Part shown: positions 1 through 60,331 of the stretch, one piece after another | How the letters are laid out: the number at the start of each line of letters is the position of its first letter | How positions within the stretch are numbered: the first letter of the stretch is position 1 | DNA from: Kribbella turkmenica | GTDB taxonomy: Bacteria; Actinomycetota; Actinomycetes; Propionibacteriales; Kribbellaceae | Direction: 5' to 3' | Length of the DNA: 60,331 nucleotides | Assembly (NCBI RefSeq): GCF_004348725.1 | Contig: NZ_SMKR01000018.1 | Span: forward strand, 1 to 60,331 | Made by a program: the position numbers and the translations under genes | Notes under the pieces: generated by a model | Told to the model about the DNA's origin: nothing | Database searches by the model: none | What the model saw: the letters and a program-made list of their open reading frames with translations, nothing else

Positions 1-28
1 GGGCTACCTCTTGCTGTTCGGTGATCAT
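1..28 (-). CDS. 5' end of an unidentified gene leaving the window
   Basis: An ATG at 28 on the minus strand follows an AAGGA ribosome-binding sequence at good spacing. It opens a frame reading MITEQQEVA before the window ends. The Shine-Dalgarno match supports a real start, but nine residues do not allow a family call. A hairpin at 82-112 separates it from the gene upstream, so it is probably a separate transcription unit. Confidence 0.4.
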
Positions 29-81
29 GTCCTTGCTCCCCTCACGATGGTCCCCGTGCTGATTTCGGCAATGCTTCGCCC

Positions 82-112
82 AGGTCCCGCCGGGCCGTTG
101 CCGGCGGGACCT
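82..112. terminator. Hairpin terminator after the DUF4097 gene
   Basis: A perfect 12-bp inverted repeat (AGGTCCCGCCGG at 82-93, its complement at 101-112) with a 7-nt loop lies 17 bp beyond the DUF4097 stop codon. There is no long U tract, as is usual for high-GC actinobacterial terminators. Confidence 0.65.
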
Positions 113-128
113 TCCTGGGTGGTGTGGA

Positions 129-959
129 TCAGACCTTGACGACGCTGATGTCGCCGGAGACCGTGCGGGCCCGCAGCATCAGCGCGCGCTCGCCCTCGGC
201 CGGCCTCTCGCCGGGCTCCAGGTCGCACCGGATCCGTCCGGTGACGGTCTTCAGGTCCAGGTACGCCGGGACGCCGTCCGGCACCCCGATCTGGACGTCC
301 CCGCGGGCCGTCTCCGCCTGGACGCTCGGCCCGTCGGCGATCTCGACCCGGACGTCGCCGGATCCGGAGGTGGCGACCGAGTGGTCCCGGATCCGCTCGA
401 TGGTGATGTCGCCCGAGCCGACCTTCACCGTGGTCGGGCCGGCCGCGTCGCCGACCCGGACGTCACCGGAACCGGTGCTCAGCCCGAGCGCGTCGGCGGC
501 CTCGTCGATGGTGATGGAGCCGGAGCCGGTACCCGCCCGGACCACGCCGGCGGCGTGCTCGACCCGGACGTCACCGCTGCCGGTGTTGATCGCCAGGTCG
601 CCCTCGACCCGTTCCAGCCGGACGTCGCCGGAGCCGGTGGACAGTCGCGCGGTGCTCAGCGGCATCCGCGAGCCGATGTCACCGGAACCCGTCTTGATCC
701 GGGCCTCCAGGGTCGCCGGGGTGGAAATCCGGACCTGGATGTCCGGGCCGTGGCGGACGTTGCGTGGGCCTTCGACGAGCAGTTCGCCGTCGTGCACCTT
801 GAAGATGACGTCCTCCTCGCTGCCGCTGTCGACCTCGAGGGTGACCTCGGTCTCGGTGCCGTCGTTCGGGACGATGTCGACCCGGCCGGAGCCGATCTCG
901 ATCCGGACCCGGTCGATCAGGCTCGCGGCCTCGACCAGCTGAGAGGTGAACCCGCTCAC
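129..959 (-). CDS. DUF4097-family beta-strand repeat protein
   Basis: A 276-residue protein made almost entirely of short repeated beta strands with the pattern TGSGDVRVE, about 20 residues apart, as in the DUF4097 (adhesin-like right-handed beta) family. There is no signal peptide or membrane segment, so it looks cytoplasmic. I chose the GTG at 959 because its GTGA overlaps the stop codon of the upstream RHH gene by 4 nt; a GTG at 968 is the alternative. Translational coupling suggests the two proteins act together. DUF4097 genes often sit beside small regulators in actinobacteria, but the molecular role is unknown. Confidence 0.85.
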   Translation of the reverse strand: MSGFTSQLVEAASLIDRVRIEIGSGRVDIVPNDGTETEVTLEVDSGSEEDVIFKVHDGELLVEGPRNVRHGPDIQVRISTPATLEARIKTGSGDIGSRMPLSTARLSTGSGDVRLERVEGDLAINTGSGDVRVEHAAGVVRAGTGSGSITIDEAADALGLSTGSGDVRVGDAAGPTTVKVGSGDITIERIRDHSVATSGSGDVRVEIADGPSVQAETARGDVQIGVPDGVPAYLDLKTVTGRIRCDLEPGERPAEGERALMLRARTVSGDISVVKV

Positions 960-1741
960 TGGACCCACCCCGTCATCCGCTGGCCCGGACCGCGGCGCCC
1001 GCGGTGGTCCCGGTCCCGGTCACGCCGGCCCCGGTCACGATCGCGGTCACGATCGCGGTCACGATCGCGGTCGCGGCCACGCTTACCGCGCTCGGGTCCG
1101 AACAAGCCTTCCTCGCCGAACGGGCCGTCGGGACCGAACACACCGTCCGGGCCGAACACGCCGTCGGGTCCGAGCGGTCCGTTCGGGCCCAGCGGGCCGT
1201 CGGGGCCGAAGAAGCCACCGCGCGGCGGCCGCGGGGGGCGCGGCGGGCGCGGCTCGCGGCCCCGGCCCCGGCCGCGGTCGCTCAGCTCGGTCATCACGGT
1301 GCGCATCAGCCACGCGTTCGAGGAGATGCCCTCGGCCGCGGCGGCCTCGTCCACCTTGTTCTTCACCGACATCGGGAGCCGCAGGGTGATCCGCGCGGTC
1401 GGCTCGTCGGCGTCTGGGGTGATCGCCTCGGCGGGCTGGTCGTCGGTTTCGCCGTCGAGGTCTTCGTCGTCCGTGTCGTCGTGGCCGGTCAGCTGGCTCG
1501 GGGCCGGCGTGACCACGAACTCGGGACGGCCACCGGCCATCCGGAGCTCGACCGAACCGGGGGACAGTTCGCGGCTGATCTCCCCGGCGGCGTCGGACAG
1601 GGCTGAGATGAGGGCCAGGCGGCCCGCGTCATCCAGCGTGGCTCCCAGGCGCTGGGCCACGGAGCGAGTCTGGTCGTCGGCCAGGGCGGTCGCGTTCTCG
1701 ACGCTCCGCCGTACCGACTCGAGATAGTGGTCAAGTTCCAT
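956..1741 (-). CDS. Ribbon-helix-helix protein with collagen-like and Arg-Asp repeat tail
   Basis: A 261-residue protein in three parts. Residues 1-80 are a predicted helical and beta region of unknown fold. An acidic linker (86-113) is followed by an Arc/HicB-like RHH motif at 115-155 (ARITLRLPMSVKNKVDEAA, then a helix with GISSNAWLMRTVM). The last 100 residues are low complexity: prolines, Gly-Pro-Asp-Gly repeats, then a run of alternating Arg-Asp. RHH proteins are usually dimeric DNA-binding repressors, often autoregulatory. Three TGACGTCA-like sites lie directly in front of this gene. The basic/acidic tail is odd and could mediate self-association or nucleic-acid binding. An antitoxin role is possible, but no toxin is adjacent; the coupled partner is the DUF4097 protein. 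Confidence 0.8.
   Translation of the reverse strand: MELDHYLESVRRSVENATALADDQTRSVAQRLGATLDDAGRLALISALSDAAGEISRELSPGSVELRMAGGRPEFVVTPAPSQLTGHDDTDDEDLDGETDDQPAEAITPDADEPTARITLRLPMSVKNKVDEAAAAEGISSNAWLMRTVMTELSDRGRGRGREPRPPRPPRPPRGGFFGPDGPLGPNGPLGPDGVFGPDGVFGPDGPFGEEGLFGPERGKRGRDRDRDRDRDRDRDRGRRDRDRDHRGRRGPGQRMTGWVQ
1033..1068. repeat. 12-bp tandem repeat, three copies, coding Arg-Asp
   Basis: Three exact copies of GGTCACGATCGC (plus strand), with degenerate copies on both sides. On the coding strand they encode alternating Arg-Asp in the tail of the RHH protein. Such an array is prone to length change by slippage. Confidence 0.9.
1108..1212. repeat. Degenerate 15-bp repeats coding FGPDG units
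   Basis: About seven imperfect units on the minus strand encode (F/L)GP(D/N)G pentapeptides, a collagen-like pattern in the tail of the RHH protein. Units are near-identical at the protein level and variable in DNA. Confidence 0.85.
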
Positions 1742-1793
1742 GACTGCAACTATGACGTCACCATGACGTCACTGTCAACCGCATCTGATGTCA
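1741..1793 (-). promoter_or_regulatory. Leaderless promoter overlaid by phased TGACGTCA operators
   Basis: On the minus strand TTGACA (1778-1773) is followed, after 18 bp, by CATAGT (1754-1749). Transcription would then begin at or next to the ATG at 1741, and no Shine-Dalgarno is present, which fits a leaderless mRNA. Perfect 8-bp palindromes TGACGTCA lie at 1753-1760 and 1764-1771, 11 bp apart. A near copy TGATGTCA lies at 1786-1793, 22 bp further on. They cover the -10, spacer and -35 on one face of the helix, as expected for an RHH repressor controlling its own gene. Confidence 0.65.
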
Positions 1794-1841
1794 CGACGGC
1801 GGCACGGGCAGAATGTGGTGCAGTCGGCGACAGGAGGAACA

Positions 1842-2636
1842 GTGTCCAGAGGTGTGCTCGTGACGGGTGCGTCCAGGGGTGTCGGGGCGGAGGTCGCGAA
1901 GGTGTTCGCGCGAGCCGGTGACCGGGTTGTGCTGCACTGCCGTCGCGCGGTCGAGCGGGCCGAGCAGGTCCGAGCCGGCCTGCCGGGGGACGGTCACGGC
2001 GTGATCGCCGCCGATCTCGGTAATCCGGCCGCGATCCCTTGCCTGGTTGAGGAATCGGCCGCCGTCCTCGGCCGGATCGACGTCCTGGTGAACAACGCCG
2101 CGCTGTTCGTGGACGAGCCGGTCGCGGGATCCCGGCGGCTCGGCCATCCGCTCGCGGAGACGCCGTACGACGAGTGGGTGGCGGCTTGGCGCCGTACGCT
2201 CGCGGTGAATCTGGAAGGGGCGGCACACCTGACCTGGTGCGTGGCCCGGCAGATGCTGGACAAGGACCCGGCCGAGGGCGTACGGCGGGGCGCGATCGTC
2301 AACGTCGGGTCACGCGGGGCCTACCGCGGCGAGCCGGACGTGCCCGCGTACGGCGCCGCGAAGGCCGGGCTGCACTCCCTCGGCCAGTCGATGGCGGTCT
2401 CACTGGCGCCACATGACATCACCGTGACGTCAATCGCGCCCGGATTCATCGCCACCGACATGGCCGAGGCCGTGCTGTCCGGTCCGGGCGGCGACGCGAT
2501 CCGGGCGCAGAGCCCGTTCAACCGGACCGCCACCGCCGAGGAGGTCGCCGAGGCCGTCCACTGGCTCGCCTCGCCCCAGGCCGGTTGGTCCAGCGGCGCG
2601 GTCCTCGACTTCAACGGCGCTTCCTACCTGCGGTGA
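1842..2636 (+). CDS. SDR-family NAD(P)-dependent oxidoreductase
   Basis: A 264-residue classical short-chain dehydrogenase. It shows the nucleotide-binding TGASRGVG near the N-terminus, VNNAA in strand 4, the catalytic Ser in NVGSRGAY and the Tyr/Lys pair YGAAK. The pattern GFIATDMAE follows the substrate loop. The start is the GTG at 1842, which has AGGAGGA at 1832-1838; longer readings lack a ribosome-binding site. The substrate cannot be told. It is divergent from the RHH gene and shares its upstream region, so it could be co-regulated by the TGACGTCA sites. Confidence 0.9.
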   Translation: MSRGVLVTGASRGVGAEVAKVFARAGDRVVLHCRRAVERAEQVRAGLPGDGHGVIAADLGNPAAIPCLVEESAAVLGRIDVLVNNAALFVDEPVAGSRRLGHPLAETPYDEWVAAWRRTLAVNLEGAAHLTWCVARQMLDKDPAEGVRRGAIVNVGSRGAYRGEPDVPAYGAAKAGLHSLGQSMAVSLAPHDITVTSIAPGFIATDMAEAVLSGPGGDAIRAQSPFNRTATAEEVAEAVHWLASPQAGWSSGAVLDFNGASYLR

Positions 2637-2639
2637 GGC

Positions 2640-2790
2640 TCAGGCGCCGCGGTTCTCCGCGCTGAGCATCCAGGTCTGCTTCTCGAGATCGACGACGATC
2701 GCGTGCAGCAGGTCGGTCGTAGCCGGGTCCCCGGCGTCGACCCGGTTCAACGCGCGGGTCGCGGTGTGGTTGTCACAGATCAGGACATCG
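2640..2790 (-). pseudogene. C-terminal remnant of a Dps ferritin-like protein
   Basis: The minus strand encodes about 50 residues ending DLEKQTWMLSAENRGA and a stop codon. The preceding pattern (DPATTDLLHAIVVDLEKQ) is typical of the last helix of Dps, the starvation-induced DNA-binding ferritin-like protein. The N-terminal two thirds, including the ferroxidase ligands, are missing. The frame runs directly into the 3' end of the discoidin gene, which starts a different reading frame at 2791. I see no start codon or ribosome-binding site. It is best read as a gene truncated by deletion or rearrangement. Confidence 0.6.
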
Positions 2791-3651
2791 TCAGGAGCCG
2801 TAGACCTCGACCTCGACGATCCGCGAGTAGGTGTTGCCGTTGCCGGCCAGGCAGAGAATGCGGACGGCGTCCGCCTGGACCGGATCGAACGTCGACGTCA
2901 CGTGGCCCAGGGTGTTCCCGCGGACCTCGGCCACCGTCCGCCAGTCGCCGGAGCCGCTGCGGACCTGGACGTCCCAGTCGCGCAGTCCGTTGGTCGCGGC
3001 CGGGTACCTGACCGAGTCGAGCGTGTAGAGCTCGACCCGGTCGATCGTGGTCGGTGTCGCCAGGGTGACGTCGTAATTGTCCGGGAAGACCGCGCGGGTC
3101 CCGTCGTTCCAGCCCGTCAGGGTGTCCCAGTGCTCGGAGTCGTGGTCGCCGTCGACCGCACCGCAGAGTGCGAAGTTGCCGTGCGTCGAGGACGCGGTGG
3201 CCTGTTCGCCGAGGGCGACGTTGCTCCCCGGATCCTTGGGTGGCGGAGGATTCACCGTCACCGGGACGGTCAGCCTGGACCGGTCCACCTCGAGGTCGAC
3301 GGAGTGGTCGCCGGGCCGGGTGTCGCGCGGGACGCGGACCTCGACCGGTGCGGACACCGGCTGGTCGGGGTCGACGGCCGGCAACCAGGACGAGAACAGC
3401 GTCCGGGACAGCTGCAGCGGGCCACGGGGATCCAGCGTCAGATCGGCGTACCGATCCTCGGAGCCGGTGTTGGTCATGGTGAGCGTGAGGTTGCCGGGCA
3501 GGCAGGGCAGGCCGACGACGTTCAGCCGCTCCGGCTGGACCGATACCTGGACGTCGGCCCGCGGCCGGCTGCTCGTTGCCTGGGGCAACGCGATCACGGT
3601 TGCCGCCACCGCCGTACCGAGGGCGACGGCCGACTGCCATCGAATGGTCAT
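2791..3651 (-). CDS. Secreted F5/8 type C (discoidin) domain protein
   Basis: A 286-residue protein with an N-terminal hydrophobic segment (residues 6-25), probably a Sec signal or anchor. A beta-sandwich follows (about 35-135) resembling the NEW3/CARDB type found beside glycosidase domains, then a proline linker. The C-terminal galactose-binding-like domain starts with NVALGEQATASSTHG and ends SRIVEVEVYGS, as in F5/8 type C modules. Such modules bind carbohydrates or lipids outside the cell. No catalytic domain is present. It follows phoD by 10 bp on the same strand, so the two are probably co-transcribed. Confidence 0.85.
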   Translation of the reverse strand: MTIRWQSAVALGTAVAATVIALPQATSSRPRADVQVSVQPERLNVVGLPCLPGNLTLTMTNTGSEDRYADLTLDPRGPLQLSRTLFSSWLPAVDPDQPVSAPVEVRVPRDTRPGDHSVDLEVDRSRLTVPVTVNPPPPKDPGSNVALGEQATASSTHGNFALCGAVDGDHDSEHWDTLTGWNDGTRAVFPDNYDVTLATPTTIDRVELYTLDSVRYPAATNGLRDWDVQVRSGSGDWRTVAEVRGNTLGHVTSTFDPVQADAVRILCLAGNGNTYSRIVEVEVYGS

Positions 3652-3661
3652 CGCGGTCTCC

Positions 3662-5227
3662 TCAGAGGGTCTGGATGCCCGGGCGCCGGTCCTCGACGAG
3701 GAGCTTGGCGCGGGTGCTGACGGTGCCGTTCGGGACGCTGACCTTGTCGACCACGCGGTAGTCGGAGATCCAGCGCTGCGGGGTGATGCTGCAGCTGACG
3801 TAGCCGCGCTGGAAGTTGCCGAACTTGATGTGCGGGTTCTCCTGGAGCAGCGTCGCGCCGCCCGGATCCAGGTCCATCCCGTCGATGCCGGAGCTGATCG
3901 ACGTACCGACGAACTCGGTGGCGACGGTCGGCGAGTCCGGATCGGTGAAGTCCAGCTTCAGGTCCGAGGCGACGCTGCGGTGCAGATCGCCGGCGATCGA
4001 CACCAGGTTGCGAACCTTCCGTTGGACGGCGCCGCCGAGGACGCGCGCGCGAGACGCCTCGTAGCCGTCCCAGGTGTCCATCGGGACCAGCACGTCCGGA
4101 CCTTGCCTGGTGTCCAGCCGGGCGATCGCGGTCTGGTGCGCGAGCACGTTCCAGCGTGCTCGCGACGCGGACCAGCCGTCGAGCAGCCACTTCTCCTGAG
4201 CGTCGCCGGTGATCGTCCGCGCCGGGTCCTTCGTTTCCGGCCCGGGTGCCTTGGTGCCGTCGCCGTACGCCTGGTCCGAGCGGTACTGCCGGGTGTCGAG
4301 TACGTCGAAGTCGGCCAGCCGCCCGTACTTGATCCGCCGGTAGAGCGGCAGGTCCGGGCCCTTCGGCAACTGCGTGAGCCGCAGCGGCATGTGTTCCCAG
4401 TACGCCCGGAAGGCGTTGGCGCGCCGGACCAGGAACTGCGCGGGCGGTGCACTCGGGTGTGCCTCGTCGGCCCAGTTGTCGACCACCTCGTGGTCGTCGA
4501 GCGTGACCACCCAGGGCGCGGACGCGTGCGCCGCCTGGAGGTCGGGATCCAGCTTGTACGACGCGTACCGGACCCGGTACTCGTCCAGCGTCACGGTCTG
4601 CTGGGTCATCCACGGCGCGTTCGAGTTCGGCCGGATGCCGCGGTCGATGCCGAACTCGTAGATGTAGTCGCCGAGAAAGAACACCAGGTCGTGGTCGCGC
4701 CGCGCCATGTCGGCGTACGCGGTGTACCACCCCTCCCACCAGGCCTGGCAGGACGCGAACGCGAGCGACAACTCGGGGACGATCGCCTCGGCCGCCGGCG
4801 CGGTCCGGGTCCGGCCGACCGGGCTGAGCTGCCCGTTCACGCGGAAGCGGTACCAGTAGTGCCGCCACGGCCGCAGCCCGCGGACGTCGACGTGCACCGA
4901 GTGACTCGACTCCGGCCGCGCCCTGGTGGTGCCGTGGCGGACGACCCGGCGGAAGTGCGGGTCCTCGGCGACCTGCCACTGCACCTCGACCGGGCGGCGG
5001 TCCATCCCGCCGAACGGTGCCAGCGGTTCAGGGGCCAGCCGGGTCCAGATCACCACCGCGTCCGGCAACGGATCGCCGGACGCGACGCCGAGGGTGAACG
5101 GATCCCGGCGGTCGCCGCGTCCGGTCGCCCCGGCCAGCGCCCGCCCGACTTCAGGCAGGTTGCCGGCCAGCGCCAGCGCGGCCGCCGTCCCGGTGACGGT
5201 CAGGAAGTTTCGTCGAGTACTTCGCAT
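3662..5227 (-). CDS. phoD: Alkaline phosphatase D, Tat-exported
   Basis: A 521-residue PhoD-family metallophosphoesterase that releases phosphate from phosphodiesters and monoesters outside the cell. The N-terminus STRRNFLTVTG is a twin-arginine signal, as expected for a folded Fe/Ca enzyme. Metal-site motifs are intact: FASCQAWWEG (with the Cys ligand), LGDYIYEFG, DDHEVVDNWADE and AGDLHRS. An ATG at 5227 is preferred over a GTG at 5233. The family is normally induced by phosphate starvation through PhoP, but I could not make out convincing PHO boxes upstream. Confidence 0.93.
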   Translation of the reverse strand: MRSTRRNFLTVTGTAAALALAGNLPEVGRALAGATGRGDRRDPFTLGVASGDPLPDAVVIWTRLAPEPLAPFGGMDRRPVEVQWQVAEDPHFRRVVRHGTTRARPESSHSVHVDVRGLRPWRHYWYRFRVNGQLSPVGRTRTAPAAEAIVPELSLAFASCQAWWEGWYTAYADMARRDHDLVFFLGDYIYEFGIDRGIRPNSNAPWMTQQTVTLDEYRVRYASYKLDPDLQAAHASAPWVVTLDDHEVVDNWADEAHPSAPPAQFLVRRANAFRAYWEHMPLRLTQLPKGPDLPLYRRIKYGRLADFDVLDTRQYRSDQAYGDGTKAPGPETKDPARTITGDAQEKWLLDGWSASRARWNVLAHQTAIARLDTRQGPDVLVPMDTWDGYEASRARVLGGAVQRKVRNLVSIAGDLHRSVASDLKLDFTDPDSPTVATEFVGTSISSGIDGMDLDPGGATLLQENPHIKFGNFQRGYVSCSITPQRWISDYRVVDKVSVPNGTVSTRAKLLVEDRRPGIQTL

Positions 5228-5289
5228 CGGCACCAGCCCACCCGATCATCCGTAGGTGATCACTTCCGTAACGGGAGATTACGAGAAGT

Positions 5290-5307
5290 TCTCACGATCG
5301 GGTGAGA
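5290..5307. promoter_or_regulatory. Inverted repeat TCTCAC-N6-GTGAGA upstream of phoD
   Basis: A perfect 6-6-6 palindrome lies between the stop codon of the lipoprotein gene (5325) and the phoD start. It could be an operator for the phoD unit or a weak hairpin. No regulator in the window is an obvious partner. Confidence 0.35.
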
Positions 5308-5324
5308 TCTGACCGATTCCGGCC

Positions 5325-6089
5325 TCAGCGCACGATCTTGCTCGCCGGCGGCGGCGTGATCCGGACGGGTGTGTTGAAGCCGGACAGGGTGACGATCATC
5401 GTCACCTTGGCGTATTCGAAGCTGATGTACCGCGGCCGGTGCGCCGAATCCAGCCAGAGCGTGTACGTCGCGGTCCGCGGCAACCCCTTGGGAACCGGCT
5501 GGCCCTGGGCCTTGAGGGCCTTCGCGACGTCGACCGTGACCTCGTAGCACTCGAGTTTCACACTGTCGAGAACCTGCCGACCGGTGTACTCGACCCCGCG
5601 CAGGCTGGCGCCGAGCGAGGTGAAGATCGTCGTCGGGTCGGTCCTCGCCAGCGTCTGGTCGAGCTCAGGCTCCTGACCGGCACGCAGCTTCACGTACTTG
5701 CCCGCCGGCGTCACCCCCGAGACCGACAGGTACACGGTCTTCCCGACCTTGATCAGCCGCGCGGTCCTGCCGTCGAGCTCCCGGCCGGTCATTCGCACAG
5801 AGGTCCCGGCAGGTCTGGTGGTCTGCGAGCCGGTCATCTCGAGCATGACGGTGCCGTTGAGCATCATCTTCGCGTTCAGCTGCCACGACGTCAGCTTCGC
5901 CTGGGCCGCACTCAACGCCGGGACGAACGTCTTCCGGTTCAGCTGGACGACCGGGTTCGCCTCGAGCGGCGCCACGGAGGGCGTCGGCCCGGCGGCCGAG
6001 AACGTCTGCTTCTCGGCCGCGCAGGCCGGGGTGATCAAGGCCAGGACAAGGGCCGCGGCCGAGGCGGCGACCCTGCTGGGAAGCGTCAC
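5325..6089 (-). CDS. LppX/LprG-like lipoprotein, copy 2
   Basis: A 254-residue predicted lipoprotein. A short basic N-terminus is followed by a hydrophobic stretch and the lipobox TPAC, with Cys at residue 23. The mature part resembles the LppX_LprAFG fold, a beta half-barrel that carries lipids at the cell envelope. It is a clear paralogue of the gene just upstream: both share the NRKTFVPAL / DRVTFVPAM opening, GKTVYL / KTAKII, TPAGKY, DPTTIF / DPTKIY, a VTVD.AKAL.AQG block and the ending PPASKIVR. The start is the GTG at 6089, which overlaps the upstream stop by 4 nt (GTGA). Confidence 0.8.
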   Translation of the reverse strand: MTLPSRVAASAAALVLALITPACAAEKQTFSAAGPTPSVAPLEANPVVQLNRKTFVPALSAAQAKLTSWQLNAKMMLNGTVMLEMTGSQTTRPAGTSVRMTGRELDGRTARLIKVGKTVYLSVSGVTPAGKYVKLRAGQEPELDQTLARTDPTTIFTSLGASLRGVEYTGRQVLDSVKLECYEVTVDVAKALKAQGQPVPKGLPRTATYTLWLDSAHRPRYISFEYAKVTMIVTLSGFNTPVRITPPPASKIVR

Positions 6090-6880
6090 CGGACGATCTT
6101 GCTCGCCGGCGGTGCGGTGATGGTGACCCGCTTGTTGTAGTCGGACATCGTCATCTCCATGCTCATGCCCATCAGGTTGAACTCCAATCGGCGGACGAGG
6201 TGGGACTTGTCCAGCCACATCGAGTAGGTCAGCGTCTTGGGCACACCGGCCGGCACCTTCTTGCCCTGCGCGGTGAGCGCCTTCGCGGTGTCGACGGTGA
6301 CGTCGTACCTGTCGAGCAGCTGGCGGCCAACGGGTTCCGTCCCGACGAACTCGACGCTCCGCACCGCGCCCTCGAACGACTTGTAGATCTTGGTCGGGTC
6401 ACCGCCCTCGAGCAGTTCGCGCAGTTCGGGAGCGTCGTCGGCGTCGATCCGCGCATATTTGCCGGCCGGGGTCATGCCCGGAATCGACGCGTAACCGATG
6501 TCCTTGATCACGATGATCTTCGCGGTCTTGCCCTCGAAGGCCGCGCCGGTCATCTCCATCTCGAGGGCCACCGGATCCGCCGTCTGCACACCGTCCATCG
6601 TGAGCAGAGTGCTGCCGTTGGCGGTCATGGTGCCGACGACGCGCCAGGACTTCTGCTTGGTCAGGGCGGTGTTCATCGCCGGGACGAAGGTGACCCGGTC
6701 GAGGTGTGCGGCCGGCGCGACCTTCTGCGGTACGGCGGCGGTGGTCGGCGTGGCGGCCGGGATCGACGCCGGGGCGGACGGCTTGTAGCCGGTGGCCTCG
6801 GGCTGGTCGGAGCCACAGGCGGCCAGTCCGAGCGCCAGCGGAAGTGCGGCGGCAGCGGACATGGCAGAGCGGAGCTTCAT
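6086..6880 (-). CDS. LppX/LprG-like lipoprotein, copy 1
   Basis: A 264-residue lipoprotein with a signal peptide ending in LAAC (Cys at about 22), then a Pro/Ala/Thr-rich linker and an LppX_LprAFG-like domain. AGGAG lies before the ATG at 6880. It heads a two-gene operon with its paralogue, to which it is similar over the whole mature length. In mycobacteria relatives of this fold move triacylglycerides or glycolipids; whether these two bind lipid or sense something else is not shown by the sequence. Confidence 0.82.
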   Translation of the reverse strand: MKLRSAMSAAAALPLALGLAACGSDQPEATGYKPSAPASIPAATPTTAAVPQKVAPAAHLDRVTFVPAMNTALTKQKSWRVVGTMTANGSTLLTMDGVQTADPVALEMEMTGAAFEGKTAKIIVIKDIGYASIPGMTPAGKYARIDADDAPELRELLEGGDPTKIYKSFEGAVRSVEFVGTEPVGRQLLDRYDVTVDTAKALTAQGKKVPAGVPKTLTYSMWLDKSHLVRRLEFNLMGMSMEMTMSDYNKRVTITAPPASKIVR

Positions 6881-6967
6881 GGTGCGGATTCCTCCCCAGG
6901 TGATGCAGGACGGTGGATCTTATGGTCTGGACCACCTGGAAGGGAAGGGCCTTGCAGCTAGTTGCAA

Positions 6968-9133
6968 TCAGCCGTCGCCGCGCTTGACCGAGGCGAGCAG
7001 CAGTTGGGCGACGTCGGCGACCTCGACCGACTCGCGGGCCGAGCCGTCGGCCTGCTTCGCGGTCAGGCCGTCGGACAGCATGACCCGGCAGAACGGGCAG
7101 CCGGTGGCGATCTTGTCCGCACCGGTCTCGACCGCCTCGGTGGTCCGGTTCACGTTGATCCGGCTGCCGATCTTCTCCTCCATCCACATCCGCGCACCGC
7201 CCGCACCGCAGCAGAACGACTTCGTCCGGTTCCGCGGCATCTCGGCGTACTCGGCGCCCGGGATGATGTCGAGCAGCTCGCGCGGGGCGTCGTACACCTG
7301 GTTGTGGCGGCCGAGGTAGCACGGGTCGTGGTACGTGATCTTCTGGCCGTTCAGGGTGCTGTCGGTCGAGGCGACCGGGGTGAGCTTGCCGTCGCGGACC
7401 AGCCGGTTGAGCAGCTGGGTGTGGTGGATGACGTCGAGCTCGACACCGAGCTGCGAGTACTCGTTCTTCAGCGTGTTGAAGCAGTGCGCGCAGGTGGACA
7501 CGACCTTCCGCACCTTGGTCTCCTTGAAGACCTCGGCGTTCTGCATCGCCAGCTGCTGGAAGACGAACTCGTTGCCGGAGCGCCGGGCCGGGTCACCGGT
7601 GCAGGTCTCGCCGTCGCCCAGGACGGCGAAGCTGACGCCGGCGATGTCCATCAGCTCGGCGACGGCCTGGGTGGTCTTCTTCGCACGGTCCTCGAAGGCG
7701 CCGGCGCAGCCGACCCAGAACAGGTACTCCACCTCGTCGAGCGACTCGACGTCGGTACCGACCTGCTTGACCTCGAACGGCAGGTCCCTGGCCCAGTCCA
7801 TCCGGCCGGACGGATTCATGTTCCACGGGTTGCCCTTGTTCTCCAGGCCCTTGAACAGCCCGTTGAGCTCGGACGGGAACGAGGACTCGATCAGCACCTG
7901 GTAGCGGCGCATGTCCATGATCGCGTCGACGTGCTCGATGTCGACCGGGCACTGCTGCACGCACGCGCCGCACGACGTGCACGCCCACAGCGCGTCCTCG
8001 TCGATCACCGCGACGTCCGGCGACCCGACCAGCGGCTTGTCCTGCTCGGCGAGCACCAGCTCCGGGAGGGACTTGCGCTCGTCGTCGGAGGACGCCAGCA
8101 GGTACGGCGCCTTGGCGTACGCGTGCTCGCGGAGGTTCATCACCACGAGCTTGGGCGACAGCGGCTTCTCGGTGTTCCAGGCCGGGCACTGCGACTGGCA
8201 GCGGCCGCACTCGGTGCAGGTGGTGAAGTCGAGCAGGCCCTTCCAGGTGAAGTCCTCGACCTTGCCGACGCCGAGGGCCGCGTCCTCGTCCAGGTCCTCG
8301 ATGTTCTCGAAGTCGATCGGCTCTCCCTTGACCATGATCGGCTGCAGCGCGCCCAACGCCAGACCGCCGCCCTCACCACCCGGCTCGCGCTTGAACCAGA
8401 TGTTCGGCCAGGTGGTGAACCGGTGCCAGGCGACGCCCATGGTGGCGTTCAGCGAGATGGTGATCATCCAGGCGAACGAGATCAGGATCTTGATCATCGC
8501 GACCAGGTAGACCGCGTTCTCCAGCCCCTGCTCGCTCAGGCCGCCGAACAGCCCGGTCCCGATGAAGAACGTCGTCGGGAAGTGGACCTTGTCGCCGGCG
8601 CCCAGCTGGTACTCCAGGCCGCGCAGCAGGAGGATGCAGACCAGGACGCCGAGGATCGTGTACTCGACGTAGTACGCCTGCCAGGCGCGCGACCCGAAGA
8701 ACCGGCTGTACCGGGCCAGGTGGCCCTTGGGCAGGTTCAGCAGCCGGATCACGATCAGTCCGGCGATCGAGATCAGGCCGGTCCAGGTGAGGAACTCGGT
8801 CACCCACTCGAACACGAACCAGTGCCCGATGACCGGCAGAGCGAAGCGCGCGTCGAACAACTGGCCGAAGGCCGTCACCAGGCTGAGGAACAGCCCGATG
8901 AAGCCGAACGCGACGAACCAGTGCAGAACGCCGATGTGACTCCACTGCAGCATCCGGGTGTGGCCGAGCGTCTCCTTGGCCAGCGTGGCGCTGCGCTGCC
9001 CGGGGCGGTCGGTGCGGCCGGGGGCCGGCTGACCGAGCTTGATGACGGACACCATGTGCCCGATCGTCTTGCCGAACAACGCGATGCCGACGGCGGCGAT
9101 CGCGAGCGAGACGACGATGGCGAGGATCTGCAT
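6968..9133 (-). CDS. Membrane (Fe-S)-binding oxidoreductase, heterodisulfide-reductase type
   Basis: A 721-residue protein. The N-terminal 250 residues hold about five to six membrane helices resembling the NarI/HdrE cytochrome b domain. Two ferredoxin-type motifs follow at roughly 305 ([12 protein letters not shown]) and 382 ([12 protein letters not shown]). The C-terminal half has two CCG (Cys-Cys-Gly) modules, with [15 protein letters not shown] and CCGAGG. This layout matches actinobacterial Fe-S oxidoreductases thought to pass electrons between a membrane quinone pool and a cytoplasmic partner. The partner is unknown; in many actinobacteria the gene stands alone, as here. The last residues are a divergent tail. 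Confidence 0.9.
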
Positions 9134-9170
9134 ACCAGCGATGTTATTGGTTGGTTACTCGGCAGTCATG
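9134..9170 (-). promoter_or_regulatory. Probable leaderless promoter of the Fe-S oxidoreductase
   Basis: On the minus strand a -10-like TAACAT ends 7 nt before the ATG at 9133 and no Shine-Dalgarno is visible. This spacing would put the transcription start at the start codon. No strong -35 is seen. Confidence 0.4.
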
Positions 9171-9232
9171 TCGATGTCGGGCTCGTCACGCGAGAAATGT
9201 GATTGTGCACTCACCCGAACTCTTCCTCCGGC

Positions 9233-9586
9233 TCAGGCACGGAAGTCGAGCACGAGCTCCGGCGGGGGGAAGCCGGCTTCGAGGTCGATCCCGTGAACGG
9301 CGCGGCAGTGGTCGCGAAACCAGCGGTCGAACGGCTCCGGCGAGGAGGCGACCCCCGCCAATGCGGCCTGTACGTCGGCGGACTCGACGACCACGAGGGC
9401 GGCGTCGCCGTCCGGCCCTGGCTGGATCCACACCCGTTCCCGGGTGATGCCGAGCCGGCGGCGGGACGCTTCGTACTCGGATCGCCGGTCACCCTGCCAG
9501 CAGGCGTTCATCACCCGCCTGTCGGTGTCGGTCATCCCGGGCAGCAGCGGGACCGTGAACGCGATGGTCTGGATCTCGGTGGTCAT
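9233..9586 (-). CDS. Small conserved hypothetical protein (117 aa)
   Basis: A 117-residue soluble protein starting MTTEIQTIAFTVPLLPG, with AGGAG 8 nt upstream of the ATG at 9586. It holds a Trp/Arg-rich helical first half and ends in an acidic-hydrophobic stretch (GFPPPELVLDF). The strand pattern (TIAFTVPLLPG, VWIQPGPDGDAALVVVE) suggests a ferredoxin-like dimeric alpha-beta barrel fold, but I do not recognise a named family with confidence. It is divergent from a LuxR regulator and may be its target. Confidence 0.75.
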   Translation of the reverse strand: MTTEIQTIAFTVPLLPGMTDTDRRVMNACWQGDRRSEYEASRRRLGITRERVWIQPGPDGDAALVVVESADVQAALAGVASSPEPFDRWFRDHCRAVHGIDLEAGFPPPELVLDFRA

Positions 9587-9712
9587 GGCGTTTCTCCTGA
9601 GGTTCATCGGTTTCGGACACCCTCATCGTCAGTCGGCTCGCCGGTACGGCGGGAGCCAGGAAATCTGGGATGTTTTCCGGAGGTGACTTGCCCGCTCCCG
9701 CGCGTTCGTGCG

Positions 9713-9723
9713 GATAATCGCCC
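9713..9723 (+). promoter_or_regulatory. -10 element directly before the luxR-type gene
   Basis: GATAAT at 9713-9718 ends 5 nt before the ATG at 9724, with TTGCCC as a possible -35 at 9688-9693. The only purine-rich stretch (GGAGG near 9680) is too far away to serve as a Shine-Dalgarno. A leaderless transcript is likely. Confidence 0.4.
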
Positions 9724-10878
9724 ATGGGGGTCTGGGACGTGGACCGCCTCGTGGCCGAGGTGAGGCGGCTCTCCCTGCGAGGAATGCGGCGTGAGGAATT
9801 CCATCAGGAGCTCGCGGCGCGGATCCGTCGTGCGGTTCCCATCGACGCGACCTGCTGGCACGGTCTGGACCCGCGAACCCTGATGCTGACCTCGGCGAAT
9901 CCGGTCGAGCTGCTGGCGGGTGGGTTCATGACCCTGGAGAACCAGCCCGCCGCGGCCTGGTCGGTGCTGGCGAGCGAGTACGAGCGTGACGATCACAACA
10001 CGTTCGCCTCGATCGCCAGGCGCCGTGCGCCGGTGGGAATCCTGGGCGAGTCGACCCGCGGTCGTCCGGAACGAAGCGCTCGCTACCGGGAGTTCCTGGC
10101 GCCGCACGGCACTCCGTTCGAGCTGCGCGCCGCGTTCGTCTCCCGCGGCCGTGCCTGGGGCTGTGTCGTGTTCCATCGAACGGCTGCGACCGGAGACTTC
10201 ACCCACCGGGAGGCCGGCGTGGTCGCGCGCTTGTCCCGGCCGATCGCCGAAGGCCTCCGCGCCTCGATCCGGCTGGACGCGGCGCGTCGGTGCGACAACG
10301 ACGCGGCGCCCGGGCTCGTCCTGCTCGGCCGGCGCGACGAGGTGGAGCTCGTGACGCCGCCGGCGCGGGCGCTGCTCGACGACCTGGCCGGGGAGAGCTC
10401 GTCCAGGCCGCACAAGGTCCCGCTGCCCTTGCCGTCACTCGCCGCGGTCGCTCGCCACCACGCGCGGGGGATTCCGGATCGCGCGGCACCCAGCATGGAC
10501 GTTCCGACCCGGGCAGGCTGGGTCTCGCTGCATGCGTCCGTGCCCGACGGGGCCGGATCCGACCGGGTCGCCATCGTCATCCAGCGCGCGGCACCGGAAG
10601 CCGCGATCGCCTTGGAACTCGAGGCGTACGGACTCACCGACCGCGAGCGCGAGGTGGCCGGCCTCGCCGTACGAGGTTTCTCCACGGTCGCGCTCGCCGA
10701 GCAACTGCACCTCTCGCCCTGGACGATCCAGGATCACTTCAAGTCGATCTTCGAGAAGACCGGGACCCGTAGTCGACGGCAACTGCGCGCACTGGTCTTC
10801 TTCGAGGAGTACCTGCCGGCCATCAACGCACGGCGGCCGCTCGATGCGAAAGGTTCGCTCACTCGAGCAGGCGGGTGA
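9724..10878 (+). CDS. LuxR-family transcriptional regulator
   Basis: A 384-residue protein. The C-terminal 65 residues form a LuxR/GerE helix-turn-helix (YGLTDREREVAGLAVRG, then STVALAEQLHLSPWTIQDHFKSIFEKTGTRSR). The N-terminal 300 residues look like a GAF-type sensory domain rather than a receiver: the phosphorylatable Asp pattern is absent, so it is an orphan regulator. Its 3' end overlaps the 3' end of the convergent GAF regulator gene by 20 bp. The divergent 117-residue gene is a plausible target. Confidence 0.85.
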   Translation: MGVWDVDRLVAEVRRLSLRGMRREEFHQELAARIRRAVPIDATCWHGLDPRTLMLTSANPVELLAGGFMTLENQPAAAWSVLASEYERDDHNTFASIARRRAPVGILGESTRGRPERSARYREFLAPHGTPFELRAAFVSRGRAWGCVVFHRTAATGDFTHREAGVVARLSRPIAEGLRASIRLDAARRCDNDAAPGLVLLGRRDEVELVTPPARALLDDLAGESSSRPHKVPLPLPSLAAVARHHARGIPDRAAPSMDVPTRAGWVSLHASVPDGAGSDRVAIVIQRAAPEAAIALELEAYGLTDREREVAGLAVRGFSTVALAEQLHLSPWTIQDHFKSIFEKTGTRSRRQLRALVFFEEYLPAINARRPLDAKGSLTRAGG

Positions 10879-12313
10879 GGCGTGCGATCACGGCCGCGTG
10901 GCGGGGGTCGTGGTGTGGCAGCGTGGTGGCCAGGGTCTCGAAGACCTCCAGGTCCTCGGCGCCGGTCGGGGTCTGGGCGAACCGCCAGAGCAGGTCGGCG
11001 TCGGCGGTGTCGAGGATCGCGCGGCGGACGGTGGCGTCCAGCTCGTCGCGTTCGGCGCGCAGGGCCGGGGCGTCGGAGCGGGCGAGCAACGGTCCGCGGT
11101 AGAGGTCGAGAACGGTGGTCAGCTCGCCGTCGCGGAGGGCGGCCTGGACGTCGGTGACGTCACCGGTGACCTCGGCGATGATCCGGTACGGCTTGGTGTC
11201 GAGGACCCCGCCGCCCAGCAGGTTCCGCAGCCGGTGCATCTCCGCGCGGACGGTCGTCGGGTTCCCCTCGTCGCCGTACAGCTGGAGCATCAGCTGCTCG
11301 GCGGTCAGCCCGGCCGGATGCAGCAGAAGCAGTGCGAGGACTTCGGCCCGTCGCAACGTCAGCGCGATCTCCCGGTCGCCGACGACCGCGATCGGCTGCC
11401 CGGCCCCGAGCAGCTTCAGCCGCAGTGACGGGCGGCTGCTGCGGCGGACCGGCGTACCGGGCATCCGCAGCAGGTAGCCCTCGTCGAGCGGTTCGATCAG
11501 GCCCTCACGGCCGTCGCCGAGGTCGATCCGGTCGGTGCCGTCCGGCACGACGAGGCGGTCGGGCAACCACTCCAGCGGCTGGACGGCGAGGACGCGGCCG
11601 GTCGGCGTGAGCAGGGCGCCTGGGGCGTCGCCCAGGGCCATCAGGTGCCGCATGTTCCGCGCGCGCAGCATCTCGTCGGCCGCGGCCATCCGGACGCGCA
11701 GTTGTCCCTCGGCCAGCTGCGCCGCGGCGGTCACCAGTGCGACCATCGCGGGGTGGACCGTGCGCAGCGGTCCGGACACGTCGACCGCCCCGAGCAGCTT
11801 GCCCGTGTCCGGGTCGTGCACAGGCGCGGCGGCACAGGTCCACTCGTGGATCCGGCGGACCAGGTGTTCGGCCGAGTGGATCTGGACCGGTTTGCCGACG
11901 GCGAGCGACGTACCCATGCCGTTGGTGCCGATCATGTCCTCGGACCAGATCGCGCCCTCGGACAAGGCGATCCGGTCGGCCTGCCGGCGGACGTCGGCCG
12001 CGCCTTCACGCCAGAGGATCGTGCCCTGCGCGTCGGTGATGATCATGATGTGCGAGGCCTCGTCGGCGATCGACGTCAGCGTCTGGCGCAGTACCGGCAG
12101 CACGGCCCGGAGCGGGTGGTTCTCGCGCAGGCCCTCGACCACGCCGTTGTCGACGATCACCGGCGGCGCGTCCAGCTCGGGGTCGACGTCGGCGGCGAGC
12201 GATCGTTGCCAGGACGCGGCGACGAGCGGGCGTTGCGCCTCGGGCACCCGGCCGCTGCCGAGCACCTCGTCGTACAGCTGACTCAGCCTGCGGGCCTGCT
12301 CCGGTGCGTCCAT
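10859..12313 (-). CDS. AcoR-type GAF regulator with SARP-like DNA-binding domain
   Basis: A 484-residue regulator. Residues 1-220 match the N-terminal sensory part of AcoR-type activators, with [19 protein letters not shown] and [16 protein letters not shown]. Instead of the sigma-54 AAA+ and Fis domains of AcoR, the C-terminus has a winged helix of the OmpR/SARP sort ([15 protein letters not shown], then [16 protein letters not shown]) and a helical tail. Actinobacteria generally lack sigma-54, which explains the swap. It is divergent from an aldehyde dehydrogenase, a pairing typical of AcoR-like regulators, so activation of that gene by an alcohol or aldehyde signal is likely. Confidence 0.85.
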
Positions 12314-12330
12314 CCAGCCTCACTCCGGGT

Positions 12331-12350
12331 TGCAACGTCCATGCAACGTC
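12331..12350. promoter_or_regulatory. Direct repeat TGCAACGTC x2 between GAF regulator and ALDH
   Basis: Two copies of TGCAACGTC start at 12331 and 12342, one helical turn (11 bp) apart, in the 82-bp gap between the divergent genes. OmpR/SARP-type winged helices bind such 11-bp direct repeats, so this is the best candidate site for the neighbouring regulator. Confidence 0.5.
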
Positions 12351-12395
12351 GCGCTGCCTAGGTTCGGTCCACCGTCGCGTTCCGTAGGAGGACCC

Positions 12396-13919
<1,524 letters not shown>

Positions 13920-13926
13920 GTCCCCG

Positions 13927-14337
13927 ATGGTCGACCGATCGGGGCGGTGGGGTGGGGAAGGTGTTCAACGAGTGTTGCTCACGGGCGAGGCGGCGGCGTT
14001 GCTCCGCCGCCTCACCGAGATGCACGGTCCGCTGATGTTCCACCAGTCCGGTGGGTGCTGCGACGGCAGTTCGCCGATGTGCTACCCGGACGGGGAGTTC
14101 AGGACGGGGTCGGCGGACGTGCATCTCGGCGATCTGGTCGTCGACGGCCTGGACCGGCCGATCGCCTTCTGGATGTCCGCGAACCAGTACGCGTACTGGA
14201 AGCACACCCAGCTCACCGTCGACGTGGTGAAGGGTTGTGGCAGCGGCTTCTCGGTGGAGGCTCCGGAAGGTGTCCGCTTCCTGATCCGCTCCCGCCTCTT
14301 CACCGACCAGGAGTCCGCCCAACTCGGACTCCACTAG
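13927..14337 (+). CDS. DUF779 protein next to aldehyde dehydrogenase
   Basis: A protein of up to 136 residues with the DUF779 signature GPLMFHQSGGCCDGSSPMC and KGCGSGFSVEAPEGVRF. The cysteines (CC, C, C) could bind a metal. DUF779 genes very often follow ExaC-type aldehyde dehydrogenases; their role is unknown. The ATG at 13927 has no ribosome-binding site. A GTG at 13972, after GGGGAAGG, would give 121 residues and fits the usual family start better, so the first 15 residues may not be translated. Confidence 0.85.
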   Translation: MVDRSGRWGGEGVQRVLLTGEAAALLRRLTEMHGPLMFHQSGGCCDGSSPMCYPDGEFRTGSADVHLGDLVVDGLDRPIAFWMSANQYAYWKHTQLTVDVVKGCGSGFSVEAPEGVRFLIRSRLFTDQESAQLGLH

Positions 14338-14342
14338 AGCGG

Positions 14343-14380
14343 GTGCCGACCGTCCGGTGGCGTTGCCGGACGGCCGGCAC
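14343..14380. terminator. Bidirectional hairpin between convergent genes
   Basis: A 15-bp stem with one A/C mismatch (14343-14357 with 14366-14380) and an 8-nt loop lies between the DUF779 gene and the convergent GH116 gene. Confidence 0.65.
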
Positions 14381-14454
14381 TCCCATTTCGGGCCCGAGTA
14401 CGGCGGCGAAGCCTCGTGCCTGGTCGGGCAGTGACGTGCTGTCGACGGTTGGCG

Positions 14455-16950
14455 TCAGGTTCGCCGGATCACCAAGGGCCTTCCGGGCAGGACCACGGTG
14501 GCTTCGGTGGGCAGTGCGGCGCCGTCGACGTGCACGGCCTCGAGGTCGAGCTGGCCGGTGTGGCAGGTGACGGTGACGGAGTCGGCGGTGCTGGTTGCCA
14601 CTCCCCAGCCGGTCCCGGCGACGAAGGGGAGTTGCCAGGTGTCGGCCGTGCGGGCGACGTCGAGCGGTGCGAACGTGAGGATGCCGGACAGGGCGTCGTA
14701 CCGGAAGCCGGCGAGGGCTTCGAGCACGGTCCAGCCGGCGGCGTTGCGGATGTAGTGGTCACCACACTCGATCGGGTTGAACGGGTTGCGCCGGCTGCCG
14801 TCGTACCGGTCCCAGAGGCCCTGGAGGATCTGGAAGCCCTCGTCGACGAGTCCTTCGTAGAGGCAGTGTGCGGCGACCTGGTACTCCGATCCGGTCCACA
14901 CCTCGTCGCAGTACCGGGTCGGGACGTCCGGGCGGCCGCCGTGCGGCCAGGTGCACATCAGCAGGCCGGTGTCGTCGCCGTCCGCAAAGACTCGGTAGGG
15001 GTGGTCGAAACCATCGAAGCCCTTGCGGAGGTTGTGCCGCACCACGTTGCGCAGCGCGGTCTTCACGTGGTCGGCCGGCAGGACGTAGCCGAGGTCGAGC
15101 TGGTGGGCCCACCACTGCCCGACCAGCTGGTCCGCCAGGCAGCCGTCTCCCCACTGGAAGTCCGGCTTCTCGTCCGGCGACAGGATCTGCCGGTAGTACT
15201 CACCGGTGAACAGGAGTTCGTCGTACGCCTTGCTCCCGGCTTCGAAGAGCACCCGGTAGCCCTTGCCGTCCTCGCCGAGAAGCAGCGCCATCTCCTCGGC
15301 GGCGCGGAGTGCGGCCAGCCAGAGCGTGCCCATGAAGGTGTTGACGCCACACAGGTCGATGTCGTGCGTACTGGGCTGAACGCCACGCAGTACGCCGGTC
15401 GCCCCCGCGTCCCATTTGTCCCGGATGTGGGTGAGCAGTCGCTCGACGTTCGACCACCGGCGGCGGAGCCAGTCGAGTCCTGCGCCCAGCCGGACCTCGC
15501 GGTAGGTCTTCAGCACCGCGCCGAGCATGCCGTCGAGCGCGGGCTCCTCAGGGCCGCCGATCATTACGTCCCACAGTTGCCGGTGGTACGTCGGCGCGAT
15601 CACTCGGTGGGGGATGTACCCCTCGGGTGCCTGCATCACGTCGTACTCCGTATCCCGCATGTTCCGCTCGAGCGACGGGAAGAGCCGGGAGAGCGTCTGC
15701 TCGTAGTTCCACACGTGTGTGCAGTTGAGCGGGCACGAGCCGCCGTACCGGCCGGCCCACATCCCGGTGGACGCACCGAGCACGCCCTCGAAGCCGAGCA
15801 CGGTGTCGTCCGCGGTCTGGAACATCGTTGGGCTGCGGATGTCGGCAACCAGCGCAGCCAGCCGAGAACCGGCCTCACCGGGCAGACTGCTCGACTCGAA
15901 CGCGTCCGCCCAGGCGGTCGTGACCGCCTGCAGTTCCGGCCACCGGGCGATGAACGACTCCGACACCGCCACGGCATCAGGCGTACGGCGGGTGTACGCG
16001 TTGCCGAGCCAGAAGCGGCTGTGACCGTAGTCGCGCCGCGGTCCGAACTGCTGAAAGTCGACATATCGGTTCGGGAAGTGCCACGCGATCAGGAACCGGC
16101 GCCGCACGGTTTCACCGGGCTCCAGACGGAAGGGCGCGGCCAGGGCGCCGTTCCAGGTCGTTCCCTGCGCGCTCGGGCCGTCGGCCGAATACGGGCGACG
16201 TGTCGGCCGGCCGGCCAGGTAGGTGATGAACTGCTCGGGCTTCGACCACTGTGGATAACTCAAGGCCGCCGGGCTGTCCGTCGAGAGCACCAGTTGTCCT
16301 GCGCCTGGGTGATCCAGAGCGAGGGCGGTGTTCTCCATGATGAGCGACGTCCACTCGTCGGTCTCCCGCAAGCGGTTCGTGTTGCCGCCGTACAGGCTGC
16401 AGTCGACGCCGTCGATCGGGGTCACGCCGTCCCAGCCGACGGAGTTCTGCAGGGCACCGGCGAGCAGACCGTGCAGGGGGAACTCACCGGTGTTGTGCAG
16501 CGTGAAGGTGAAGGCGACCACCGGTTGAGAGCTCGCGGCCGCGTCGGTCGGCACCAGCGGGTTGAACACGTCCATGCTGATGTCCAAGGGCAGGTCGGTC
16601 ACGTAGTCGACCCGTGCGCGCGGATACACCGCCGACACCTTCGCCTCGCCCACCGGCTGCAGCACCTGATGCAGCCGCCGCTCGCAGTCCGGTACGACGT
16701 CATCCGTGACAAGTGGCGTGTGCGACGGCTGCCGCAGCGGTCCTTGGAGCAGACGGATGTCGTCCAGCGGCGGCTCGACCTGGGACAGCCGCAGCGCGAA
16801 GAAGCTGTCCGGCACGCTGGCCTCGTGGTTGCCGATGTTGTGCAACTGCCACTGCCGCAACGCGCCGTTGCCGGCGAGGGCGACGGTGCCGGTCCCCAGG
16901 CCGCCCAACGGCAGTGCGAAGTGCGTCAGTTTGTCACCGCTGTAGTGCAT
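14455..16950 (-). CDS. GH116-family glycosidase (GBA2-like beta-glucosidase type)
   Basis: An 831-residue cytoplasmic glycoside hydrolase. The N-terminal beta-sandwich (LPLGGLGTGTVALAGNGALRQWQLHNIGNH) and the C-terminal alpha/alpha barrel are those of GH116. The barrel has CTHVWNYEQTLSRLFPSLE, STHDIDLCGVNTFMG (Asp in the acid/base position) and EVWTGSEYQVAAHCLYEG. There is no signal peptide. It is the last gene of a sugar-importer operon and overlaps the DUF624 gene by 17 bp, so it probably hydrolyses an imported beta-glucoside or beta-xyloside. Family members vary in substrate, so the sugar is not settled. Confidence 0.88.
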   Translation of the reverse strand: MHYSGDKLTHFALPLGGLGTGTVALAGNGALRQWQLHNIGNHEASVPDSFFALRLSQVEPPLDDIRLLQGPLRQPSHTPLVTDDVVPDCERRLHQVLQPVGEAKVSAVYPRARVDYVTDLPLDISMDVFNPLVPTDAAASSQPVVAFTFTLHNTGEFPLHGLLAGALQNSVGWDGVTPIDGVDCSLYGGNTNRLRETDEWTSLIMENTALALDHPGAGQLVLSTDSPAALSYPQWSKPEQFITYLAGRPTRRPYSADGPSAQGTTWNGALAAPFRLEPGETVRRRFLIAWHFPNRYVDFQQFGPRRDYGHSRFWLGNAYTRRTPDAVAVSESFIARWPELQAVTTAWADAFESSSLPGEAGSRLAALVADIRSPTMFQTADDTVLGFEGVLGASTGMWAGRYGGSCPLNCTHVWNYEQTLSRLFPSLERNMRDTEYDVMQAPEGYIPHRVIAPTYHRQLWDVMIGGPEEPALDGMLGAVLKTYREVRLGAGLDWLRRRWSNVERLLTHIRDKWDAGATGVLRGVQPSTHDIDLCGVNTFMGTLWLAALRAAEEMALLLGEDGKGYRVLFEAGSKAYDELLFTGEYYRQILSPDEKPDFQWGDGCLADQLVGQWWAHQLDLGYVLPADHVKTALRNVVRHNLRKGFDGFDHPYRVFADGDDTGLLMCTWPHGGRPDVPTRYCDEVWTGSEYQVAAHCLYEGLVDEGFQILQGLWDRYDGSRRNPFNPIECGDHYIRNAAGWTVLEALAGFRYDALSGILTFAPLDVARTADTWQLPFVAGTGWGVATSTADSVTVTCHTGQLDLEAVHVDGAALPTEATVVLPGRPLVIRRT

Positions 16951-17578
16951 GGTTCTCCGTCCGGTAGACAGTCCAGGTGCCGGCCGAGGCGAACAACGCC
17001 ACCGGACCGGGTGCGAGCAACAGCAACGAGGCGGTGACCGAGGTGCCGAGCATCAGTGCGACGACTCCCAACGCAACGATCCCCAGGGGTACGACGGGTG
17101 CGCGAGCGACCAGCGCCAGCGACGTGAACCACAGCGACCGCCCTCGCATTCCGGTGGTCACACGGAGGCTGAACGCGTAGCAGGCCGCCAGGACGGCCAG
17201 CACGGTCGCACATCCGCTGACCGCCATCGGCAGCAGGAACAGCGGACCGCTGTAGAGAGTCCAGTTGAGCAACGCCAGCGCACCGATGATCGCGGGAACG
17301 GCGGCGACCTCCAGCCCGGCGGGCCCACATCGTCGAACGCTGCGCAGCATCAGCAACACCCCACCCGGGCCGTCGCGCACTACAGAGTCAGTGGTCGCTA
17401 CCAGGCCGGCCCACACCGGACCGACCAGCAGTGCACTCAGTAACACGCTGCCTGGTGAGAGCCCAGGCATCAACAGCACGACGACTCCGGACGCTGTACA
17501 CACCAGGACGCCGGCAGCGGCGAGCAGCGGTAGCTCGTGCCAGAGAGCACGGAGGGCGGCGGGGAGGTGGTCGGTCAT
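16934..17578 (-). CDS. DUF624-like membrane protein
   Basis: A 214-residue protein with about five hydrophobic segments and a short cytoplasmic N-terminus (MTDHLPAALRALWHELPLL). Size, topology and position after two sugar-ABC permeases match the DUF624/YesL family, whose function is unknown. Its ATG overlaps the stop codon of the permease gene (ATGA), so translation is coupled. It ends inside the start of the GH116 gene. Confidence 0.75.
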   Translation of the reverse strand: MTDHLPAALRALWHELPLLAAAGVLVCTASGVVVLLMPGLSPGSVLLSALLVGPVWAGLVATTDSVVRDGPGGVLLMLRSVRRCGPAGLEVAAVPAIIGALALLNWTLYSGPLFLLPMAVSGCATVLAVLAACYAFSLRVTTGMRGRSLWFTSLALVARAPVVPLGIVALGVVALMLGTSVTASLLLLAPGPVALFASAGTWTVYRTENHALQR

Positions 17579-18387
17579 GCGCGCAGGCCAGTGGAGGCGA
17601 TCGAGGCGATGAAGGACCGCTGGAAGATCAGGAACAGGACGAGGATCGGCAGCACGACCAGGGTGATCGCCGCGAACAGCACGACCGCGGGACCGCCGCC
17701 CATCGCACCCTGCAGCGCGACCAGGCCGACCGGCAGCGTCATCTTCTCCGGGGACGACAGGAAGATGTAGGGCCAGAAGAAGTTGTTCCAGGACGCCTCG
17801 AAGACGAAGATCCCGAGCGCCGTCAGCCCGGGCCGGGCCAGCGGCAGGATCACCCGGAACAGGATCCAGAAGTGTCCGGCGCCGTCCATGATCGCCGCCT
17901 CGTCCAGCTCGCGCGGGATCGAGGCGATGTACTGCCGCAGGAAGAAGATCCCGAACACGTTCACCAGCGCCGGCAACCAGATCGCCACCGTGGTGTCGAC
18001 CAGGTTCAGCCACCGCATCATGATGAAGATCGGGACGACGGTCAGCTGGACCGGCACGACGAGCGCGGCCAGCAGCACCGAGAAGATGTGGTCGCGCCCG
18101 GGGAACCGCAGCCGGTTGAACGCGTACGCCGCCAGCGCACTCGTCAGCAACGCGCCGGCCGTCGTGATCACCGCGATCTGCAGGCTGTTCCAGGCCATCC
18201 GGGCGAACGGGATCAGGTCGGGCACCTGCTGGAAGTTCTCCAGCGTCGGCGGACGCGGGATCCACCGCGGCGGCAGCTGGAACGCGTCGATCGGTTCGGA
18301 CAGCGCGGTCACGACCAGCCAGACCAGCGGCGCGATCATCAGCAGCCCGCCGAGCACGAGCACCAGGTCGATCAGTTTGCCCTTCAC
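17575..18387 (-). CDS. Carbohydrate ABC transporter permease, MalG type
   Basis: A 270-residue inner-membrane permease with six predicted helices. The EAA loop reads ELDEAAIMDGAGHFWILFRVILPLARP, the contact with the ATPase. The start is a GTG at 18387 whose GTGA overlaps the stop of the first permease. No ATPase gene is in the operon; like most actinobacterial sugar importers of this class it likely shares an MsiK-type ATPase encoded elsewhere. Confidence 0.92.
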   Translation of the reverse strand: MKGKLIDLVLVLGGLLMIAPLVWLVVTALSEPIDAFQLPPRWIPRPPTLENFQQVPDLIPFARMAWNSLQIAVITTAGALLTSALAAYAFNRLRFPGRDHIFSVLLAALVVPVQLTVVPIFIMMRWLNLVDTTVAIWLPALVNVFGIFFLRQYIASIPRELDEAAIMDGAGHFWILFRVILPLARPGLTALGIFVFEASWNNFFWPYIFLSSPEKMTLPVGLVALQGAMGGGPAVVLFAAITLVVLPILVLFLIFQRSFIASIASTGLRA

Positions 18388-19289
18388 TGGTGCACCCACC
18401 GCCGGCTGAGGCGGAACTGCAGCCCGGTGACCACCATGATCACCACGAACAGCACCAGCGAGAGGGCGGCGGCGTACCCGACCTCGAAGGACTGGAAGCC
18501 CTTCTCGTAGGTGTACATCACGATGCTCCGGGTCGCGCCGTCCGGGCCGCCCTGGGTCATGATCACCATCGGGTCGAAGATCTGGAACGCGCCGATGAAC
18601 GTGATCACGGTGGCGAAGAAGATCGTCGGCGACATCACCGGCAGGGTGACGCTCCAGAACCGCCACCACGCGTTCGCGCCGTCCACCCGGGCCGCCTCGT
18701 GCAGTTGCGCCGGGACCGTCTGCAGCCCGGCCAGCAGGATGATGAAGGTGTAGCCGATGGTGTGCCACCAGTCGACCACGATCAGCGTCGGCAGCGCCCA
18801 CGTCGGCGAGGCCAGCCAGTTCGTCGTCGACGAGAGGTAGTAGTTCGCCAGCCCGAACGCCGGGTCCAGGACGTACTTCCAGATCAGCGCGACGGCGGCC
18901 CAGGAGATCAGGAACGGGAAGAAGTACGCCGTCCTGACGAAGTACTTCGTGCCCCGGGTCATCGTCCGGTGGACGCCGAGCGCGAGCACCATGCCGAGGC
19001 CGATGTGTGTGACCACCGACGAGATCGCGAACACGAAGGTGTTGACCACCGCGCGGATGGTGTCCCCGTCCGTGACGAGTCGGCGGAAATTGTCCAGCCC
19101 GGCGAACTCCGGCGTGCTGAGCAGATCCCAGTGGAACAGGCTCAGCCCGAACGCGGCGACCAGGGGGAGGGCCACGAAGACAAGGAAGAGCAGCACCGCC
19201 GGACTGATGAACAGGTAGCCCGGCAACCAGTCCCGGCGCTGCTTGGCCGTCGCCTGCTGCACCCGGGCCCGCTCGGCAACGGCGGTCAC
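18384..19289 (-). CDS. Carbohydrate ABC transporter permease, MalF type
   Basis: A 301-residue permease with six membrane helices and an EAA loop (LHEAARVDGANAWWRFWSVTLP). It pairs with the downstream MalG-type permease to form the membrane channel. A GTG at 19289 lies 4 nt after the binding-protein stop, and AGGGG inside that gene's end can serve as its ribosome-binding site; a TTG at 19292 is an alternative. Confidence 0.92.
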   Translation of the reverse strand: MTAVAERARVQQATAKQRRDWLPGYLFISPAVLLFLVFVALPLVAAFGLSLFHWDLLSTPEFAGLDNFRRLVTDGDTIRAVVNTFVFAISSVVTHIGLGMVLALGVHRTMTRGTKYFVRTAYFFPFLISWAAVALIWKYVLDPAFGLANYYLSSTTNWLASPTWALPTLIVVDWWHTIGYTFIILLAGLQTVPAQLHEAARVDGANAWWRFWSVTLPVMSPTIFFATVITFIGAFQIFDPMVIMTQGGPDGATRSIVMYTYEKGFQSFEVGYAAALSLVLFVVIMVVTGLQFRLSRRWVHQ

Positions 19290-19293
19290 CAAG

Positions 19294-20583
19294 TCAGACC
19301 AGCCCCTCGAGCGAGGTCTGCGTCTTGCCGAGCGCGTCGGCCGGGGACGCGTTGCCGGTGAGCACCTGCTTCCAGCCGTCCTCCACCGCCTTCTGTACGG
19401 CGGCGCCCTTGTCCGGCGACGGAATCGGCGTCGCGTAGCTGAGCGCCTGGTACAGGTACTCGGTGCCCTTCGGCGCGTCGGTCAGGAAGGACTCGCTGTT
19501 CGCGATCGACTTCCGCGCCGGCACGATGGTCCCGCCGAGCTGGGCGAAGAACGACGACCCTTCCTTCGAGATCAGGAACTTGATGAAGGTCCAGGCGTCG
19601 TCCTTCTTCTTCGACGCCTTCATGATCGGGTAGCCGTTCCAGCCGACCGGCGAGCCCTGCTCCACCTTGGTCGGCCAGGGCACGATGCCCATCTTCGCGG
19701 TCGCCTTCAGGTTGCGGATGCTGATGATCGGCCACCGGCCGCCGCCGAACATCGCCAGCTTGCCCTGCGCCGCCGCGGTCGTCGCGTCGAACGTGCCGCC
19801 GGGAGGCGGCGAGAGCTTGTCGGCGACCAGCTTGCGGTTGAACTCGGCCGCCTCGAGCACCGCCGGGTCGTCGAACGTCGGTGTCGACCAGTCGTCGCTG
19901 AAGCTGCTGGTGCCGTTGGTGAGCAGCCAGGGCATGATCGCCGCGAAGTACTCCGGGCCCGCGGCGTACCCGAAGGCGCCGGTCTTGGCCTTGATCGTCT
20001 CGCAGGCGGACCGGAAGTCGTCCCAGGTCCACGTCGCCGTCGGTTCGGGAACGCCGGCCTTCGCGAACAGCTCCTTCGAGTACCACATGCACATCGTGTT
20101 GAACTCGCCCGGCAGGTAGTACGTCTTGCCGTCGGTGGAGCTGTACTTCTTGTTCCACTCGATCAGGTTCGGGTCCATGTCGGCGTAGTACTCGTCGATC
20201 GTCGCCTTGTCCTTGGCGATGTAGTCGTCGAGCGGCGCGAGCAGCCCCTTGGACGCGAACAGCCGCTGGCCCTCGGTGGCCACCTGGATCACGTCCGGCA
20301 CCTGGCCGCCGGCCAGCCGGGTGGACAGCTTGTTGAAGAAGTCGCCCCAGTTCGACAGCGGGATGCCCTCGGCCTTCAGCTTGATGTCCGGGTGTTGCTC
20401 ACCGAACCTGGCGAACAGCTTGTTCCAGGTGGCCTGCTGCTCGGCCGTGCCCATGTAGACGAACGACAGTTCCTTCGTCGACGACCCGCCGCCGTCCTCA
20501 CCCCCACCGCACCCGGCCAGCGCACCGGCGAGCGCCGTACCGCCCGCTGCCTGCAGGAACGTTCGACGGCTGAGCAGGGACAT
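19294..20583 (-). CDS. Extracellular sugar-binding lipoprotein of ABC transporter
   Basis: A 429-residue solute-binding protein of family 1. The N-terminus SRRTFLQAAGG is a Tat-type signal followed by the lipobox LAGC, so it is a folded lipoprotein outside the membrane. The mature part starts ELSFVYMGTAEQQATWNKLF and has the usual two-lobed arrangement. It is the first gene of a five-gene operon: binding protein, two permeases, DUF624 protein and GH116 glycosidase. A GAAATCGATTTC palindrome lies 20 bp upstream. Confidence 0.92.
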   Translation of the reverse strand: MSLLSRRTFLQAAGGTALAGALAGCGGGEDGGGSSTKELSFVYMGTAEQQATWNKLFARFGEQHPDIKLKAEGIPLSNWGDFFNKLSTRLAGGQVPDVIQVATEGQRLFASKGLLAPLDDYIAKDKATIDEYYADMDPNLIEWNKKYSSTDGKTYYLPGEFNTMCMWYSKELFAKAGVPEPTATWTWDDFRSACETIKAKTGAFGYAAGPEYFAAIMPWLLTNGTSSFSDDWSTPTFDDPAVLEAAEFNRKLVADKLSPPPGGTFDATTAAAQGKLAMFGGGRWPIISIRNLKATAKMGIVPWPTKVEQGSPVGWNGYPIMKASKKKDDAWTFIKFLISKEGSSFFAQLGGTIVPARKSIANSESFLTDAPKGTEYLYQALSYATPIPSPDKGAAVQKAVEDGWKQVLTGNASPADALGKTQTSLEGLV

Positions 20584-20602
20584 CGGTGGACCTCCAGCAT
20601 GG

Positions 20603-20614
20603 GAAATCGATTTC
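20603..20614. promoter_or_regulatory. LacI-type operator GAAATCGATTTC before the importer operon
   Basis: A perfect 12-bp palindrome with a central CG, typical of LacI-family operators, lies 20 bp upstream of the binding-protein start. It differs from the GAAGCGCTTC sites beside the LacI gene at 24 kb, so the cognate regulator is probably elsewhere in the genome. Confidence 0.55.
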
Positions 20615-20981
20615 TCGCCACCTTACGCCCGGCCGGCGAAACCGTGTCAAGGGCGAACGCCCCCAGGGGCCAGGTCCAGGCCGCACCGGCCGCTCGTCGC
20701 GGGATCGCCGGGCGGATCATGATCCGCGGTGGCAATGCACTTCGTGTCGGCTCCGACCGACCCCAGTCGCACATCCACTGGACGACACCCATTGCGTTCA
20801 TCTCGTAGCTGGGTGCAACGGTTCTGCTGTCGCTCCTAGTACTCTTCCGCACACGAAGGACAACCCTCGTTCCCATGCCCAATCCGGTGATTTCCCTTCC
20901 CCGGGGCCACCGCCAGGCTTAGGGTCACCCCCGGGACGGGTCGTGGAGGGCGATCCGCGCACACAACTCCATGGAGCGTTT
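20615..20981. other. Intergenic region between sugar operon and M36 protease
   Basis: This 367-bp divergent intergenic region contains no convincing gene. Reading frames across it lack a ribosome-binding site and typical codon bias. It must hold the promoters for both units, but I cannot place -35/-10 boxes with confidence. GGAG at about 20973 is the likely ribosome-binding site of the protease gene. Confidence 0.6.
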
Positions 20982-23885
20982 GTGATCACATCACGCAGAG
21001 GGCGGGGGCTCCTGGCAGCCACCGCCGTCTCCGCCGCCACTGTGCTGGTCGTGACCGCCGCAGGTGGCGCCACGGCCGCGCAGACCGCCGGTCCCGATCA
21101 GGGCAAGGCGGCTCAGGGCGAAACACTGGGGGGCCGGGAGCAAAAGGGCAACTACGACGCCCGCACGCCCAGCGCCAAGACCACGTACGCCCGCGCCGCC
21201 AAGGTGGCCGGCAAGGAGACCGCCGCGTCGGAGAAGTTCCGCAACTCGCTCGGCACCCAGGGTGTCGTCGAGGTGGACCCGAACACCGGCACCCCGGCCC
21301 AGGTGACCAAGCTCGACGGCTTCCTGACCGGCAGGAGCGCCAAGAAGGCGCAGGACATCGCGCTGAACTACGTGAAGGCGCACCCCGAGGTCTTCAAGCT
21401 CTCTGCCGACGACCTGGCCACGCTGAAGCTGCGCAAGGACTACGTGGACGACCTCGGCACGCACCACATCTTCTGGACCCAGGTGGTCGACGGCATCGAG
21501 GTGTTCGGCAACGGCCTGAAGGCCAACGTCACCAAGAACGGCCAGTTGATCTCGATCATGGGCGCCCCGGTGGCCGGCCTGACCTCCCAGGCCCAGGCCC
21601 GGTCCGCCGCGGCCGCGCCGAAGCTGACCGCGGCGGGGGCTCGCAGCGCCGCGGCCGAGGACATCGGCGGGACGGCGAAGTCCGCGACCGCGAAGACCAC
21701 CGGCGCCGAGACCAGGTTCAGCAACGGCGACATCGTCGAGCAGGTGTGGTTCCACACCGCCGACGGGCTGCGCAAGGGCTGGATGACGTACGTCAACACC
21801 GGGGGCACCAAGATCTACACGCACGTGATCGACGCCCAGACCGGTGGCCTGCTCTACCGCCGGAACCTGTCCAGCGACGGCGTCGGCGACGCCCTGGTCC
21901 AGGACAACTACCCGGGCGCCGCCAAGGGCGGGACCCAGCGGGTCGAGAACCTGATCTACAACAAGTGGCTGCCGAAGAACGCCAAGACCCTGCTCGAGGG
22001 GACGTCGGTCGCCGCCTGGGCGGACGTGAACGACAACAACCAGCCGGACGCCGGCGAGACGGTCAAGGTGCCCGGCACCCGGACCACCGCCGAGTACAAG
22101 CTGACGCCGTTCAACGCCTCGTCGATCTGCTCGGCGACCTTCGTCTGCTCCTGGGACCCGGCCAAGCCGGACTCCTGGAAGACCAACCTGAACCAGGACG
22201 TCACCAACGGGTTCTACCTGGCCAGCAACTTCCACGACTGGCTGGCCAAGCCGCCGATCAGCTTCACCCCGGCGGCCGGCTCGTTCGACGCCGCGGGCGG
22301 CGACCCGGTGCTGCTGAACGCGCTGGACGGCGCGGCCACCGCGGCCAACGGCGGCCCGGACGCCAACCACGTCAACAACGCGAACATGAACACCCCGCCG
22401 GACGGCATCCCGCCGACCATGCAGATGTACCTCTTCGGTACGCCGGGCGACAACACCACCGTGGCGACCAGCTCGTCCAACTCGGCCGACATCCTGTACC
22501 ACGAGTACGGCCACGGTCTGTCCAACCGCCTGGTCGTCGACGCGACCGGCAACTCGACGCTGAACAGCATTCAGGCCGGCGCGATGGGTGAGGCCTGGAG
22601 CGACTTCTACGCGCTCGACTACCTGGTGTCGCACGGTCTGGAGAAGGACACCACCGCGCCGGGCGAGGTCCTCGAGGGCAAGTACGTCACCGGCGGTGGC
22701 TCGATCCGTACCCAGGCCATCGACTGCCGGGTCCGGGCGAAGGCGCCGGCGTGTGTCGCCGCCGACGGCTCGCAGGGCGGCTACACCTACGGCGACTTCC
22801 CGGCCATCGGCGGCGCCCCGCAGGTGCACGCCTCGGGTGAGGTCTGGGCGCAGACGCTGTGGGACCTGCGGGAGCGGTTCGGCCGCAGCTACGCGGTCAG
22901 CATCATCACCCGCGCGATGGAGCTGGCGCCCAACGACCCGACCATGCTCGACATGCGCAACGCGATCGTGCAGGCCGACCTGGTCGCCAGCGGCGGGAAG
23001 AACGCCGACATCATCTGGACCGTGTTCGCCAACCGCGGCATGGGCTGGTACGCCGGTGTCGTCGACGGCGGCGACGCCTTCCCGGCGGAGGACTTCCACA
23101 AGCCGCCGAAGGGTGCGACCACCACGCTGACCGGCACGGTGAAGGACAAGGACACCGGCGCTCCGGTGGCCGGTGCGCTCGTCTACGTCGGCGGCCACGC
23201 CTCCGGCTTCGCGGGTGACTACGCCGACGCCACCGACGCGAACGGCACGTTCGGCATCACCGGCGTCGCCCCGGGCACCTACCCGAAGGTCGTCGTGTCC
23301 GCTCCCGGCTATGAGCTGATCGTCCAGCCGGTCACGGTCAAGCCCGGCGCCACCGCCACCTTCGAGCCGCGCCGCAACTGGGCGGCCGCCTCCGGTGGTG
23401 GTTCCGTGGTCGACTTCAACGGGCCGGACTACAGCCCGCAGTGCGGTCCGGACTACGCGATCGACAACGCCCAGGGCACCGGCTGGGGCAGCACCACCGG
23501 TGACGACAACGCGACCCCGACCAACCAGATGATCCCGAAGCACATCGACGTCAAGCTTCCGGAGACGGTCGACATCAGCGCGTTCAACGTCGACCCGTCG
23601 AACACCTGTGGTGACCCGGGCAGCTCGTCGACCGGTCAGTACAAGATCGAGACCTCGGCCGACGGCACCACCTGGGCGACCGCGGCGGAGGGCACCTTCA
23701 CCGCGGAGAACCGGGGCAAGTACAACCTGGTCAACCCGACCGGCAACGCCACCGGCGTCCAGTACGTGCGGTTCTGGATGCTCAGCCCGCAGGTGCCCGA
23801 CTTCGCCACGAACTGCCCCGACGGAGCCTTCGGCGGATGCCAGTTCACCGACATGACCGAACTCCAGGTCTTCGGCACGAAGTAA
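20982..23885 (+). CDS. Secreted M36 (fungalysin) zinc metalloprotease
   Basis: A 967-residue secreted protease. A Sec signal (VITSRRGRGLLAATAVSAATVLVV) is followed by a propeptide with the FTP fold (QDIALNYVKAHPEVFKL region). The M36 catalytic domain has the zinc motif YHEYGHGLSNRLV and the downstream Glu in GEAWSDFYALDY. C-terminal additions are a carboxypeptidase regulatory-like beta-sandwich (TLTGTVKDKDTGAPVAGALVY) and a discoidin-like module ending TDMTELQVFGTK. The GTG at 20982 is chosen because the signal peptide starts there. It probably degrades extracellular protein for nutrition. Confidence 0.92.
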   Translation: MITSRRGRGLLAATAVSAATVLVVTAAGGATAAQTAGPDQGKAAQGETLGGREQKGNYDARTPSAKTTYARAAKVAGKETAASEKFRNSLGTQGVVEVDPNTGTPAQVTKLDGFLTGRSAKKAQDIALNYVKAHPEVFKLSADDLATLKLRKDYVDDLGTHHIFWTQVVDGIEVFGNGLKANVTKNGQLISIMGAPVAGLTSQAQARSAAAAPKLTAAGARSAAAEDIGGTAKSATAKTTGAETRFSNGDIVEQVWFHTADGLRKGWMTYVNTGGTKIYTHVIDAQTGGLLYRRNLSSDGVGDALVQDNYPGAAKGGTQRVENLIYNKWLPKNAKTLLEGTSVAAWADVNDNNQPDAGETVKVPGTRTTAEYKLTPFNASSICSATFVCSWDPAKPDSWKTNLNQDVTNGFYLASNFHDWLAKPPISFTPAAGSFDAAGGDPVLLNALDGAATAANGGPDANHVNNANMNTPPDGIPPTMQMYLFGTPGDNTTVATSSSNSADILYHEYGHGLSNRLVVDATGNSTLNSIQAGAMGEAWSDFYALDYLVSHGLEKDTTAPGEVLEGKYVTGGGSIRTQAIDCRVRAKAPACVAADGSQGGYTYGDFPAIGGAPQVHASGEVWAQTLWDLRERFGRSYAVSIITRAMELAPNDPTMLDMRNAIVQADLVASGGKNADIIWTVFANRGMGWYAGVVDGGDAFPAEDFHKPPKGATTTLTGTVKDKDTGAPVAGALVYVGGHASGFAGDYADATDANGTFGITGVAPGTYPKVVVSAPGYELIVQPVTVKPGATATFEPRRNWAAASGGGSVVDFNGPDYSPQCGPDYAIDNAQGTGWGSTTGDDNATPTNQMIPKHIDVKLPETVDISAFNVDPSNTCGDPGSSSTGQYKIETSADGTTWATAAEGTFTAENRGKYNLVNPTGNATGVQYVRFWMLSPQVPDFATNCPDGAFGGCQFTDMTELQVFGTK

Positions 23886-23900
23886 CGCAGTACCTCCGCG

Positions 23901-23932
23901 AGGGCCGGTCGAGCATTCGCTCGGCCGGCCTT
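23901..23932 (+). terminator. Strong hairpin terminator after the M36 protease
   Basis: A 14-bp stem with two G-T pairs (23901-23914 with 23919-23932) closes a 4-nt loop 15 bp after the stop codon and also faces the convergent LacI gene. Confidence 0.75.
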
Positions 23933-23967
23933 CCGCATTCTGGACAGTCGCCGGAATGTGTAGTGAA

Positions 23968-24999
23968 TTAGTCTAGTTTCGCCGGATGGACGATCCTGGG
24001 TGGAGCGGCGACCGAGCCGCGCTCGATCAGCGTCGGCTCGACGGTGGTCCGGCGGACGCGGCGGTTGGTGTCGACGGCGGACGTGACCCGCGCGACCACG
24101 TCGTTCACCAGGTCCTCGAGTGGCCAGTGGAAGGTCGACAGCGGCGGCGTGAGCAGCTGGGACAGCGGCTGGTCGTCGTAGCCGAGCAGGGAGACGTCGT
24201 CCGGCACGCGGAGGCCGAGCTCGCGGCCGGCTGCGTACACTCCGAAAGCCATCGAGTCGGCGAGCGCGAGAATGCCGGTCGGGCGGGAACTGCCGCTGAG
24301 CAGTTCGCGGGCCACCTCGGTGGCGCCGGCCAGGTCGTGCGGGCAGGGGATGATCCGGACCTTGAGCTTCAGGTCAGCGGCGACTCGCTGGGCGATCTCC
24401 TCGGCCGGACGCTGCGTCTCGAGACGGTGCGACGGGCTGAGCACCGCCACGCTCCGGTGACCCGCGTCGGCCAGCCGGCGCAGCGCCGTACTGACTCCGG
24501 TCTCGTTGTCGAAGATCACCTCGGACTTCGCCTTGGCGCCGGGGAGGGCGTCGCCGATCGCGATCACCGGCGCCTGCTGGGCGATCCTGGCCCAGCCCTT
24601 CGCGGCCGGGTTGACCGGAATCACCACGATCGCGTCGGCACGGTGGTCGACCAGGTGCTGGGCGAGCTCGAGCTGCCGGTCGGCGTCGCCGGCCGAGTCG
24701 ATGATCCAGGCGTTCCGGTCCGGTGCCAGCAGCTCGCGGCCGAGCGCGGCCGCGAGCCGTTGCTGCCAGAGATCCTCCAGGGACGCGCAGAGCACGCCGA
24801 CGGAGCCGCTGCGCCCGGACGCGAGCGCCCGGGCGACCGGGTCGGCCTGGTAGCCCAGCCGGTCGGCCGCATCCTGGACGCGTTGCCGGGTCTCCGGCGT
24901 TCCGTGCAGGCCACGCAGCGCGTAGGACACGGCCGCCATCGACAGGCCGGTCTCCGCGGCGATGTCCTTGAGGGTTGGCCTCCGGCCGGATCCGGACAT
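23968..24999 (-). CDS. LacI-family transcriptional regulator
   Basis: A 343-residue repressor. The LacI helix-turn-helix (PTLKDIAAETGLSMAAVSYALRG) and hinge (VARALASGRSGSVGVL) lead into a periplasmic-binding-type effector domain. The ATG at 24999 is chosen because the DNA-binding domain begins a few residues later and AGGG precedes it. It is divergent from the amidohydrolase gene, and two perfect TGAAGCGCTTCA palindromes lie between them, so it should repress that operon and perhaps itself. Confidence 0.92.
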   Translation of the reverse strand: MSGSGRRPTLKDIAAETGLSMAAVSYALRGLHGTPETRQRVQDAADRLGYQADPVARALASGRSGSVGVLCASLEDLWQQRLAAALGRELLAPDRNAWIIDSAGDADRQLELAQHLVDHRADAIVVIPVNPAAKGWARIAQQAPVIAIGDALPGAKAKSEVIFDNETGVSTALRRLADAGHRSVAVLSPSHRLETQRPAEEIAQRVAADLKLKVRIIPCPHDLAGATEVARELLSGSSRPTGILALADSMAFGVYAAGRELGLRVPDDVSLLGYDDQPLSQLLTPPLSTFHWPLEDLVNDVVARVTSAVDTNRRVRRTTVEPTLIERGSVAAPPRIVHPAKLD

Positions 25000-25033
25000 G
25001 TGTCGAACCCTAGCCCGTCGGTCGGACAGAAAC

Positions 25034-25085
25034 TTGACAAGCGCGGTCTTGAAGCGCTTCACTCTAGACATCCTGAAGCGCTTCA
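25034..25085 (+). promoter_or_regulatory. Promoter with two LacI operators
   Basis: Perfect 12-bp palindromes TGAAGCGCTTCA lie at 25050-25061 and 25074-25085, 24 bp centre to centre. TTGACA at 25034-25039 is a good -35, but the -10 is weak (TTCACT at 25058-25063). The first operator covers the promoter core and the second the transcript start, so a bound repressor would block RNA polymerase. Confidence 0.7.
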
Positions 25086-25112
25086 ATTTGATCAGGTCCA
25101 GGAGGTGACGCA

Positions 25113-26018
25113 GTGATCGACGTCCATCAGCACCTGTGGCCGGCCGAGTTCGTCGACCGGCTCCGCGCTCGCCGGGCCGCGCCGTACCTGGACGGCTGGA
25201 CGCTGCACACCGCGACCGAGGCGCCGCACGAGATCGACCCGGCGGCGCACGCGATCGACAAGCGGGTCGCGGTGGAGCAGGACGCCGGCACGGCGCTGGC
25301 CGTGGTGTCGCTGTCGAGTCCGCTCGGGATCGAGCAGCTGGGGGACGCGGCGCTGCTCGACGCTTGGCATGTGGGCACTGCCGCGCTGCCGAAGCCCTTC
25401 AAGGCGTGGGCGTCATGCGATCTGCGCGAGCCCGATGTGGCCGGCGCGGAATCCCTGCTGAACAAGGGATTCGTCGGATTGCAGCTGCCGGCGCACGTGC
25501 TCGGGACGCCGGCCGGGTGGGAGGCGCACGGCGAGCTTCTCGCGACGGCCGAGCGGTTGAACAAGCCGATCCTGGTCCACCCGGGCACCGCCGTACCGGT
25601 CGACGAGGCGCCCGGGTGGTGGGCGCCGGTGGTCGACTACTCGAACCAGCTGCAGGCCGCGTGGTGGGCCTGGCACGCGTACGGCGGGCGCCACCAGTTC
25701 CCGCGGTTGCGGCTGTGCTTCGTCGCCGCGGCCGGGCTCGCACCCGTGCACCACGAACGGCTCGCCGCCCGCGGCGGCGCGCTCGGCACCATCGACCCCA
25801 ACCTGTACGTCGACACCTCGAGCTACGGCCCGCAGGGTATCGACGCGGTCGCGCGGGTCCTCGGCATCGACCAGGTCGTGCACGGCACCGACCGGCCGTA
25901 CGCCGGGATCACCGACCACCGCCAAGGCGACGCCGCGACCGCGGTGATCCGCCACGACAACCCACACCGGCTCCTGTACGGAGCCGGGCAACCATCTCCT
26001 GAGAGGGGAGTGCAGTGA
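25113..26018 (+). CDS. Amidohydrolase-family protein (TIM-barrel metal hydrolase)
   Basis: A 301-residue amidohydrolase-2-type protein. The N-terminal metal motif is DVHQHLW. ILVHPGT, GLAPVHHERL and HGTDRPYAG carry other likely ligands of the (beta/alpha)8 barrel. Family members act on C-N, C-C or ester bonds, including decarboxylation. The GTG at 25113 has GGAGGTGA upstream. It is translationally coupled (GTGA) to a cysteine-dioxygenase-like cupin and controlled by LacI operators, so the pair is probably a small catabolic module. The substrate is unknown. Confidence 0.88.
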   Translation: MIDVHQHLWPAEFVDRLRARRAAPYLDGWTLHTATEAPHEIDPAAHAIDKRVAVEQDAGTALAVVSLSSPLGIEQLGDAALLDAWHVGTAALPKPFKAWASCDLREPDVAGAESLLNKGFVGLQLPAHVLGTPAGWEAHGELLATAERLNKPILVHPGTAVPVDEAPGWWAPVVDYSNQLQAAWWAWHAYGGRHQFPRLRLCFVAAAGLAPVHHERLAARGGALGTIDPNLYVDTSSYGPQGIDAVARVLGIDQVVHGTDRPYAGITDHRQGDAATAVIRHDNPHRLLYGAGQPSPERGVQ

Positions 26019-26575
26019 CTGCTCAGCCCATCGACGTACCAGTCGTCCCAGCGCGCCAGGCCAGCCGGCTCGTGGAGCTCAACAATTGCCTGTCGCTGGA
26101 CAACCTTCCGGGCCGGGACCTCGATCCCACCGAGTTGTCCGAACTCGCCGCGTCGGTCGCCGCCCAGCCGCACCTGTGGGAGGACATGGTCGCCTACAGC
26201 GACCAGGAGCGCGTCTTCGCCTCGCTCCACCGCGACGCCAACGTCGACGTCTGGCTGATCTGCTGGACGCCGGTCAACGACACCGGCTGGCACGACCACG
26301 ACGTCTCCTCCGGCGCGGTCGCGGTCGCCCGCGGCAAACTCGTCGAGCACAACCTCGCCATCGGCACCGAGTCCATCGAGACCGAGGTCGAAGCCGGCGA
26401 CGTCTACGGCTTCGGCCCCGACCACATCCACCGCCTCACCGGCCTCGACAAAGGCAGCGTCACCGTCCACGCCTACAGCCCACCCCTGTGGCGCATGGGC
26501 CAGTACTCGGTCAAGGAAGGGGTCCTCCGCCGCGTCTCCGTCTCCTACGCCGACGAGCTCCGCCCGTTGGACTGA
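26015..26575 (+). CDS. Cysteine-dioxygenase-like cupin protein
   Basis: A 186-residue cupin of the cysteine dioxygenase type I superfamily. The iron-binding motif WHDHDVSSG and a later His in FGPDHIHRL give the expected three-His site of non-haem Fe(II) thiol dioxygenases. True cysteine dioxygenases make cysteine sulfinate from cysteine and O2; bacterial relatives act on 3-mercaptopropionate and other thiols. Its start overlaps the amidohydrolase stop by 4 nt, and GAGGGGAG in the upstream gene is its ribosome-binding site. Confidence 0.85.
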   Translation: MTAQPIDVPVVPARQASRLVELNNCLSLDNLPGRDLDPTELSELAASVAAQPHLWEDMVAYSDQERVFASLHRDANVDVWLICWTPVNDTGWHDHDVSSGAVAVARGKLVEHNLAIGTESIETEVEAGDVYGFGPDHIHRLTGLDKGSVTVHAYSPPLWRMGQYSVKEGVLRRVSVSYADELRPLD

Positions 26576-26978
26576 CGGAGAGCAGAGAAGACCGGACGAG
26601 GACAAGAAAGAAGAGATACACAGTGGCCTGCGGGTGGCCGGCCGGTTCAGGCAGGCCGGCCTCGCCGCGGTCGATCCGACGATGTCGAGTCGAGCGTTCG
26701 CGCATGTTCTCGCTCCGCGCGCCGCCGCGGTCGACGGTCAGCCGGGCGACGGGGGCGAGTTCGCTGCTGCCGAGGTCGGTGCGCTCGACGACGCGGACCC
26801 CCAGAAGACGTTCGACCGTCCGTTCCACCCCGGCGACTCTGTCCGCCCGGATGTCACTTGTTTGTCGGTTCGCCATCGATCTCGTCCGGCGGTTGGGTGG
26901 TACGGGGTCCGCGGGGTAGAGATGGTGCAGTACCGACCCGGGGGGCGGGATCCGAACGGAGCGGAGAAGGATTCATCG
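26576..26978. other. Gene-free stretch with a possible degraded coding fragment
   Basis: This 403-bp stretch lacks a frame with convincing codon bias and ribosome-binding site. On the minus strand, roughly 26700-26876 reads MANRQTSDIRADRVAG, then ERLLGVRVVERTDLGSSELAPVARLTVDRGG. That looks faintly like the N-lobe of an aminoglycoside-phosphotransferase-type kinase and then becomes low quality. It may be a decayed gene. GGAGAAGG near 26963 is the ribosome-binding site of the next gene. Confidence 0.3.
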
Positions 26979-27374
26979 ATGGCGGAGCTTGCAATCGCGG
27001 CGTTGAACCCGGCGATCCTGCCGGCGGCCACGGGCAACTACACGCACGGGGTCCAGGTGGACGGGGCCGAGCGGATGGTGTTCGTCAGCGGCCAGGTCCC
27101 ATGGGGCAACGAGCACGGGCGGGTGCCGGAGAGCTTCGAGGCGCAGTGCCGGATGGTCTGGCGGAACGTGCTCGTGGTGCTCGGCGAGGCCGGGATGGGG
27201 GTGCACAACCTGGTGAAGGTGACGACGTACCTGTCCGACCGGCAGTACCGCGCGCTCAACTCGAAGATCCGCGAGGAGGTCCTGGGCAAGCACGCCCCGG
27301 CCCTCACCGTCATCATCTGCGACATCTACGCCGAGGAATGGCTCCTGGAGATCGACGCGGTCGCCGTGGCCTGA
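26979..27374 (+). CDS. Rid-family (YjgF/YER057c/UK114) protein
   Basis: A 131-residue small trimeric Rid-fold protein. The opening AILPAATGNYTHGVQV and the core VSGQVPWGNEHG, NVLVVLGEAGMGVHNLVKVTTYL are typical. RidA itself hydrolyses 2-aminoacrylate and similar reactive enamines and needs an Arg in a PARS motif; the matching position here reads PALT, so that activity is doubtful and this may belong to another Rid subfamily. The ATG at 26979 follows GGAGAAGG; longer upstream readings lack support. Confidence 0.88.
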   Translation: MAELAIAALNPAILPAATGNYTHGVQVDGAERMVFVSGQVPWGNEHGRVPESFEAQCRMVWRNVLVVLGEAGMGVHNLVKVTTYLSDRQYRALNSKIREEVLGKHAPALTVIICDIYAEEWLLEIDAVAVA

Positions 27375-27375
27375 A

Positions 27376-27407
27376 GCCTCGGGCGGACGGGCGAGTCCGC
27401 CCGAGGC
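27376..27407. terminator. Perfect 13-bp bidirectional terminator hairpin
   Basis: GCCTCGGGCGGAC at 27376-27388 pairs exactly with 27395-27407 around a 6-nt loop. It lies between the convergent Rid-family gene and the acidic-protein gene, ending 7 bp before the latter's stop. Confidence 0.85.
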
Positions 27408-27413
27408 TGTTCG

Positions 27414-28034
27414 TCAGGCCCAGGTCTCCGCGTGGGTGGCGGTGCCGTTCGGGGCGATGAGCTCGGTGACGACGTCCTCGGCGTCGGCGTCCAGCGGCTC
27501 GAACGGCGGCTCCGGTACGACGTACGCGCGGGCGCCGGCCACCATCTCGATCCCCGGCAGCTCGAACCACGCCTCGCCGACCTCACGGCTGATCTCGTAG
27601 ATCGCCTGCTCGGCCGACTCCACCGGCTCCGGCTCGGCGCCGTCGTCCAGCTCGGCCGGGTGCCGTTGCTGCGCGGCCCGGCCGGCCTCGATCAGCGCGT
27701 CCAGGTCGGCCACCCGCAGGTCGAAGCGGGAGACCACACTGATCACGTGGTCCTGCTCGATCTCGTCGTCCTCGTCGTCGGCGGTGTCCTCCAGCAGGAG
27801 AGGTGCCGTACCGGTGTGCTCGAAGACGGCGTCGTTCCAGCCCTCGACCAGCTCCTCGAGCGCGGCGTTCTGCTCGTAGAGCGCGGCCTGCTCCTCGTCG
27901 CCGGTCATCGCGAGCAGGGCCTCGGTGTGGGCCTGGAGACGCTCCGCCAGCCGGCGGCTCGCCTCGGCGAGCGCCTCCCGGGTCTCCGCGGAGAAGAACT
28001 GCTCGGTCGGCGCAGCGATGTCCATTTCGGTCAC
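27414..28034 (-). CDS. Acidic protein of unknown function (206 aa)
   Basis: A 206-residue, strongly acidic soluble protein. Residues 10-75 are predicted helical and rich in Ala, Glu and Leu (SRRLAERLQAHTEALLAM), perhaps a coiled coil. The middle has an acidic run (EDTADDEDDEIEQD) and the C-terminal part contains beta-like stretches. I do not recognise a family. The GTG at 28034 is chosen over the ATG at 28025 because of a GAAGAAG purine stretch upstream; either is possible. It is divergent from kdpF and shares a 186-bp upstream region with it. Confidence 0.7.
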   Translation of the reverse strand: MTEMDIAAPTEQFFSAETREALAEASRRLAERLQAHTEALLAMTGDEEQAALYEQNAALEELVEGWNDAVFEHTGTAPLLLEDTADDEDDEIEQDHVISVVSRFDLRVADLDALIEAGRAAQQRHPAELDDGAEPEPVESAEQAIYEISREVGEAWFELPGIEMVAGARAYVVPEPPFEPLDADAEDVVTELIAPNGTATHAETWA

Positions 28035-28132
28035 TAGGTGTTCTTCTTCCCTTGTCTGTGGGCTGTGATTGCCAGGCGTAAGTATGCGGACTGCGGCCGT
28101 CAACGCGAAGTCGCACCCGGCAGCGACTGCCC

Positions 28133-28181
28133 GTGAGAACCCTGTGAGAGCTCCCGCGGCACGTGTGAGAGCCCTGTGAGA
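28133..28181. promoter_or_regulatory. Four phased GTGAGA repeats before kdpF, candidate KdpE sites
   Basis: GTGAGA occurs at 28133, 28144, 28165 and 28176, as two pairs of GTGAGA(A/G)CCCT-like 11-bp units, 21 bp between pairs. OmpR-family regulators bind tandem 11-bp direct repeats, so these are the natural candidates for KdpE, encoded at the operon's end. Their distance to kdpF (about 40-90 bp) fits activation. They could also act on the divergent acidic-protein gene. Confidence 0.6.
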
Positions 28182-28220
28182 ACCCTCCTGTCAGCGCAGC
28201 GAGCGGTGTGCAGTGACTGC

Positions 28221-28307
28221 ATGAGCACCTTCTCTGCCGGCCTCGTGGTCGCAGTGGCCCTGATTCTCTACCTCGTCGCCGCCCTGATCTTTCCCGAGAG
28301 GTTCTGA
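28221..28307 (+). CDS. kdpF: KdpF, small membrane subunit of K+-ATPase
   Basis: A 28-residue single-span membrane peptide ([21 protein letters not shown] and then LIFPERF). KdpF is a lipid-like stabilising subunit of the KdpFABC complex, and a length of 28-30 residues is normal. The ATG at 28221 starts the operon and its TGA shares one base with the kdpA ATG (TGATG). Confidence 0.9.
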
Positions 28308-29968
28308 TGTCCGACACCGTCGCCGGCCTGCTCCAGGCCGGCCTCCTGGTCGTGCTCCTGACCGCCGTGTACCGGCCGCTCGGCGGCTACCTGGCCAGAG
28401 TCTTCACCTCCGACCGGGACCTGCGGATCGAGCGCGGCGGTTACCGTCTGCTCGGGGTCGACCCGACGGCCGAGCAGACCTGGGCCGTCTATGCCCGCTC
28501 ACTCATCGCGTTCTCCGTGATCAGCCTGGTCCTGCTGTTCCTGATCCAGCGGCTGCAGTCCCATCTGCCGTTGTCGCTCGGGCGCCCGAACGTCGAGTCC
28601 GGGCTGGCGTTCAACACCGCCGCGTCGTTCGTGGCGAACACCAACTGGCAGTCGTACTCGCCCGAGGTGACCATGGGCCACCTGGTCCAGTTCGCCGGCC
28701 TCGCGGTGCAGAACTTCCTGTCCGCCGCCGTCGGCATCTCTGTCGCGATCGCGGTGATCCGCGGTTTCGCCCGGTCGACGACCGACCGGCTCGGCAACTT
28801 CTGGGTCGACCTCACCCGCACCACCCTGCGGGTCCTGCTGCCGATCGCGATCGTCGGCACCCTGGTGCTGGTCGCGACCGGCGTCGTCCAGAACTTCTCC
28901 GCCGGCCACGAGGTCACCTCGGTGGCCGGCCAGACCCAGACGATCCCGGGCGGTCCGGTCGCCAGCCAGGAGGTCATCAAGGAGCTCGGCACGAACGGCG
29001 GCGGCTTCTACAACGCGAACTCCGCACACCCGTTCGAGAACCCGAATCCGCTGTCCGACCTGGTCGAGATCTTCCTGCTGCTGCTGATCCCGGTCTGCAT
29101 CACCCGGACGTTCGGCCTGATGGTCGGCGACGAGCGGCAGGGCTACGCGATCCTCGGCGTGATGGGCACGCTGTGGGCCGCCTTCACCTTCGCCACGACG
29201 TTCTTCGAGAACCAGGGCGCGGGTACGGCGACCCAGGTGGCCGGCGCGGCCATGGAGGGCAAGGAGACCCGCTTCGGCGAATGGGCGTCGGCCCTGTTCG
29301 CCTCCTCGACCACCGGCACGTCGACGGGCGCGGTGAACTCGGCGCACGACTCGTTCACCCCGCTCGGCGGCGGTACGGCGCTCCTCCACATGATGCTCGG
29401 CGAGGTCTCACCCGGCGGAGCCGGGACCGGGCTCTACGGCATGCTCGTGCTCGCCGTCCTGACCGTGTTCGTCGCGGGCCTGATGGTCGGCCGGACCCCG
29501 GAGTACCTGCAGAGAAAGGTCACCGCGCGCGAGATCAAGCTGGTGTCGCTGTACATCCTGACCACGCCGACGCTGGTGCTCACCGGTGCGTCGACCGCGA
29601 TGGGCCTGGCGGTGGCGCGGGCGTCGATCTTCAACACCGACAGCCCGCACGGCTTCTCCGAGGTGCTCTACGCCTTCACGTCCGCCGGGAACAACAACGG
29701 CAGCGCGTTCGGCGGGCTCAGCGCGAACATCCCGTTCTACAACGTCGCTCTCGGACTCGTGATGCTGCTCGGGCGGCTCGTGCCGATCGTGCTCGTGCTG
29801 GCGCTGGCCGGCTCGTTCGCCCGGCAGCAGCCGGTTCCGGTGACCCAGGGCACGCTGCCCACCGACACGGCCTTGTTCGTCTCGATGCTGGCCGGCGTCG
29901 TCCTGATCGTCACCGGCCTGACCTACTTGCCCGCACTCACTCTCGGACCCCTTGCGGAGGGACTGTGA
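28307..29968 (+). CDS. kdpA: KdpA, potassium-binding channel subunit
   Basis: A 553-residue membrane protein, the K+-selective channel-like subunit of the high-affinity KdpFABC pump. It has about ten hydrophobic helices and the family selectivity-filter loops, for example [29 protein letters not shown] and [14 protein letters not shown]. The start is coupled to kdpF, and its stop overlaps the kdpB GTG. Length equals the family norm. This subunit selects K+ and passes it toward KdpB. Confidence 0.97.
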
Positions 29969-32010
29969 CCGCGCCGTCGAAGTCGTCCACCGGCCGATCG
30001 GACCCGCGGATGCTGCTCACCTCGCTGCCGGACGCGCTGCGCAAGCTCGACCCCCGGGTGATGGTGAAGAACCCGGTGATGTTCGTCGTCGAGGTCGGGG
30101 CGGTCGCCGCCACGACCCTCGCGGTCACCGACCCAGGGGTGTTCGTCTGGTGGATCGTCGTCTGGCTCTGGCTGACCGTCGTGTTCGCCAACCTGGCCGA
30201 GGCGGCCGCCGAGGGGCGGGGCAAGGCCCAGGCGGAGACGCTGCGGCGGTCGAAGACCGAGACTACCGCCCGCCGGCTGACCGGCGACGGCGGGGAGGAG
30301 GAGGTACCGGCCACCGCCCTGAAGCTCGGTGACCTGGTGGTCGTCGAGGCCGGCCAGGTCATCCCCGGTGACGGCGACGTGGTCGAGGGCGTGGCGAGCG
30401 TCGATGAGTCGGCGATCACCGGTGAGTCCGCGCCGGTGATCCGGGAGTCCGGCGGTGACCGGAGCGCGGTCACCGGCGGCACCAAGGTGCTGTCGGACCG
30501 GATCGTCGTGAAGATCACCACGAAGCCCGGCGAGAGCTTCATCGACCGGATGATCGCCCTGGTCGAGGGCGCGTCCCGGCAGAAGACGCCGAACGAGATC
30601 GCGCTGAACATCCTGCTGGCCGGCCTGACGATCGTCTTCCTGGTCGCCACGGTGACGTTGCCGACGTTCGCGGCGTACGCGAACACCGAGTTGAGCCTGG
30701 TGGTGCTGGTCGCCCTGCTGGTCTGCCTGATCCCGACCACCATCGGTGCGCTGCTGTCCGCGATCGGGATCGCCGGGATGGACCGGCTGGTCCGGCGCAA
30801 CGTGCTCGCGCTGTCGGGCCGCGCCGTCGAGGCGGCGGGCGACGTGAACACGCTGCTGCTCGACAAGACCGGCACGATCACGCTCGGGAACCGGCAGGCG
30901 GCCGAGTTCGTCCCGGTCGGCGGGGTCGCCGACGCCGAGCTCGCGGACGCGGCCCAGCTGTCCAGCCTGGCCGACGAGACGCCGGAGGGCCGGTCGATCG
31001 TCGTCCTGGCGAAGACCGGGTACGGACTGCGTGAGCGGCACACCGGCGAGTTGCCGCAGGCAACGTTTGTCGAGTTCACCGCGCAGACCCGGATGAGTGG
31101 TGTGGACGTGGACGGCCGGCTGATCCGCAAGGGCGCGGCCGGGGCGGTCGACGGCTGGATCCACGCCCGCGGCGGGAGCACGGACCCGCGGCTCGGTGAA
31201 CTGGTCGACGGCATCTCGGCCTCCGGCGGTACGCCGCTCGTCGTCGCCGAGAGCGTGGACGGCACGGCCCGCGCGCTCGGTGTCATCCACCTGAAGGACG
31301 TGGTCAAGCACGGGATGCGGGAGCGGTTCGGCCAGCTGCGGTCGATGGGCATCCGGACCGTGATGATCACCGGTGACAACGCGCTGACGGCGAAGGCGAT
31401 CGCCGAGGAGGCGGGGGTCGACGACTTCCTGGCCGAGGCGACGCCCGAGGACAAGATGGCGTTGATCAAGCAGGAGCAGGAGGGCGGCCGGCTGGTCGCG
31501 ATGACCGGTGACGGCACCAACGACGCGCCCGCGCTCGCCCAGGCCGACGTCGGCGTGGCGATGAACTCCGGTACGTCGGCCGCGAAGGAGGCCGGCAACA
31601 TGGTCGACCTCGACTCCGACCCGACCAAGCTGATCGAGATCGTCGAGATCGGCAAGCAGTTGCTGATCACCCGCGGGTCGCTGACCACGTTCTCGATCGC
31701 GAACGACGTGGCCAAGTACTTCGCGATCCTGCCGGCGCTGTTCGCGACGGCGTACCCGGGCCTGGACCGGCTGAACGTCATGCGGTTGCACTCGCCGGAG
31801 TCGGCGATCGTGTCGGCCATCGTGTTCAACGCGCTCGTCATCGTGGCGCTGGTTCCGCTGGCGCTGCGCGGGGTCCGCTACCGGCCGTCGTCGGCCTCGG
31901 CGATGCTGCGCCGCAACCTGCTGGTGTACGGCGTGGGCGGCCTGGTCACCCCGTTCGTCGGGATCAAAATCCTGGACCTGGTGATCTCGCTGGTCCCGGG
32001 TCTCCGCTGA
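29965..32010 (+). CDS. kdpB: KdpB, P-type ATPase subunit
   Basis: A 681-residue P-type ATPase that powers K+ uptake. The phosphorylated Asp is residue 300 in DKTGTIT. The actuator motif TGES, the nucleotide and hinge motifs VMITGDN and [16 protein letters not shown] and the usual seven membrane helices are all present. A GTG at 29965 overlaps the kdpA stop by 4 nt. No key residue is missing. Confidence 0.97.
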
Positions 32011-32026
32011 GAGGTGGTAGTTGACA

Positions 32027-32593
32027 ATGGCAAGCAGTCTTCGGCAGGCCGGGGTGGCGGTCCGGGCGCTCGTGCTCTTCACCGTCGTCCTCGGCGTCGC
32101 CTATCCGCTGGCGATGACGGGCGTCGCGCAGGTGCTGTTCCACGACCAGGCGAACGGATCGATCGTCAGGGTGCACGGCCAGGAGGTCGCGTCCAGCCTG
32201 ATCGGTCAGCAGTACGGCGAGCGGTGGTTCCAGACGCGGCCGTCGGCGGCCGACTACGACGGGATGGGCAGCGCGGCCTCGCAGTACGGGCCGAACAACC
32301 CGGAGCTGGTGAGGCTGATCGACGAACGGCGGCGAGCGGTGGCCGAGCTGGAAGGCGTCAGCCCGGACCGAGTCCCGCCGGACGCAGTCACGGCGAGCGG
32401 CAGCGGCCTCGACCCGCACATCAGCCCTGCGTACGCCGCTCTGCAGGTGAACCGGGTCGCTCGCGCACGTGGCCTGCCGGTGGCCGAGGTCCGGAAACTG
32501 GTGCAGGAGAACACGGAGGGTCGCACGTTCGGCTTCCTCGGTGAGCCCCGGGTGAACGTGGTCAGCCTGAACGCCGCGCTGGCCGCGCTCTGA
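32027..32593 (+). CDS. kdpC: KdpC, accessory subunit of K+-ATPase
   Basis: A 188-residue protein with one N-terminal membrane helix and a periplasmic-type domain ending NVVSLNAALAAL. It has the family blocks WFQTRPSAADYDG, SGSGLDPHISP and NTEGRTFGFLGEPRVNVV. KdpC assembles with KdpB and raises ATP affinity. The ATG at 32027 lies 9 nt after GAGGTGG; a TTG at 32021 is too close to that site. Confidence 0.95.
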   Translation: MASSLRQAGVAVRALVLFTVVLGVAYPLAMTGVAQVLFHDQANGSIVRVHGQEVASSLIGQQYGERWFQTRPSAADYDGMGSAASQYGPNNPELVRLIDERRRAVAELEGVSPDRVPPDAVTASGSGLDPHISPAYAALQVNRVARARGLPVAEVRKLVQENTEGRTFGFLGEPRVNVVSLNAALAAL

Positions 32594-32605
32594 GAGCATG
32601 GAAGC

Positions 32606-35173
32606 ATGAGTGCTCGCGGGCATCTGCGGATTTACCTGGGTGCCGCGCCCGGCGTCGGGAAGTCCTACAAGATGCTGGGCGAGGGGCAACGACGGCTGGC
32701 CCGGGGCACGGACGTGGTGGCCGGATTCGTGGAGACCCACGGCCGGCAGCACACGGCCGACATGCTGGAGGGCCTCGAGGTGGTCCCGCGGCAGATCATC
32801 GACTACCGCGGTGCCCGCTTCACCGAGCTGGACGTCGACGCCGTACTCGCCCGCCGGCCGGAGGTGGCGCTGGTCGACGAACTGGCGCACACCAACGTCC
32901 CGGGCAGCCGGAACGCGAAGCGCTGGCAGGACGTCGACGAGTTGCTGGCCGCCGGCATCGACGTGATCTCGGCGGTCAACATCCAGCACCTCGAGTCGAT
33001 CAACGACGTGGTCGAGAAGATCACCGGCGTACCGCAGCGGGAGACCGTTCCCGACCGGGTGGTCCGGGCCGCCGACCAGATCGAGCTGGTCGACATGACC
33101 CCGGAGGCGCTCCGCCGCCGGATGGCACACGGCAACGTCTACGCGGCCGACAAGATCGACGCTGCCCTGGGCAACTACTTCCGGGTCGGCAACCTGTCCG
33201 CCCTGCGCGAGCTCGCCCTGCTCTGGCTCGCCGACCGGGTGGACGCGGGCCTGCAGCAGTACCGCGCGCAGCACGACATCGAGTCGACCTGGGAGGCCAG
33301 GGAGCGGGTCGTGGTCGCCCTCACCGGGGGGCCGGAGGGCGAGACCCTGATCCGGCGGGCCGCCCGGATCGCGGCCAGGTCCGTCGGCGGTGACCTGCTC
33401 GCGGTGCACGTCGCCCGCTCCGACGGCCTGACCGGCGCCGACCCGACCCGGCTTGCCGAGCAGCGGACCCTGATCGAGAGCCTCGGCGGCAGCTACCACC
33501 AGGTGGTCGGCGACGACGTACCGGCCGCGCTGCTGTCCTTCGCCCGGGCGGAGAACGCGACCCAGCTCGTGCTCGGCGGTTCGCGCCGGTCGCGGCTGTC
33601 CTCGATGCTCACCGGCCCCGGGATCGGCTCCAGCACGATCCGCGACTCGGGCGACATCGACGTCCACATCGTCACCCACGCGCAGATGGGCCGCGGCCGG
33701 CTGCCCCGGTTGCGCGGCAGCCTGTCCCGGCGGCGCAAGGTCCAGGGGTTCGTGCTGGCCGTCGTCCTGCCGCCGCTGCTCGCGCTCCTGCTCGAACTCG
33801 GCGCGGACCACCTGAACCTCACGAGCAACGTGCTCGCGTTCCTGCTGGGAGTGGTCGTGGTCGCGCTGGTCGGGGGACTCTGGCCGGCGCTGCTGACCGC
33901 GATCGGCGGCACCGTCGTGCTGAACTACTTCTTCACCCCGCCCACCCGGACGTTCACGATCGCCGACATCAACAACGCGCTGGCGCTGGCGATCTTCGTG
34001 CTGGTCGCGGCGATGGTGAGCTCGGTCGTCGACCGGGCGGCGAGACGGACCAGACAGGCGGCCCGCGCGGCCGCCGAGTCCGAGACCCTGGCCACGCTGG
34101 CCGGGTCGGTACTGCGCGGTCAGACTGCCCTGCCCGCGCTGCTGGACCGCGTCCGCGAGGCTTTCGGGATGACGGGTGCCTGCCTGATGGAGCGGGTGGA
34201 CGACGAGCTGACCGAGGTCTGGCGGCCGATCGCCTCGGCCGGCCCGCTGACCTGCACGCGGCCGGAGGAAGCCGACGCGGAGATCCCCGCGCGGGACGAC
34301 CTCGTCCTGGTGCTGCAAGGCCACCAACTGGCGGCGGACGAGCGCCGGCTGGTCGGGGCGTTCGCCGCCCACGCGGCTGCCCTGGTCGACAAGGCCCGGT
34401 TGAGCGAGGCCGCCGCGGAAGCGAAGCCACTGGCCGAGGCGGACAAACTCCGTACGGCATTGCTCCGGGCCGTCGGTCATGACCTGCGATCACCGCTCGC
34501 GTCGGCGAAGGCGTCGGTGACCAGCCTGCGCAGCGACGACGTCGACTGGACCGAGTCCGAGCGGGCCGAGTTGCTGGAGACCGCGGACGAGTCGCTCGAT
34601 CGGTTGTCGCGACTCGTGGACGACCTGCTCGACCTGAGTCGGCTGCAGGCCGGCGTCCTGCCGGTCTTCACCCGGCCGATGGCGCTGGACGAGGTGATTC
34701 CCGGCGTACTGGCCGAGCTCGGCGACGACGGCGACCGGGTGACCGTGGACGTCCCGCACACCCTGCCGCTGGTCGAGGCGGACCCGGCGCTGCTCGAACG
34801 GGTGATCGCGAACCTGCTCGCGAACGCGGTCCGGTACTCGCCGGAGGGGCGGCCGCCGCTGGTCACCGGCAGTGCGCTGGGCGACACCGCGGAGGTCCGG
34901 GTGATCGATCGCGGACCCGGGTTCCCGCGTGCGGACCTGGACCGGGTGTTCGCGCCGTTCCAGCGGCTCGGTGACACCGACAACACGGTCGGGGTCGGCC
35001 TGGGTCTCGCGCTCGCGCGCGGGTTGGCCGAGGCGATGCGGGGCACGCTCCAGCCGGAGGAAACTCCCGGCGGCGGGCTGACCATGGTGATCGCGCTTCC
35101 CACCGCGACGGCGCGCCCCGCGGACGCTCCGGTCCCAGGAGCCCGCGAACGCCTGGGCCGGGAGGCTCCGTGA
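32606..35173 (+). CDS. kdpD: KdpD sensor histidine kinase
   Basis: An 855-residue K+/turgor sensor. The N-terminal KdpD domain has a Walker A motif (GAAPGVGKS, residues 12-20) and VALVDELAHTNVPGS. It is followed by a UspA-like domain with GGSRRSRLSSM, four membrane helices (about 385-480), a GAF-like region and a kinase core. The phospho-accepting His is residue 625 (GHDLRSPLASAK); N- and G-boxes are present (NLLANAVRYSP, DRGPGFPRADL). KdpD phosphorylates KdpE. Its stop overlaps the kdpE GTG. Confidence 0.96.
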   Translation: MSARGHLRIYLGAAPGVGKSYKMLGEGQRRLARGTDVVAGFVETHGRQHTADMLEGLEVVPRQIIDYRGARFTELDVDAVLARRPEVALVDELAHTNVPGSRNAKRWQDVDELLAAGIDVISAVNIQHLESINDVVEKITGVPQRETVPDRVVRAADQIELVDMTPEALRRRMAHGNVYAADKIDAALGNYFRVGNLSALRELALLWLADRVDAGLQQYRAQHDIESTWEARERVVVALTGGPEGETLIRRAARIAARSVGGDLLAVHVARSDGLTGADPTRLAEQRTLIESLGGSYHQVVGDDVPAALLSFARAENATQLVLGGSRRSRLSSMLTGPGIGSSTIRDSGDIDVHIVTHAQMGRGRLPRLRGSLSRRRKVQGFVLAVVLPPLLALLLELGADHLNLTSNVLAFLLGVVVVALVGGLWPALLTAIGGTVVLNYFFTPPTRTFTIADINNALALAIFVLVAAMVSSVVDRAARRTRQAARAAAESETLATLAGSVLRGQTALPALLDRVREAFGMTGACLMERVDDELTEVWRPIASAGPLTCTRPEEADAEIPARDDLVLVLQGHQLAADERRLVGAFAAHAAALVDKARLSEAAAEAKPLAEADKLRTALLRAVGHDLRSPLASAKASVTSLRSDDVDWTESERAELLETADESLDRLSRLVDDLLDLSRLQAGVLPVFTRPMALDEVIPGVLAELGDDGDRVTVDVPHTLPLVEADPALLERVIANLLANAVRYSPEGRPPLVTGSALGDTAEVRVIDRGPGFPRADLDRVFAPFQRLGDTDNTVGVGLGLALARGLAEAMRGTLQPEETPGGGLTMVIALPTATARPADAPVPGARERLGREAP

Positions 35174-35847
35174 CCAGGGTTCTGGTGGTCGACGACGAAC
35201 CGCAGATCGTCCGCGCGCTGCAGATCAACCTGCGGGCCCGCGGTTACGAGGTGCATCTGGCCGGTTCGGGGACGGCGGCGCTGAAGGTGGCGGCGCAGCA
35301 CCCGCCGGAGCTCGTCATCCTCGACCTCGGGTTGCCGGACTTCGACGGTGTCGACGTGATCCGCGGTCTGCGCGGCTGGTCGGGGGCGCCGATCCTGGTG
35401 CTGTCCGGGCGGACCGACCAGACCGACAAGGTCGAGGCGCTCGACGCCGGCGCGGACGACTACGTGACCAAGCCGTTCGGCATCGACGAGCTGCTCGCCC
35501 GGATGCGCGCCGTACTGCGGCGCAGCTACAGCTCCCAGGATCAGCCGGTGGTCACCGTCGGCGGCGCGACCGTGGACCTGGCCGCCAAGCGGGTGACGTC
35601 GGAGTCGGGGGACGACGTCCGGCTCACCCCGACCGAGTGGCACCTGCTCGAGGTCCTGCTCCGGCACCCGGGCAAGTTGATGTCGCAACGCCACTTGCTG
35701 ACAGAGGTGTGGGGGCCCGGCTACGAGAACGCGAGCGGCAACCTCCGCTTCTACATGGGCCAGCTCCGCCGCAAGCTCGAGCCGGACCCGGCCCGCCGCA
35801 AGCACCTGCTCACCGAACCAGGCATGGGCTACCGCTTCGAACCCTGA
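35170..35847 (+). CDS. kdpE: KdpE response regulator
   Basis: A 225-residue OmpR-type response regulator. The receiver domain has the acidic pocket VDDEP, the phosphorylated Asp at residue 52 (ILDLGLPD) and the Lys in TKPFG. The C-terminal winged helix includes LTPTEWHLLEVLLRHPGKL and RHLLTEVWGPGY. The GTG start is coupled to kdpD. It should activate kdpFABC, plausibly at the GTGAGA repeats in front of kdpF. Confidence 0.96.
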   Translation: MTRVLVVDDEPQIVRALQINLRARGYEVHLAGSGTAALKVAAQHPPELVILDLGLPDFDGVDVIRGLRGWSGAPILVLSGRTDQTDKVEALDAGADDYVTKPFGIDELLARMRAVLRRSYSSQDQPVVTVGGATVDLAAKRVTSESGDDVRLTPTEWHLLEVLLRHPGKLMSQRHLLTEVWGPGYENASGNLRFYMGQLRRKLEPDPARRKHLLTEPGMGYRFEP

Positions 35848-35901
35848 CCCGATGTCTGTTTCGTTCAAGACCCTCGCGGGCAGGTGCGGCAAGGTATCGG
35901 C

Positions 35902-36744
35902 ATGGACATCTTCAACGCAGGTCGGGATTTCGTACGCCGCGAGGGACGGCTGGTGGAGAGCCGGTTGTTCGCCGCGGTCTTCGAGGAGGCTGACGCGGGC
36001 GGCGTCGTGGACGCGTTGCGTGGTTACCAGAACGCGGACGGCGGCTTCGGCCACGGGCTGGAGCCGGACAAGCGCTGCCCGGACAGCCTCGCACTCGACG
36101 TGCAGGTCGCCTTCGAGACCCTGCTGACCGCCGGCGCGCGGGACGACGAGATGGTCCGGCGGGCTGTCGACTGGCTCGACTCGATCGCGACCCCGGACGG
36201 CGCGGTCCCGCTGTGCGGCCCGGTGATCGAGGGCTACCCGCGGGCCGAGCACATGACCGAGTGGACGTACGAGCCCGGCCTGAACCCGACGGCCGGTCTG
36301 GTCGGACAGCTCCACCGGTTCGGCTTCGAGCACCCGTGGCGGGACAAGGCCGGTGCATGGTGCGCCGCCGAGCTGGCCAAGGGCTTCCCCGAGGACGCCC
36401 ACGGCATGCACGTCGCGATGGAGTTCCTGGAGCACACCGACGACGTCGACCTCGACAAGGTCCGGGACTGGCTGCCCAAACTCAACTGGTACCGCGCCGA
36501 CGCGGCCGACCCGGAGTACGGCGTCACCCCGCTGCACCTTGCGCCGACGCCGGACAGCTTCTGGCGCGGGCTCTTCGACGACTCCCAGCTCGAGGCCCAC
36601 CTCGACCGCCTGGTCGCCGACCAGCAGTCCGACGGCGGCTGGACCCTCACCTGGGAACCGCCGGGCACCTCCTCCACCCTCGCCTACCGAGGCATCGTCA
36701 CCATTGCGGCCCTTCGCACCCTGAAGGCCTACGGCCGGCTCTGA
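35902..36744 (+). CDS. Alpha/alpha-toroid (prenyltransferase-like) protein
   Basis: A 280-residue protein whose repeats (GYQNADGGFGHGLEPD, DQQSDGGWTLTWEPPG) match the QW/toroid repeats of the prenyltransferase and squalene-oxidosqualene cyclase clan. It lacks the DxDD motif of class II cyclases, so a terpene cyclase role is not supported. The ATG at 35902 is preferred over a GTG at 35884, because GGCAAGG precedes it at a suitable distance. It lies 54 bp after kdpE on the same strand and could be read through. Many actinobacteria carry such an orphan protein of unknown role. Confidence 0.8.
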   Translation: MDIFNAGRDFVRREGRLVESRLFAAVFEEADAGGVVDALRGYQNADGGFGHGLEPDKRCPDSLALDVQVAFETLLTAGARDDEMVRRAVDWLDSIATPDGAVPLCGPVIEGYPRAEHMTEWTYEPGLNPTAGLVGQLHRFGFEHPWRDKAGAWCAAELAKGFPEDAHGMHVAMEFLEHTDDVDLDKVRDWLPKLNWYRADAADPEYGVTPLHLAPTPDSFWRGLFDDSQLEAHLDRLVADQQSDGGWTLTWEPPGTSSTLAYRGIVTIAALRTLKAYGRL

Positions 36745-36863
36745 GAAGACTGTGCGTTCGGCTCTGAACTCCGACCGCTCACCGATGACCGGTTGCGAGT
36801 GTGCGGCGACTCCGGGTGAGATCGAAGGGAACGTCCCGTTTCCGCCCAGACGAAGGTGGTCTC

Positions 36864-38075
36864 ATGCGCCGTCTCAAACAGCTCGTCGCCGCTCTGGCGC
36901 TGCTCGCGCTTCCGCTCACTCCCACCGCCTCGGCCTCGCCGTCACCCGACTGGATCGGCAGCTGGGCCGTCGCCGTCACTCCACCGGGTACGTCGGGGCT
37001 TTCGGCCACCGGTGTCACCGACACGACCCTCCGGCAGGTGGCTCACCTGAGCGCCGGCGGCTCGGAGCTGCGGCTGCGGCTGTCCAACGTCTACGGTAGG
37101 TCCCCGCTCGTCGTCGGCAAGGTGACGCTGACGCCGCGAGGTGACGACCTCGCGGGGACGCCGACGGTCGAGCCGTCCAAGCTGGTCCCGGTGCTGTTCG
37201 GCGGCCGGCCGTCGGTCACGATCCCGGTGGGTACCGAGTGGGTGTCCGATCCGGTGCGCCTCGCCGTACCGGACGACACCGACCTGGTCATCAGCACGTA
37301 CTTCCCTGGTCCGACGGGCCCGCTGACCCAGCACCCGGCCGGTTACGCCACGAGCTTCCTGGCCACCGGTGACCAGACCGGCGGCGACGGGTCGCAGTAC
37401 CAGGCGATCTCCGGGATGGCCCGGTACATCATCGAAGGTGTCGACGTGCGGAGCCGGGTGCGCGGCTCGGTCGTGCTGTTCGGCGACTCGATCACCGACG
37501 GCGTGGTGTCGCCGATCGACCAGAACCTGAGGTACCCGGACCAGTTGGCCGACCGGCTGCTGGCCGGGCCGGCGCACCGTGAGCTCGGCGTTCTCAACGC
37601 CGGGATCAGCGGCAACCGCCTGCTCAACAACGCCGGTACGGCGGGCGACTCGGCGCTGGCGCGGTTCGACCGGGACGTGCTCGGGCAGGCCGGCGTGCAG
37701 ACCGTCGTACTGCTCGAGGGCATCAACGACATCGGTGGCAGCCGCGGCGCGGTCGAGCCGGCGGCGTTGATCGCCGTGCACCGGCAGTTCATCGAGCGGG
37801 CGCACCAGGCCGGGCTGAAGGTGATCGGCGCGACGCTGACGCCGTACGAGGGCGCCGGCTACTACACGCCCGAAGGGGAGGCGGACCGGCAGGCGCTCAA
37901 CCACTGGATCCGGACGTCCGGTGAGTACGACGCCGTCGTCGACTTCGACAAGGCGGTCCGCGACCCGGCGGCACCGTCCAAGATGCTGCCGGCGTACGAC
38001 GTCGGCGATCACCTGCACCCGAACGCCGAAGGCTTCAAGGCAATGGCACAGGCCTTCGAGCTCAAGGAGCTCTAG
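36864..38075 (+). CDS. Secreted SGNH/GDSL-type hydrolase
   Basis: A 403-residue secreted esterase-type enzyme. A Sec signal ends near TASASPSPD. The GDS block holds the nucleophile (LFGDSITDG), with GISGNR (block II), GINDI (block III) and the Asp-His pair in DHLHPN (block V). The family cleaves acyl or aryl esters, often deacetylating plant polysaccharides. An N-terminal beta-rich domain (about 35-190) precedes the catalytic domain. GAAGGTGG lies before the ATG at 36864. Its TAG shares the tetranucleotide CTAG with the convergent lyase stop. Confidence 0.9.
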   Translation: MRRLKQLVAALALLALPLTPTASASPSPDWIGSWAVAVTPPGTSGLSATGVTDTTLRQVAHLSAGGSELRLRLSNVYGRSPLVVGKVTLTPRGDDLAGTPTVEPSKLVPVLFGGRPSVTIPVGTEWVSDPVRLAVPDDTDLVISTYFPGPTGPLTQHPAGYATSFLATGDQTGGDGSQYQAISGMARYIIEGVDVRSRVRGSVVLFGDSITDGVVSPIDQNLRYPDQLADRLLAGPAHRELGVLNAGISGNRLLNNAGTAGDSALARFDRDVLGQAGVQTVVLLEGINDIGGSRGAVEPAALIAVHRQFIERAHQAGLKVIGATLTPYEGAGYYTPEGEADRQALNHWIRTSGEYDAVVDFDKAVRDPAAPSKMLPAYDVGDHLHPNAEGFKAMAQAFELKEL

Positions 38076-39493
38076 CCGGACTCGGCGGGATGCTCGACCT
38101 GGCGGTCGCCCCACTGCGTGAGCAGGCCGCGGGCGATCTCCAGGTCCTCCCGCAGTGAGCGGTCGGTCAAGTCGCCGGGCAGCGCGGCCAGTGCGTCGGC
38201 GAGCCACGGCCCGACCGCGGCCGGTGCGAGATCGTCGGGCGACAGTCCGGCCAGGCGGATCGCCCGTACCGCGGTGACCAGTTCGCTGGCGAGCACCTCG
38301 CGCAGTGCGTCGAGGAGCTGTGCCGTCAGTACGGCGGCCTGGGGCGCGAAGCTGGCGTGGTGCTCGGCGCCCCGGGACAGCGTCGCCGTGCCGAGAGTCG
38401 CGGGCTGCGCCGACGACCGGACCGCCGCCAGCGCGTCGTGGGCGACGTACTCGATCATCATCACGCCCGAGCTCGCCGCGGCACCGCTGGCCAGGAACCG
38501 GCTCAACCCGGTGAACTCCGGATCGACCAGGTTGGCGACGCGGGACGTCGACAGCGTCGCCACGCTGTGCAGGCTGAGCCGGAGGGAGTCGAGGGCGAGC
38601 GCGATCGGCATCGCGTGCCAGTTGCCGTTGTGCAGCACGGTGTCACCGGCCACCAGTGGATTCTCCGCGGACGCGTTGATGTCGATCCGCAGGCCGTTGC
38701 CCAGAGCGTCTGCATGGTCGACGGCCGGGCCGAGCACCTGGGCGAACGCCCGCAGGCCGAACGGGTCCTGGACCCGGGCCGGCGGGATCGGCAGACCGTC
38801 CAGCAGTCCGCGCATCCGCCGCGCGACCCGAACCTGCCCCGGCTGCGGGCGGGCCTCCTGCACGCGAACGTCGTACACCTCGGCGTTGCCGCGGAGCGCG
38901 ACGTGCGACAGGGCGCCGACCAGCGGTACGACGTTGATCAGCGTGGCGGCCTCGACGTACGCCAGACAGCACTCGGCGAGCGTGATCGCGTTGCTGGACA
39001 GCAGTGGCAGGGCGCTGGTCCCGTCGACGACGTCGCCGAGGGCGAGGCCGAGCTCGGCCAGCGGACCGAGGTCACCGGTCCCGATGGCGCCGCCGCGGTG
39101 CAGATCGGGCAGCTCGTCGTCGTTGAGCAGGGCAACGATCGCGTCGGCGACCTCGGGTTCCAGCCCCGAGCCGCCGGCCGCGAGCTGGTTCACCCGGATC
39201 AGCAGCCCGAGCCGGACCGCGTCCTTGGGGTACGACGTCGTACCGGTGGTGGAGTGTGATCCGAGCAGACGGGCACCGTGCTCGGGGTCCGATGTCAGCA
39301 CGTCGCGGTTCGCGCCGACCCCGGTCGTCCGCCCGTAGACGGGTCGGTGCCGGGCCACCTCGGCCACCGTGGCGGCCGACTCACTCATCCGCTTGCGGGC
39401 GTCGTCGCTCAACCGCACCGCGGTCCGCCGCTGCCCGAGGGCAACGGCCTCCAGCGGGGTCAGGCCGACCCCGGAAAGCTCCACCGGTTCCAC
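38072..39493 (-). CDS. Histidine/aromatic ammonia-lyase paralogue with Gly-Thr-Gly in the MIO position
   Basis: A 473-residue member of the aromatic amino acid lyase family. It has the active-site Tyr loop (PVYGRTTGVGANRDV), the helical core and the EHHASFAPQ segment. Where canonical lyases have Ala/Cys-Ser-Gly, which cyclises to the MIO cofactor, it reads AIGTGDLGPLAELG, with Gly138-Thr139-Gly140. Cofactor formation is therefore uncertain. The GTG at 39493 is chosen because an 18-bp operator shared with hutH sits at 39548-39565, 55 bp upstream, the same distance as at hutH; a start at 39616 would bury that operator in coding sequence. The sequence is a little shorter than HutH (515). Confidence 0.85.
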   Translation of the reverse strand: MEPVELSGVGLTPLEAVALGQRRTAVRLSDDARKRMSESAATVAEVARHRPVYGRTTGVGANRDVLTSDPEHGARLLGSHSTTGTTSYPKDAVRLGLLIRVNQLAAGGSGLEPEVADAIVALLNDDELPDLHRGGAIGTGDLGPLAELGLALGDVVDGTSALPLLSSNAITLAECCLAYVEAATLINVVPLVGALSHVALRGNAEVYDVRVQEARPQPGQVRVARRMRGLLDGLPIPPARVQDPFGLRAFAQVLGPAVDHADALGNGLRIDINASAENPLVAGDTVLHNGNWHAMPIALALDSLRLSLHSVATLSTSRVANLVDPEFTGLSRFLASGAAASSGVMMIEYVAHDALAAVRSSAQPATLGTATLSRGAEHHASFAPQAAVLTAQLLDALREVLASELVTAVRAIRLAGLSPDDLAPAAVGPWLADALAALPGDLTDRSLREDLEIARGLLTQWGDRQVEHPAESG

Positions 39494-39547
39494 AGCCCCA
39501 GTGTGAGACCTGGCCGCCGGTCCTGGCGTCACCCGCGGAACGCTTCC

Positions 39548-39565
39548 CGTCTCGGATCTCAGACA
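39548..39565. promoter_or_regulatory. 18-bp palindromic operator, lyase-paralogue copy
   Basis: Read on the minus strand it is TGTCTGAGATCCGAGACG, an inverted repeat GTCT..AGAT..GAGAC. It matches the copy before hutH (TGTCTCAGATGCGAGACA) at 15 of 18 bases, including both arms. The IclR protein encoded between the two genes is the obvious candidate binder. Confidence 0.7.
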
Positions 39566-39597
39566 CAAGCCGGCACTCGGGTCCCTGGACAAGAAAC

Positions 39598-39635
39598 CGG
39601 GGCCTGGAACAGGCAATTCCCTGTTCCAGGCCCCG
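39598..39635. terminator. Strong hairpin terminator after rpmE2
   Basis: A perfect 16-bp stem (39598-39613 with 39620-39635) and a 6-nt loop lie 26 bp beyond the L31 stop codon. Confidence 0.85.
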
Positions 39636-39660
39636 AGAACCTGTGGCCGGCCGCGGCGGG

Positions 39661-39906
39661 TTACGCCTTGCCGTAGCGCTTCTTGAACTTCTCGACCCGG
39701 CCCTGGGTGTCCATCACGCGCTGCTGGCCCGTGTAGAACGGGTGCGTCGCGGACGAGATCTCGACGTCGACGACCGGATAGATGTTCCCGTCGTGCCAGA
39801 CGATGGTCTCGTTGCTCTCGCGGGTCGAACCGGTGAGGAAGCTGAAGTCGCCGGACTTGTCCCGGAAGACGACCCGGCGGTAGTCGGGATGGATGTCCTT
39901 CTTCAT
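39661..39906 (-). CDS. rpmE2: Ribosomal protein bL31 type B (zinc-independent)
   Basis: An 81-residue type B L31 ([20 protein letters not shown], ending [12 protein letters not shown]) without the Cys pairs of the zinc-binding type A form. Bacteria replace zinc-binding L31 with this form under zinc starvation, freeing zinc. Its ATG overlaps the stop of the COG0523-family gene (ATGA), so the two are one operon. A Zur-like box lies in front of that operon. Confidence 0.95.
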
Positions 39907-41003
39907 GCAGCGGTACTTCCTTCCAGATAAGGGGCGAACGGATCGGTCAGGGGGTGGACCGCTTCGTCCGCACGTAGGACACAACCGTCGAGCCGCTCGC
40001 GGAATTCCCGGACGTCCAGGTCGATCCCGGTGAAGGACAGGTACGACGCCCGGTCGCCGTGCCGGGGGTGCCACTCGAGGGCCGACCGGGCTTGGTGCTG
40101 CTGCCCGACCCCGGTCCACCGGTCCGCCGGGAGGTCGGCCAGCCATGGGCCGAGCACCCCGACCGAGATGTTCGTGCCGAAGTTGTCCCAGCTGAGCCGG
40201 TTGCGGTGCTGCGTCGCGATCCACAGGGTCCCGCGGCCGCGCGCCGTACCGGCGACCAGGTCCTCCAGGGCGTCGTACAGCCGTTCGGGGTGGAACGGCC
40301 GGTCCGACTGCCAGACCAGGGTGCGGACCGGGCCGTCCTCCAGCGGGGCGCCGATCGACCCCGGCTCCGACCCGGTCCTGTCCGGGTCATGCAGTCGGAG
40401 GCCGAGGAGTCCGGCCGGTGTGGTCCGGACGAGCAGTCGGGGGTTGATGGCCTGGGTCATGGCCCGGACGGTGCTGTCGTCGGTGGTCAGGACGGCCGCG
40501 TTCGCGTACTCGAGCTGGCGTGCGATCACTTCGGCGATCGCGCGGTTGTCCTCGGCGGCGGTCGGGATGCCACGCTCCTGGATGGACCCGTCGCCGGTGA
40601 GGTCGTCGATCACGGTGCGGGTGTCGATCGTGGTGACGATCGCGTCGACGCGCAGTTCCCCGGACGTCTCCCGGGTGATCTCCTCGGCCAGCGCCTTGGT
40701 GTCCCCGGCGCCGGGCACCGACACGATCGCGGCGCCGTACCGCTCGACGGCCGCGATACTGTCCAGCAGCGCGACGAGCGAGCCGCGCATCGCGCAGGAG
40801 ACGCACGGGTGACCCAGCCGGATCATCTCGCGGTCGATCACCCCGCCGGCGGTTCGGGCGATCCGGACGACGGACCCGCCGGCCAGAGCACCGACGTCGT
40901 ACTCGACCAGGACACCGGCCGGACCGGCGGCGGCGAGCAGATGGCCCGCCACGGCGGCGCGGAACGGCTCGTCGACACCCGTCAGCAAGGTCACCGGTAG
41001 CAT
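39903..41003 (-). CDS. COG0523/MRF-like protein lacking the GTPase P-loop
   Basis: A 366-residue protein of the CobW/COG0523 superfamily with a recognisable metal motif [16 protein letters not shown] and a C-terminal CobW-C domain ([19 protein letters not shown]). The N-terminal P-loop is degenerate: [13 protein letters not shown] replaces the GxxxxGK(S/T) nucleotide-binding motif, so GTP hydrolysis is unlikely. The CVSC segment and its company, L31 type B and L33 beneath a Zur-like box, resemble the mycobacterial MRF factor that recruits a hibernation protein to ribosomes under zinc starvation. AGGAG lies 5 nt before the ATG at 41003. Confidence 0.8.
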
Positions 41004-41020
41004 CAACACTCCTGCCTTAT

Positions 41021-41035
41021 TGAAAATGGTTACCA
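41021..41035. promoter_or_regulatory. Zur-box-like palindrome between divergent zinc-starvation genes
   Basis: TGAAAATGGTTACCA resembles the actinobacterial Zur consensus (TGaaAAtgNTTtTCA type). It lies 18 bp upstream of the MRF-like gene and 93 bp upstream of rpmG. A second inverted repeat, GGTTACC-N7-GGTAACC (41028-41048), overlaps it and may extend the site. Zinc-loaded Zur would repress both directions. Confidence 0.7.
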
Positions 41036-41127
41036 GTACAAGGTAACCTCCGGAGCGGAATACCGGCTACCCGGCCGACGTTCTGCTCAGCGAGGGTCAC
41101 CCGCCAGGTGATCCAGGAAAGGACAGT

Positions 41128-41295
41128 ATGGCCAAGCGCAACGACCTCCGCCCGATCGTCAAGCTCCGCAGCACGGCGGGCACCGGCTTCACCTACGTCA
41201 CGCGGAAGAACCGCCGGAACAATCCCGACCGCCTGGTGATGCGCAAGTACGACCCCGCCGTCCGCCGGCACGTGGACTTCCGCGAAGAGCGTTGA
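41128..41295 (+). CDS. rpmG: Ribosomal protein bL33, cysteine-free form
   Basis: A 55-residue L33 ([20 protein letters not shown], ending HVDFREER) with no CxxC zinc ligands, the C-minus version used when zinc is scarce. AGGAAAGGA precedes the ATG. It is divergent from the MRF-like/L31B operon and shares the Zur-like box region. A strong terminator follows. Confidence 0.95.
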
Positions 41296-41352
41296 TAGCG
41301 AACACCTGGTAGTGCTCCGGCCGCGACGTGGATGCCGCGGCTGTGGGTGACG

Positions 41353-41396
41353 CGACGGCCCTCCTCGAAGTCAGGTGGTTTCGAGGAGGGCCGTCG
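41353..41396. terminator. 17-bp hairpin terminator after rpmG
   Basis: A perfect 17-bp stem (41353-41369 with 41380-41396) closes a 10-nt loop. It lies between rpmG and the convergent IclR gene and probably serves both. Confidence 0.85.
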
Positions 41397-41457
41397 TACG
41401 TCAGGCGCTCGAGCGACTGCCGGAACGGGATGCGGTGATCCTCAGGCGTGGGTGGAA

Positions 41458-42216
41458 CTACCCGTGCAAACGGCGAGTGAGTGCCGTCGCGGCCTGGCGG
41501 ATTCGGTGGGCCAGGAGGCGGCGTTCAGCGGGTGGTACGGCGTCGGTGCGGAAGGTGACGCTGATCGCGGCGACCGGGTGGCCGGCGTGGTCGACGGCGG
41601 CGCTGGCGACGGACGAGACCCCGGGGCTGATGAACGAGTCCTCGACCGCGAACCCCTGGCGCTTCTCGTCAGCGAGCAGACGACGAAGCTGCGTCAACGT
41701 CTGCGGCCCCTTGTCCGTGCGCCGTACGAAACTCTCCGGACCCGGAAAGAGCGCCCGCACCTGGGCGGCCGGCAGCTCCGCCAGCAACGCCCGCCCGGAC
41801 GCGGTGAGCGTCGCGGGCAACCGGACGCCGACATCCGTGACCAGCGTGACCGGCCGCGGCGGCTGTTCCTTCAACAGGTAGACCAGCTCCCGCCCGTGCA
41901 GTACGCCGAGATGCGCGGTCTGACCCACCTCCGCGACCAACTGGACGAGCAACGGACGCGCCAGCCGCTCCAGGGGATCGTGCCGCAGGTACGCCGACCC
42001 GATCTCGAACGCCGCCACCCCGAGCCCGTACCGCTTCTCCTCCGGCAGGTGGACGACGAAGCCCTCATCGATCATTGCCCGCAGCAAGTGGTACGTCGAC
42101 GAGCGCGGCAGGCCGACCGCGGAGGCGATGCGCTCCATCGGCACCGGTCCGGGCTGGGTGGCCAGGAAGGTCAGCACCCGCAGCGTGCGGGTCGAGGCGG
42201 GAACGTTGCCGCTCAC
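41458..42216 (-). CDS. IclR-family regulator, likely Hut regulator
   Basis: A 252-residue IclR-type protein. The winged helix (MERIASAVGLPRSSTYHLLRAMIDEGFV) is followed by the effector domain (GQTAHLGVLHGRELVYL, and PATLTASGRALLAELP near the pocket). It lies between the lyase paralogue and hutH. An identical-type 18-bp palindrome precedes both of those genes, making this its likely target; histidine or urocanate would be the natural effector. I do not see a copy of the palindrome before its own gene. Whether it activates or represses cannot be told. Confidence 0.85.
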   Translation of the reverse strand: MSGNVPASTRTLRVLTFLATQPGPVPMERIASAVGLPRSSTYHLLRAMIDEGFVVHLPEEKRYGLGVAAFEIGSAYLRHDPLERLARPLLVQLVAEVGQTAHLGVLHGRELVYLLKEQPPRPVTLVTDVGVRLPATLTASGRALLAELPAAQVRALFPGPESFVRRTDKGPQTLTQLRRLLADEKRQGFAVEDSFISPGVSSVASAAVDHAGHPVAAISVTFRTDAVPPAERRLLAHRIRQAATALTRRLHG

Positions 42217-42236
42217 AACGGCAGCGTAGCCGCGAA

Positions 42237-42431
42237 CTATCGGATTGCGGACGATTCCCGTGACCGGGCGCGGCTGCGCCGCAGCCAGACGCGGAGACCT
42301 TCACCGGCGAGCGCCGGCCCGAACAGGCCGCCGGCGACCAGCCAGTCGACATCCTGGTCGTCCCCGGACAGCAGAACGCCGGCTCCGAGGGAGAGGACCG
42401 CGAAGAACACGAGGACGAGAAAGAGGCGCAT
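42237..42431 (-). CDS. Small membrane protein, coupled to acetyltransferase
   Basis: A 64-residue protein starting MRLFLVLVFFAVLSLGAG, with one or two hydrophobic segments and a basic tail (WLRRSRARSRESSAIR). Its ATG shares one base with the upstream acetyltransferase stop (TGATG), which supports real, coupled translation. No family is recognised. Confidence 0.6.
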   Translation of the reverse strand: MRLFLVLVFFAVLSLGAGVLLSGDDQDVDWLVAGGLFGPALAGEGLRVWLRRSRARSRESSAIR

Positions 42432-43327
42432 CAGAGGTTCTTCTCCGCGGTATAGGCGGCCGACGACACCTGGTAGCCGAGCCAGGAGTTCACCGCCAGC
42501 ATCGGCGCGTTCCCCGCGTCGTTGCCGGTGTAGGCCTGAATGAATCCCGCGTCGCGGGCGCGTGCGAGAGCCGCCGACTTCACCACCTTCGCCAGCCCGC
42601 GGCCGCGCTGCGCCGGGATCGTGCCGGTCAGGTTGGACCAGATCACCCGCCGCTCCGGGTCGGCCGTCGTGACTACGAAGGACGCGACGGTCCCGCCGTC
42701 GAGCACGGCGACGCTGAGGTCGCGGCGCAGATCCGCGTGACCCCAGTCCGTGGCCAGCCACTCGTCGTACGGCGGTGCGAGCGACAGGCCACTCGGGTCA
42801 CCCTTCGCGACGGCCACGACCGCCCGCCACACCTGCTCCGGCTCCACCTGGTCGAAGTCGACGTCGCGCAGGCCTTCGGGCGGAGCGGCCGGTGCGGGTA
42901 CGGCGCTCAGATCGGCCCGGGAATGGCTCATCCGGCGACCGATGGTGAATCCGCGCCGGGTCGCGAACTCCTTGGACTCCTCGCTGTCGTCCACCACGAC
43001 CAGCAGACTGGCCGCACCGGCCTTCGCCGCTTTCGCGGTGACGGCCTCGGCCAGCGCGCCGCCGATGCCACGCCGGCGTTCGCCGGGCGGCACCTGCACC
43101 GAGATCCGCACCCGCGGCGCCTGCTCACCGGGATCGGGCAGGAACACGTTGCCGTAGCCGACCACCTCGGCGCCGTCGACCGCGATCAGCACGATCCGGC
43201 GGGTGCTGTTGCGCAGTTCGGCCTCGATCCCGCGCGCCGTCTTCACCAGTTGCGGCATCGCGGCGGCCCAGACCCGGGCGATCCCCACCGCATCCTCCGG
43301 CCCCGCCGTCCGGATCTCGAACACCAT
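42431..43327 (-). CDS. Tandem GNAT-family N-acetyltransferase
   Basis: A 298-residue protein with two GNAT domains. The first (about 1-150) has the acetyl-CoA motif VQVPPGERRRGIGGALAEA; the second (150-298) has LTGTIPAQRGRGLAKVVKSA. Such tandem proteins acetylate amines such as amino sugars, antibiotics or mycothiol precursors. The substrate is unknown. It is divergent from hutH and lies 29 bp from the shared 18-bp operator, so it may be affected by the same regulator. Confidence 0.85.
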   Translation of the reverse strand: MVFEIRTAGPEDAVGIARVWAAAMPQLVKTARGIEAELRNSTRRIVLIAVDGAEVVGYGNVFLPDPGEQAPRVRISVQVPPGERRRGIGGALAEAVTAKAAKAGAASLLVVVDDSEESKEFATRRGFTIGRRMSHSRADLSAVPAPAAPPEGLRDVDFDQVEPEQVWRAVVAVAKGDPSGLSLAPPYDEWLATDWGHADLRRDLSVAVLDGGTVASFVVTTADPERRVIWSNLTGTIPAQRGRGLAKVVKSAALARARDAGFIQAYTGNDAGNAPMLAVNSWLGYQVSSAAYTAEKNL

Positions 43328-43355
43328 CCCTGAACTTTAGGTGGCCGATGGGCCA

Positions 43356-43373
43356 TGTCTCAGATGCGAGACA
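43356..43373. promoter_or_regulatory. 18-bp palindromic operator, hutH copy
   Basis: TGTCTCAGATGCGAGACA is a 6-6-6 inverted repeat (TGTCTC / GAGACA). It lies 54 bp upstream of the chosen hutH start. A 15/18 match lies before the lyase paralogue at 39548-39565, at nearly the same distance from its start. Confidence 0.75.
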
Positions 43374-43426
43374 GAAAGTGCATGGCGCTGCTGTCGGATC
43401 ACCGGGCCGCGCGGTGGAATGAACGC

Positions 43427-44974
43427 GTGGATGAGCAGAACGAGGTGATCGTCGGCGTCGGGCCGCTGCGGGCGGCCGACGTGGTCGCGGTGGCCCGGTA
43501 CGGAGCCCGGGTGCGGGTCGACGACCAGGCGCTCGAGGAGATCGCGAAGTCGCGGGCCGCGATCGAGGCACTCGCCCATGCGGACACCCCGCACTACGGC
43601 GTCTCGACCGGATTCGGTGCCCTGGCGACCCGGCACATCGCCCCGGAACTGCGCGCCCAGTTGCAGCGCAGCCTGGTCCGGTCGCACGCCGCCGGCTCCG
43701 GTCCGGAGGTGGAGACCGAGGTCGTCCGTGCCCTCGCGCTGCTGCGATTGTCGACCCTCGCGACCGGCCGCACCGGTGTCAGGGTCGAGACAGCCCAGGC
43801 GTACGCCGACCTGCTCAACGCCAACCTGACGCCGGTCGTCCACGAGTACGGCAGCCTCGGGTGCTCCGGTGACCTCGCGCCCCTGTCCCACGTCGCGCTC
43901 GCGGTGATGGGGGAGGGCTTCGTCCGAGATGCCGACGGCAACCTTCTCGAGGCCGGCCGGGCCCTGGCCGACCACGGCCTGCGGCCGGTCGTGCTGGCGG
44001 AGAAGGAAGGCCTCGCGCTGATCAACGGCACCGACGGCATGCTCGGCATGCTGGTGCTCGCCCTCGCCGACCTCGACCGGCTGGTCAAGACCGCCGACCT
44101 GGCTGCCGCGATGAGCGTCGAGGGCCAGCTCGGCACCGACCGGGTGTTCGCGGACGACCTGCAGGCTCTGCGGCCGCATCCAGGCCAGCGGTCCGCCGCC
44201 GCCAACCTGCGCGCGATCCTCGCCGGCAGTGCGATCGTCGCGAGCCACCGCGGTCCGGACTGCAACCGGGTCCAGGACGCCTACTCCCTGCGCTGCTCGC
44301 CGCAGGTCCACGGTGCCGCCCGCGACACCGCGGCGCACGCCGCGACGGTCGCCGACCGCGAGCTGGCCGCCGCGATCGACAATCCGGTCGTGCTGCCCGA
44401 CGGGCGGGTCGAGTCGAACGGCAATTTCCACGGCGCGCCGGTCGGCTACGTGCTCGACTTCCTCGCGATCGCTGTCGCCGATCTGGCCGGCATCAGTGAA
44501 CGGCGTACCGACCGGTTCCTCGACGTCGCCCGGAACCACGGGCTGAACGCGTTCCTGGCCGACGATCCCGGTGTCGACAGCGGTCACATGATCGCGCAGT
44601 ACACCCAGGCGGCGATCGTGTCCGAGCTGAAGCGGCTGGCCGCGCCGGCCAGCGTGGACTCGATCCCGAGCAGCGCGATGCAGGAGGACCACGTCTCGAT
44701 GGGCTGGTCGGCCGCCCGCAAGCTGCGCACGGCGATCGACGGGCTGCAGCGCGTCCTGGCCATCGAGATCCTGACCGCCGCGCGGGCGCTCGACCTGCGC
44801 AGACCTCTCGCCCCGGCCCCGGCCACCGCCGCCGTCCGGGACGTACTGCGGGAGCACGTCGAGGGCCCGGGCACCGACCGGCACCTCGCGCCCGAGATCG
44901 AGCACTCCGTCCGGCTCGTTGCTGACGGCACCTATTTGTCCGCTGCCGAGGCCGTCACCGGCCCACTCGCCTAG
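43427..44974 (+). CDS. hutH: Histidine ammonia-lyase
   Basis: A 515-residue histidase converting L-histidine to trans-urocanate and ammonia, step one of the Hut pathway. The MIO-forming tripeptide is Cys146-Ser147-Gly148 in [14 protein letters not shown], the form common in actinobacteria. The Tyr loop [24 protein letters not shown] and QEDHVSMGW are intact. The GTG at 43427 is chosen since upstream in-frame ATGs overlap or crowd the operator at 43356-43373. hutU follows after 16 bp. Confidence 0.95.
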
Positions 44975-44990
44975 AAAGGCTGGATCACCC

Positions 44991-46646
<1,656 letters not shown>

Positions 46647-46783
46647 CCACTGAGTGCGACCATGGGAATCTCTATCGCTGTGGTGCACTTCCCGCGGAGC
46701 GAGAAATCGGGCGATCACGTGGCTTCGGTCTCTCGTTCCGCTAGGGTCGATCGGGCGACCGACGACGAGCGCGAAGGGGCGCC
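46647..46783. promoter_or_regulatory. Intergenic region before the ABC importer
   Basis: A 137-bp gap between hutU and the ABC ATPase. It contains no copy of the 18-bp Hut palindrome and no clear terminator. A 28-codon frame beginning at 46661 has no ribosome-binding site. The importer may have its own promoter here or be read through from hutU. GAAGGGG before 46784 is the ribosome-binding site. Confidence 0.4.
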
Positions 46784-47782
46784 ATGATCGAGTTCGAGGA
46801 CGTCACCAAGCGGTATCCGGACGGCACACTCGCCGTCGACACGCTGTCCCTGCGGATCCCGAGCGGTCAGATCACCGTGTTCGTGGGCCCGTCGGGCTGC
46901 GGCAAGACCACGTCGCTGCGGATGATCAACCGCACCATCGAGCGGACCAGCGGGACGATCTCGATCGACGGCGAGGACATCACCAGCAAGGACCCGGTGA
47001 CGCTGCGGCGCGGGATCGGGTACGTGATCCAGCACGCCGGCCTCTTCCCGCATAAGACCGTGGTCGACAACGTCGCCACTGTGCCGAAGCTGCTCGGCTG
47101 GGACAAGCGCAAGACCCGCGACACCGCGATGGAGCTGCTGGAACGCGTCGGCCTCGACCTCAAGCTGGCCGAGCGCTACCCGGCCCAGCTGTCCGGTGGC
47201 CAGCAGCAACGAGTCGGGGTCGCCCGCGCGCTCGCGGCCGACCCGGCGATCATGCTGATGGACGAGCCGTTCAGCGCCGTCGACCCGATCGTCCGTCACC
47301 AGTTGCAGGAGGAGCTGCTCCGGCTGCAGCGCGACATCGGCAAGACCATCGTGTTCGTCACCCACGACATCGACGAGGCGATCAAGCTCGGCGACAACGT
47401 CGCGGTCCTGCGGGTCGGCGGCAAGCTCGCGCAGTTCGCGCCGCCGTCCGAGCTGCTGGCGAATCCGGTCGACGACTTCGTCCGGGGATTCGTCGGCCAG
47501 GACCGGGGGTACCGAGCGCTCACGTTCGTGCACCCCCAGGAACTTCCGGTCGAACCGTTGCCGTCCGAGCTCGTGCTCGACGACTCCGGTGCGCCGGTCG
47601 GCTGGCGTGCCGACCACGAGCTGCTGCCGATCGGCGCCGTGTTCAAGCAGGGTGACTCGTTGCGGGCCGCGCTGGACGCCGTACTGACCTCTCCGACCGG
47701 CCGCGGCATCTGCGTGGACGACAGTGGCAAGGCCCTGGGAGTCTTCGACCAGGCCATCGTCGCAGAGGCGCTCCGGTCATGA
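46784..47782 (+). CDS. OpuCA/ProV-type ABC transporter ATPase
   Basis: A 332-residue ATPase with Walker A (GPSGCGKTT), signature (LSGGQQQRVGVARAL), Walker B (IMLMDEPFSAVDP) and H-loop (FVTHDIDEAIKL). A C-terminal region after about 245 resembles a degenerate CBS pair as in quaternary-amine importers. It belongs to the glycine betaine/proline betaine class. Its position between hutU and hutF suggests it imports histidine or a histidine derivative. Confidence 0.92.
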   Translation: MIEFEDVTKRYPDGTLAVDTLSLRIPSGQITVFVGPSGCGKTTSLRMINRTIERTSGTISIDGEDITSKDPVTLRRGIGYVIQHAGLFPHKTVVDNVATVPKLLGWDKRKTRDTAMELLERVGLDLKLAERYPAQLSGGQQQRVGVARALAADPAIMLMDEPFSAVDPIVRHQLQEELLRLQRDIGKTIVFVTHDIDEAIKLGDNVAVLRVGGKLAQFAPPSELLANPVDDFVRGFVGQDRGYRALTFVHPQELPVEPLPSELVLDDSGAPVGWRADHELLPIGAVFKQGDSLRAALDAVLTSPTGRGICVDDSGKALGVFDQAIVAEALRS

Positions 47783-47897
47783 CTGTGCACCTGGCCACGC
47801 CTCCGTCGCGGGGGTCGTGGGGCTTCGACTCCCGATGCCCCCTCGTCGCCCCAGTCGCTACGCTGCCTGCGCTCCTCAGTCCGAACCAGGAGGCCCC
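47783..47897. other. GC-rich spacer inside the importer operon
   Basis: A 115-bp gap between ATPase and first permease, longer than usual inside an operon. It holds imperfectly self-complementary G- and C-runs that could fold. No gene or operator is recognised. CCAGGAGGCC just before 47898 is the ribosome-binding site of the permease. Confidence 0.4.
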
Positions 47898-48557
47898 ATG
47901 ACCTGGACAGCAGACAACCTCGGGCTGATCTGGGAACAGTTGCGTGAGCACCTCTACCTGGCGATCGTCCCGGTGATCCTCGGACTGCTGATCTCGGTGC
48001 CGCTCGGGTACGTCGCCACCCGGTTCTCGTGGCTGGCGAATCCGCTGATCGCCCTCGGCGGCGTGCTGTACTCACTGCCCTCGATCGCGTTGTTCATCGT
48101 GCTGCCGGCGATCCTCGGGACCAAGGTGCTGTCGACGGTGAACATCATCGTCGCGCTGACCGTCTACACGGTCTCCCTGCTCATCCGGAACGTGATCGAC
48201 GGGCTGCGCTCCGTTCCCGCGGAGGTCCGCCAGTCGGCGGTCGCGGTCGGGTACGGCCCGTTGCACCGGCTGTTCGCGGTCGATCTGCCGATCGCCGTAC
48301 CGGTGATCTTCGCCGGCCTCCGGGTCGTCACCGTCGCGAACATCTCGATGGTGAGCGTCGGTGCGGTGATCGGCATCGGCGGTCTGGGCGAGCTCTTCAC
48401 CCAGGGCTTCCAGAAGGACTTCCTCACCCCGGTCGTGGTCGGCGTGGTGCTCTCGGTGCTGCTGGCCCTGCTGGCTGACCTGGTGCTGGTCGGACTGCAG
48501 CGGATCCTGACTCCCTGGGCGCGCGTGATCGCCGCTCCTCCGGTGGAGGTGGCCTGA
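47898..48557 (+). CDS. OpuCB-type ABC permease
   Basis: A 219-residue permease with five to six membrane helices. The family loop reads VRQSAVAVGYGPLHRLFAVDLPIAVP, followed by ANISMVSVGAVIGIGGLG. It pairs with the next permease. The start ATG at 47898 follows AGGAGG. Length is normal for a single-domain OpuC permease. Confidence 0.92.
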   Translation: MTWTADNLGLIWEQLREHLYLAIVPVILGLLISVPLGYVATRFSWLANPLIALGGVLYSLPSIALFIVLPAILGTKVLSTVNIIVALTVYTVSLLIRNVIDGLRSVPAEVRQSAVAVGYGPLHRLFAVDLPIAVPVIFAGLRVVTVANISMVSVGAVIGIGGLGELFTQGFQKDFLTPVVVGVVLSVLLALLADLVLVGLQRILTPWARVIAAPPVEVA

Positions 48558-48558
48558 C

Positions 48559-49209
48559 ATGTGGGAGTACCTGACCGACTCGTTCAACTGGTCCGGCCCG
48601 GAAGGGATCTGGGCCCGGATCATCGAGCACATCTGGTACACGTTCGCCGCCCTCGGGATCTCCGCGGCCATCGCGCTGCCGGTCGGCCTGCGGATCGGCC
48701 ACACCCGGCGCGGGGCCTTCCTGGCGATCAACCTCGGCAACGCGGCCCGCGCCCTGCCGAGCCTCGGGCTGCTGATGCTGGCGGTGCTGCTGACCGACCA
48801 GATCGGCTTCCTGCCGGTGCTGATCGCGCTGGTCGCCCTCGGGATCCCGCCGATCCTGGCCTCGACGTACGCCGGCCTGTCCGGTGTCGATCCGGCCACG
48901 ATCGACGCGGCCCGGGGGATGGGGATGACCGGACGAGAGATCCTGACGAAGGTGGAGATCCCGATCGCGATGCCGCTGATCATCTCCGGTCTGCGCGGCG
49001 CGACCCTGCAGATCGTCTCGACCGCGACGATCGCCGCGCTGGTGTCCCTCGGCGGTCTCGGCCGCTACGTGGTCGACGGGTTGAAGCTCCGCGACTTCCC
49101 GCAGATGTTCACCGGCGCGCTGCTGGTGGCCCTGCTCGCCATCGGTCTCGACGTGCTGTTCGCCGTCCTCGGCCGCGTCGTCGTCTCGAACGGCCTGAAG
49201 GCCGACTGA
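48559..49209 (+). CDS. OpuCD-type ABC permease
   Basis: A 216-residue second permease of the importer, with six predicted helices and the loop TIDAARGMGMTGREILTKVEIPIAMP. It starts 1 bp after the first permease's stop codon. Together with the first permease it should form the heterodimeric channel. Confidence 0.92.
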   Translation: MWEYLTDSFNWSGPEGIWARIIEHIWYTFAALGISAAIALPVGLRIGHTRRGAFLAINLGNAARALPSLGLLMLAVLLTDQIGFLPVLIALVALGIPPILASTYAGLSGVDPATIDAARGMGMTGREILTKVEIPIAMPLIISGLRGATLQIVSTATIAALVSLGGLGRYVVDGLKLRDFPQMFTGALLVALLAIGLDVLFAVLGRVVVSNGLKAD

Positions 49210-49305
49210 AGTGTCGGACCGGCCTGATCTGATGAACCTGACGAACCGCCCCATCGAAATATCCACCGGTAACGGCCGGTGGCTGACCAGACACTGGAGG
49301 CTCTC

Positions 49306-50238
49306 GTGTTGAGATCCACACTCGTCCGAACTGCGATCGCCGGGGTGGCGATGCTCGGCCTGGCCGGTTGTGGGGGTGGAGGCGATCAGCTGGGCGACAG
49401 TGACGCGGGTTCATCGCCCGCGCCGGACAAGGTCACCAGCATCACCGTCGGCTCGGCGGACTTCTCCGAGAGCCAGCTGCTGGCGGAGATCTACGGTCAG
49501 GCGCTGGCCGCGAAGGGCGTCGAGGTCACGCAGAAGCCGAACATCGGCAACCGCGAGACCTACATGGCCGCGATCAAGGACGGCTCGGTGCACCTCCTGC
49601 CGGAGTACACCGGTGCCGCGCTGCACTACTTCAAGTCCGACTCCACCGAGACCGAGGAGCAGGCGACGTACGACGCGCTGAAGTCGTCGCTGCCGTCCGG
49701 GCTCGAGGTGCTGGAGAAGTCGCCGGCGGCCGACGAGGACACCATCGTGGTGACTAAGGCGACCGCGGACAAGTACGGCCTGAAGACGCTGGCCGACCTG
49801 AAGCCGGTCGCGAAGGACATGGCCGCGGGCGGCAGCTCCGAGTTCAAGGTGCGCGACGCCGGGCTGAAGGGGCTGAAGGAGAAGTACGGCGTCGAGTTCG
49901 GCAAGGAGTACAAGACGCTCGACGCGGGTGGTCCGCTGAGCCTGAAGGCCCTGCTGGACAACCAGATCCAGGTGTCGAACTTCTTCACCACCCAGGCGCT
50001 GATCAAGGACAACAACCTGATCATGCTGGAGGACCCGGAGAACATCCTGCCGCCGAACAACGTCGTTCCGCTGATCCGGACCGACCACAAGTCGGACGAC
50101 GTCGCCGCGGCGCTGAACGCGGTGTCCGCCAAGCTGACCACGGAGGCGCTGACCGAGATGGTCAAGCGGATCGACGTCGGCAAGGAGTCGCCGAACGCGG
50201 TCGCCAAGGACTGGCTGTCGAAGAACCCGCTGTCTTGA
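49306..50238 (+). CDS. Quaternary-amine-type substrate-binding lipoprotein (OpuCC-like)
   Basis: A 310-residue binding lipoprotein: signal peptide with lipobox LAGC, a Gly/Ser/Asp-rich linker, then an OpuAC-type domain (ITVGSADFSESQLLAEIYGQAL, then HLLPEYTGAALHYF). This class binds compounds such as glycine betaine, proline betaine, choline and, in some bacteria, ergothioneine. The GTG at 49306 has GGAGG 5 nt upstream. The gene is followed, by TTGA overlap, by the M20 amidohydrolase, linking import to the Hut genes. Confidence 0.92.
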   Translation: MLRSTLVRTAIAGVAMLGLAGCGGGGDQLGDSDAGSSPAPDKVTSITVGSADFSESQLLAEIYGQALAAKGVEVTQKPNIGNRETYMAAIKDGSVHLLPEYTGAALHYFKSDSTETEEQATYDALKSSLPSGLEVLEKSPAADEDTIVVTKATADKYGLKTLADLKPVAKDMAAGGSSEFKVRDAGLKGLKEKYGVEFGKEYKTLDAGGPLSLKALLDNQIQVSNFFTTQALIKDNNLIMLEDPENILPPNNVVPLIRTDHKSDDVAAALNAVSAKLTTEALTEMVKRIDVGKESPNAVAKDWLSKNPLS

Positions 50239-51593
50239 GCTTCGAGGACATGTGGGCGGCGCTGGCCGCCGTCGGCCGGGACCCCGACACCGGGGGTTAC
50301 CGCCGCGGCGGCTGGACGCCGACCGAACGCGAAGCCACCGCCTGGTTCACCGACCAGTGCACCCGCCGGAACCTGACCCTGGAATCCGACGGCATCGGCA
50401 ACCTCGTCGCCTGGTGGTCTCCGCGTGGCGAGCCGGCTCGCCACGCGGAGCTCGGCATACCGGGTGCTCCATCGAGCACCGGCACCCGGGATTCCGCAAC
50501 CGCCGCCGGCCGCCGGGGCACGGGCCTGGGCGCTGGGGATGCTGCGGCGTCTCCAGCCAGTCCCGGCTCTGCTGCAACCCCGGCCGGAGGGCCGGCCTCC
50601 CGGCCGGGCATCGTCACCGGAAGTCATCTGGATTCGGTGATCGACGGTGGGGCTTTCGATGGGCCGTTGGGGGTGGTTTCGGCTCTGGCGGCGGTGGACC
50701 TGTTGCGGGCTGAGGGCTTCGAGCCGTCCGTGCCCATCGGGGTCGGGGCGTTCGTGGAGGAGGAAGGGTCGCGGTTCGGGATGCCTTGCCTGGGGTCTCG
50801 GGTGGCGGCGGGAGTCCTGCCTGCGGAGCGGGCGCTGGCGTTGACTGATCGGCAGGGGGTGTCGCTGGCGGCGGCGCTCGAGGCGGCGGGGACGGATCCG
50901 GCGGGTGTCGGGCCGTCGCCGTTGCTGGCGAAGATGGGGACGTTCGTCGAGTTGCACGTCGAGCAGGGGCGCGGGCTGACCGCGCCGGTCGGGGTGGCGA
51001 GCTCGATCTGGCCGCACGGGCGGTACCGGTTCACCTTCGGCGGCGAGGCCAACCACGCCGGCACGACCCTGATGGAAGACCGCCACGACCCGATGCTCAC
51101 CTACGCCATGACCGCCCTGGCCGCCAACAAACAGGCCCGCCTCACGGGCGCCCGCGCGACCTTCGGCCGAGTCTCCGTCGAGCCCAACGGCACGAACGCG
51201 GTGCCGTTGCAGGTGACCGCCTGGCTGGACGCCCGCGCCGCCGACGAGGCCGCCCTCGAATCGTTGCTTGCAGCAATCACCAGGCAGGCGGCCGAGCGCG
51301 CCGAACGCGACGGTACGACGCTCGACGTCGTCCCCGAGTCCGTCTCCCCGAGCGTGGACTTCCCGGCCGGGTTGCGCGACCGCCTGGTCGACGTACTCGA
51401 CGGCGCGCCGGTGCTCCCGACCGGGGCCGGACACGACGCCGGGGTGTTCTCGGCCGCCGGCGTCCCGACCGCGATGCTGTTCGTGCGGAATCCGACCGGC
51501 ATCTCGCACTCACCGGCCGAGTTCGCCGAGCCTGACGACTGCCTGGCCGGCGTGGACGCGCTGGCCGCCGTACTGAGGGATCTCGCGAAGTGA
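50235..51593 (+). CDS. M20-family amidohydrolase (allantoate amidohydrolase-like) in the hut operon
   Basis: A 452-residue member of the M20 Zn-dependent amidase group. Metal and catalytic motifs are TGSHLDSV, FDGPLGV, EEEGSRFG, HVEQG, GEANHAG and the late His in ISHSPAEF. It overlaps the binding-protein gene (TTG start, TTGA) and hutF (GTGA), so it is translated with them. Relatives hydrolyse allantoate, N-carbamoyl or N-formyl amino acids. Since HutF yields N-formylglutamate and no HutG is present, deformylation of that product is a plausible role. Residues 62-126 are an extra low-complexity insert encoded by palindromic DNA. Confidence 0.88.
   Translation: MSFEDMWAALAAVGRDPDTGGYRRGGWTPTEREATAWFTDQCTRRNLTLESDGIGNLVAWWSPRGEPARHAELGIPGAPSSTGTRDSATAAGRRGTGLGAGDAAASPASPGSAATPAGGPASRPGIVTGSHLDSVIDGGAFDGPLGVVSALAAVDLLRAEGFEPSVPIGVGAFVEEEGSRFGMPCLGSRVAAGVLPAERALALTDRQGVSLAAALEAAGTDPAGVGPSPLLAKMGTFVELHVEQGRGLTAPVGVASSIWPHGRYRFTFGGEANHAGTTLMEDRHDPMLTYAMTALAANKQARLTGARATFGRVSVEPNGTNAVPLQVTAWLDARAADEAALESLLAAITRQAAERAERDGTTLDVVPESVSPSVDFPAGLRDRLVDVLDGAPVLPTGAGHDAGVFSAAGVPTAMLFVRNPTGISHSPAEFAEPDDCLAGVDALAAVLRDLAK
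50419..50612. repeat. Palindrome-rich in-frame insertion in the M20 gene
   Basis: About 194 bp with three palindromic blocks. A perfect 32-bp palindrome spans 50419-50450 (half CTCCGCGTGGCGAGCC). An inverted repeat CCGGGTGC/GCACCCGG at 50460-50467 and 50482-50489 encloses GTGCTC/GAGCAC. A CCGGCCGG-rich near palindrome lies at about 50579-50608. The frame stays open and encodes a Gly/Ala/Ser/Pro-rich stretch absent from the family core, between NLVAWW and IVTGSHLDS. Confidence 0.75.
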
Positions 51594-52900
51594 CGTCGTA
51601 CTGGTGCTCGAGCGCCCTCCTGCCGACCGGGGTCGCCGAGCGCGTATTGGTGACAATCGCCGACGGACGCTTCGCCGCGGTCGAGACGAACGCCGAGCCC
51701 GGCGACGCGATCCGCCTCCGCGGCCTGGTCGTCCCGGGACTGGCGAACTGCCACAGCCACGCCTTCCACCGGGCGCTCCGCGGCCGGGCGCAGACCGGGC
51801 GCGGCACGTTCTGGACGTGGCGCGAGCGGATGTACGCGGTCGCGTCGATGCTCACCCCGGAGTCGTATTACCAACTCGCCCGCGCCGTGTACGGCGAGAT
51901 GGTGCTGGCCGGGATCACCGCGGTCGGCGAGTTCCACTACCTGCATCACGCCCCCGGCGGCCGCCGCTACGACGACCCGAACGCGATGGGTGCCGCATTG
52001 ATCGCGGCCGCCCGCGACGCCGGCATCCGGATCACCTTGCTGGACACGTGTTACCTCGCCGGCGGGATCGACCAGCCGCTCAACTCCGTGCAGGAGCGGT
52101 TCAGTGACGGCGACGCCGCCCGCTGGGCCGCCCGGGTCTCGGCCCTGACCGGCTCCGACGACGTCGTGATCGGCGCGGCCGCGCATTCGGTCCGCGGAGT
52201 GCCTCAAGATCAGCTCGGCGCGGTCGCGTCCGCGTTCCCGGACGCGCCGCTGCACATCCACCTGTCCGAGCAGGTCGGCGAGAACGCGGCCTGCCTCGAC
52301 GCCTACGGTCGTACGCCGGCCCAGGTCCTGGACGAGAGCGGCTTCCTCAGCGGACGGACGAGTGCCGTGCACGCCACGCAGCTCACCGACGTCGACGTGG
52401 GTGTGCTCGGCAGCTCGGCGACGTACTCCTGCTTCTGCCCGACGACCGAGCGGGATTTGGCCGACGGCATCGGCCCGTCGGTGGCGCTGCGGGACGCCGG
52501 GTCGCCGTTGACCCTCGGGTCGGACAGCCACGCGGTGATCGACCTGTTCGAGGAGATGCGCGCGGTCGAGCTCGACGAGCGGCTCGCCTCGCAGGAACGC
52601 GGCCACTGGTCCGCGACCGAGTTGCTCAAGGCGGCGACGGCCGACGGGCACCGGTCGATCGGGTTCGCCGACGCTGGCGTGATCGAGGCCGGTGCTCGTG
52701 CCGACCTAGTCGCCCTTCGCCTGGACAGCGTGCGTACGGCGGGGACCGGAGGAACAGTGGAGACCGCCGTGTTCGCGGCGTCGGCCGCCGATGTCACCGA
52801 CGTGGTCGTCGGCGGACGGCGACTGGTTGCTGATGGCAATCATGTGAAGCTGGACGTGGCGGCGGAGCTGACAGCCTCGATCGGAGTAGTGACCGCGTGA
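51590..52900 (+). CDS. hutF: Formimidoylglutamate deiminase
   Basis: A 436-residue amidohydrolase that converts N-formiminoglutamate to N-formylglutamate and ammonia, the fourth Hut step in the five-step variant. Metal motifs include [27 protein letters not shown] and [16 protein letters not shown]. Its GTG overlaps the M20 stop by 4 nt, and its own stop overlaps the hutI GTG by 4 nt. Confidence 0.95.
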
Positions 52901-54060
52901 CCTCGCTGTTGCTGACGAACATCGGTTCGCTGGTGACCAACGACCCGGCCCGCGGCGAGCCGCTCGGCGAACTCCGGGACGCCGCGCTGGTGGTCGAGGG
53001 CAGCAAGGTCGCCTGGGTCGGGCGGCGTCAGGACGCCCCGGCGGCCGACGGGGCTGTGGACCTCGGTGGGCGGGCGGTGATCCCGGGGTTCGTCGACTCG
53101 CACGCGCACCTGGTGTTCGCCGGCGACCGCGCCGACGAGTTCGCCGCCCGGATGACCGGTACGCCGTACTCCGCGGGCGGGATCCGGACGACGGTGGCGG
53201 CGACCCGGCAGGCCACCGACCAGGCGCTGACCGCGAACGTCGGCCGCCTGGTCACCGAGATGCGCCGGCAGGGGACCACCACGGTCGAGATCAAGTCCGG
53301 GTACGGGCTGACGGTCGCCGACGAGGCGCGGGCGCTACGGATCGCGGAGCAGTTCACCGACGAGACCACCTATCTGGGGGCGCACGTCGTACCGGCGGAG
53401 TTCGCCGACGACCCGGCGGGCTATGTGTCTGTGGTGACCGGTCCGATGCTCGACGCGGTCGCGGAGCACGCCAAGTGGATCGACGTCTTCGTCGAACGCG
53501 GCGCCTTCGACGAGGACCAGGCCCGGGCGATCCTGACCGCCGGGCAGAGGAAGGGCCTGGTCGCCCGGGTGCACGCGAACCAGCTCGGCGAGGGCCCAGG
53601 CGTCCAGTTGGCCTGCGCGATCGGGGCGGCCGCGGCCGATCACTGCACCTACCTGTCCGACGCCGACATCGACGCCCTCGCCTCGACCGGCGTGGTCGCG
53701 GGGTTGCTGCCCGCGGTCGAGTTCTCGACGCGGTCGCCGTACCCGGATGCCCGGCGGCTGATCGACGCGGGAGTGACGGTCGCCCTGGCCACCGACTGCA
53801 ACCCGGGCTCCGGCTACTCATCCTCCATGCCGCTGTGCATCGCGCTGGCCGTGCGCGAGATGCACATGACCCCGGCCGAGGCGTTGTGGTCCGCGACCGC
53901 GGGCGGTGCGGCGTCGTTGCGGCGTACCGATGTCGGCCGGCTGACCCCGGGGGCCCGGGCCGACCTGGCCGTGCTCGACGCGGCGTCGTACATCCACCTG
54001 GCGTACCGTCCCGGCGTCCCCCTGGTCAGCCAGACGTTCACCGGCGGCCGCCCGGTCTAG
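52897..54060 (+). CDS. hutI: Imidazolonepropionase
   Basis: A 387-residue amidohydrolase opening the imidazolone ring to give N-formiminoglutamate. Motifs: [36 protein letters not shown], and [15 protein letters not shown]. Translation is coupled to hutF. It is the last gene of the operon; no terminator hairpin was found in the 21 bp before the convergent gene's stop. Confidence 0.96.
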
Positions 54061-54081
54061 GGACGGTGGACGCCCACCCCA

Positions 54082-54996
54082 TCACAACCCTCGTAACACA
54101 CGCCGCCTCCGGCTCCCGCTGACGCTCCCACGCGAATTGTGATGGCCTGGAGATCCGGCGATCGCCTGCCGGATCACCTCCACCACCCATGCTGGGTCGA
54201 ACATCACGTCCTCCCACGAGAAGCGCAGCAGACGCCAGCCGCGGATGGTGAGGTTGACGTGCCGGCGGCAGTCTCGCGTGAGCGCGATCCGCGTGCCGTG
54301 GTGAGCGAAGCTGTCGGCCTCCAACGCGATCAGGAGTTCTGGGTGGCCCAGGTCGACCCGGGCGGAGAAGCCGTGGTCCCGAACCGCCACCTGGGGCTCG
54401 AAGCCCTCGATTCGAGCCTCGATCAGGAGGGATCGAAGCGTGGACTCCAATGGCGACTCGGCCCGGCCGTCCGCGGCGGCCGCGACCCGCCGGGCGCGAC
54501 GAGAACCGGGACCGGTCAGAGCGGTGGCCCCTATCAGCAGCTGCGATCGGTCCACTGCGCCCAGCCGGAGGGCCGAGTCCGCGACAGTGAGCGCCGCCGG
54601 GAAGGAGAGAGTGCGCGCACAATCCAGCACTGTTCGGAGCTTGCCGGTGCACCGGCCATCGGACGGGACGCCATCGGCCCAGTGCAGGTCGCAGTCGAGC
54701 TGACTCAAGCGGCGGTGCTGCCCGCGCGGCACGGTGACGTGGGGCTTGCCCGGCAGTTCGAGCACTGCGAATCCGTGCAGAACGGCGGCGCTCAGGTGTG
54801 AGACCACCCCACCCTGAGCGCGGGCGGCGGCGAGCGCGTCGGTTGCCGGCGGAACGGCGTACACACCCTTCGCGATGCGCCTGATCGTGCCGTCGGCCAA
54901 GGCCGTCCGGATGACACGCCCGGAGACGACCGCGCGAAGTTCGGCGAACGTCGCCGTACCCGCGCGACGCTGGAGGACATCGAGAACCTCGGACAT
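54082..54996 (-). CDS. AbiEi-type/DUF559 protein (putative nuclease-fold)
   Basis: A 304-residue protein. The N-terminal part (MSEVLDVLQRRAGTATFAEL, then IRRIAKGVYAVPP) resembles the winged-helix AbiEi antitoxin-type domain. The C-terminal part (HPELLIALEADSFAHHGTRI, RDCRRHVNLTIRGWRLLRFSWEDV) matches DUF559, a Vsr-like endonuclease fold. These fusion proteins are common in actinobacteria; their function is unproven. An ATG at 54996 is chosen because the domain starts there; a GTG at 55044 would add 16 residues. The last 25 residues are encoded partly by a repeat copy (54137-54158). Confidence 0.8.
   Translation of the reverse strand: MSEVLDVLQRRAGTATFAELRAVVSGRVIRTALADGTIRRIAKGVYAVPPATDALAAARAQGGVVSHLSAAVLHGFAVLELPGKPHVTVPRGQHRRLSQLDCDLHWADGVPSDGRCTGKLRTVLDCARTLSFPAALTVADSALRLGAVDRSQLLIGATALTGPGSRRARRVAAAADGRAESPLESTLRSLLIEARIEGFEPQVAVRDHGFSARVDLGHPELLIALEADSFAHHGTRIALTRDCRRHVNLTIRGWRLLRFSWEDVMFDPAWVVEVIRQAIAGSPGHHNSRGSVSGSRRRRVLRGL
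54137..54158. repeat. Repeat copy inside 3' end of the DUF559 gene
   Basis: ATTGTGATGGCCTGGAGATC, continuing CG, matches the element at 55117-55138 with two differences and in the same orientation. It contributes residues SPGHHN to the protein's C-terminus. Confidence 0.65.
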
Positions 54997-55048
54997 GCGC
55001 CGATGGTGGCGGAAATCGGCCGGGGTTCGTCGAGTGTTGTCCACAGCC

Positions 55049-55137
55049 GGACCGCCAGGCCATCACAAGGCGGCGTCAACGCGCGAGGTCACCGCGGTGG
55101 CGGGATGCGGTCGACCATTGTGATGGCCTGGCGGTCC
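55049..55137. repeat. 20-bp perfect inverted repeat upstream of the DUF559 gene
   Basis: GGACCGCCAGGCCATCACAA at 55049-55068 is the exact reverse complement of 55118-55137. The arms are 49 bp apart and could form a long stem or mark element ends. A third, near-identical copy lies in the gene's 3' end. Confidence 0.8.
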
Positions 55138-55212
55138 GTGCCGACAACCGTCGTACGTCGATCAGGCCTCGGAGCGGCCAGGCACCGTCCACGCACCCGA
55201 ATCAGGCACGAG

Positions 55213-55704
55213 CTAGTCGCTGAGCTCCTTCGAGCACAGTGCGGTGGTGGTGCCGTCCGGGCGGCGGAGCTTGCCGACCTCGACGAAGTCGCGGCCGGCG
55301 TGGAACGCGAGGCCGGCGACGTCCGGCGGGTCGGAACGGATCCCGCAGACCAGCCGGTCGAATGGCTTGGCGGACCGCTCGACCGCGCGGTACACCGCGG
55401 TCGCGATGCCCTGGCGGCGGTGCTCCTCGGCGACCACGATCCGGTCGAGGTGCAGGAACCGGTCGGCGTACGTCTCGGCGAACCACTGGAAGTCGCGTCC
55501 GTCGTGCGCGGAGCCGGGTGCGAAGGTCAGCACGAAGGCCGCCACCTCGTCGTCCACCTCGATCACGGCGGCGTGCGCGGCGATCAGCCGGAGCCAGTCG
55601 AGCCGGTCCGGACCGAGGGGCTCGACCAGGCCGTCGTCTGCGGCGGCGGCGTTCAGGGCAAGCACCGCCGCTTCGTCGGCAGAGGTCATGGGGCGGAGCT
55701 TCAC
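55213..55704 (-). CDS. GNAT-family N-acetyltransferase
   Basis: A 163-residue single GNAT domain. The acetyl-CoA motif is VVAEEHRRQGIATAVYRAVER, preceded by the beta strand LDRIVV. The start is placed at the GTG at 55704 (VKLRPMTSADEAAVLAL), the usual family opening; the ATG at 55689 is an alternative. The substrate is unknown. It stands alone, divergent from dnaK. Confidence 0.85.
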   Translation of the reverse strand: MKLRPMTSADEAAVLALNAAAADDGLVEPLGPDRLDWLRLIAAHAAVIEVDDEVAAFVLTFAPGSAHDGRDFQWFAETYADRFLHLDRIVVAEEHRRQGIATAVYRAVERSAKPFDRLVCGIRSDPPDVAGLAFHAGRDFVEVGKLRRPDGTTTALCSKELSD

Positions 55705-55816
55705 TGTGACACCATCGCACGGTAAGCGTTTGCCCCGGGAGGGGTCTCCTGGACCCACCCCGGCCGACCCCGGAAAATCGGGGGTCCCCTTGGGAATGAC
55801 CTGACCGATGTGCAAT

Positions 55817-55837
55817 GTTGAGCCTAGTGAACTCAAG
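55817..55837. promoter_or_regulatory. HAIR element 1 (HspR operator)
   Basis: GTTGAGC, a 7-nt spacer and ACTCAAG match the HspR inverted repeat CTTGAGT-N7-ACTCAAG with two changes in the left arm. It lies 83 bp upstream of dnaK. Confidence 0.75.
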
Positions 55838-55854
55838 TTTGTTCAGTCACGGAT

Positions 55855-55902
55855 TTGAAACCGAGGCGGACGAACGGCAACATTGAGTCTGCATCACTCA
55901 AC
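55855..55902 (+). promoter_or_regulatory. dnaK promoter with HAIR element 2
   Basis: TTGAAA (55855-55860), an 18-bp spacer and AACATT (55879-55884) form a plausible promoter. A second HAIR element, ATTGAGT-N7-ACTCAAC (55882-55902), overlaps the -10 and start region, so HspR binding would block initiation. GGAGG at about 55907-55911 is the dnaK ribosome-binding site. Confidence 0.75.
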
Positions 55903-55919
55903 TCTGTGGAGGTAAAAGC

Positions 55920-57781
<1,862 letters not shown>

Positions 57782-57785
<4 letters not shown>

Positions 57786-58495
57786 CGGATCGACCGACTG
57801 GCAGCGAGTTCGGCGACGGCGACCCCGTCGTCCGGGACAAGCGCCGGATCGACCCGGACACCGGCGCGCTGCGGGAGCCGTCCACGTCGGACGCTCCCGC
57901 CGCGGGCGCGGCTCCGGGCATGCCGGGCACCCCGGGCGCGCAACCGCCGCGGGACCCGTCGGACCTCATCGGCCCGTCCGCCCAGGAGGCACTGTTGACC
58001 GAGGCGCTGGCCGAGCGTACGGCGGACCTGCAGCGACTGCAGGCGGAGTACGTCAATTACAAGCGCCGGGTGGACCGGGACCGGGAGGCGTCCCGGGAGC
58101 TCGTCATCGGCTCGGTGCTCACCGAGCTGCTCGGGACCCTGGACGACATCGGCCGGGCCCGCGAGGCCGGTGAGCTGGAGGGCGCGTTCAAGGCGGTCTC
58201 GGAGTCGCTCGAACGGGTCACCGAAAAGCTCGGTCTGGTGAGGTACGGCGAGCCGGGCGACCCGTTCGACCCGCGGATCCACGAGGCCCTGCTGCACAAC
58301 TACTCCGACGAGGTGGACGGCCCGACCGCGACCATGGTCATGCAGCCGGGGTACCGCCTCGGCGAGCGGGTCCTGCGGGCCGCCCGGGTGGCGGTGTCGG
58401 AACCGACTGAGCAACTGCCGGCCGAGGCCGCGAAGGCCGACGGACCGGTGGAGAGCACAGATGACGACCAGCCCGCAGACAAGTCTGCGGAGTAA
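57782..58495 (+). CDS. grpE: Nucleotide exchange factor GrpE
   Basis: A 237-residue GrpE releasing ADP from DnaK. A variable disordered N-terminus (about 1-65) precedes the long helix ([25 protein letters not shown]) and the beta domain ([21 protein letters not shown]). Its GTG overlaps the dnaK stop by 4 nt. The tail is a Glu/Asp-rich extension. Confidence 0.96.
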
Positions 58496-58522
58496 CAGCG
58501 ACGGCGGGAGAGGAGGCGTCGG

Positions 58523-59689
58523 ATGAGCACGAAGGACTGGCTCGAGAAGGACTTCTACAAGGTTCTCGGCGTCTCCAAGTCCGCCGATGCCGACGAGATC
58601 AAGAAGGCCTATCGCAAGCTGGCGCGCAAGTACCACCCGGACTCCAACGCCGGGGACGCCGGCGCGGAGGCGAAGTTCAAGGAGGTCTCCGAGGCGTACG
58701 ACGTCGTTGGCGACCCGAAGAAGCGCAAGGAGTACGACGAGGCCCGCCGGCTGTTCGGCAGCGGGGGCTTCCGGATGCCGAGTGGCAGTGGTACCGGCGG
58801 CGGCTTCAACTTCGACGTCGGTGACCTGTTCAACCGCGGCGGTGCCGGTAGCGCCGGCGGCGGTCTCGGCGACATCCTGGGCGGCATGTTCGGTGGCGGC
58901 CGGACCACGACCACCACGTCGACGGCGCGGCCGCGGCGCGGTGCCGACATCGAGACCGAGGCGACGATCGAGTTCGCCGAGGCCGTCAACGGTGTCACCG
59001 TCGGGCTCCGGATGACCAGCGACGAGCCGTGCAAGACGTGCCGCGGCACGGGTGCGAAGTACGGCACGGTGCCGAAGGTCTGCCTGAAGTGCGAGGGCAC
59101 GGGCATGCAGACCTCGGTCCAGGGCGGCGTGTTCGCCATGACCGAGCCGTGCACCGAGTGCAGGGGGCGCGGCCTGGTCGTCGACCAGCCGTGCGAGACC
59201 TGCCACGGCTCCGGCCGCGGGCAGTCGAGCAAGACCATGCAGGTCCGCATCCCGGCGGGTGTGCAGGACAACCAGCGGATCCGGCTCAAGGGCAAGGGCG
59301 CGGCCGGCGAACGAGGTGGCCCCGCGGGCGACCTCTACGTCACCGTGCACGTCAAGCCGCACCGGATCTTCGGCCGTCAGGGCGAGCACCTGACGCTGAA
59401 CGTCCCGGTGAGCTTCACCGAGGCGGCGCTGGGCGCGGAGATCAAGGTTCCGACCCTGGACGGCCTGCCCGTCACGGTCCGGATCCCGGCCGGTACGGCG
59501 AACGGCAGCAAGCTGCGCGTCCGCGGCAAGGGATCGGTCCGCCGGGACGGCACCAAGGGCGATCTGCTGCTCACCCTCGAGGTGCAGGTCCCGCACGAGC
59601 TGAGCGAGGAGCAGCGCGCCAAGCTGCAGGAGTTCAGTTCCGCGTCGGATCAGCCTGACCTGCGGGCCGGGTTGTTCGGGAGCCCGTGA
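58523..59689 (+). CDS. dnaJ: Co-chaperone DnaJ
   Basis: A 388-residue type I J-protein that delivers substrates and stimulates DnaK. J domain with the HPD motif (KYHPDSN), a Gly-rich linker, and four zinc repeats CKTCRGTG, CLKCEGTG, CTECRGRG and CETCHGSG, then the C-terminal substrate-binding region. It lies 27 bp after grpE, with GAGAGGAGG upstream. Confidence 0.97.
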   Translation: MSTKDWLEKDFYKVLGVSKSADADEIKKAYRKLARKYHPDSNAGDAGAEAKFKEVSEAYDVVGDPKKRKEYDEARRLFGSGGFRMPSGSGTGGGFNFDVGDLFNRGGAGSAGGGLGDILGGMFGGGRTTTTTSTARPRRGADIETEATIEFAEAVNGVTVGLRMTSDEPCKTCRGTGAKYGTVPKVCLKCEGTGMQTSVQGGVFAMTEPCTECRGRGLVVDQPCETCHGSGRGQSSKTMQVRIPAGVQDNQRIRLKGKGAAGERGGPAGDLYVTVHVKPHRIFGRQGEHLTLNVPVSFTEAALGAEIKVPTLDGLPVTVRIPAGTANGSKLRVRGKGSVRRDGTKGDLLLTLEVQVPHELSEEQRAKLQEFSSASDQPDLRAGLFGSP

Positions 59690-60144
59690 TGGGCATCCCG
59701 TTCAGCCAGGTGCCGACCTGGGACGACCGCACCCCGATCTACGTGATCTCGGTGGCCGCCCAGCTGGCCGGCATGCATCCGCAGACCCTGCGCCAGTACG
59801 ACCGGCTCGGCCTCGTGGTGCCGAGCCGGGCGTCCGGCCGCGGCCGGCGGTACTCGGCGTATGACGTGGCGAAGCTGAGGTACGTGCAGCACCTGTCCCA
59901 GGACGAAGGCGTCAACCTGGCGGGCATCCGGCACATCCTCGCGCTGCAGTCCGAGGTGGAGGGTCTGCGCAGGCGGGTCAACCAGCTGCTGGCCGAGGTC
60001 CAGCGCGGTGTCGGTGCGTCCAGGCAGAGCACCGGCAGCCGGGTCTTCTCGGCCGGTCCGGCCGGCGACGTGATCGCCATGGGCCGGCAGCAGACCACGG
60101 CCCGCTGGATCCGGACGCGGCCCCTGGAGCTGGGTCCCCGCTGA
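59689..60144 (+). CDS. hspR: HspR, MerR-type repressor of dnaK
   Basis: A 151-residue MerR-family repressor that binds HAIR elements with DnaK as co-repressor. The helix-turn-helix is VISVAAQLAGMHPQTLRQYDRLGLVVPSRASG; a coiled segment follows (EVEGLRRRVNQLLAEVQRG). The ATG at 59689 overlaps the dnaJ stop by one base; a GTG at 59686 would add one residue. The two HAIR sites before dnaK are its expected targets, closing a feedback loop. Confidence 0.95.
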   Translation: MGIPFSQVPTWDDRTPIYVISVAAQLAGMHPQTLRQYDRLGLVVPSRASGRGRRYSAYDVAKLRYVQHLSQDEGVNLAGIRHILALQSEVEGLRRRVNQLLAEVQRGVGASRQSTGSRVFSAGPAGDVIAMGRQQTTARWIRTRPLELGPR

Positions 60145-60147
60145 CAG

Positions 60148-60186
60148 CGGCCGGCCTGCGCCCTGATCCGGGCGCAGGGCCGGCCG
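60148..60186 (+). terminator. Hairpin terminator after hspR
   Basis: A stem of about 16 bp with one bulged G (60148-60163 with 60070-series arm 60170-60186) and a 6-nt loop lies 3 bp after the stop codon of hspR. Confidence 0.7.
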
Positions 60187-60331
60187 AGACCGGCTCGGCG
60201 ATGCACCGAGCCCGGTACCGTTCGCCCGATGCGCCGAGCGTTCGAGACCGCTCGGCCGATGCGTCGAGCCTTTGACCCCGGAGGCGTCCGCCCCCCTCGG
60301 ACCCTCCGGCTGGTGGAGGCTGTCGTCCCCC
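60187..60331. other. End-of-window region with short repeats and a possible gene start
   Basis: GATGC followed by (A/G)(C/T)CGAGC occurs at 60200, 60228 and 60258, at 28-30 bp spacing. An open frame from an ATG at 60229 (MRRAFETARPMRRAFDPGG) runs off the window end, with a repeated MRRAF. No ribosome-binding site is visible. It may be a repetitive spacer or the 5' end of a gene. Confidence 0.3.

Follow-up and report, generated by a model that had tools for sequence, protein, structure and literature searches.

The window (the whole 60,331-nucleotide stretch of Kribbella turkmenica DNA analysed here) carries, in addition to an ordinary histidase, a paralogue of that enzyme which we judge, with a probability of roughly one half, to be an MIO-free lyase eliminating trimethylamine from hercynine and supplying urocanate to the hut operon. 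Ammonia-lyases of this family build their MIO cofactor from an Ala/Cys-Ser-Gly tripeptide; its loss from the paralogue is well supported, and the protein is probably a betaine lyase. Catalysis, trimethylamine as the leaving group and hercynine as the substrate are all features that we infer. More tentatively, the paralogue and its relatives may form a family apart, made up of so far unassigned enzymes that remove trimethylamine from hercynine without MIO and linking oxidative ergothioneine desulfurisation to histidine catabolism.

Gene, motif and conservation

The paralogue, its motif and the hut genes of the window are located as follows:

38072-39493 (-): the paralogue, a predicted HAL-fold lyase of the MIO-less 'GTG' clade; 473 aa, translation beginning at a GTG (39493)
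39074-39082 (-): Gly138-Thr139-Gly140 codons, which occupy the site of the MIO tripeptide (coordinates counted from that GTG)
41458-42216 (-): IclR-type regulator adjoining the hut operon (IclR-type models, all below cut-offs)
43355-44974 (+): HutH, a conventional histidase that has Cys-Ser-Gly as its MIO triad and serves for comparison (NF006871 690 bits, cut-off 524)
45009-46646 (+): HutU urocanate hydratase, the expected acceptor of urocanate (Pfam Urocanase domains, 206-310 bits)
50235-54060 (+): M20 amidohydrolase, HutF and HutI, the rest of the hut operon

The 473-codon frame contains no internal stops, and its start is backed by an M/V-E-P beginning in 21/21 orthologous loci. The protein matches PF00221 at 313.7 bits (cut-off 27.3) and falls below the cut-offs of the hutH NCBIfam models (TIGR01225, 237.9 vs 539.15 bits; NF006871, 251.6 vs 524). 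Residues 133-149 read RGGAIGTGDLGPLAELG and include Thr139, giving I-G-T-G-D at the site of G-C-S-G-D in HutH. When 58 rows of the family are aligned, the paralogue shows a one-residue deletion together with Ser to Thr: between a conserved Pro and a conserved Asp it has one residue fewer than HutH, and MAFFT places the gap at the Ala/Cys of the tripeptide in 38/38 clade rows. The preliminary description had reported Gly-Thr-Gly at the MIO site, which stands, as a one-for-one replacement, which does not, since a residue has also been deleted; it was right that the MIO-forming Ser is gone, the Ala/Cys-Ser-Gly tripeptide being absent from the paralogue in the alignment.

The motif is neither a chance variant nor a sequencing error, since IGTGDL is kept in all 21 orthologous loci, the gene recurs in the listed genomes of the genus and dN/dS is low. 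Among the matches listed, 38 genomes of the genus (its own included) carry the gene and none lacks it, the 34 unmatched genomes of the draw lying outside that listing. Values of dN/dS against 17 orthologues range from 0.048 to 0.130 in 17/17 pairs, and purifying selection on the paralogue is strong.

A tree of family rows places the paralogue in one clade of 38 rows (support 100/99) spread across Actinomycetota, so that the Gly-Thr-Gly form is indeed a conserved clade, a possibility raised in the preliminary description. One homologue (L156) belongs to Nonomuraea gerenzanensis. The tree left out L153 (a copy of L058) and the truncated L066 (G092, motif SMGIGDL), and L152 was counted as a clade member. 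Counts of clade genes come from an HMM search of all frames, the codon-usage caller having missed the gene in L146 and L154.

Comparison with histidase and ergothionase

The paralogue shares PF00221, the fold and the Tyr loop with HutH (P. putida 1b8f; window 43355-44974) and has equivalents of its His83, Gln277, Arg283 and Glu414 (HAL numbering). Unlike HutH, it lacks Ala/Cys-Ser-Gly, is one residue shorter and has SSNA in place of INGT. The AF2 model of the paralogue (pLDDT 92.2) finds its best structural match in ergothionase (6s7j; Z 41.4 over 459 residues, 25% identity), the HAL-fold ergothioneine trimethylamine-lyase; MIO enzymes come next at Z 40.3 and below, with P. putida HAL at Z 40.0. 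On the evidence of this model the histidase fold appears to be kept, and the earlier view that fold and Tyr loop are intact agrees with the alignment, the pLDDT and the HAL match.

Ergothionase is reported to lack MIO (PMC13405746). The T. denticola enzyme (6s7j/6s7q) has the same deletion as the paralogue and no MIO-forming Ser (SSIGEGDITTL, containing I-G-E-G-D), as does its relative in S. meliloti (GSVGQADMTLL), and deletion with loss of Ser occurs in 0/12 HutH rows. A HAL fold with an MIO-less I-G-x-G-D motif is present in the paralogue as in ergothionase. The deletion alone is no mark of ergothionase, because 3/3 Ala-type paralogues have the same one-residue deletion. Further resemblances lie outside the motif: S-S-N-A occupies the place of the HAL I-N-G-T in 30/38 clade rows (S-C-N-A in ergothionase), and GVG-x is followed by Asn in 25/38, with Arg or Lys one place beyond that site in 34/38, comparable to GVGWNK of ergothionase. 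At the motif position itself the window protein has Thr where ergothionase has Glu, and ergothionase-type proteins have Glu or Gln. The clade has motifs of its own, distinct from those of HutH.

Membership of an ergothionase clade was considered and is ruled out by the tree, in which the 38-row clade excludes 6s7j and L158, themselves paired at 100/100. These two ergothionase-type rows, on which the placement of ergothionase rests, group with HutH and other rows at a weak 83/61. We retain ergothionase as a mechanistic parallel. The deletion, the ergothionase parallel and the genomic context were all missing from the preliminary description.

Proposed reaction and its connection to the hut pathway

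The substrate that we propose for the paralogue is a betaine of histidine, with hercynine (N-alpha-trimethylhistidine) the likeliest candidate. Trimethylamine would leave in a 1,2-elimination under acid/base catalysis, in which the conserved Tyr53 would probably act as the base and Arg248 would anchor the carboxylate. Since trimethylammonium leaves readily by itself, the reaction would have no need of MIO. Elimination starting from an activated amine was among the ideas of the preliminary description and is now the best supported of them, because ergothionase, which has no MIO and releases trimethylamine, shows the same motif change. Urocanate would then enter the neighbouring hut operon (HutU, HutI, HutF and the M20 hydrolase). 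Where ergothioneine dioxygenase is accompanied by its amidohydrolase partner (the window is one such case), hercynine would be derived from oxidative desulfurisation of ergothioneine; genomes without this pair would import it. A hercynine lyase or 'hercynase' was not found in the literature as judged by titles and abstract openings, with subscription journals mostly uncovered.

A second family match is present in 30/30 clade genomes (of 394 class genomes), HutH-scoring in at least 22, while any such match occurs in 220/364 genomes without the clade (p 1.1e-6 against clade genomes, uncorrected for kinship). Counting against a hut-linked reading, the Kribbella paralogue gene itself adjoins MRF/L31 genes and lies outside the hut operon.

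An associated importer and the possibility of another substrate

Between hutU and the remaining hut genes lies a transport system:

46784-50238 (+): OpuC-type ABC importer comprising an ATPase, two permeases and an OpuAC binding protein, the last at 49279-50238 (Pfam)

Importers of this type lie near 26/36 clade genes, 12 of the 26 loci being supplied by one genus-level group, compared to 2/19 HutH control loci (Fisher p 1.3e-5, uncorrected for kinship); the controls were hand-picked from listed HutH matches, with 19/20 kept and L182 dropped. An importer specific to the clade is argued against by L166, where the same type stands beside HutH and no clade gene was detected in the genome.

The closest PDB relatives of the window binding protein are Lmo1422 (4z7e) and EgtUC (7txl), and equivalents of E375 and R379 are retained. 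The determinants of EgtU, as given in PMC9732360, are a four-sided aromatic cage, G244 and a Tyr-to-Phe switch. The window protein lacks this combination: G244 and the switch are absent, two of the four aromatics of the quaternary-ammonium cage are kept, and acidic residues and Asn/Gln replace two cage Tyr. In an alignment of 27 binding proteins from loci with a clade gene (L058 and L153 being overlapping copies of one locus, and the rows from L121, L127, L134 and L155 gapped at several cage sites), the full cage occurs only in L146. A betaine ligand is argued against because the ammonium cage is incomplete, and we reject the importer as proof of a betaine substrate.

These residues bear on an alternative in which the paralogue is a lyase or isomerase acting on some other hut-linked compound, its amine free or methylated only in part, or else with another leaving group (for example N-methylated histidine or cis-urocanate), carried by the importer. 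Acidic residues at part of the cage are as expected for a protonated amine, hutU lies near 15/36 clade loci, and the importer beside HutH in L166 would fit as well. However, ammonium is a poor leaving group without MIO, and the nearest characterised MIO-less relative uses a trimethylammonium compound; we consider this alternative unlikely.

The ergothioneine dioxygenase neighbourhood

A second group of genes in the window suggests a source of hercynine:

23971-24999 (-): LacI-type regulator beside the dioxygenase pair (Pfam PF00356/PF13377)
25113-26015 (+): Amidohydro_2 hydrolase paired with the dioxygenase (PF04909)
26072-26572 (+): predicted ergothioneine dioxygenase (cupin, CDO_I; PF05995; 8qfl-8qfr, 199-204 bits)

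The cupin matches the Thermocatellispora tengchongensis ergothioneine dioxygenase (8qfl-8qfr) at Z 23.3-25.2 and 54-58% identity, compared to Z of at most 17.4 and identity of at most 21% for the other thiol dioxygenases listed, and is by this likeness predicted to be an ergothioneine dioxygenase. It is the proposed upstream partner of the paralogue and itself no lyase. Oxidative degradation of ergothioneine by a dioxygenase and a sulfinate hydrolase was reportedly described in 2024, and we take the amidohydrolase at 25113-26015, whose PDB matches are remote only, as the putative ergothioneine-sulfinate hydrolase, which would release hercynine and sulfite. The amidohydrolase-cupin pairing recurs near GTG genes, and the LacI regulator, amidohydrolase and cupin occur together in nine other distinct clade-gene loci. 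A further source says that ergothioneine dioxygenase produces trimethylamine (PMC11818489), a claim set aside here.

The dioxygenase subfamily is found in 12/30 clade genomes and 12/364 others (p 5.5e-9, uncorrected for kinship), on a different contig from the clade gene in 3 of the 12. The association is partial in both directions, the subfamily being absent from 18/30 clade genomes and the clade from 12 of the 24 genomes with the dioxygenase.

By analogy with ergothionase, the paralogue might instead act as an MIO-less trimethylamine-lyase directly on ergothioneine or its oxidised forms (sulfinate, sulfonate), yielding thio- or sulfo-urocanate. The identical motif change would agree with this, as would the co-occurrence with the dioxygenase subfamily and the sulfur genes nearby, such as a CDO-type cupin and a rhodanese-domain protein in L148. 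The clade nevertheless stands apart from the ergothionase rows in the tree and has Thr instead of the ergothionase Glu, and the features by which EgtU recognises the thione are missing from its importers. The 18 clade genomes without the dioxygenase, and the second family match in every clade genome, fit a sulfur-free urocanate better, and we regard direct action on ergothioneine as rather improbable.

Loss of catalysis or a modified cofactor

A non-catalytic role was raised in the preliminary description; such a role, for instance as a regulatory partner of HutH, would be in keeping with the loss of the cofactor residue and with the co-occurrence of HutH-type proteins at the genome level. Tyr53, Gln242, Arg248 and Glu377 are nevertheless invariant in alignment A2 (38 rows, 37 from the clade and one HutH), the clade has conserved motifs unlike those of HutH, and its own importer and regulators are linked across families. 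With catalytic residues retained under strong purifying selection, we regard this role as very improbable.

A methyl-substituted MIO formed by cyclisation and dehydration of Thr, which would make the protein an ammonia-lyase, histidase or otherwise, that carries an altered cofactor (the variant cofactor of the preliminary description), can draw on a Thr hydroxyl that could be dehydrated and on the Asp retained after the motif in 38/38 clade rows, but deserves hardly any credence because Ile replaces Thr in 2/38 clade rows, ergothionase-type relatives have Glu or Gln, and the loop is short by one residue.

Implications for annotation and ergothioneine breakdown

If the preferred reading, a hercynine trimethylamine-lyase, is right, a family that matches PF00221 and readily attracts the label 'histidine' or 'aromatic amino acid lyase' is without the cofactor that defines such enzymes and performs other chemistry, and these labels would be mistaken in many Actinomycetota. 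The paralogue possibly fills a gap in the breakdown of the antioxidant ergothioneine by soil bacteria, since an enzyme converting hercynine to urocanate would connect this process with the hut pathway and with trimethylamine release in soil. Complete mineralisation of ergothioneine or hercynine, with glutamate, sulfite and trimethylamine as end products, would then be within reach of Actinomycetota. The HAL superfamily would contain several independent MIO-less branches, some paired with OpuC-type importers, and MIO enzymes, ergothionase (Glu) and the clade (Thr or Ile) would form a natural series for amine elimination by the HAL fold with and without MIO.

A link to zinc starvation was also considered, because the paralogue follows the MRF GTPase and L31 genes, and was rejected: a hairpin-like stretch (identified by eye) lies between them, and among the loci examined the MRF neighbour is confined to the window and five Kribbella-type loci (L006, L009, L018, L019 and L025).

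Identity and conservation of the gene

39493–38072, minus strand: the clade gene, a histidase paralogue of 473 residues with no stop inside the reading frame

Re-translation confirmed the motif given in the preliminary description, RGGAIGTGDLGPLAELG. PF00221 is the sole Pfam family in the protein (313.7 bits), which falls far short of the NCBIfam HutH cut-off (237.9 versus 539.15 bits) and reaches none of the cut-offs of the nine NCBIfam models that match it; the HutH of the window (43355–44974) clears the NCBIfam HutH cut-offs. Together with a gene on contig C30, these make three family paralogues in the genome. Orthologues with 88–95% identity occur in 21 loci (20 Kribbella, one Streptomyces sp.), all of which contain IGTGDL. 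Among 147 genomes drawn from the order, at least 38 of the same genus, its own included, carry the gene (86–100% identity), and no same-genus genome appears among the unmatched genomes listed. The dN/dS ratio against 17 orthologues is 0.048–0.130, and the gene is very unlikely to be a pseudogene or an error.

A conserved clade lacking the MIO triad

The Gly-Thr-Gly form, raised in the preliminary description as a possible conserved clade, does constitute one: in a maximum-likelihood tree of 58 rows, 38 group together (support 100/99), apart from 12 HutH (98/94), three Ala-type, three further MIO-less and two ergothionase-type rows. A profile built from eight members places clade genes at 332.8 bits or more and HutH-type genes at 302.3 bits or less among the matches listed for class genomes (up to 314.2 bits in a second listing, still below the clade minimum), a gap that fails where the gene or match is cut. 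The clade is present in 30 of 394 class genomes, 29 identified by the profile and one (G242) through a partial match that rises to 448.9 bits once the gene is read whole; outside the class, among 396 phylum genomes, members occur in G539, G620, G610 and G774 (the last on a short contig).

From the conserved Pro to the Asp, all 38 clade rows are one residue shorter than HutH, the alignment gap sitting on the Ala/Cys of Ala/Cys-Ser-Gly; the placement of this gap depends on the aligner, while the length difference does not. In HutH, the Ser is preceded by Ala or Cys in all 12 rows. At the Ser position the clade has Thr in 36 of 38 rows and Ile in two (L147, L152), Ile also being found in the truncated L066, which is not in the tree; the following Gly is Ala in two rows (L139, L155). 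The Treponema denticola ergothionase, a trimethylamine-lyase of the same fold, reads I-G-E-G-D with the gap as in the clade, and its Sinorhizobium meliloti relative reads V-G-Q-A-D. Three Ala-type paralogues share the one-residue deletion, and in the plasmid-borne relatives L157, L160 and L162 more of the motif is gone. The clade protein very probably lacks MIO. Since the tree gives no support for grouping the clade with its two ergothionase-type rows, the deletion common to both may have arisen more than once.

Tyr53, Gln242, Arg248 and Glu377, the equivalents of HAL Tyr53, Gln277, Arg283 and Glu414, are invariant in an alignment of 37 clade rows and one HutH. Where HAL has I-N-G-T, 30 of 38 clade rows have S-S-N-A and ergothionase has S-C-N-A. 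An AlphaFold2 model built from 38 sequences (mean pLDDT 92.2, pTM 0.92) had ergothionase (6s7j) as its top match among 998 PDB chains aligned (Z 41.4, 2.3 Å, 459 residues), followed by tyrosine aminomutase (Z 40.3) and the HALs of T. acidophilum (40.2) and P. putida (40.0); the lead of ergothionase over MIO enzymes in this ranking of a predicted structure is small.

Proposed reaction

MIO enzymes activate ammonium for departure, and trimethylammonium leaves without such help. Ergothionase provides a precedent for MIO-less trimethylamine elimination, being without MIO according to a 2026 study that cites the structure paper (PMC13405746). A HAL-fold lyase without MIO is a kind already known. 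Our analysis suggests, with a probability of roughly two in three, that the clade protein is a catalytic lyase acting on a trimethylammonium compound, with hercynine an evenly balanced proposal for its substrate. In the simplest account the enzyme would convert hercynine to urocanate and trimethylamine by elimination, and the urocanate would enter the hut pathway. Such a fate fits the presence of a second family match in all 30 clade genomes, with a HutH-like score in at least 22 (beyond those 22 it could be a second piece of one gene), compared to any family match in 220 of 364 non-clade genomes (p = 1.1e-6). A literature search that covered few subscription journals found no paper naming a hercynine lyase.

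Possible supply of hercynine

As EgtD is encoded in the genome (374.9 bits, cut-off 290.9), the organism can probably make hercynine. A cupin gene lies near 11 of 36 clade genes and an amidohydrolase (Amidohydro_2) near 10 of 36; the two occur together with a LacI regulator in nine distinct loci as well as in the window (23971–26572), and in L148 a rhodanese-domain gene lies between clade gene and cupin. The best PDB matches of the window cupin are 8qfl–8qfr (199–204 bits), titled 'Ergothioneine dioxygenase ... from Thermocatellispora tengchongensis'; its model (pLDDT 89.4) aligns to these seven entries with Z 23.3–25.2 and 54–58% identity, compared to a Z of at most 17.4 for the other thiol dioxygenases listed. 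Judged by sequence and predicted structure, the cupin is an ergothioneine dioxygenase. Such an enzyme and a metal-dependent hydrolase reportedly convert ergothioneine to hercynine and sulfite. The cupin profile shows a clear break (at least 247 bits, then 165) and detects 24 of 394 class genomes: 12 among the 30 that carry the clade and 12 among the remaining 364 (p = 5.5e-9, with no correction for ancestry). Cupin and clade gene lie on different contigs in G354, G061 and G079.

Association with an importer

Of 36 clade-gene loci from outside Kribbella, 26 have an OpuC-type importer nearby, scored as the binding protein or as permeases plus ATPase, compared to 2 of 19 control HutH loci, hand-picked among the HutH matches listed from genomes without a detected clade gene (Fisher p = 1.3e-5). 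The 26 loci span ten family codes, but 12 of them belong to one genus-level group, so independent events are fewer than the test assumes. As a counter-example, HutH is itself adjoined by such an importer in control locus L166. In the window the importer lies inside the hut operon, 7.3 kb from the clade gene; hutU is near 15 of 36 clade genes and an M20 hydrolase near 13.

The window binding protein is most similar in the PDB to Lmo1422 (93.6 bits) and EgtUC (91.4), with ProX lower (79.4). The sites reported for EgtUC include Phe293, Asn339, Tyr341, Tyr419, Tyr443, Glu375 and Arg379 (PMC9732360). In the window protein Phe293 is replaced by Tyr, Tyr419 by Phe and Tyr443 by Asn, and acidic residues lie around Asn339 and Tyr341; Glu375 and Arg379 are kept. 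Among 27 aligned binding proteins, the window's included, the full cage at these sites is found in L146 only, four others being gapped at several sites. This partial cage weighs against a betaine: the substrate of the importer may instead be a protonated amine, although a cage of mixed composition may still accommodate a betaine.

Other MIO-less relatives and neighbouring genes

A second MIO-less paralogue clade, with motif G-S/A-A-G-E (Ser replaced by Ala), forms its own branch (100/100).

Members of the second MIO-less clade
Own genome (G000), contig C30:20405–21601 (L150:8037–9710)
L062:10976–12442, adjoining an ornithine cyclodeaminase/mu-crystallin family gene (PF02423), with a GTG clade gene and HutH within 12 kb
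L148:12361–13860

On an Agrobacterium tumefaciens plasmid, L160:7923–9470, annotated 'aromatic amino acid ammonia-lyase', has GSVGYLIATSH and no MIO triad. Its neighbours are an OpuC-type importer, a CoA transferase, a 3-hydroxyacyl-CoA dehydrogenase and an enoyl-CoA hydratase; it is perhaps another betaine lyase, with an acrylate product passing to CoA thioesters. HutH-like proteins of Burkholderia cenocepacia (L157:7800–9416) and Rhizobium esperanzae (L162:7938–9428) have GSVGYLTH and GSAGYLTH, respectively, in place of the triad, the Rhizobium gene being annotated hutH, with an ABC importer and further hut genes as its neighbours. The S. meliloti ergothionase relative (pSymA, L158:7899–9566; GSVGQADM, 302 bits to 6s7j) is perhaps periplasmic, since its start resembles a signal peptide by eye. 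Klebsiella plasmids yielded 190 records matching this relative (about 30–32% identity among the matches listed) and 196 matching the window clade protein, those listed being annotated as histidine or aromatic amino acid ammonia-lyases.

Two further features of the window lie close to the clade gene or in the same stretch:

39661–40994, minus strand: ribosomal protein L31 gene (PF01197) and COG0523-like GTPase, just upstream of the clade gene
28307–35847, plus strand: kdp potassium-transport operon (KdpA, KdpB-like P-type ATPase, KdpC, KdpD sensor kinase, response regulator)

Pairs of L31 and a COG0523-like GTPase form part of zinc-starvation responses; the nearest model to this GTPase is that for MRF ribosome hibernation, matched below its cut-off.
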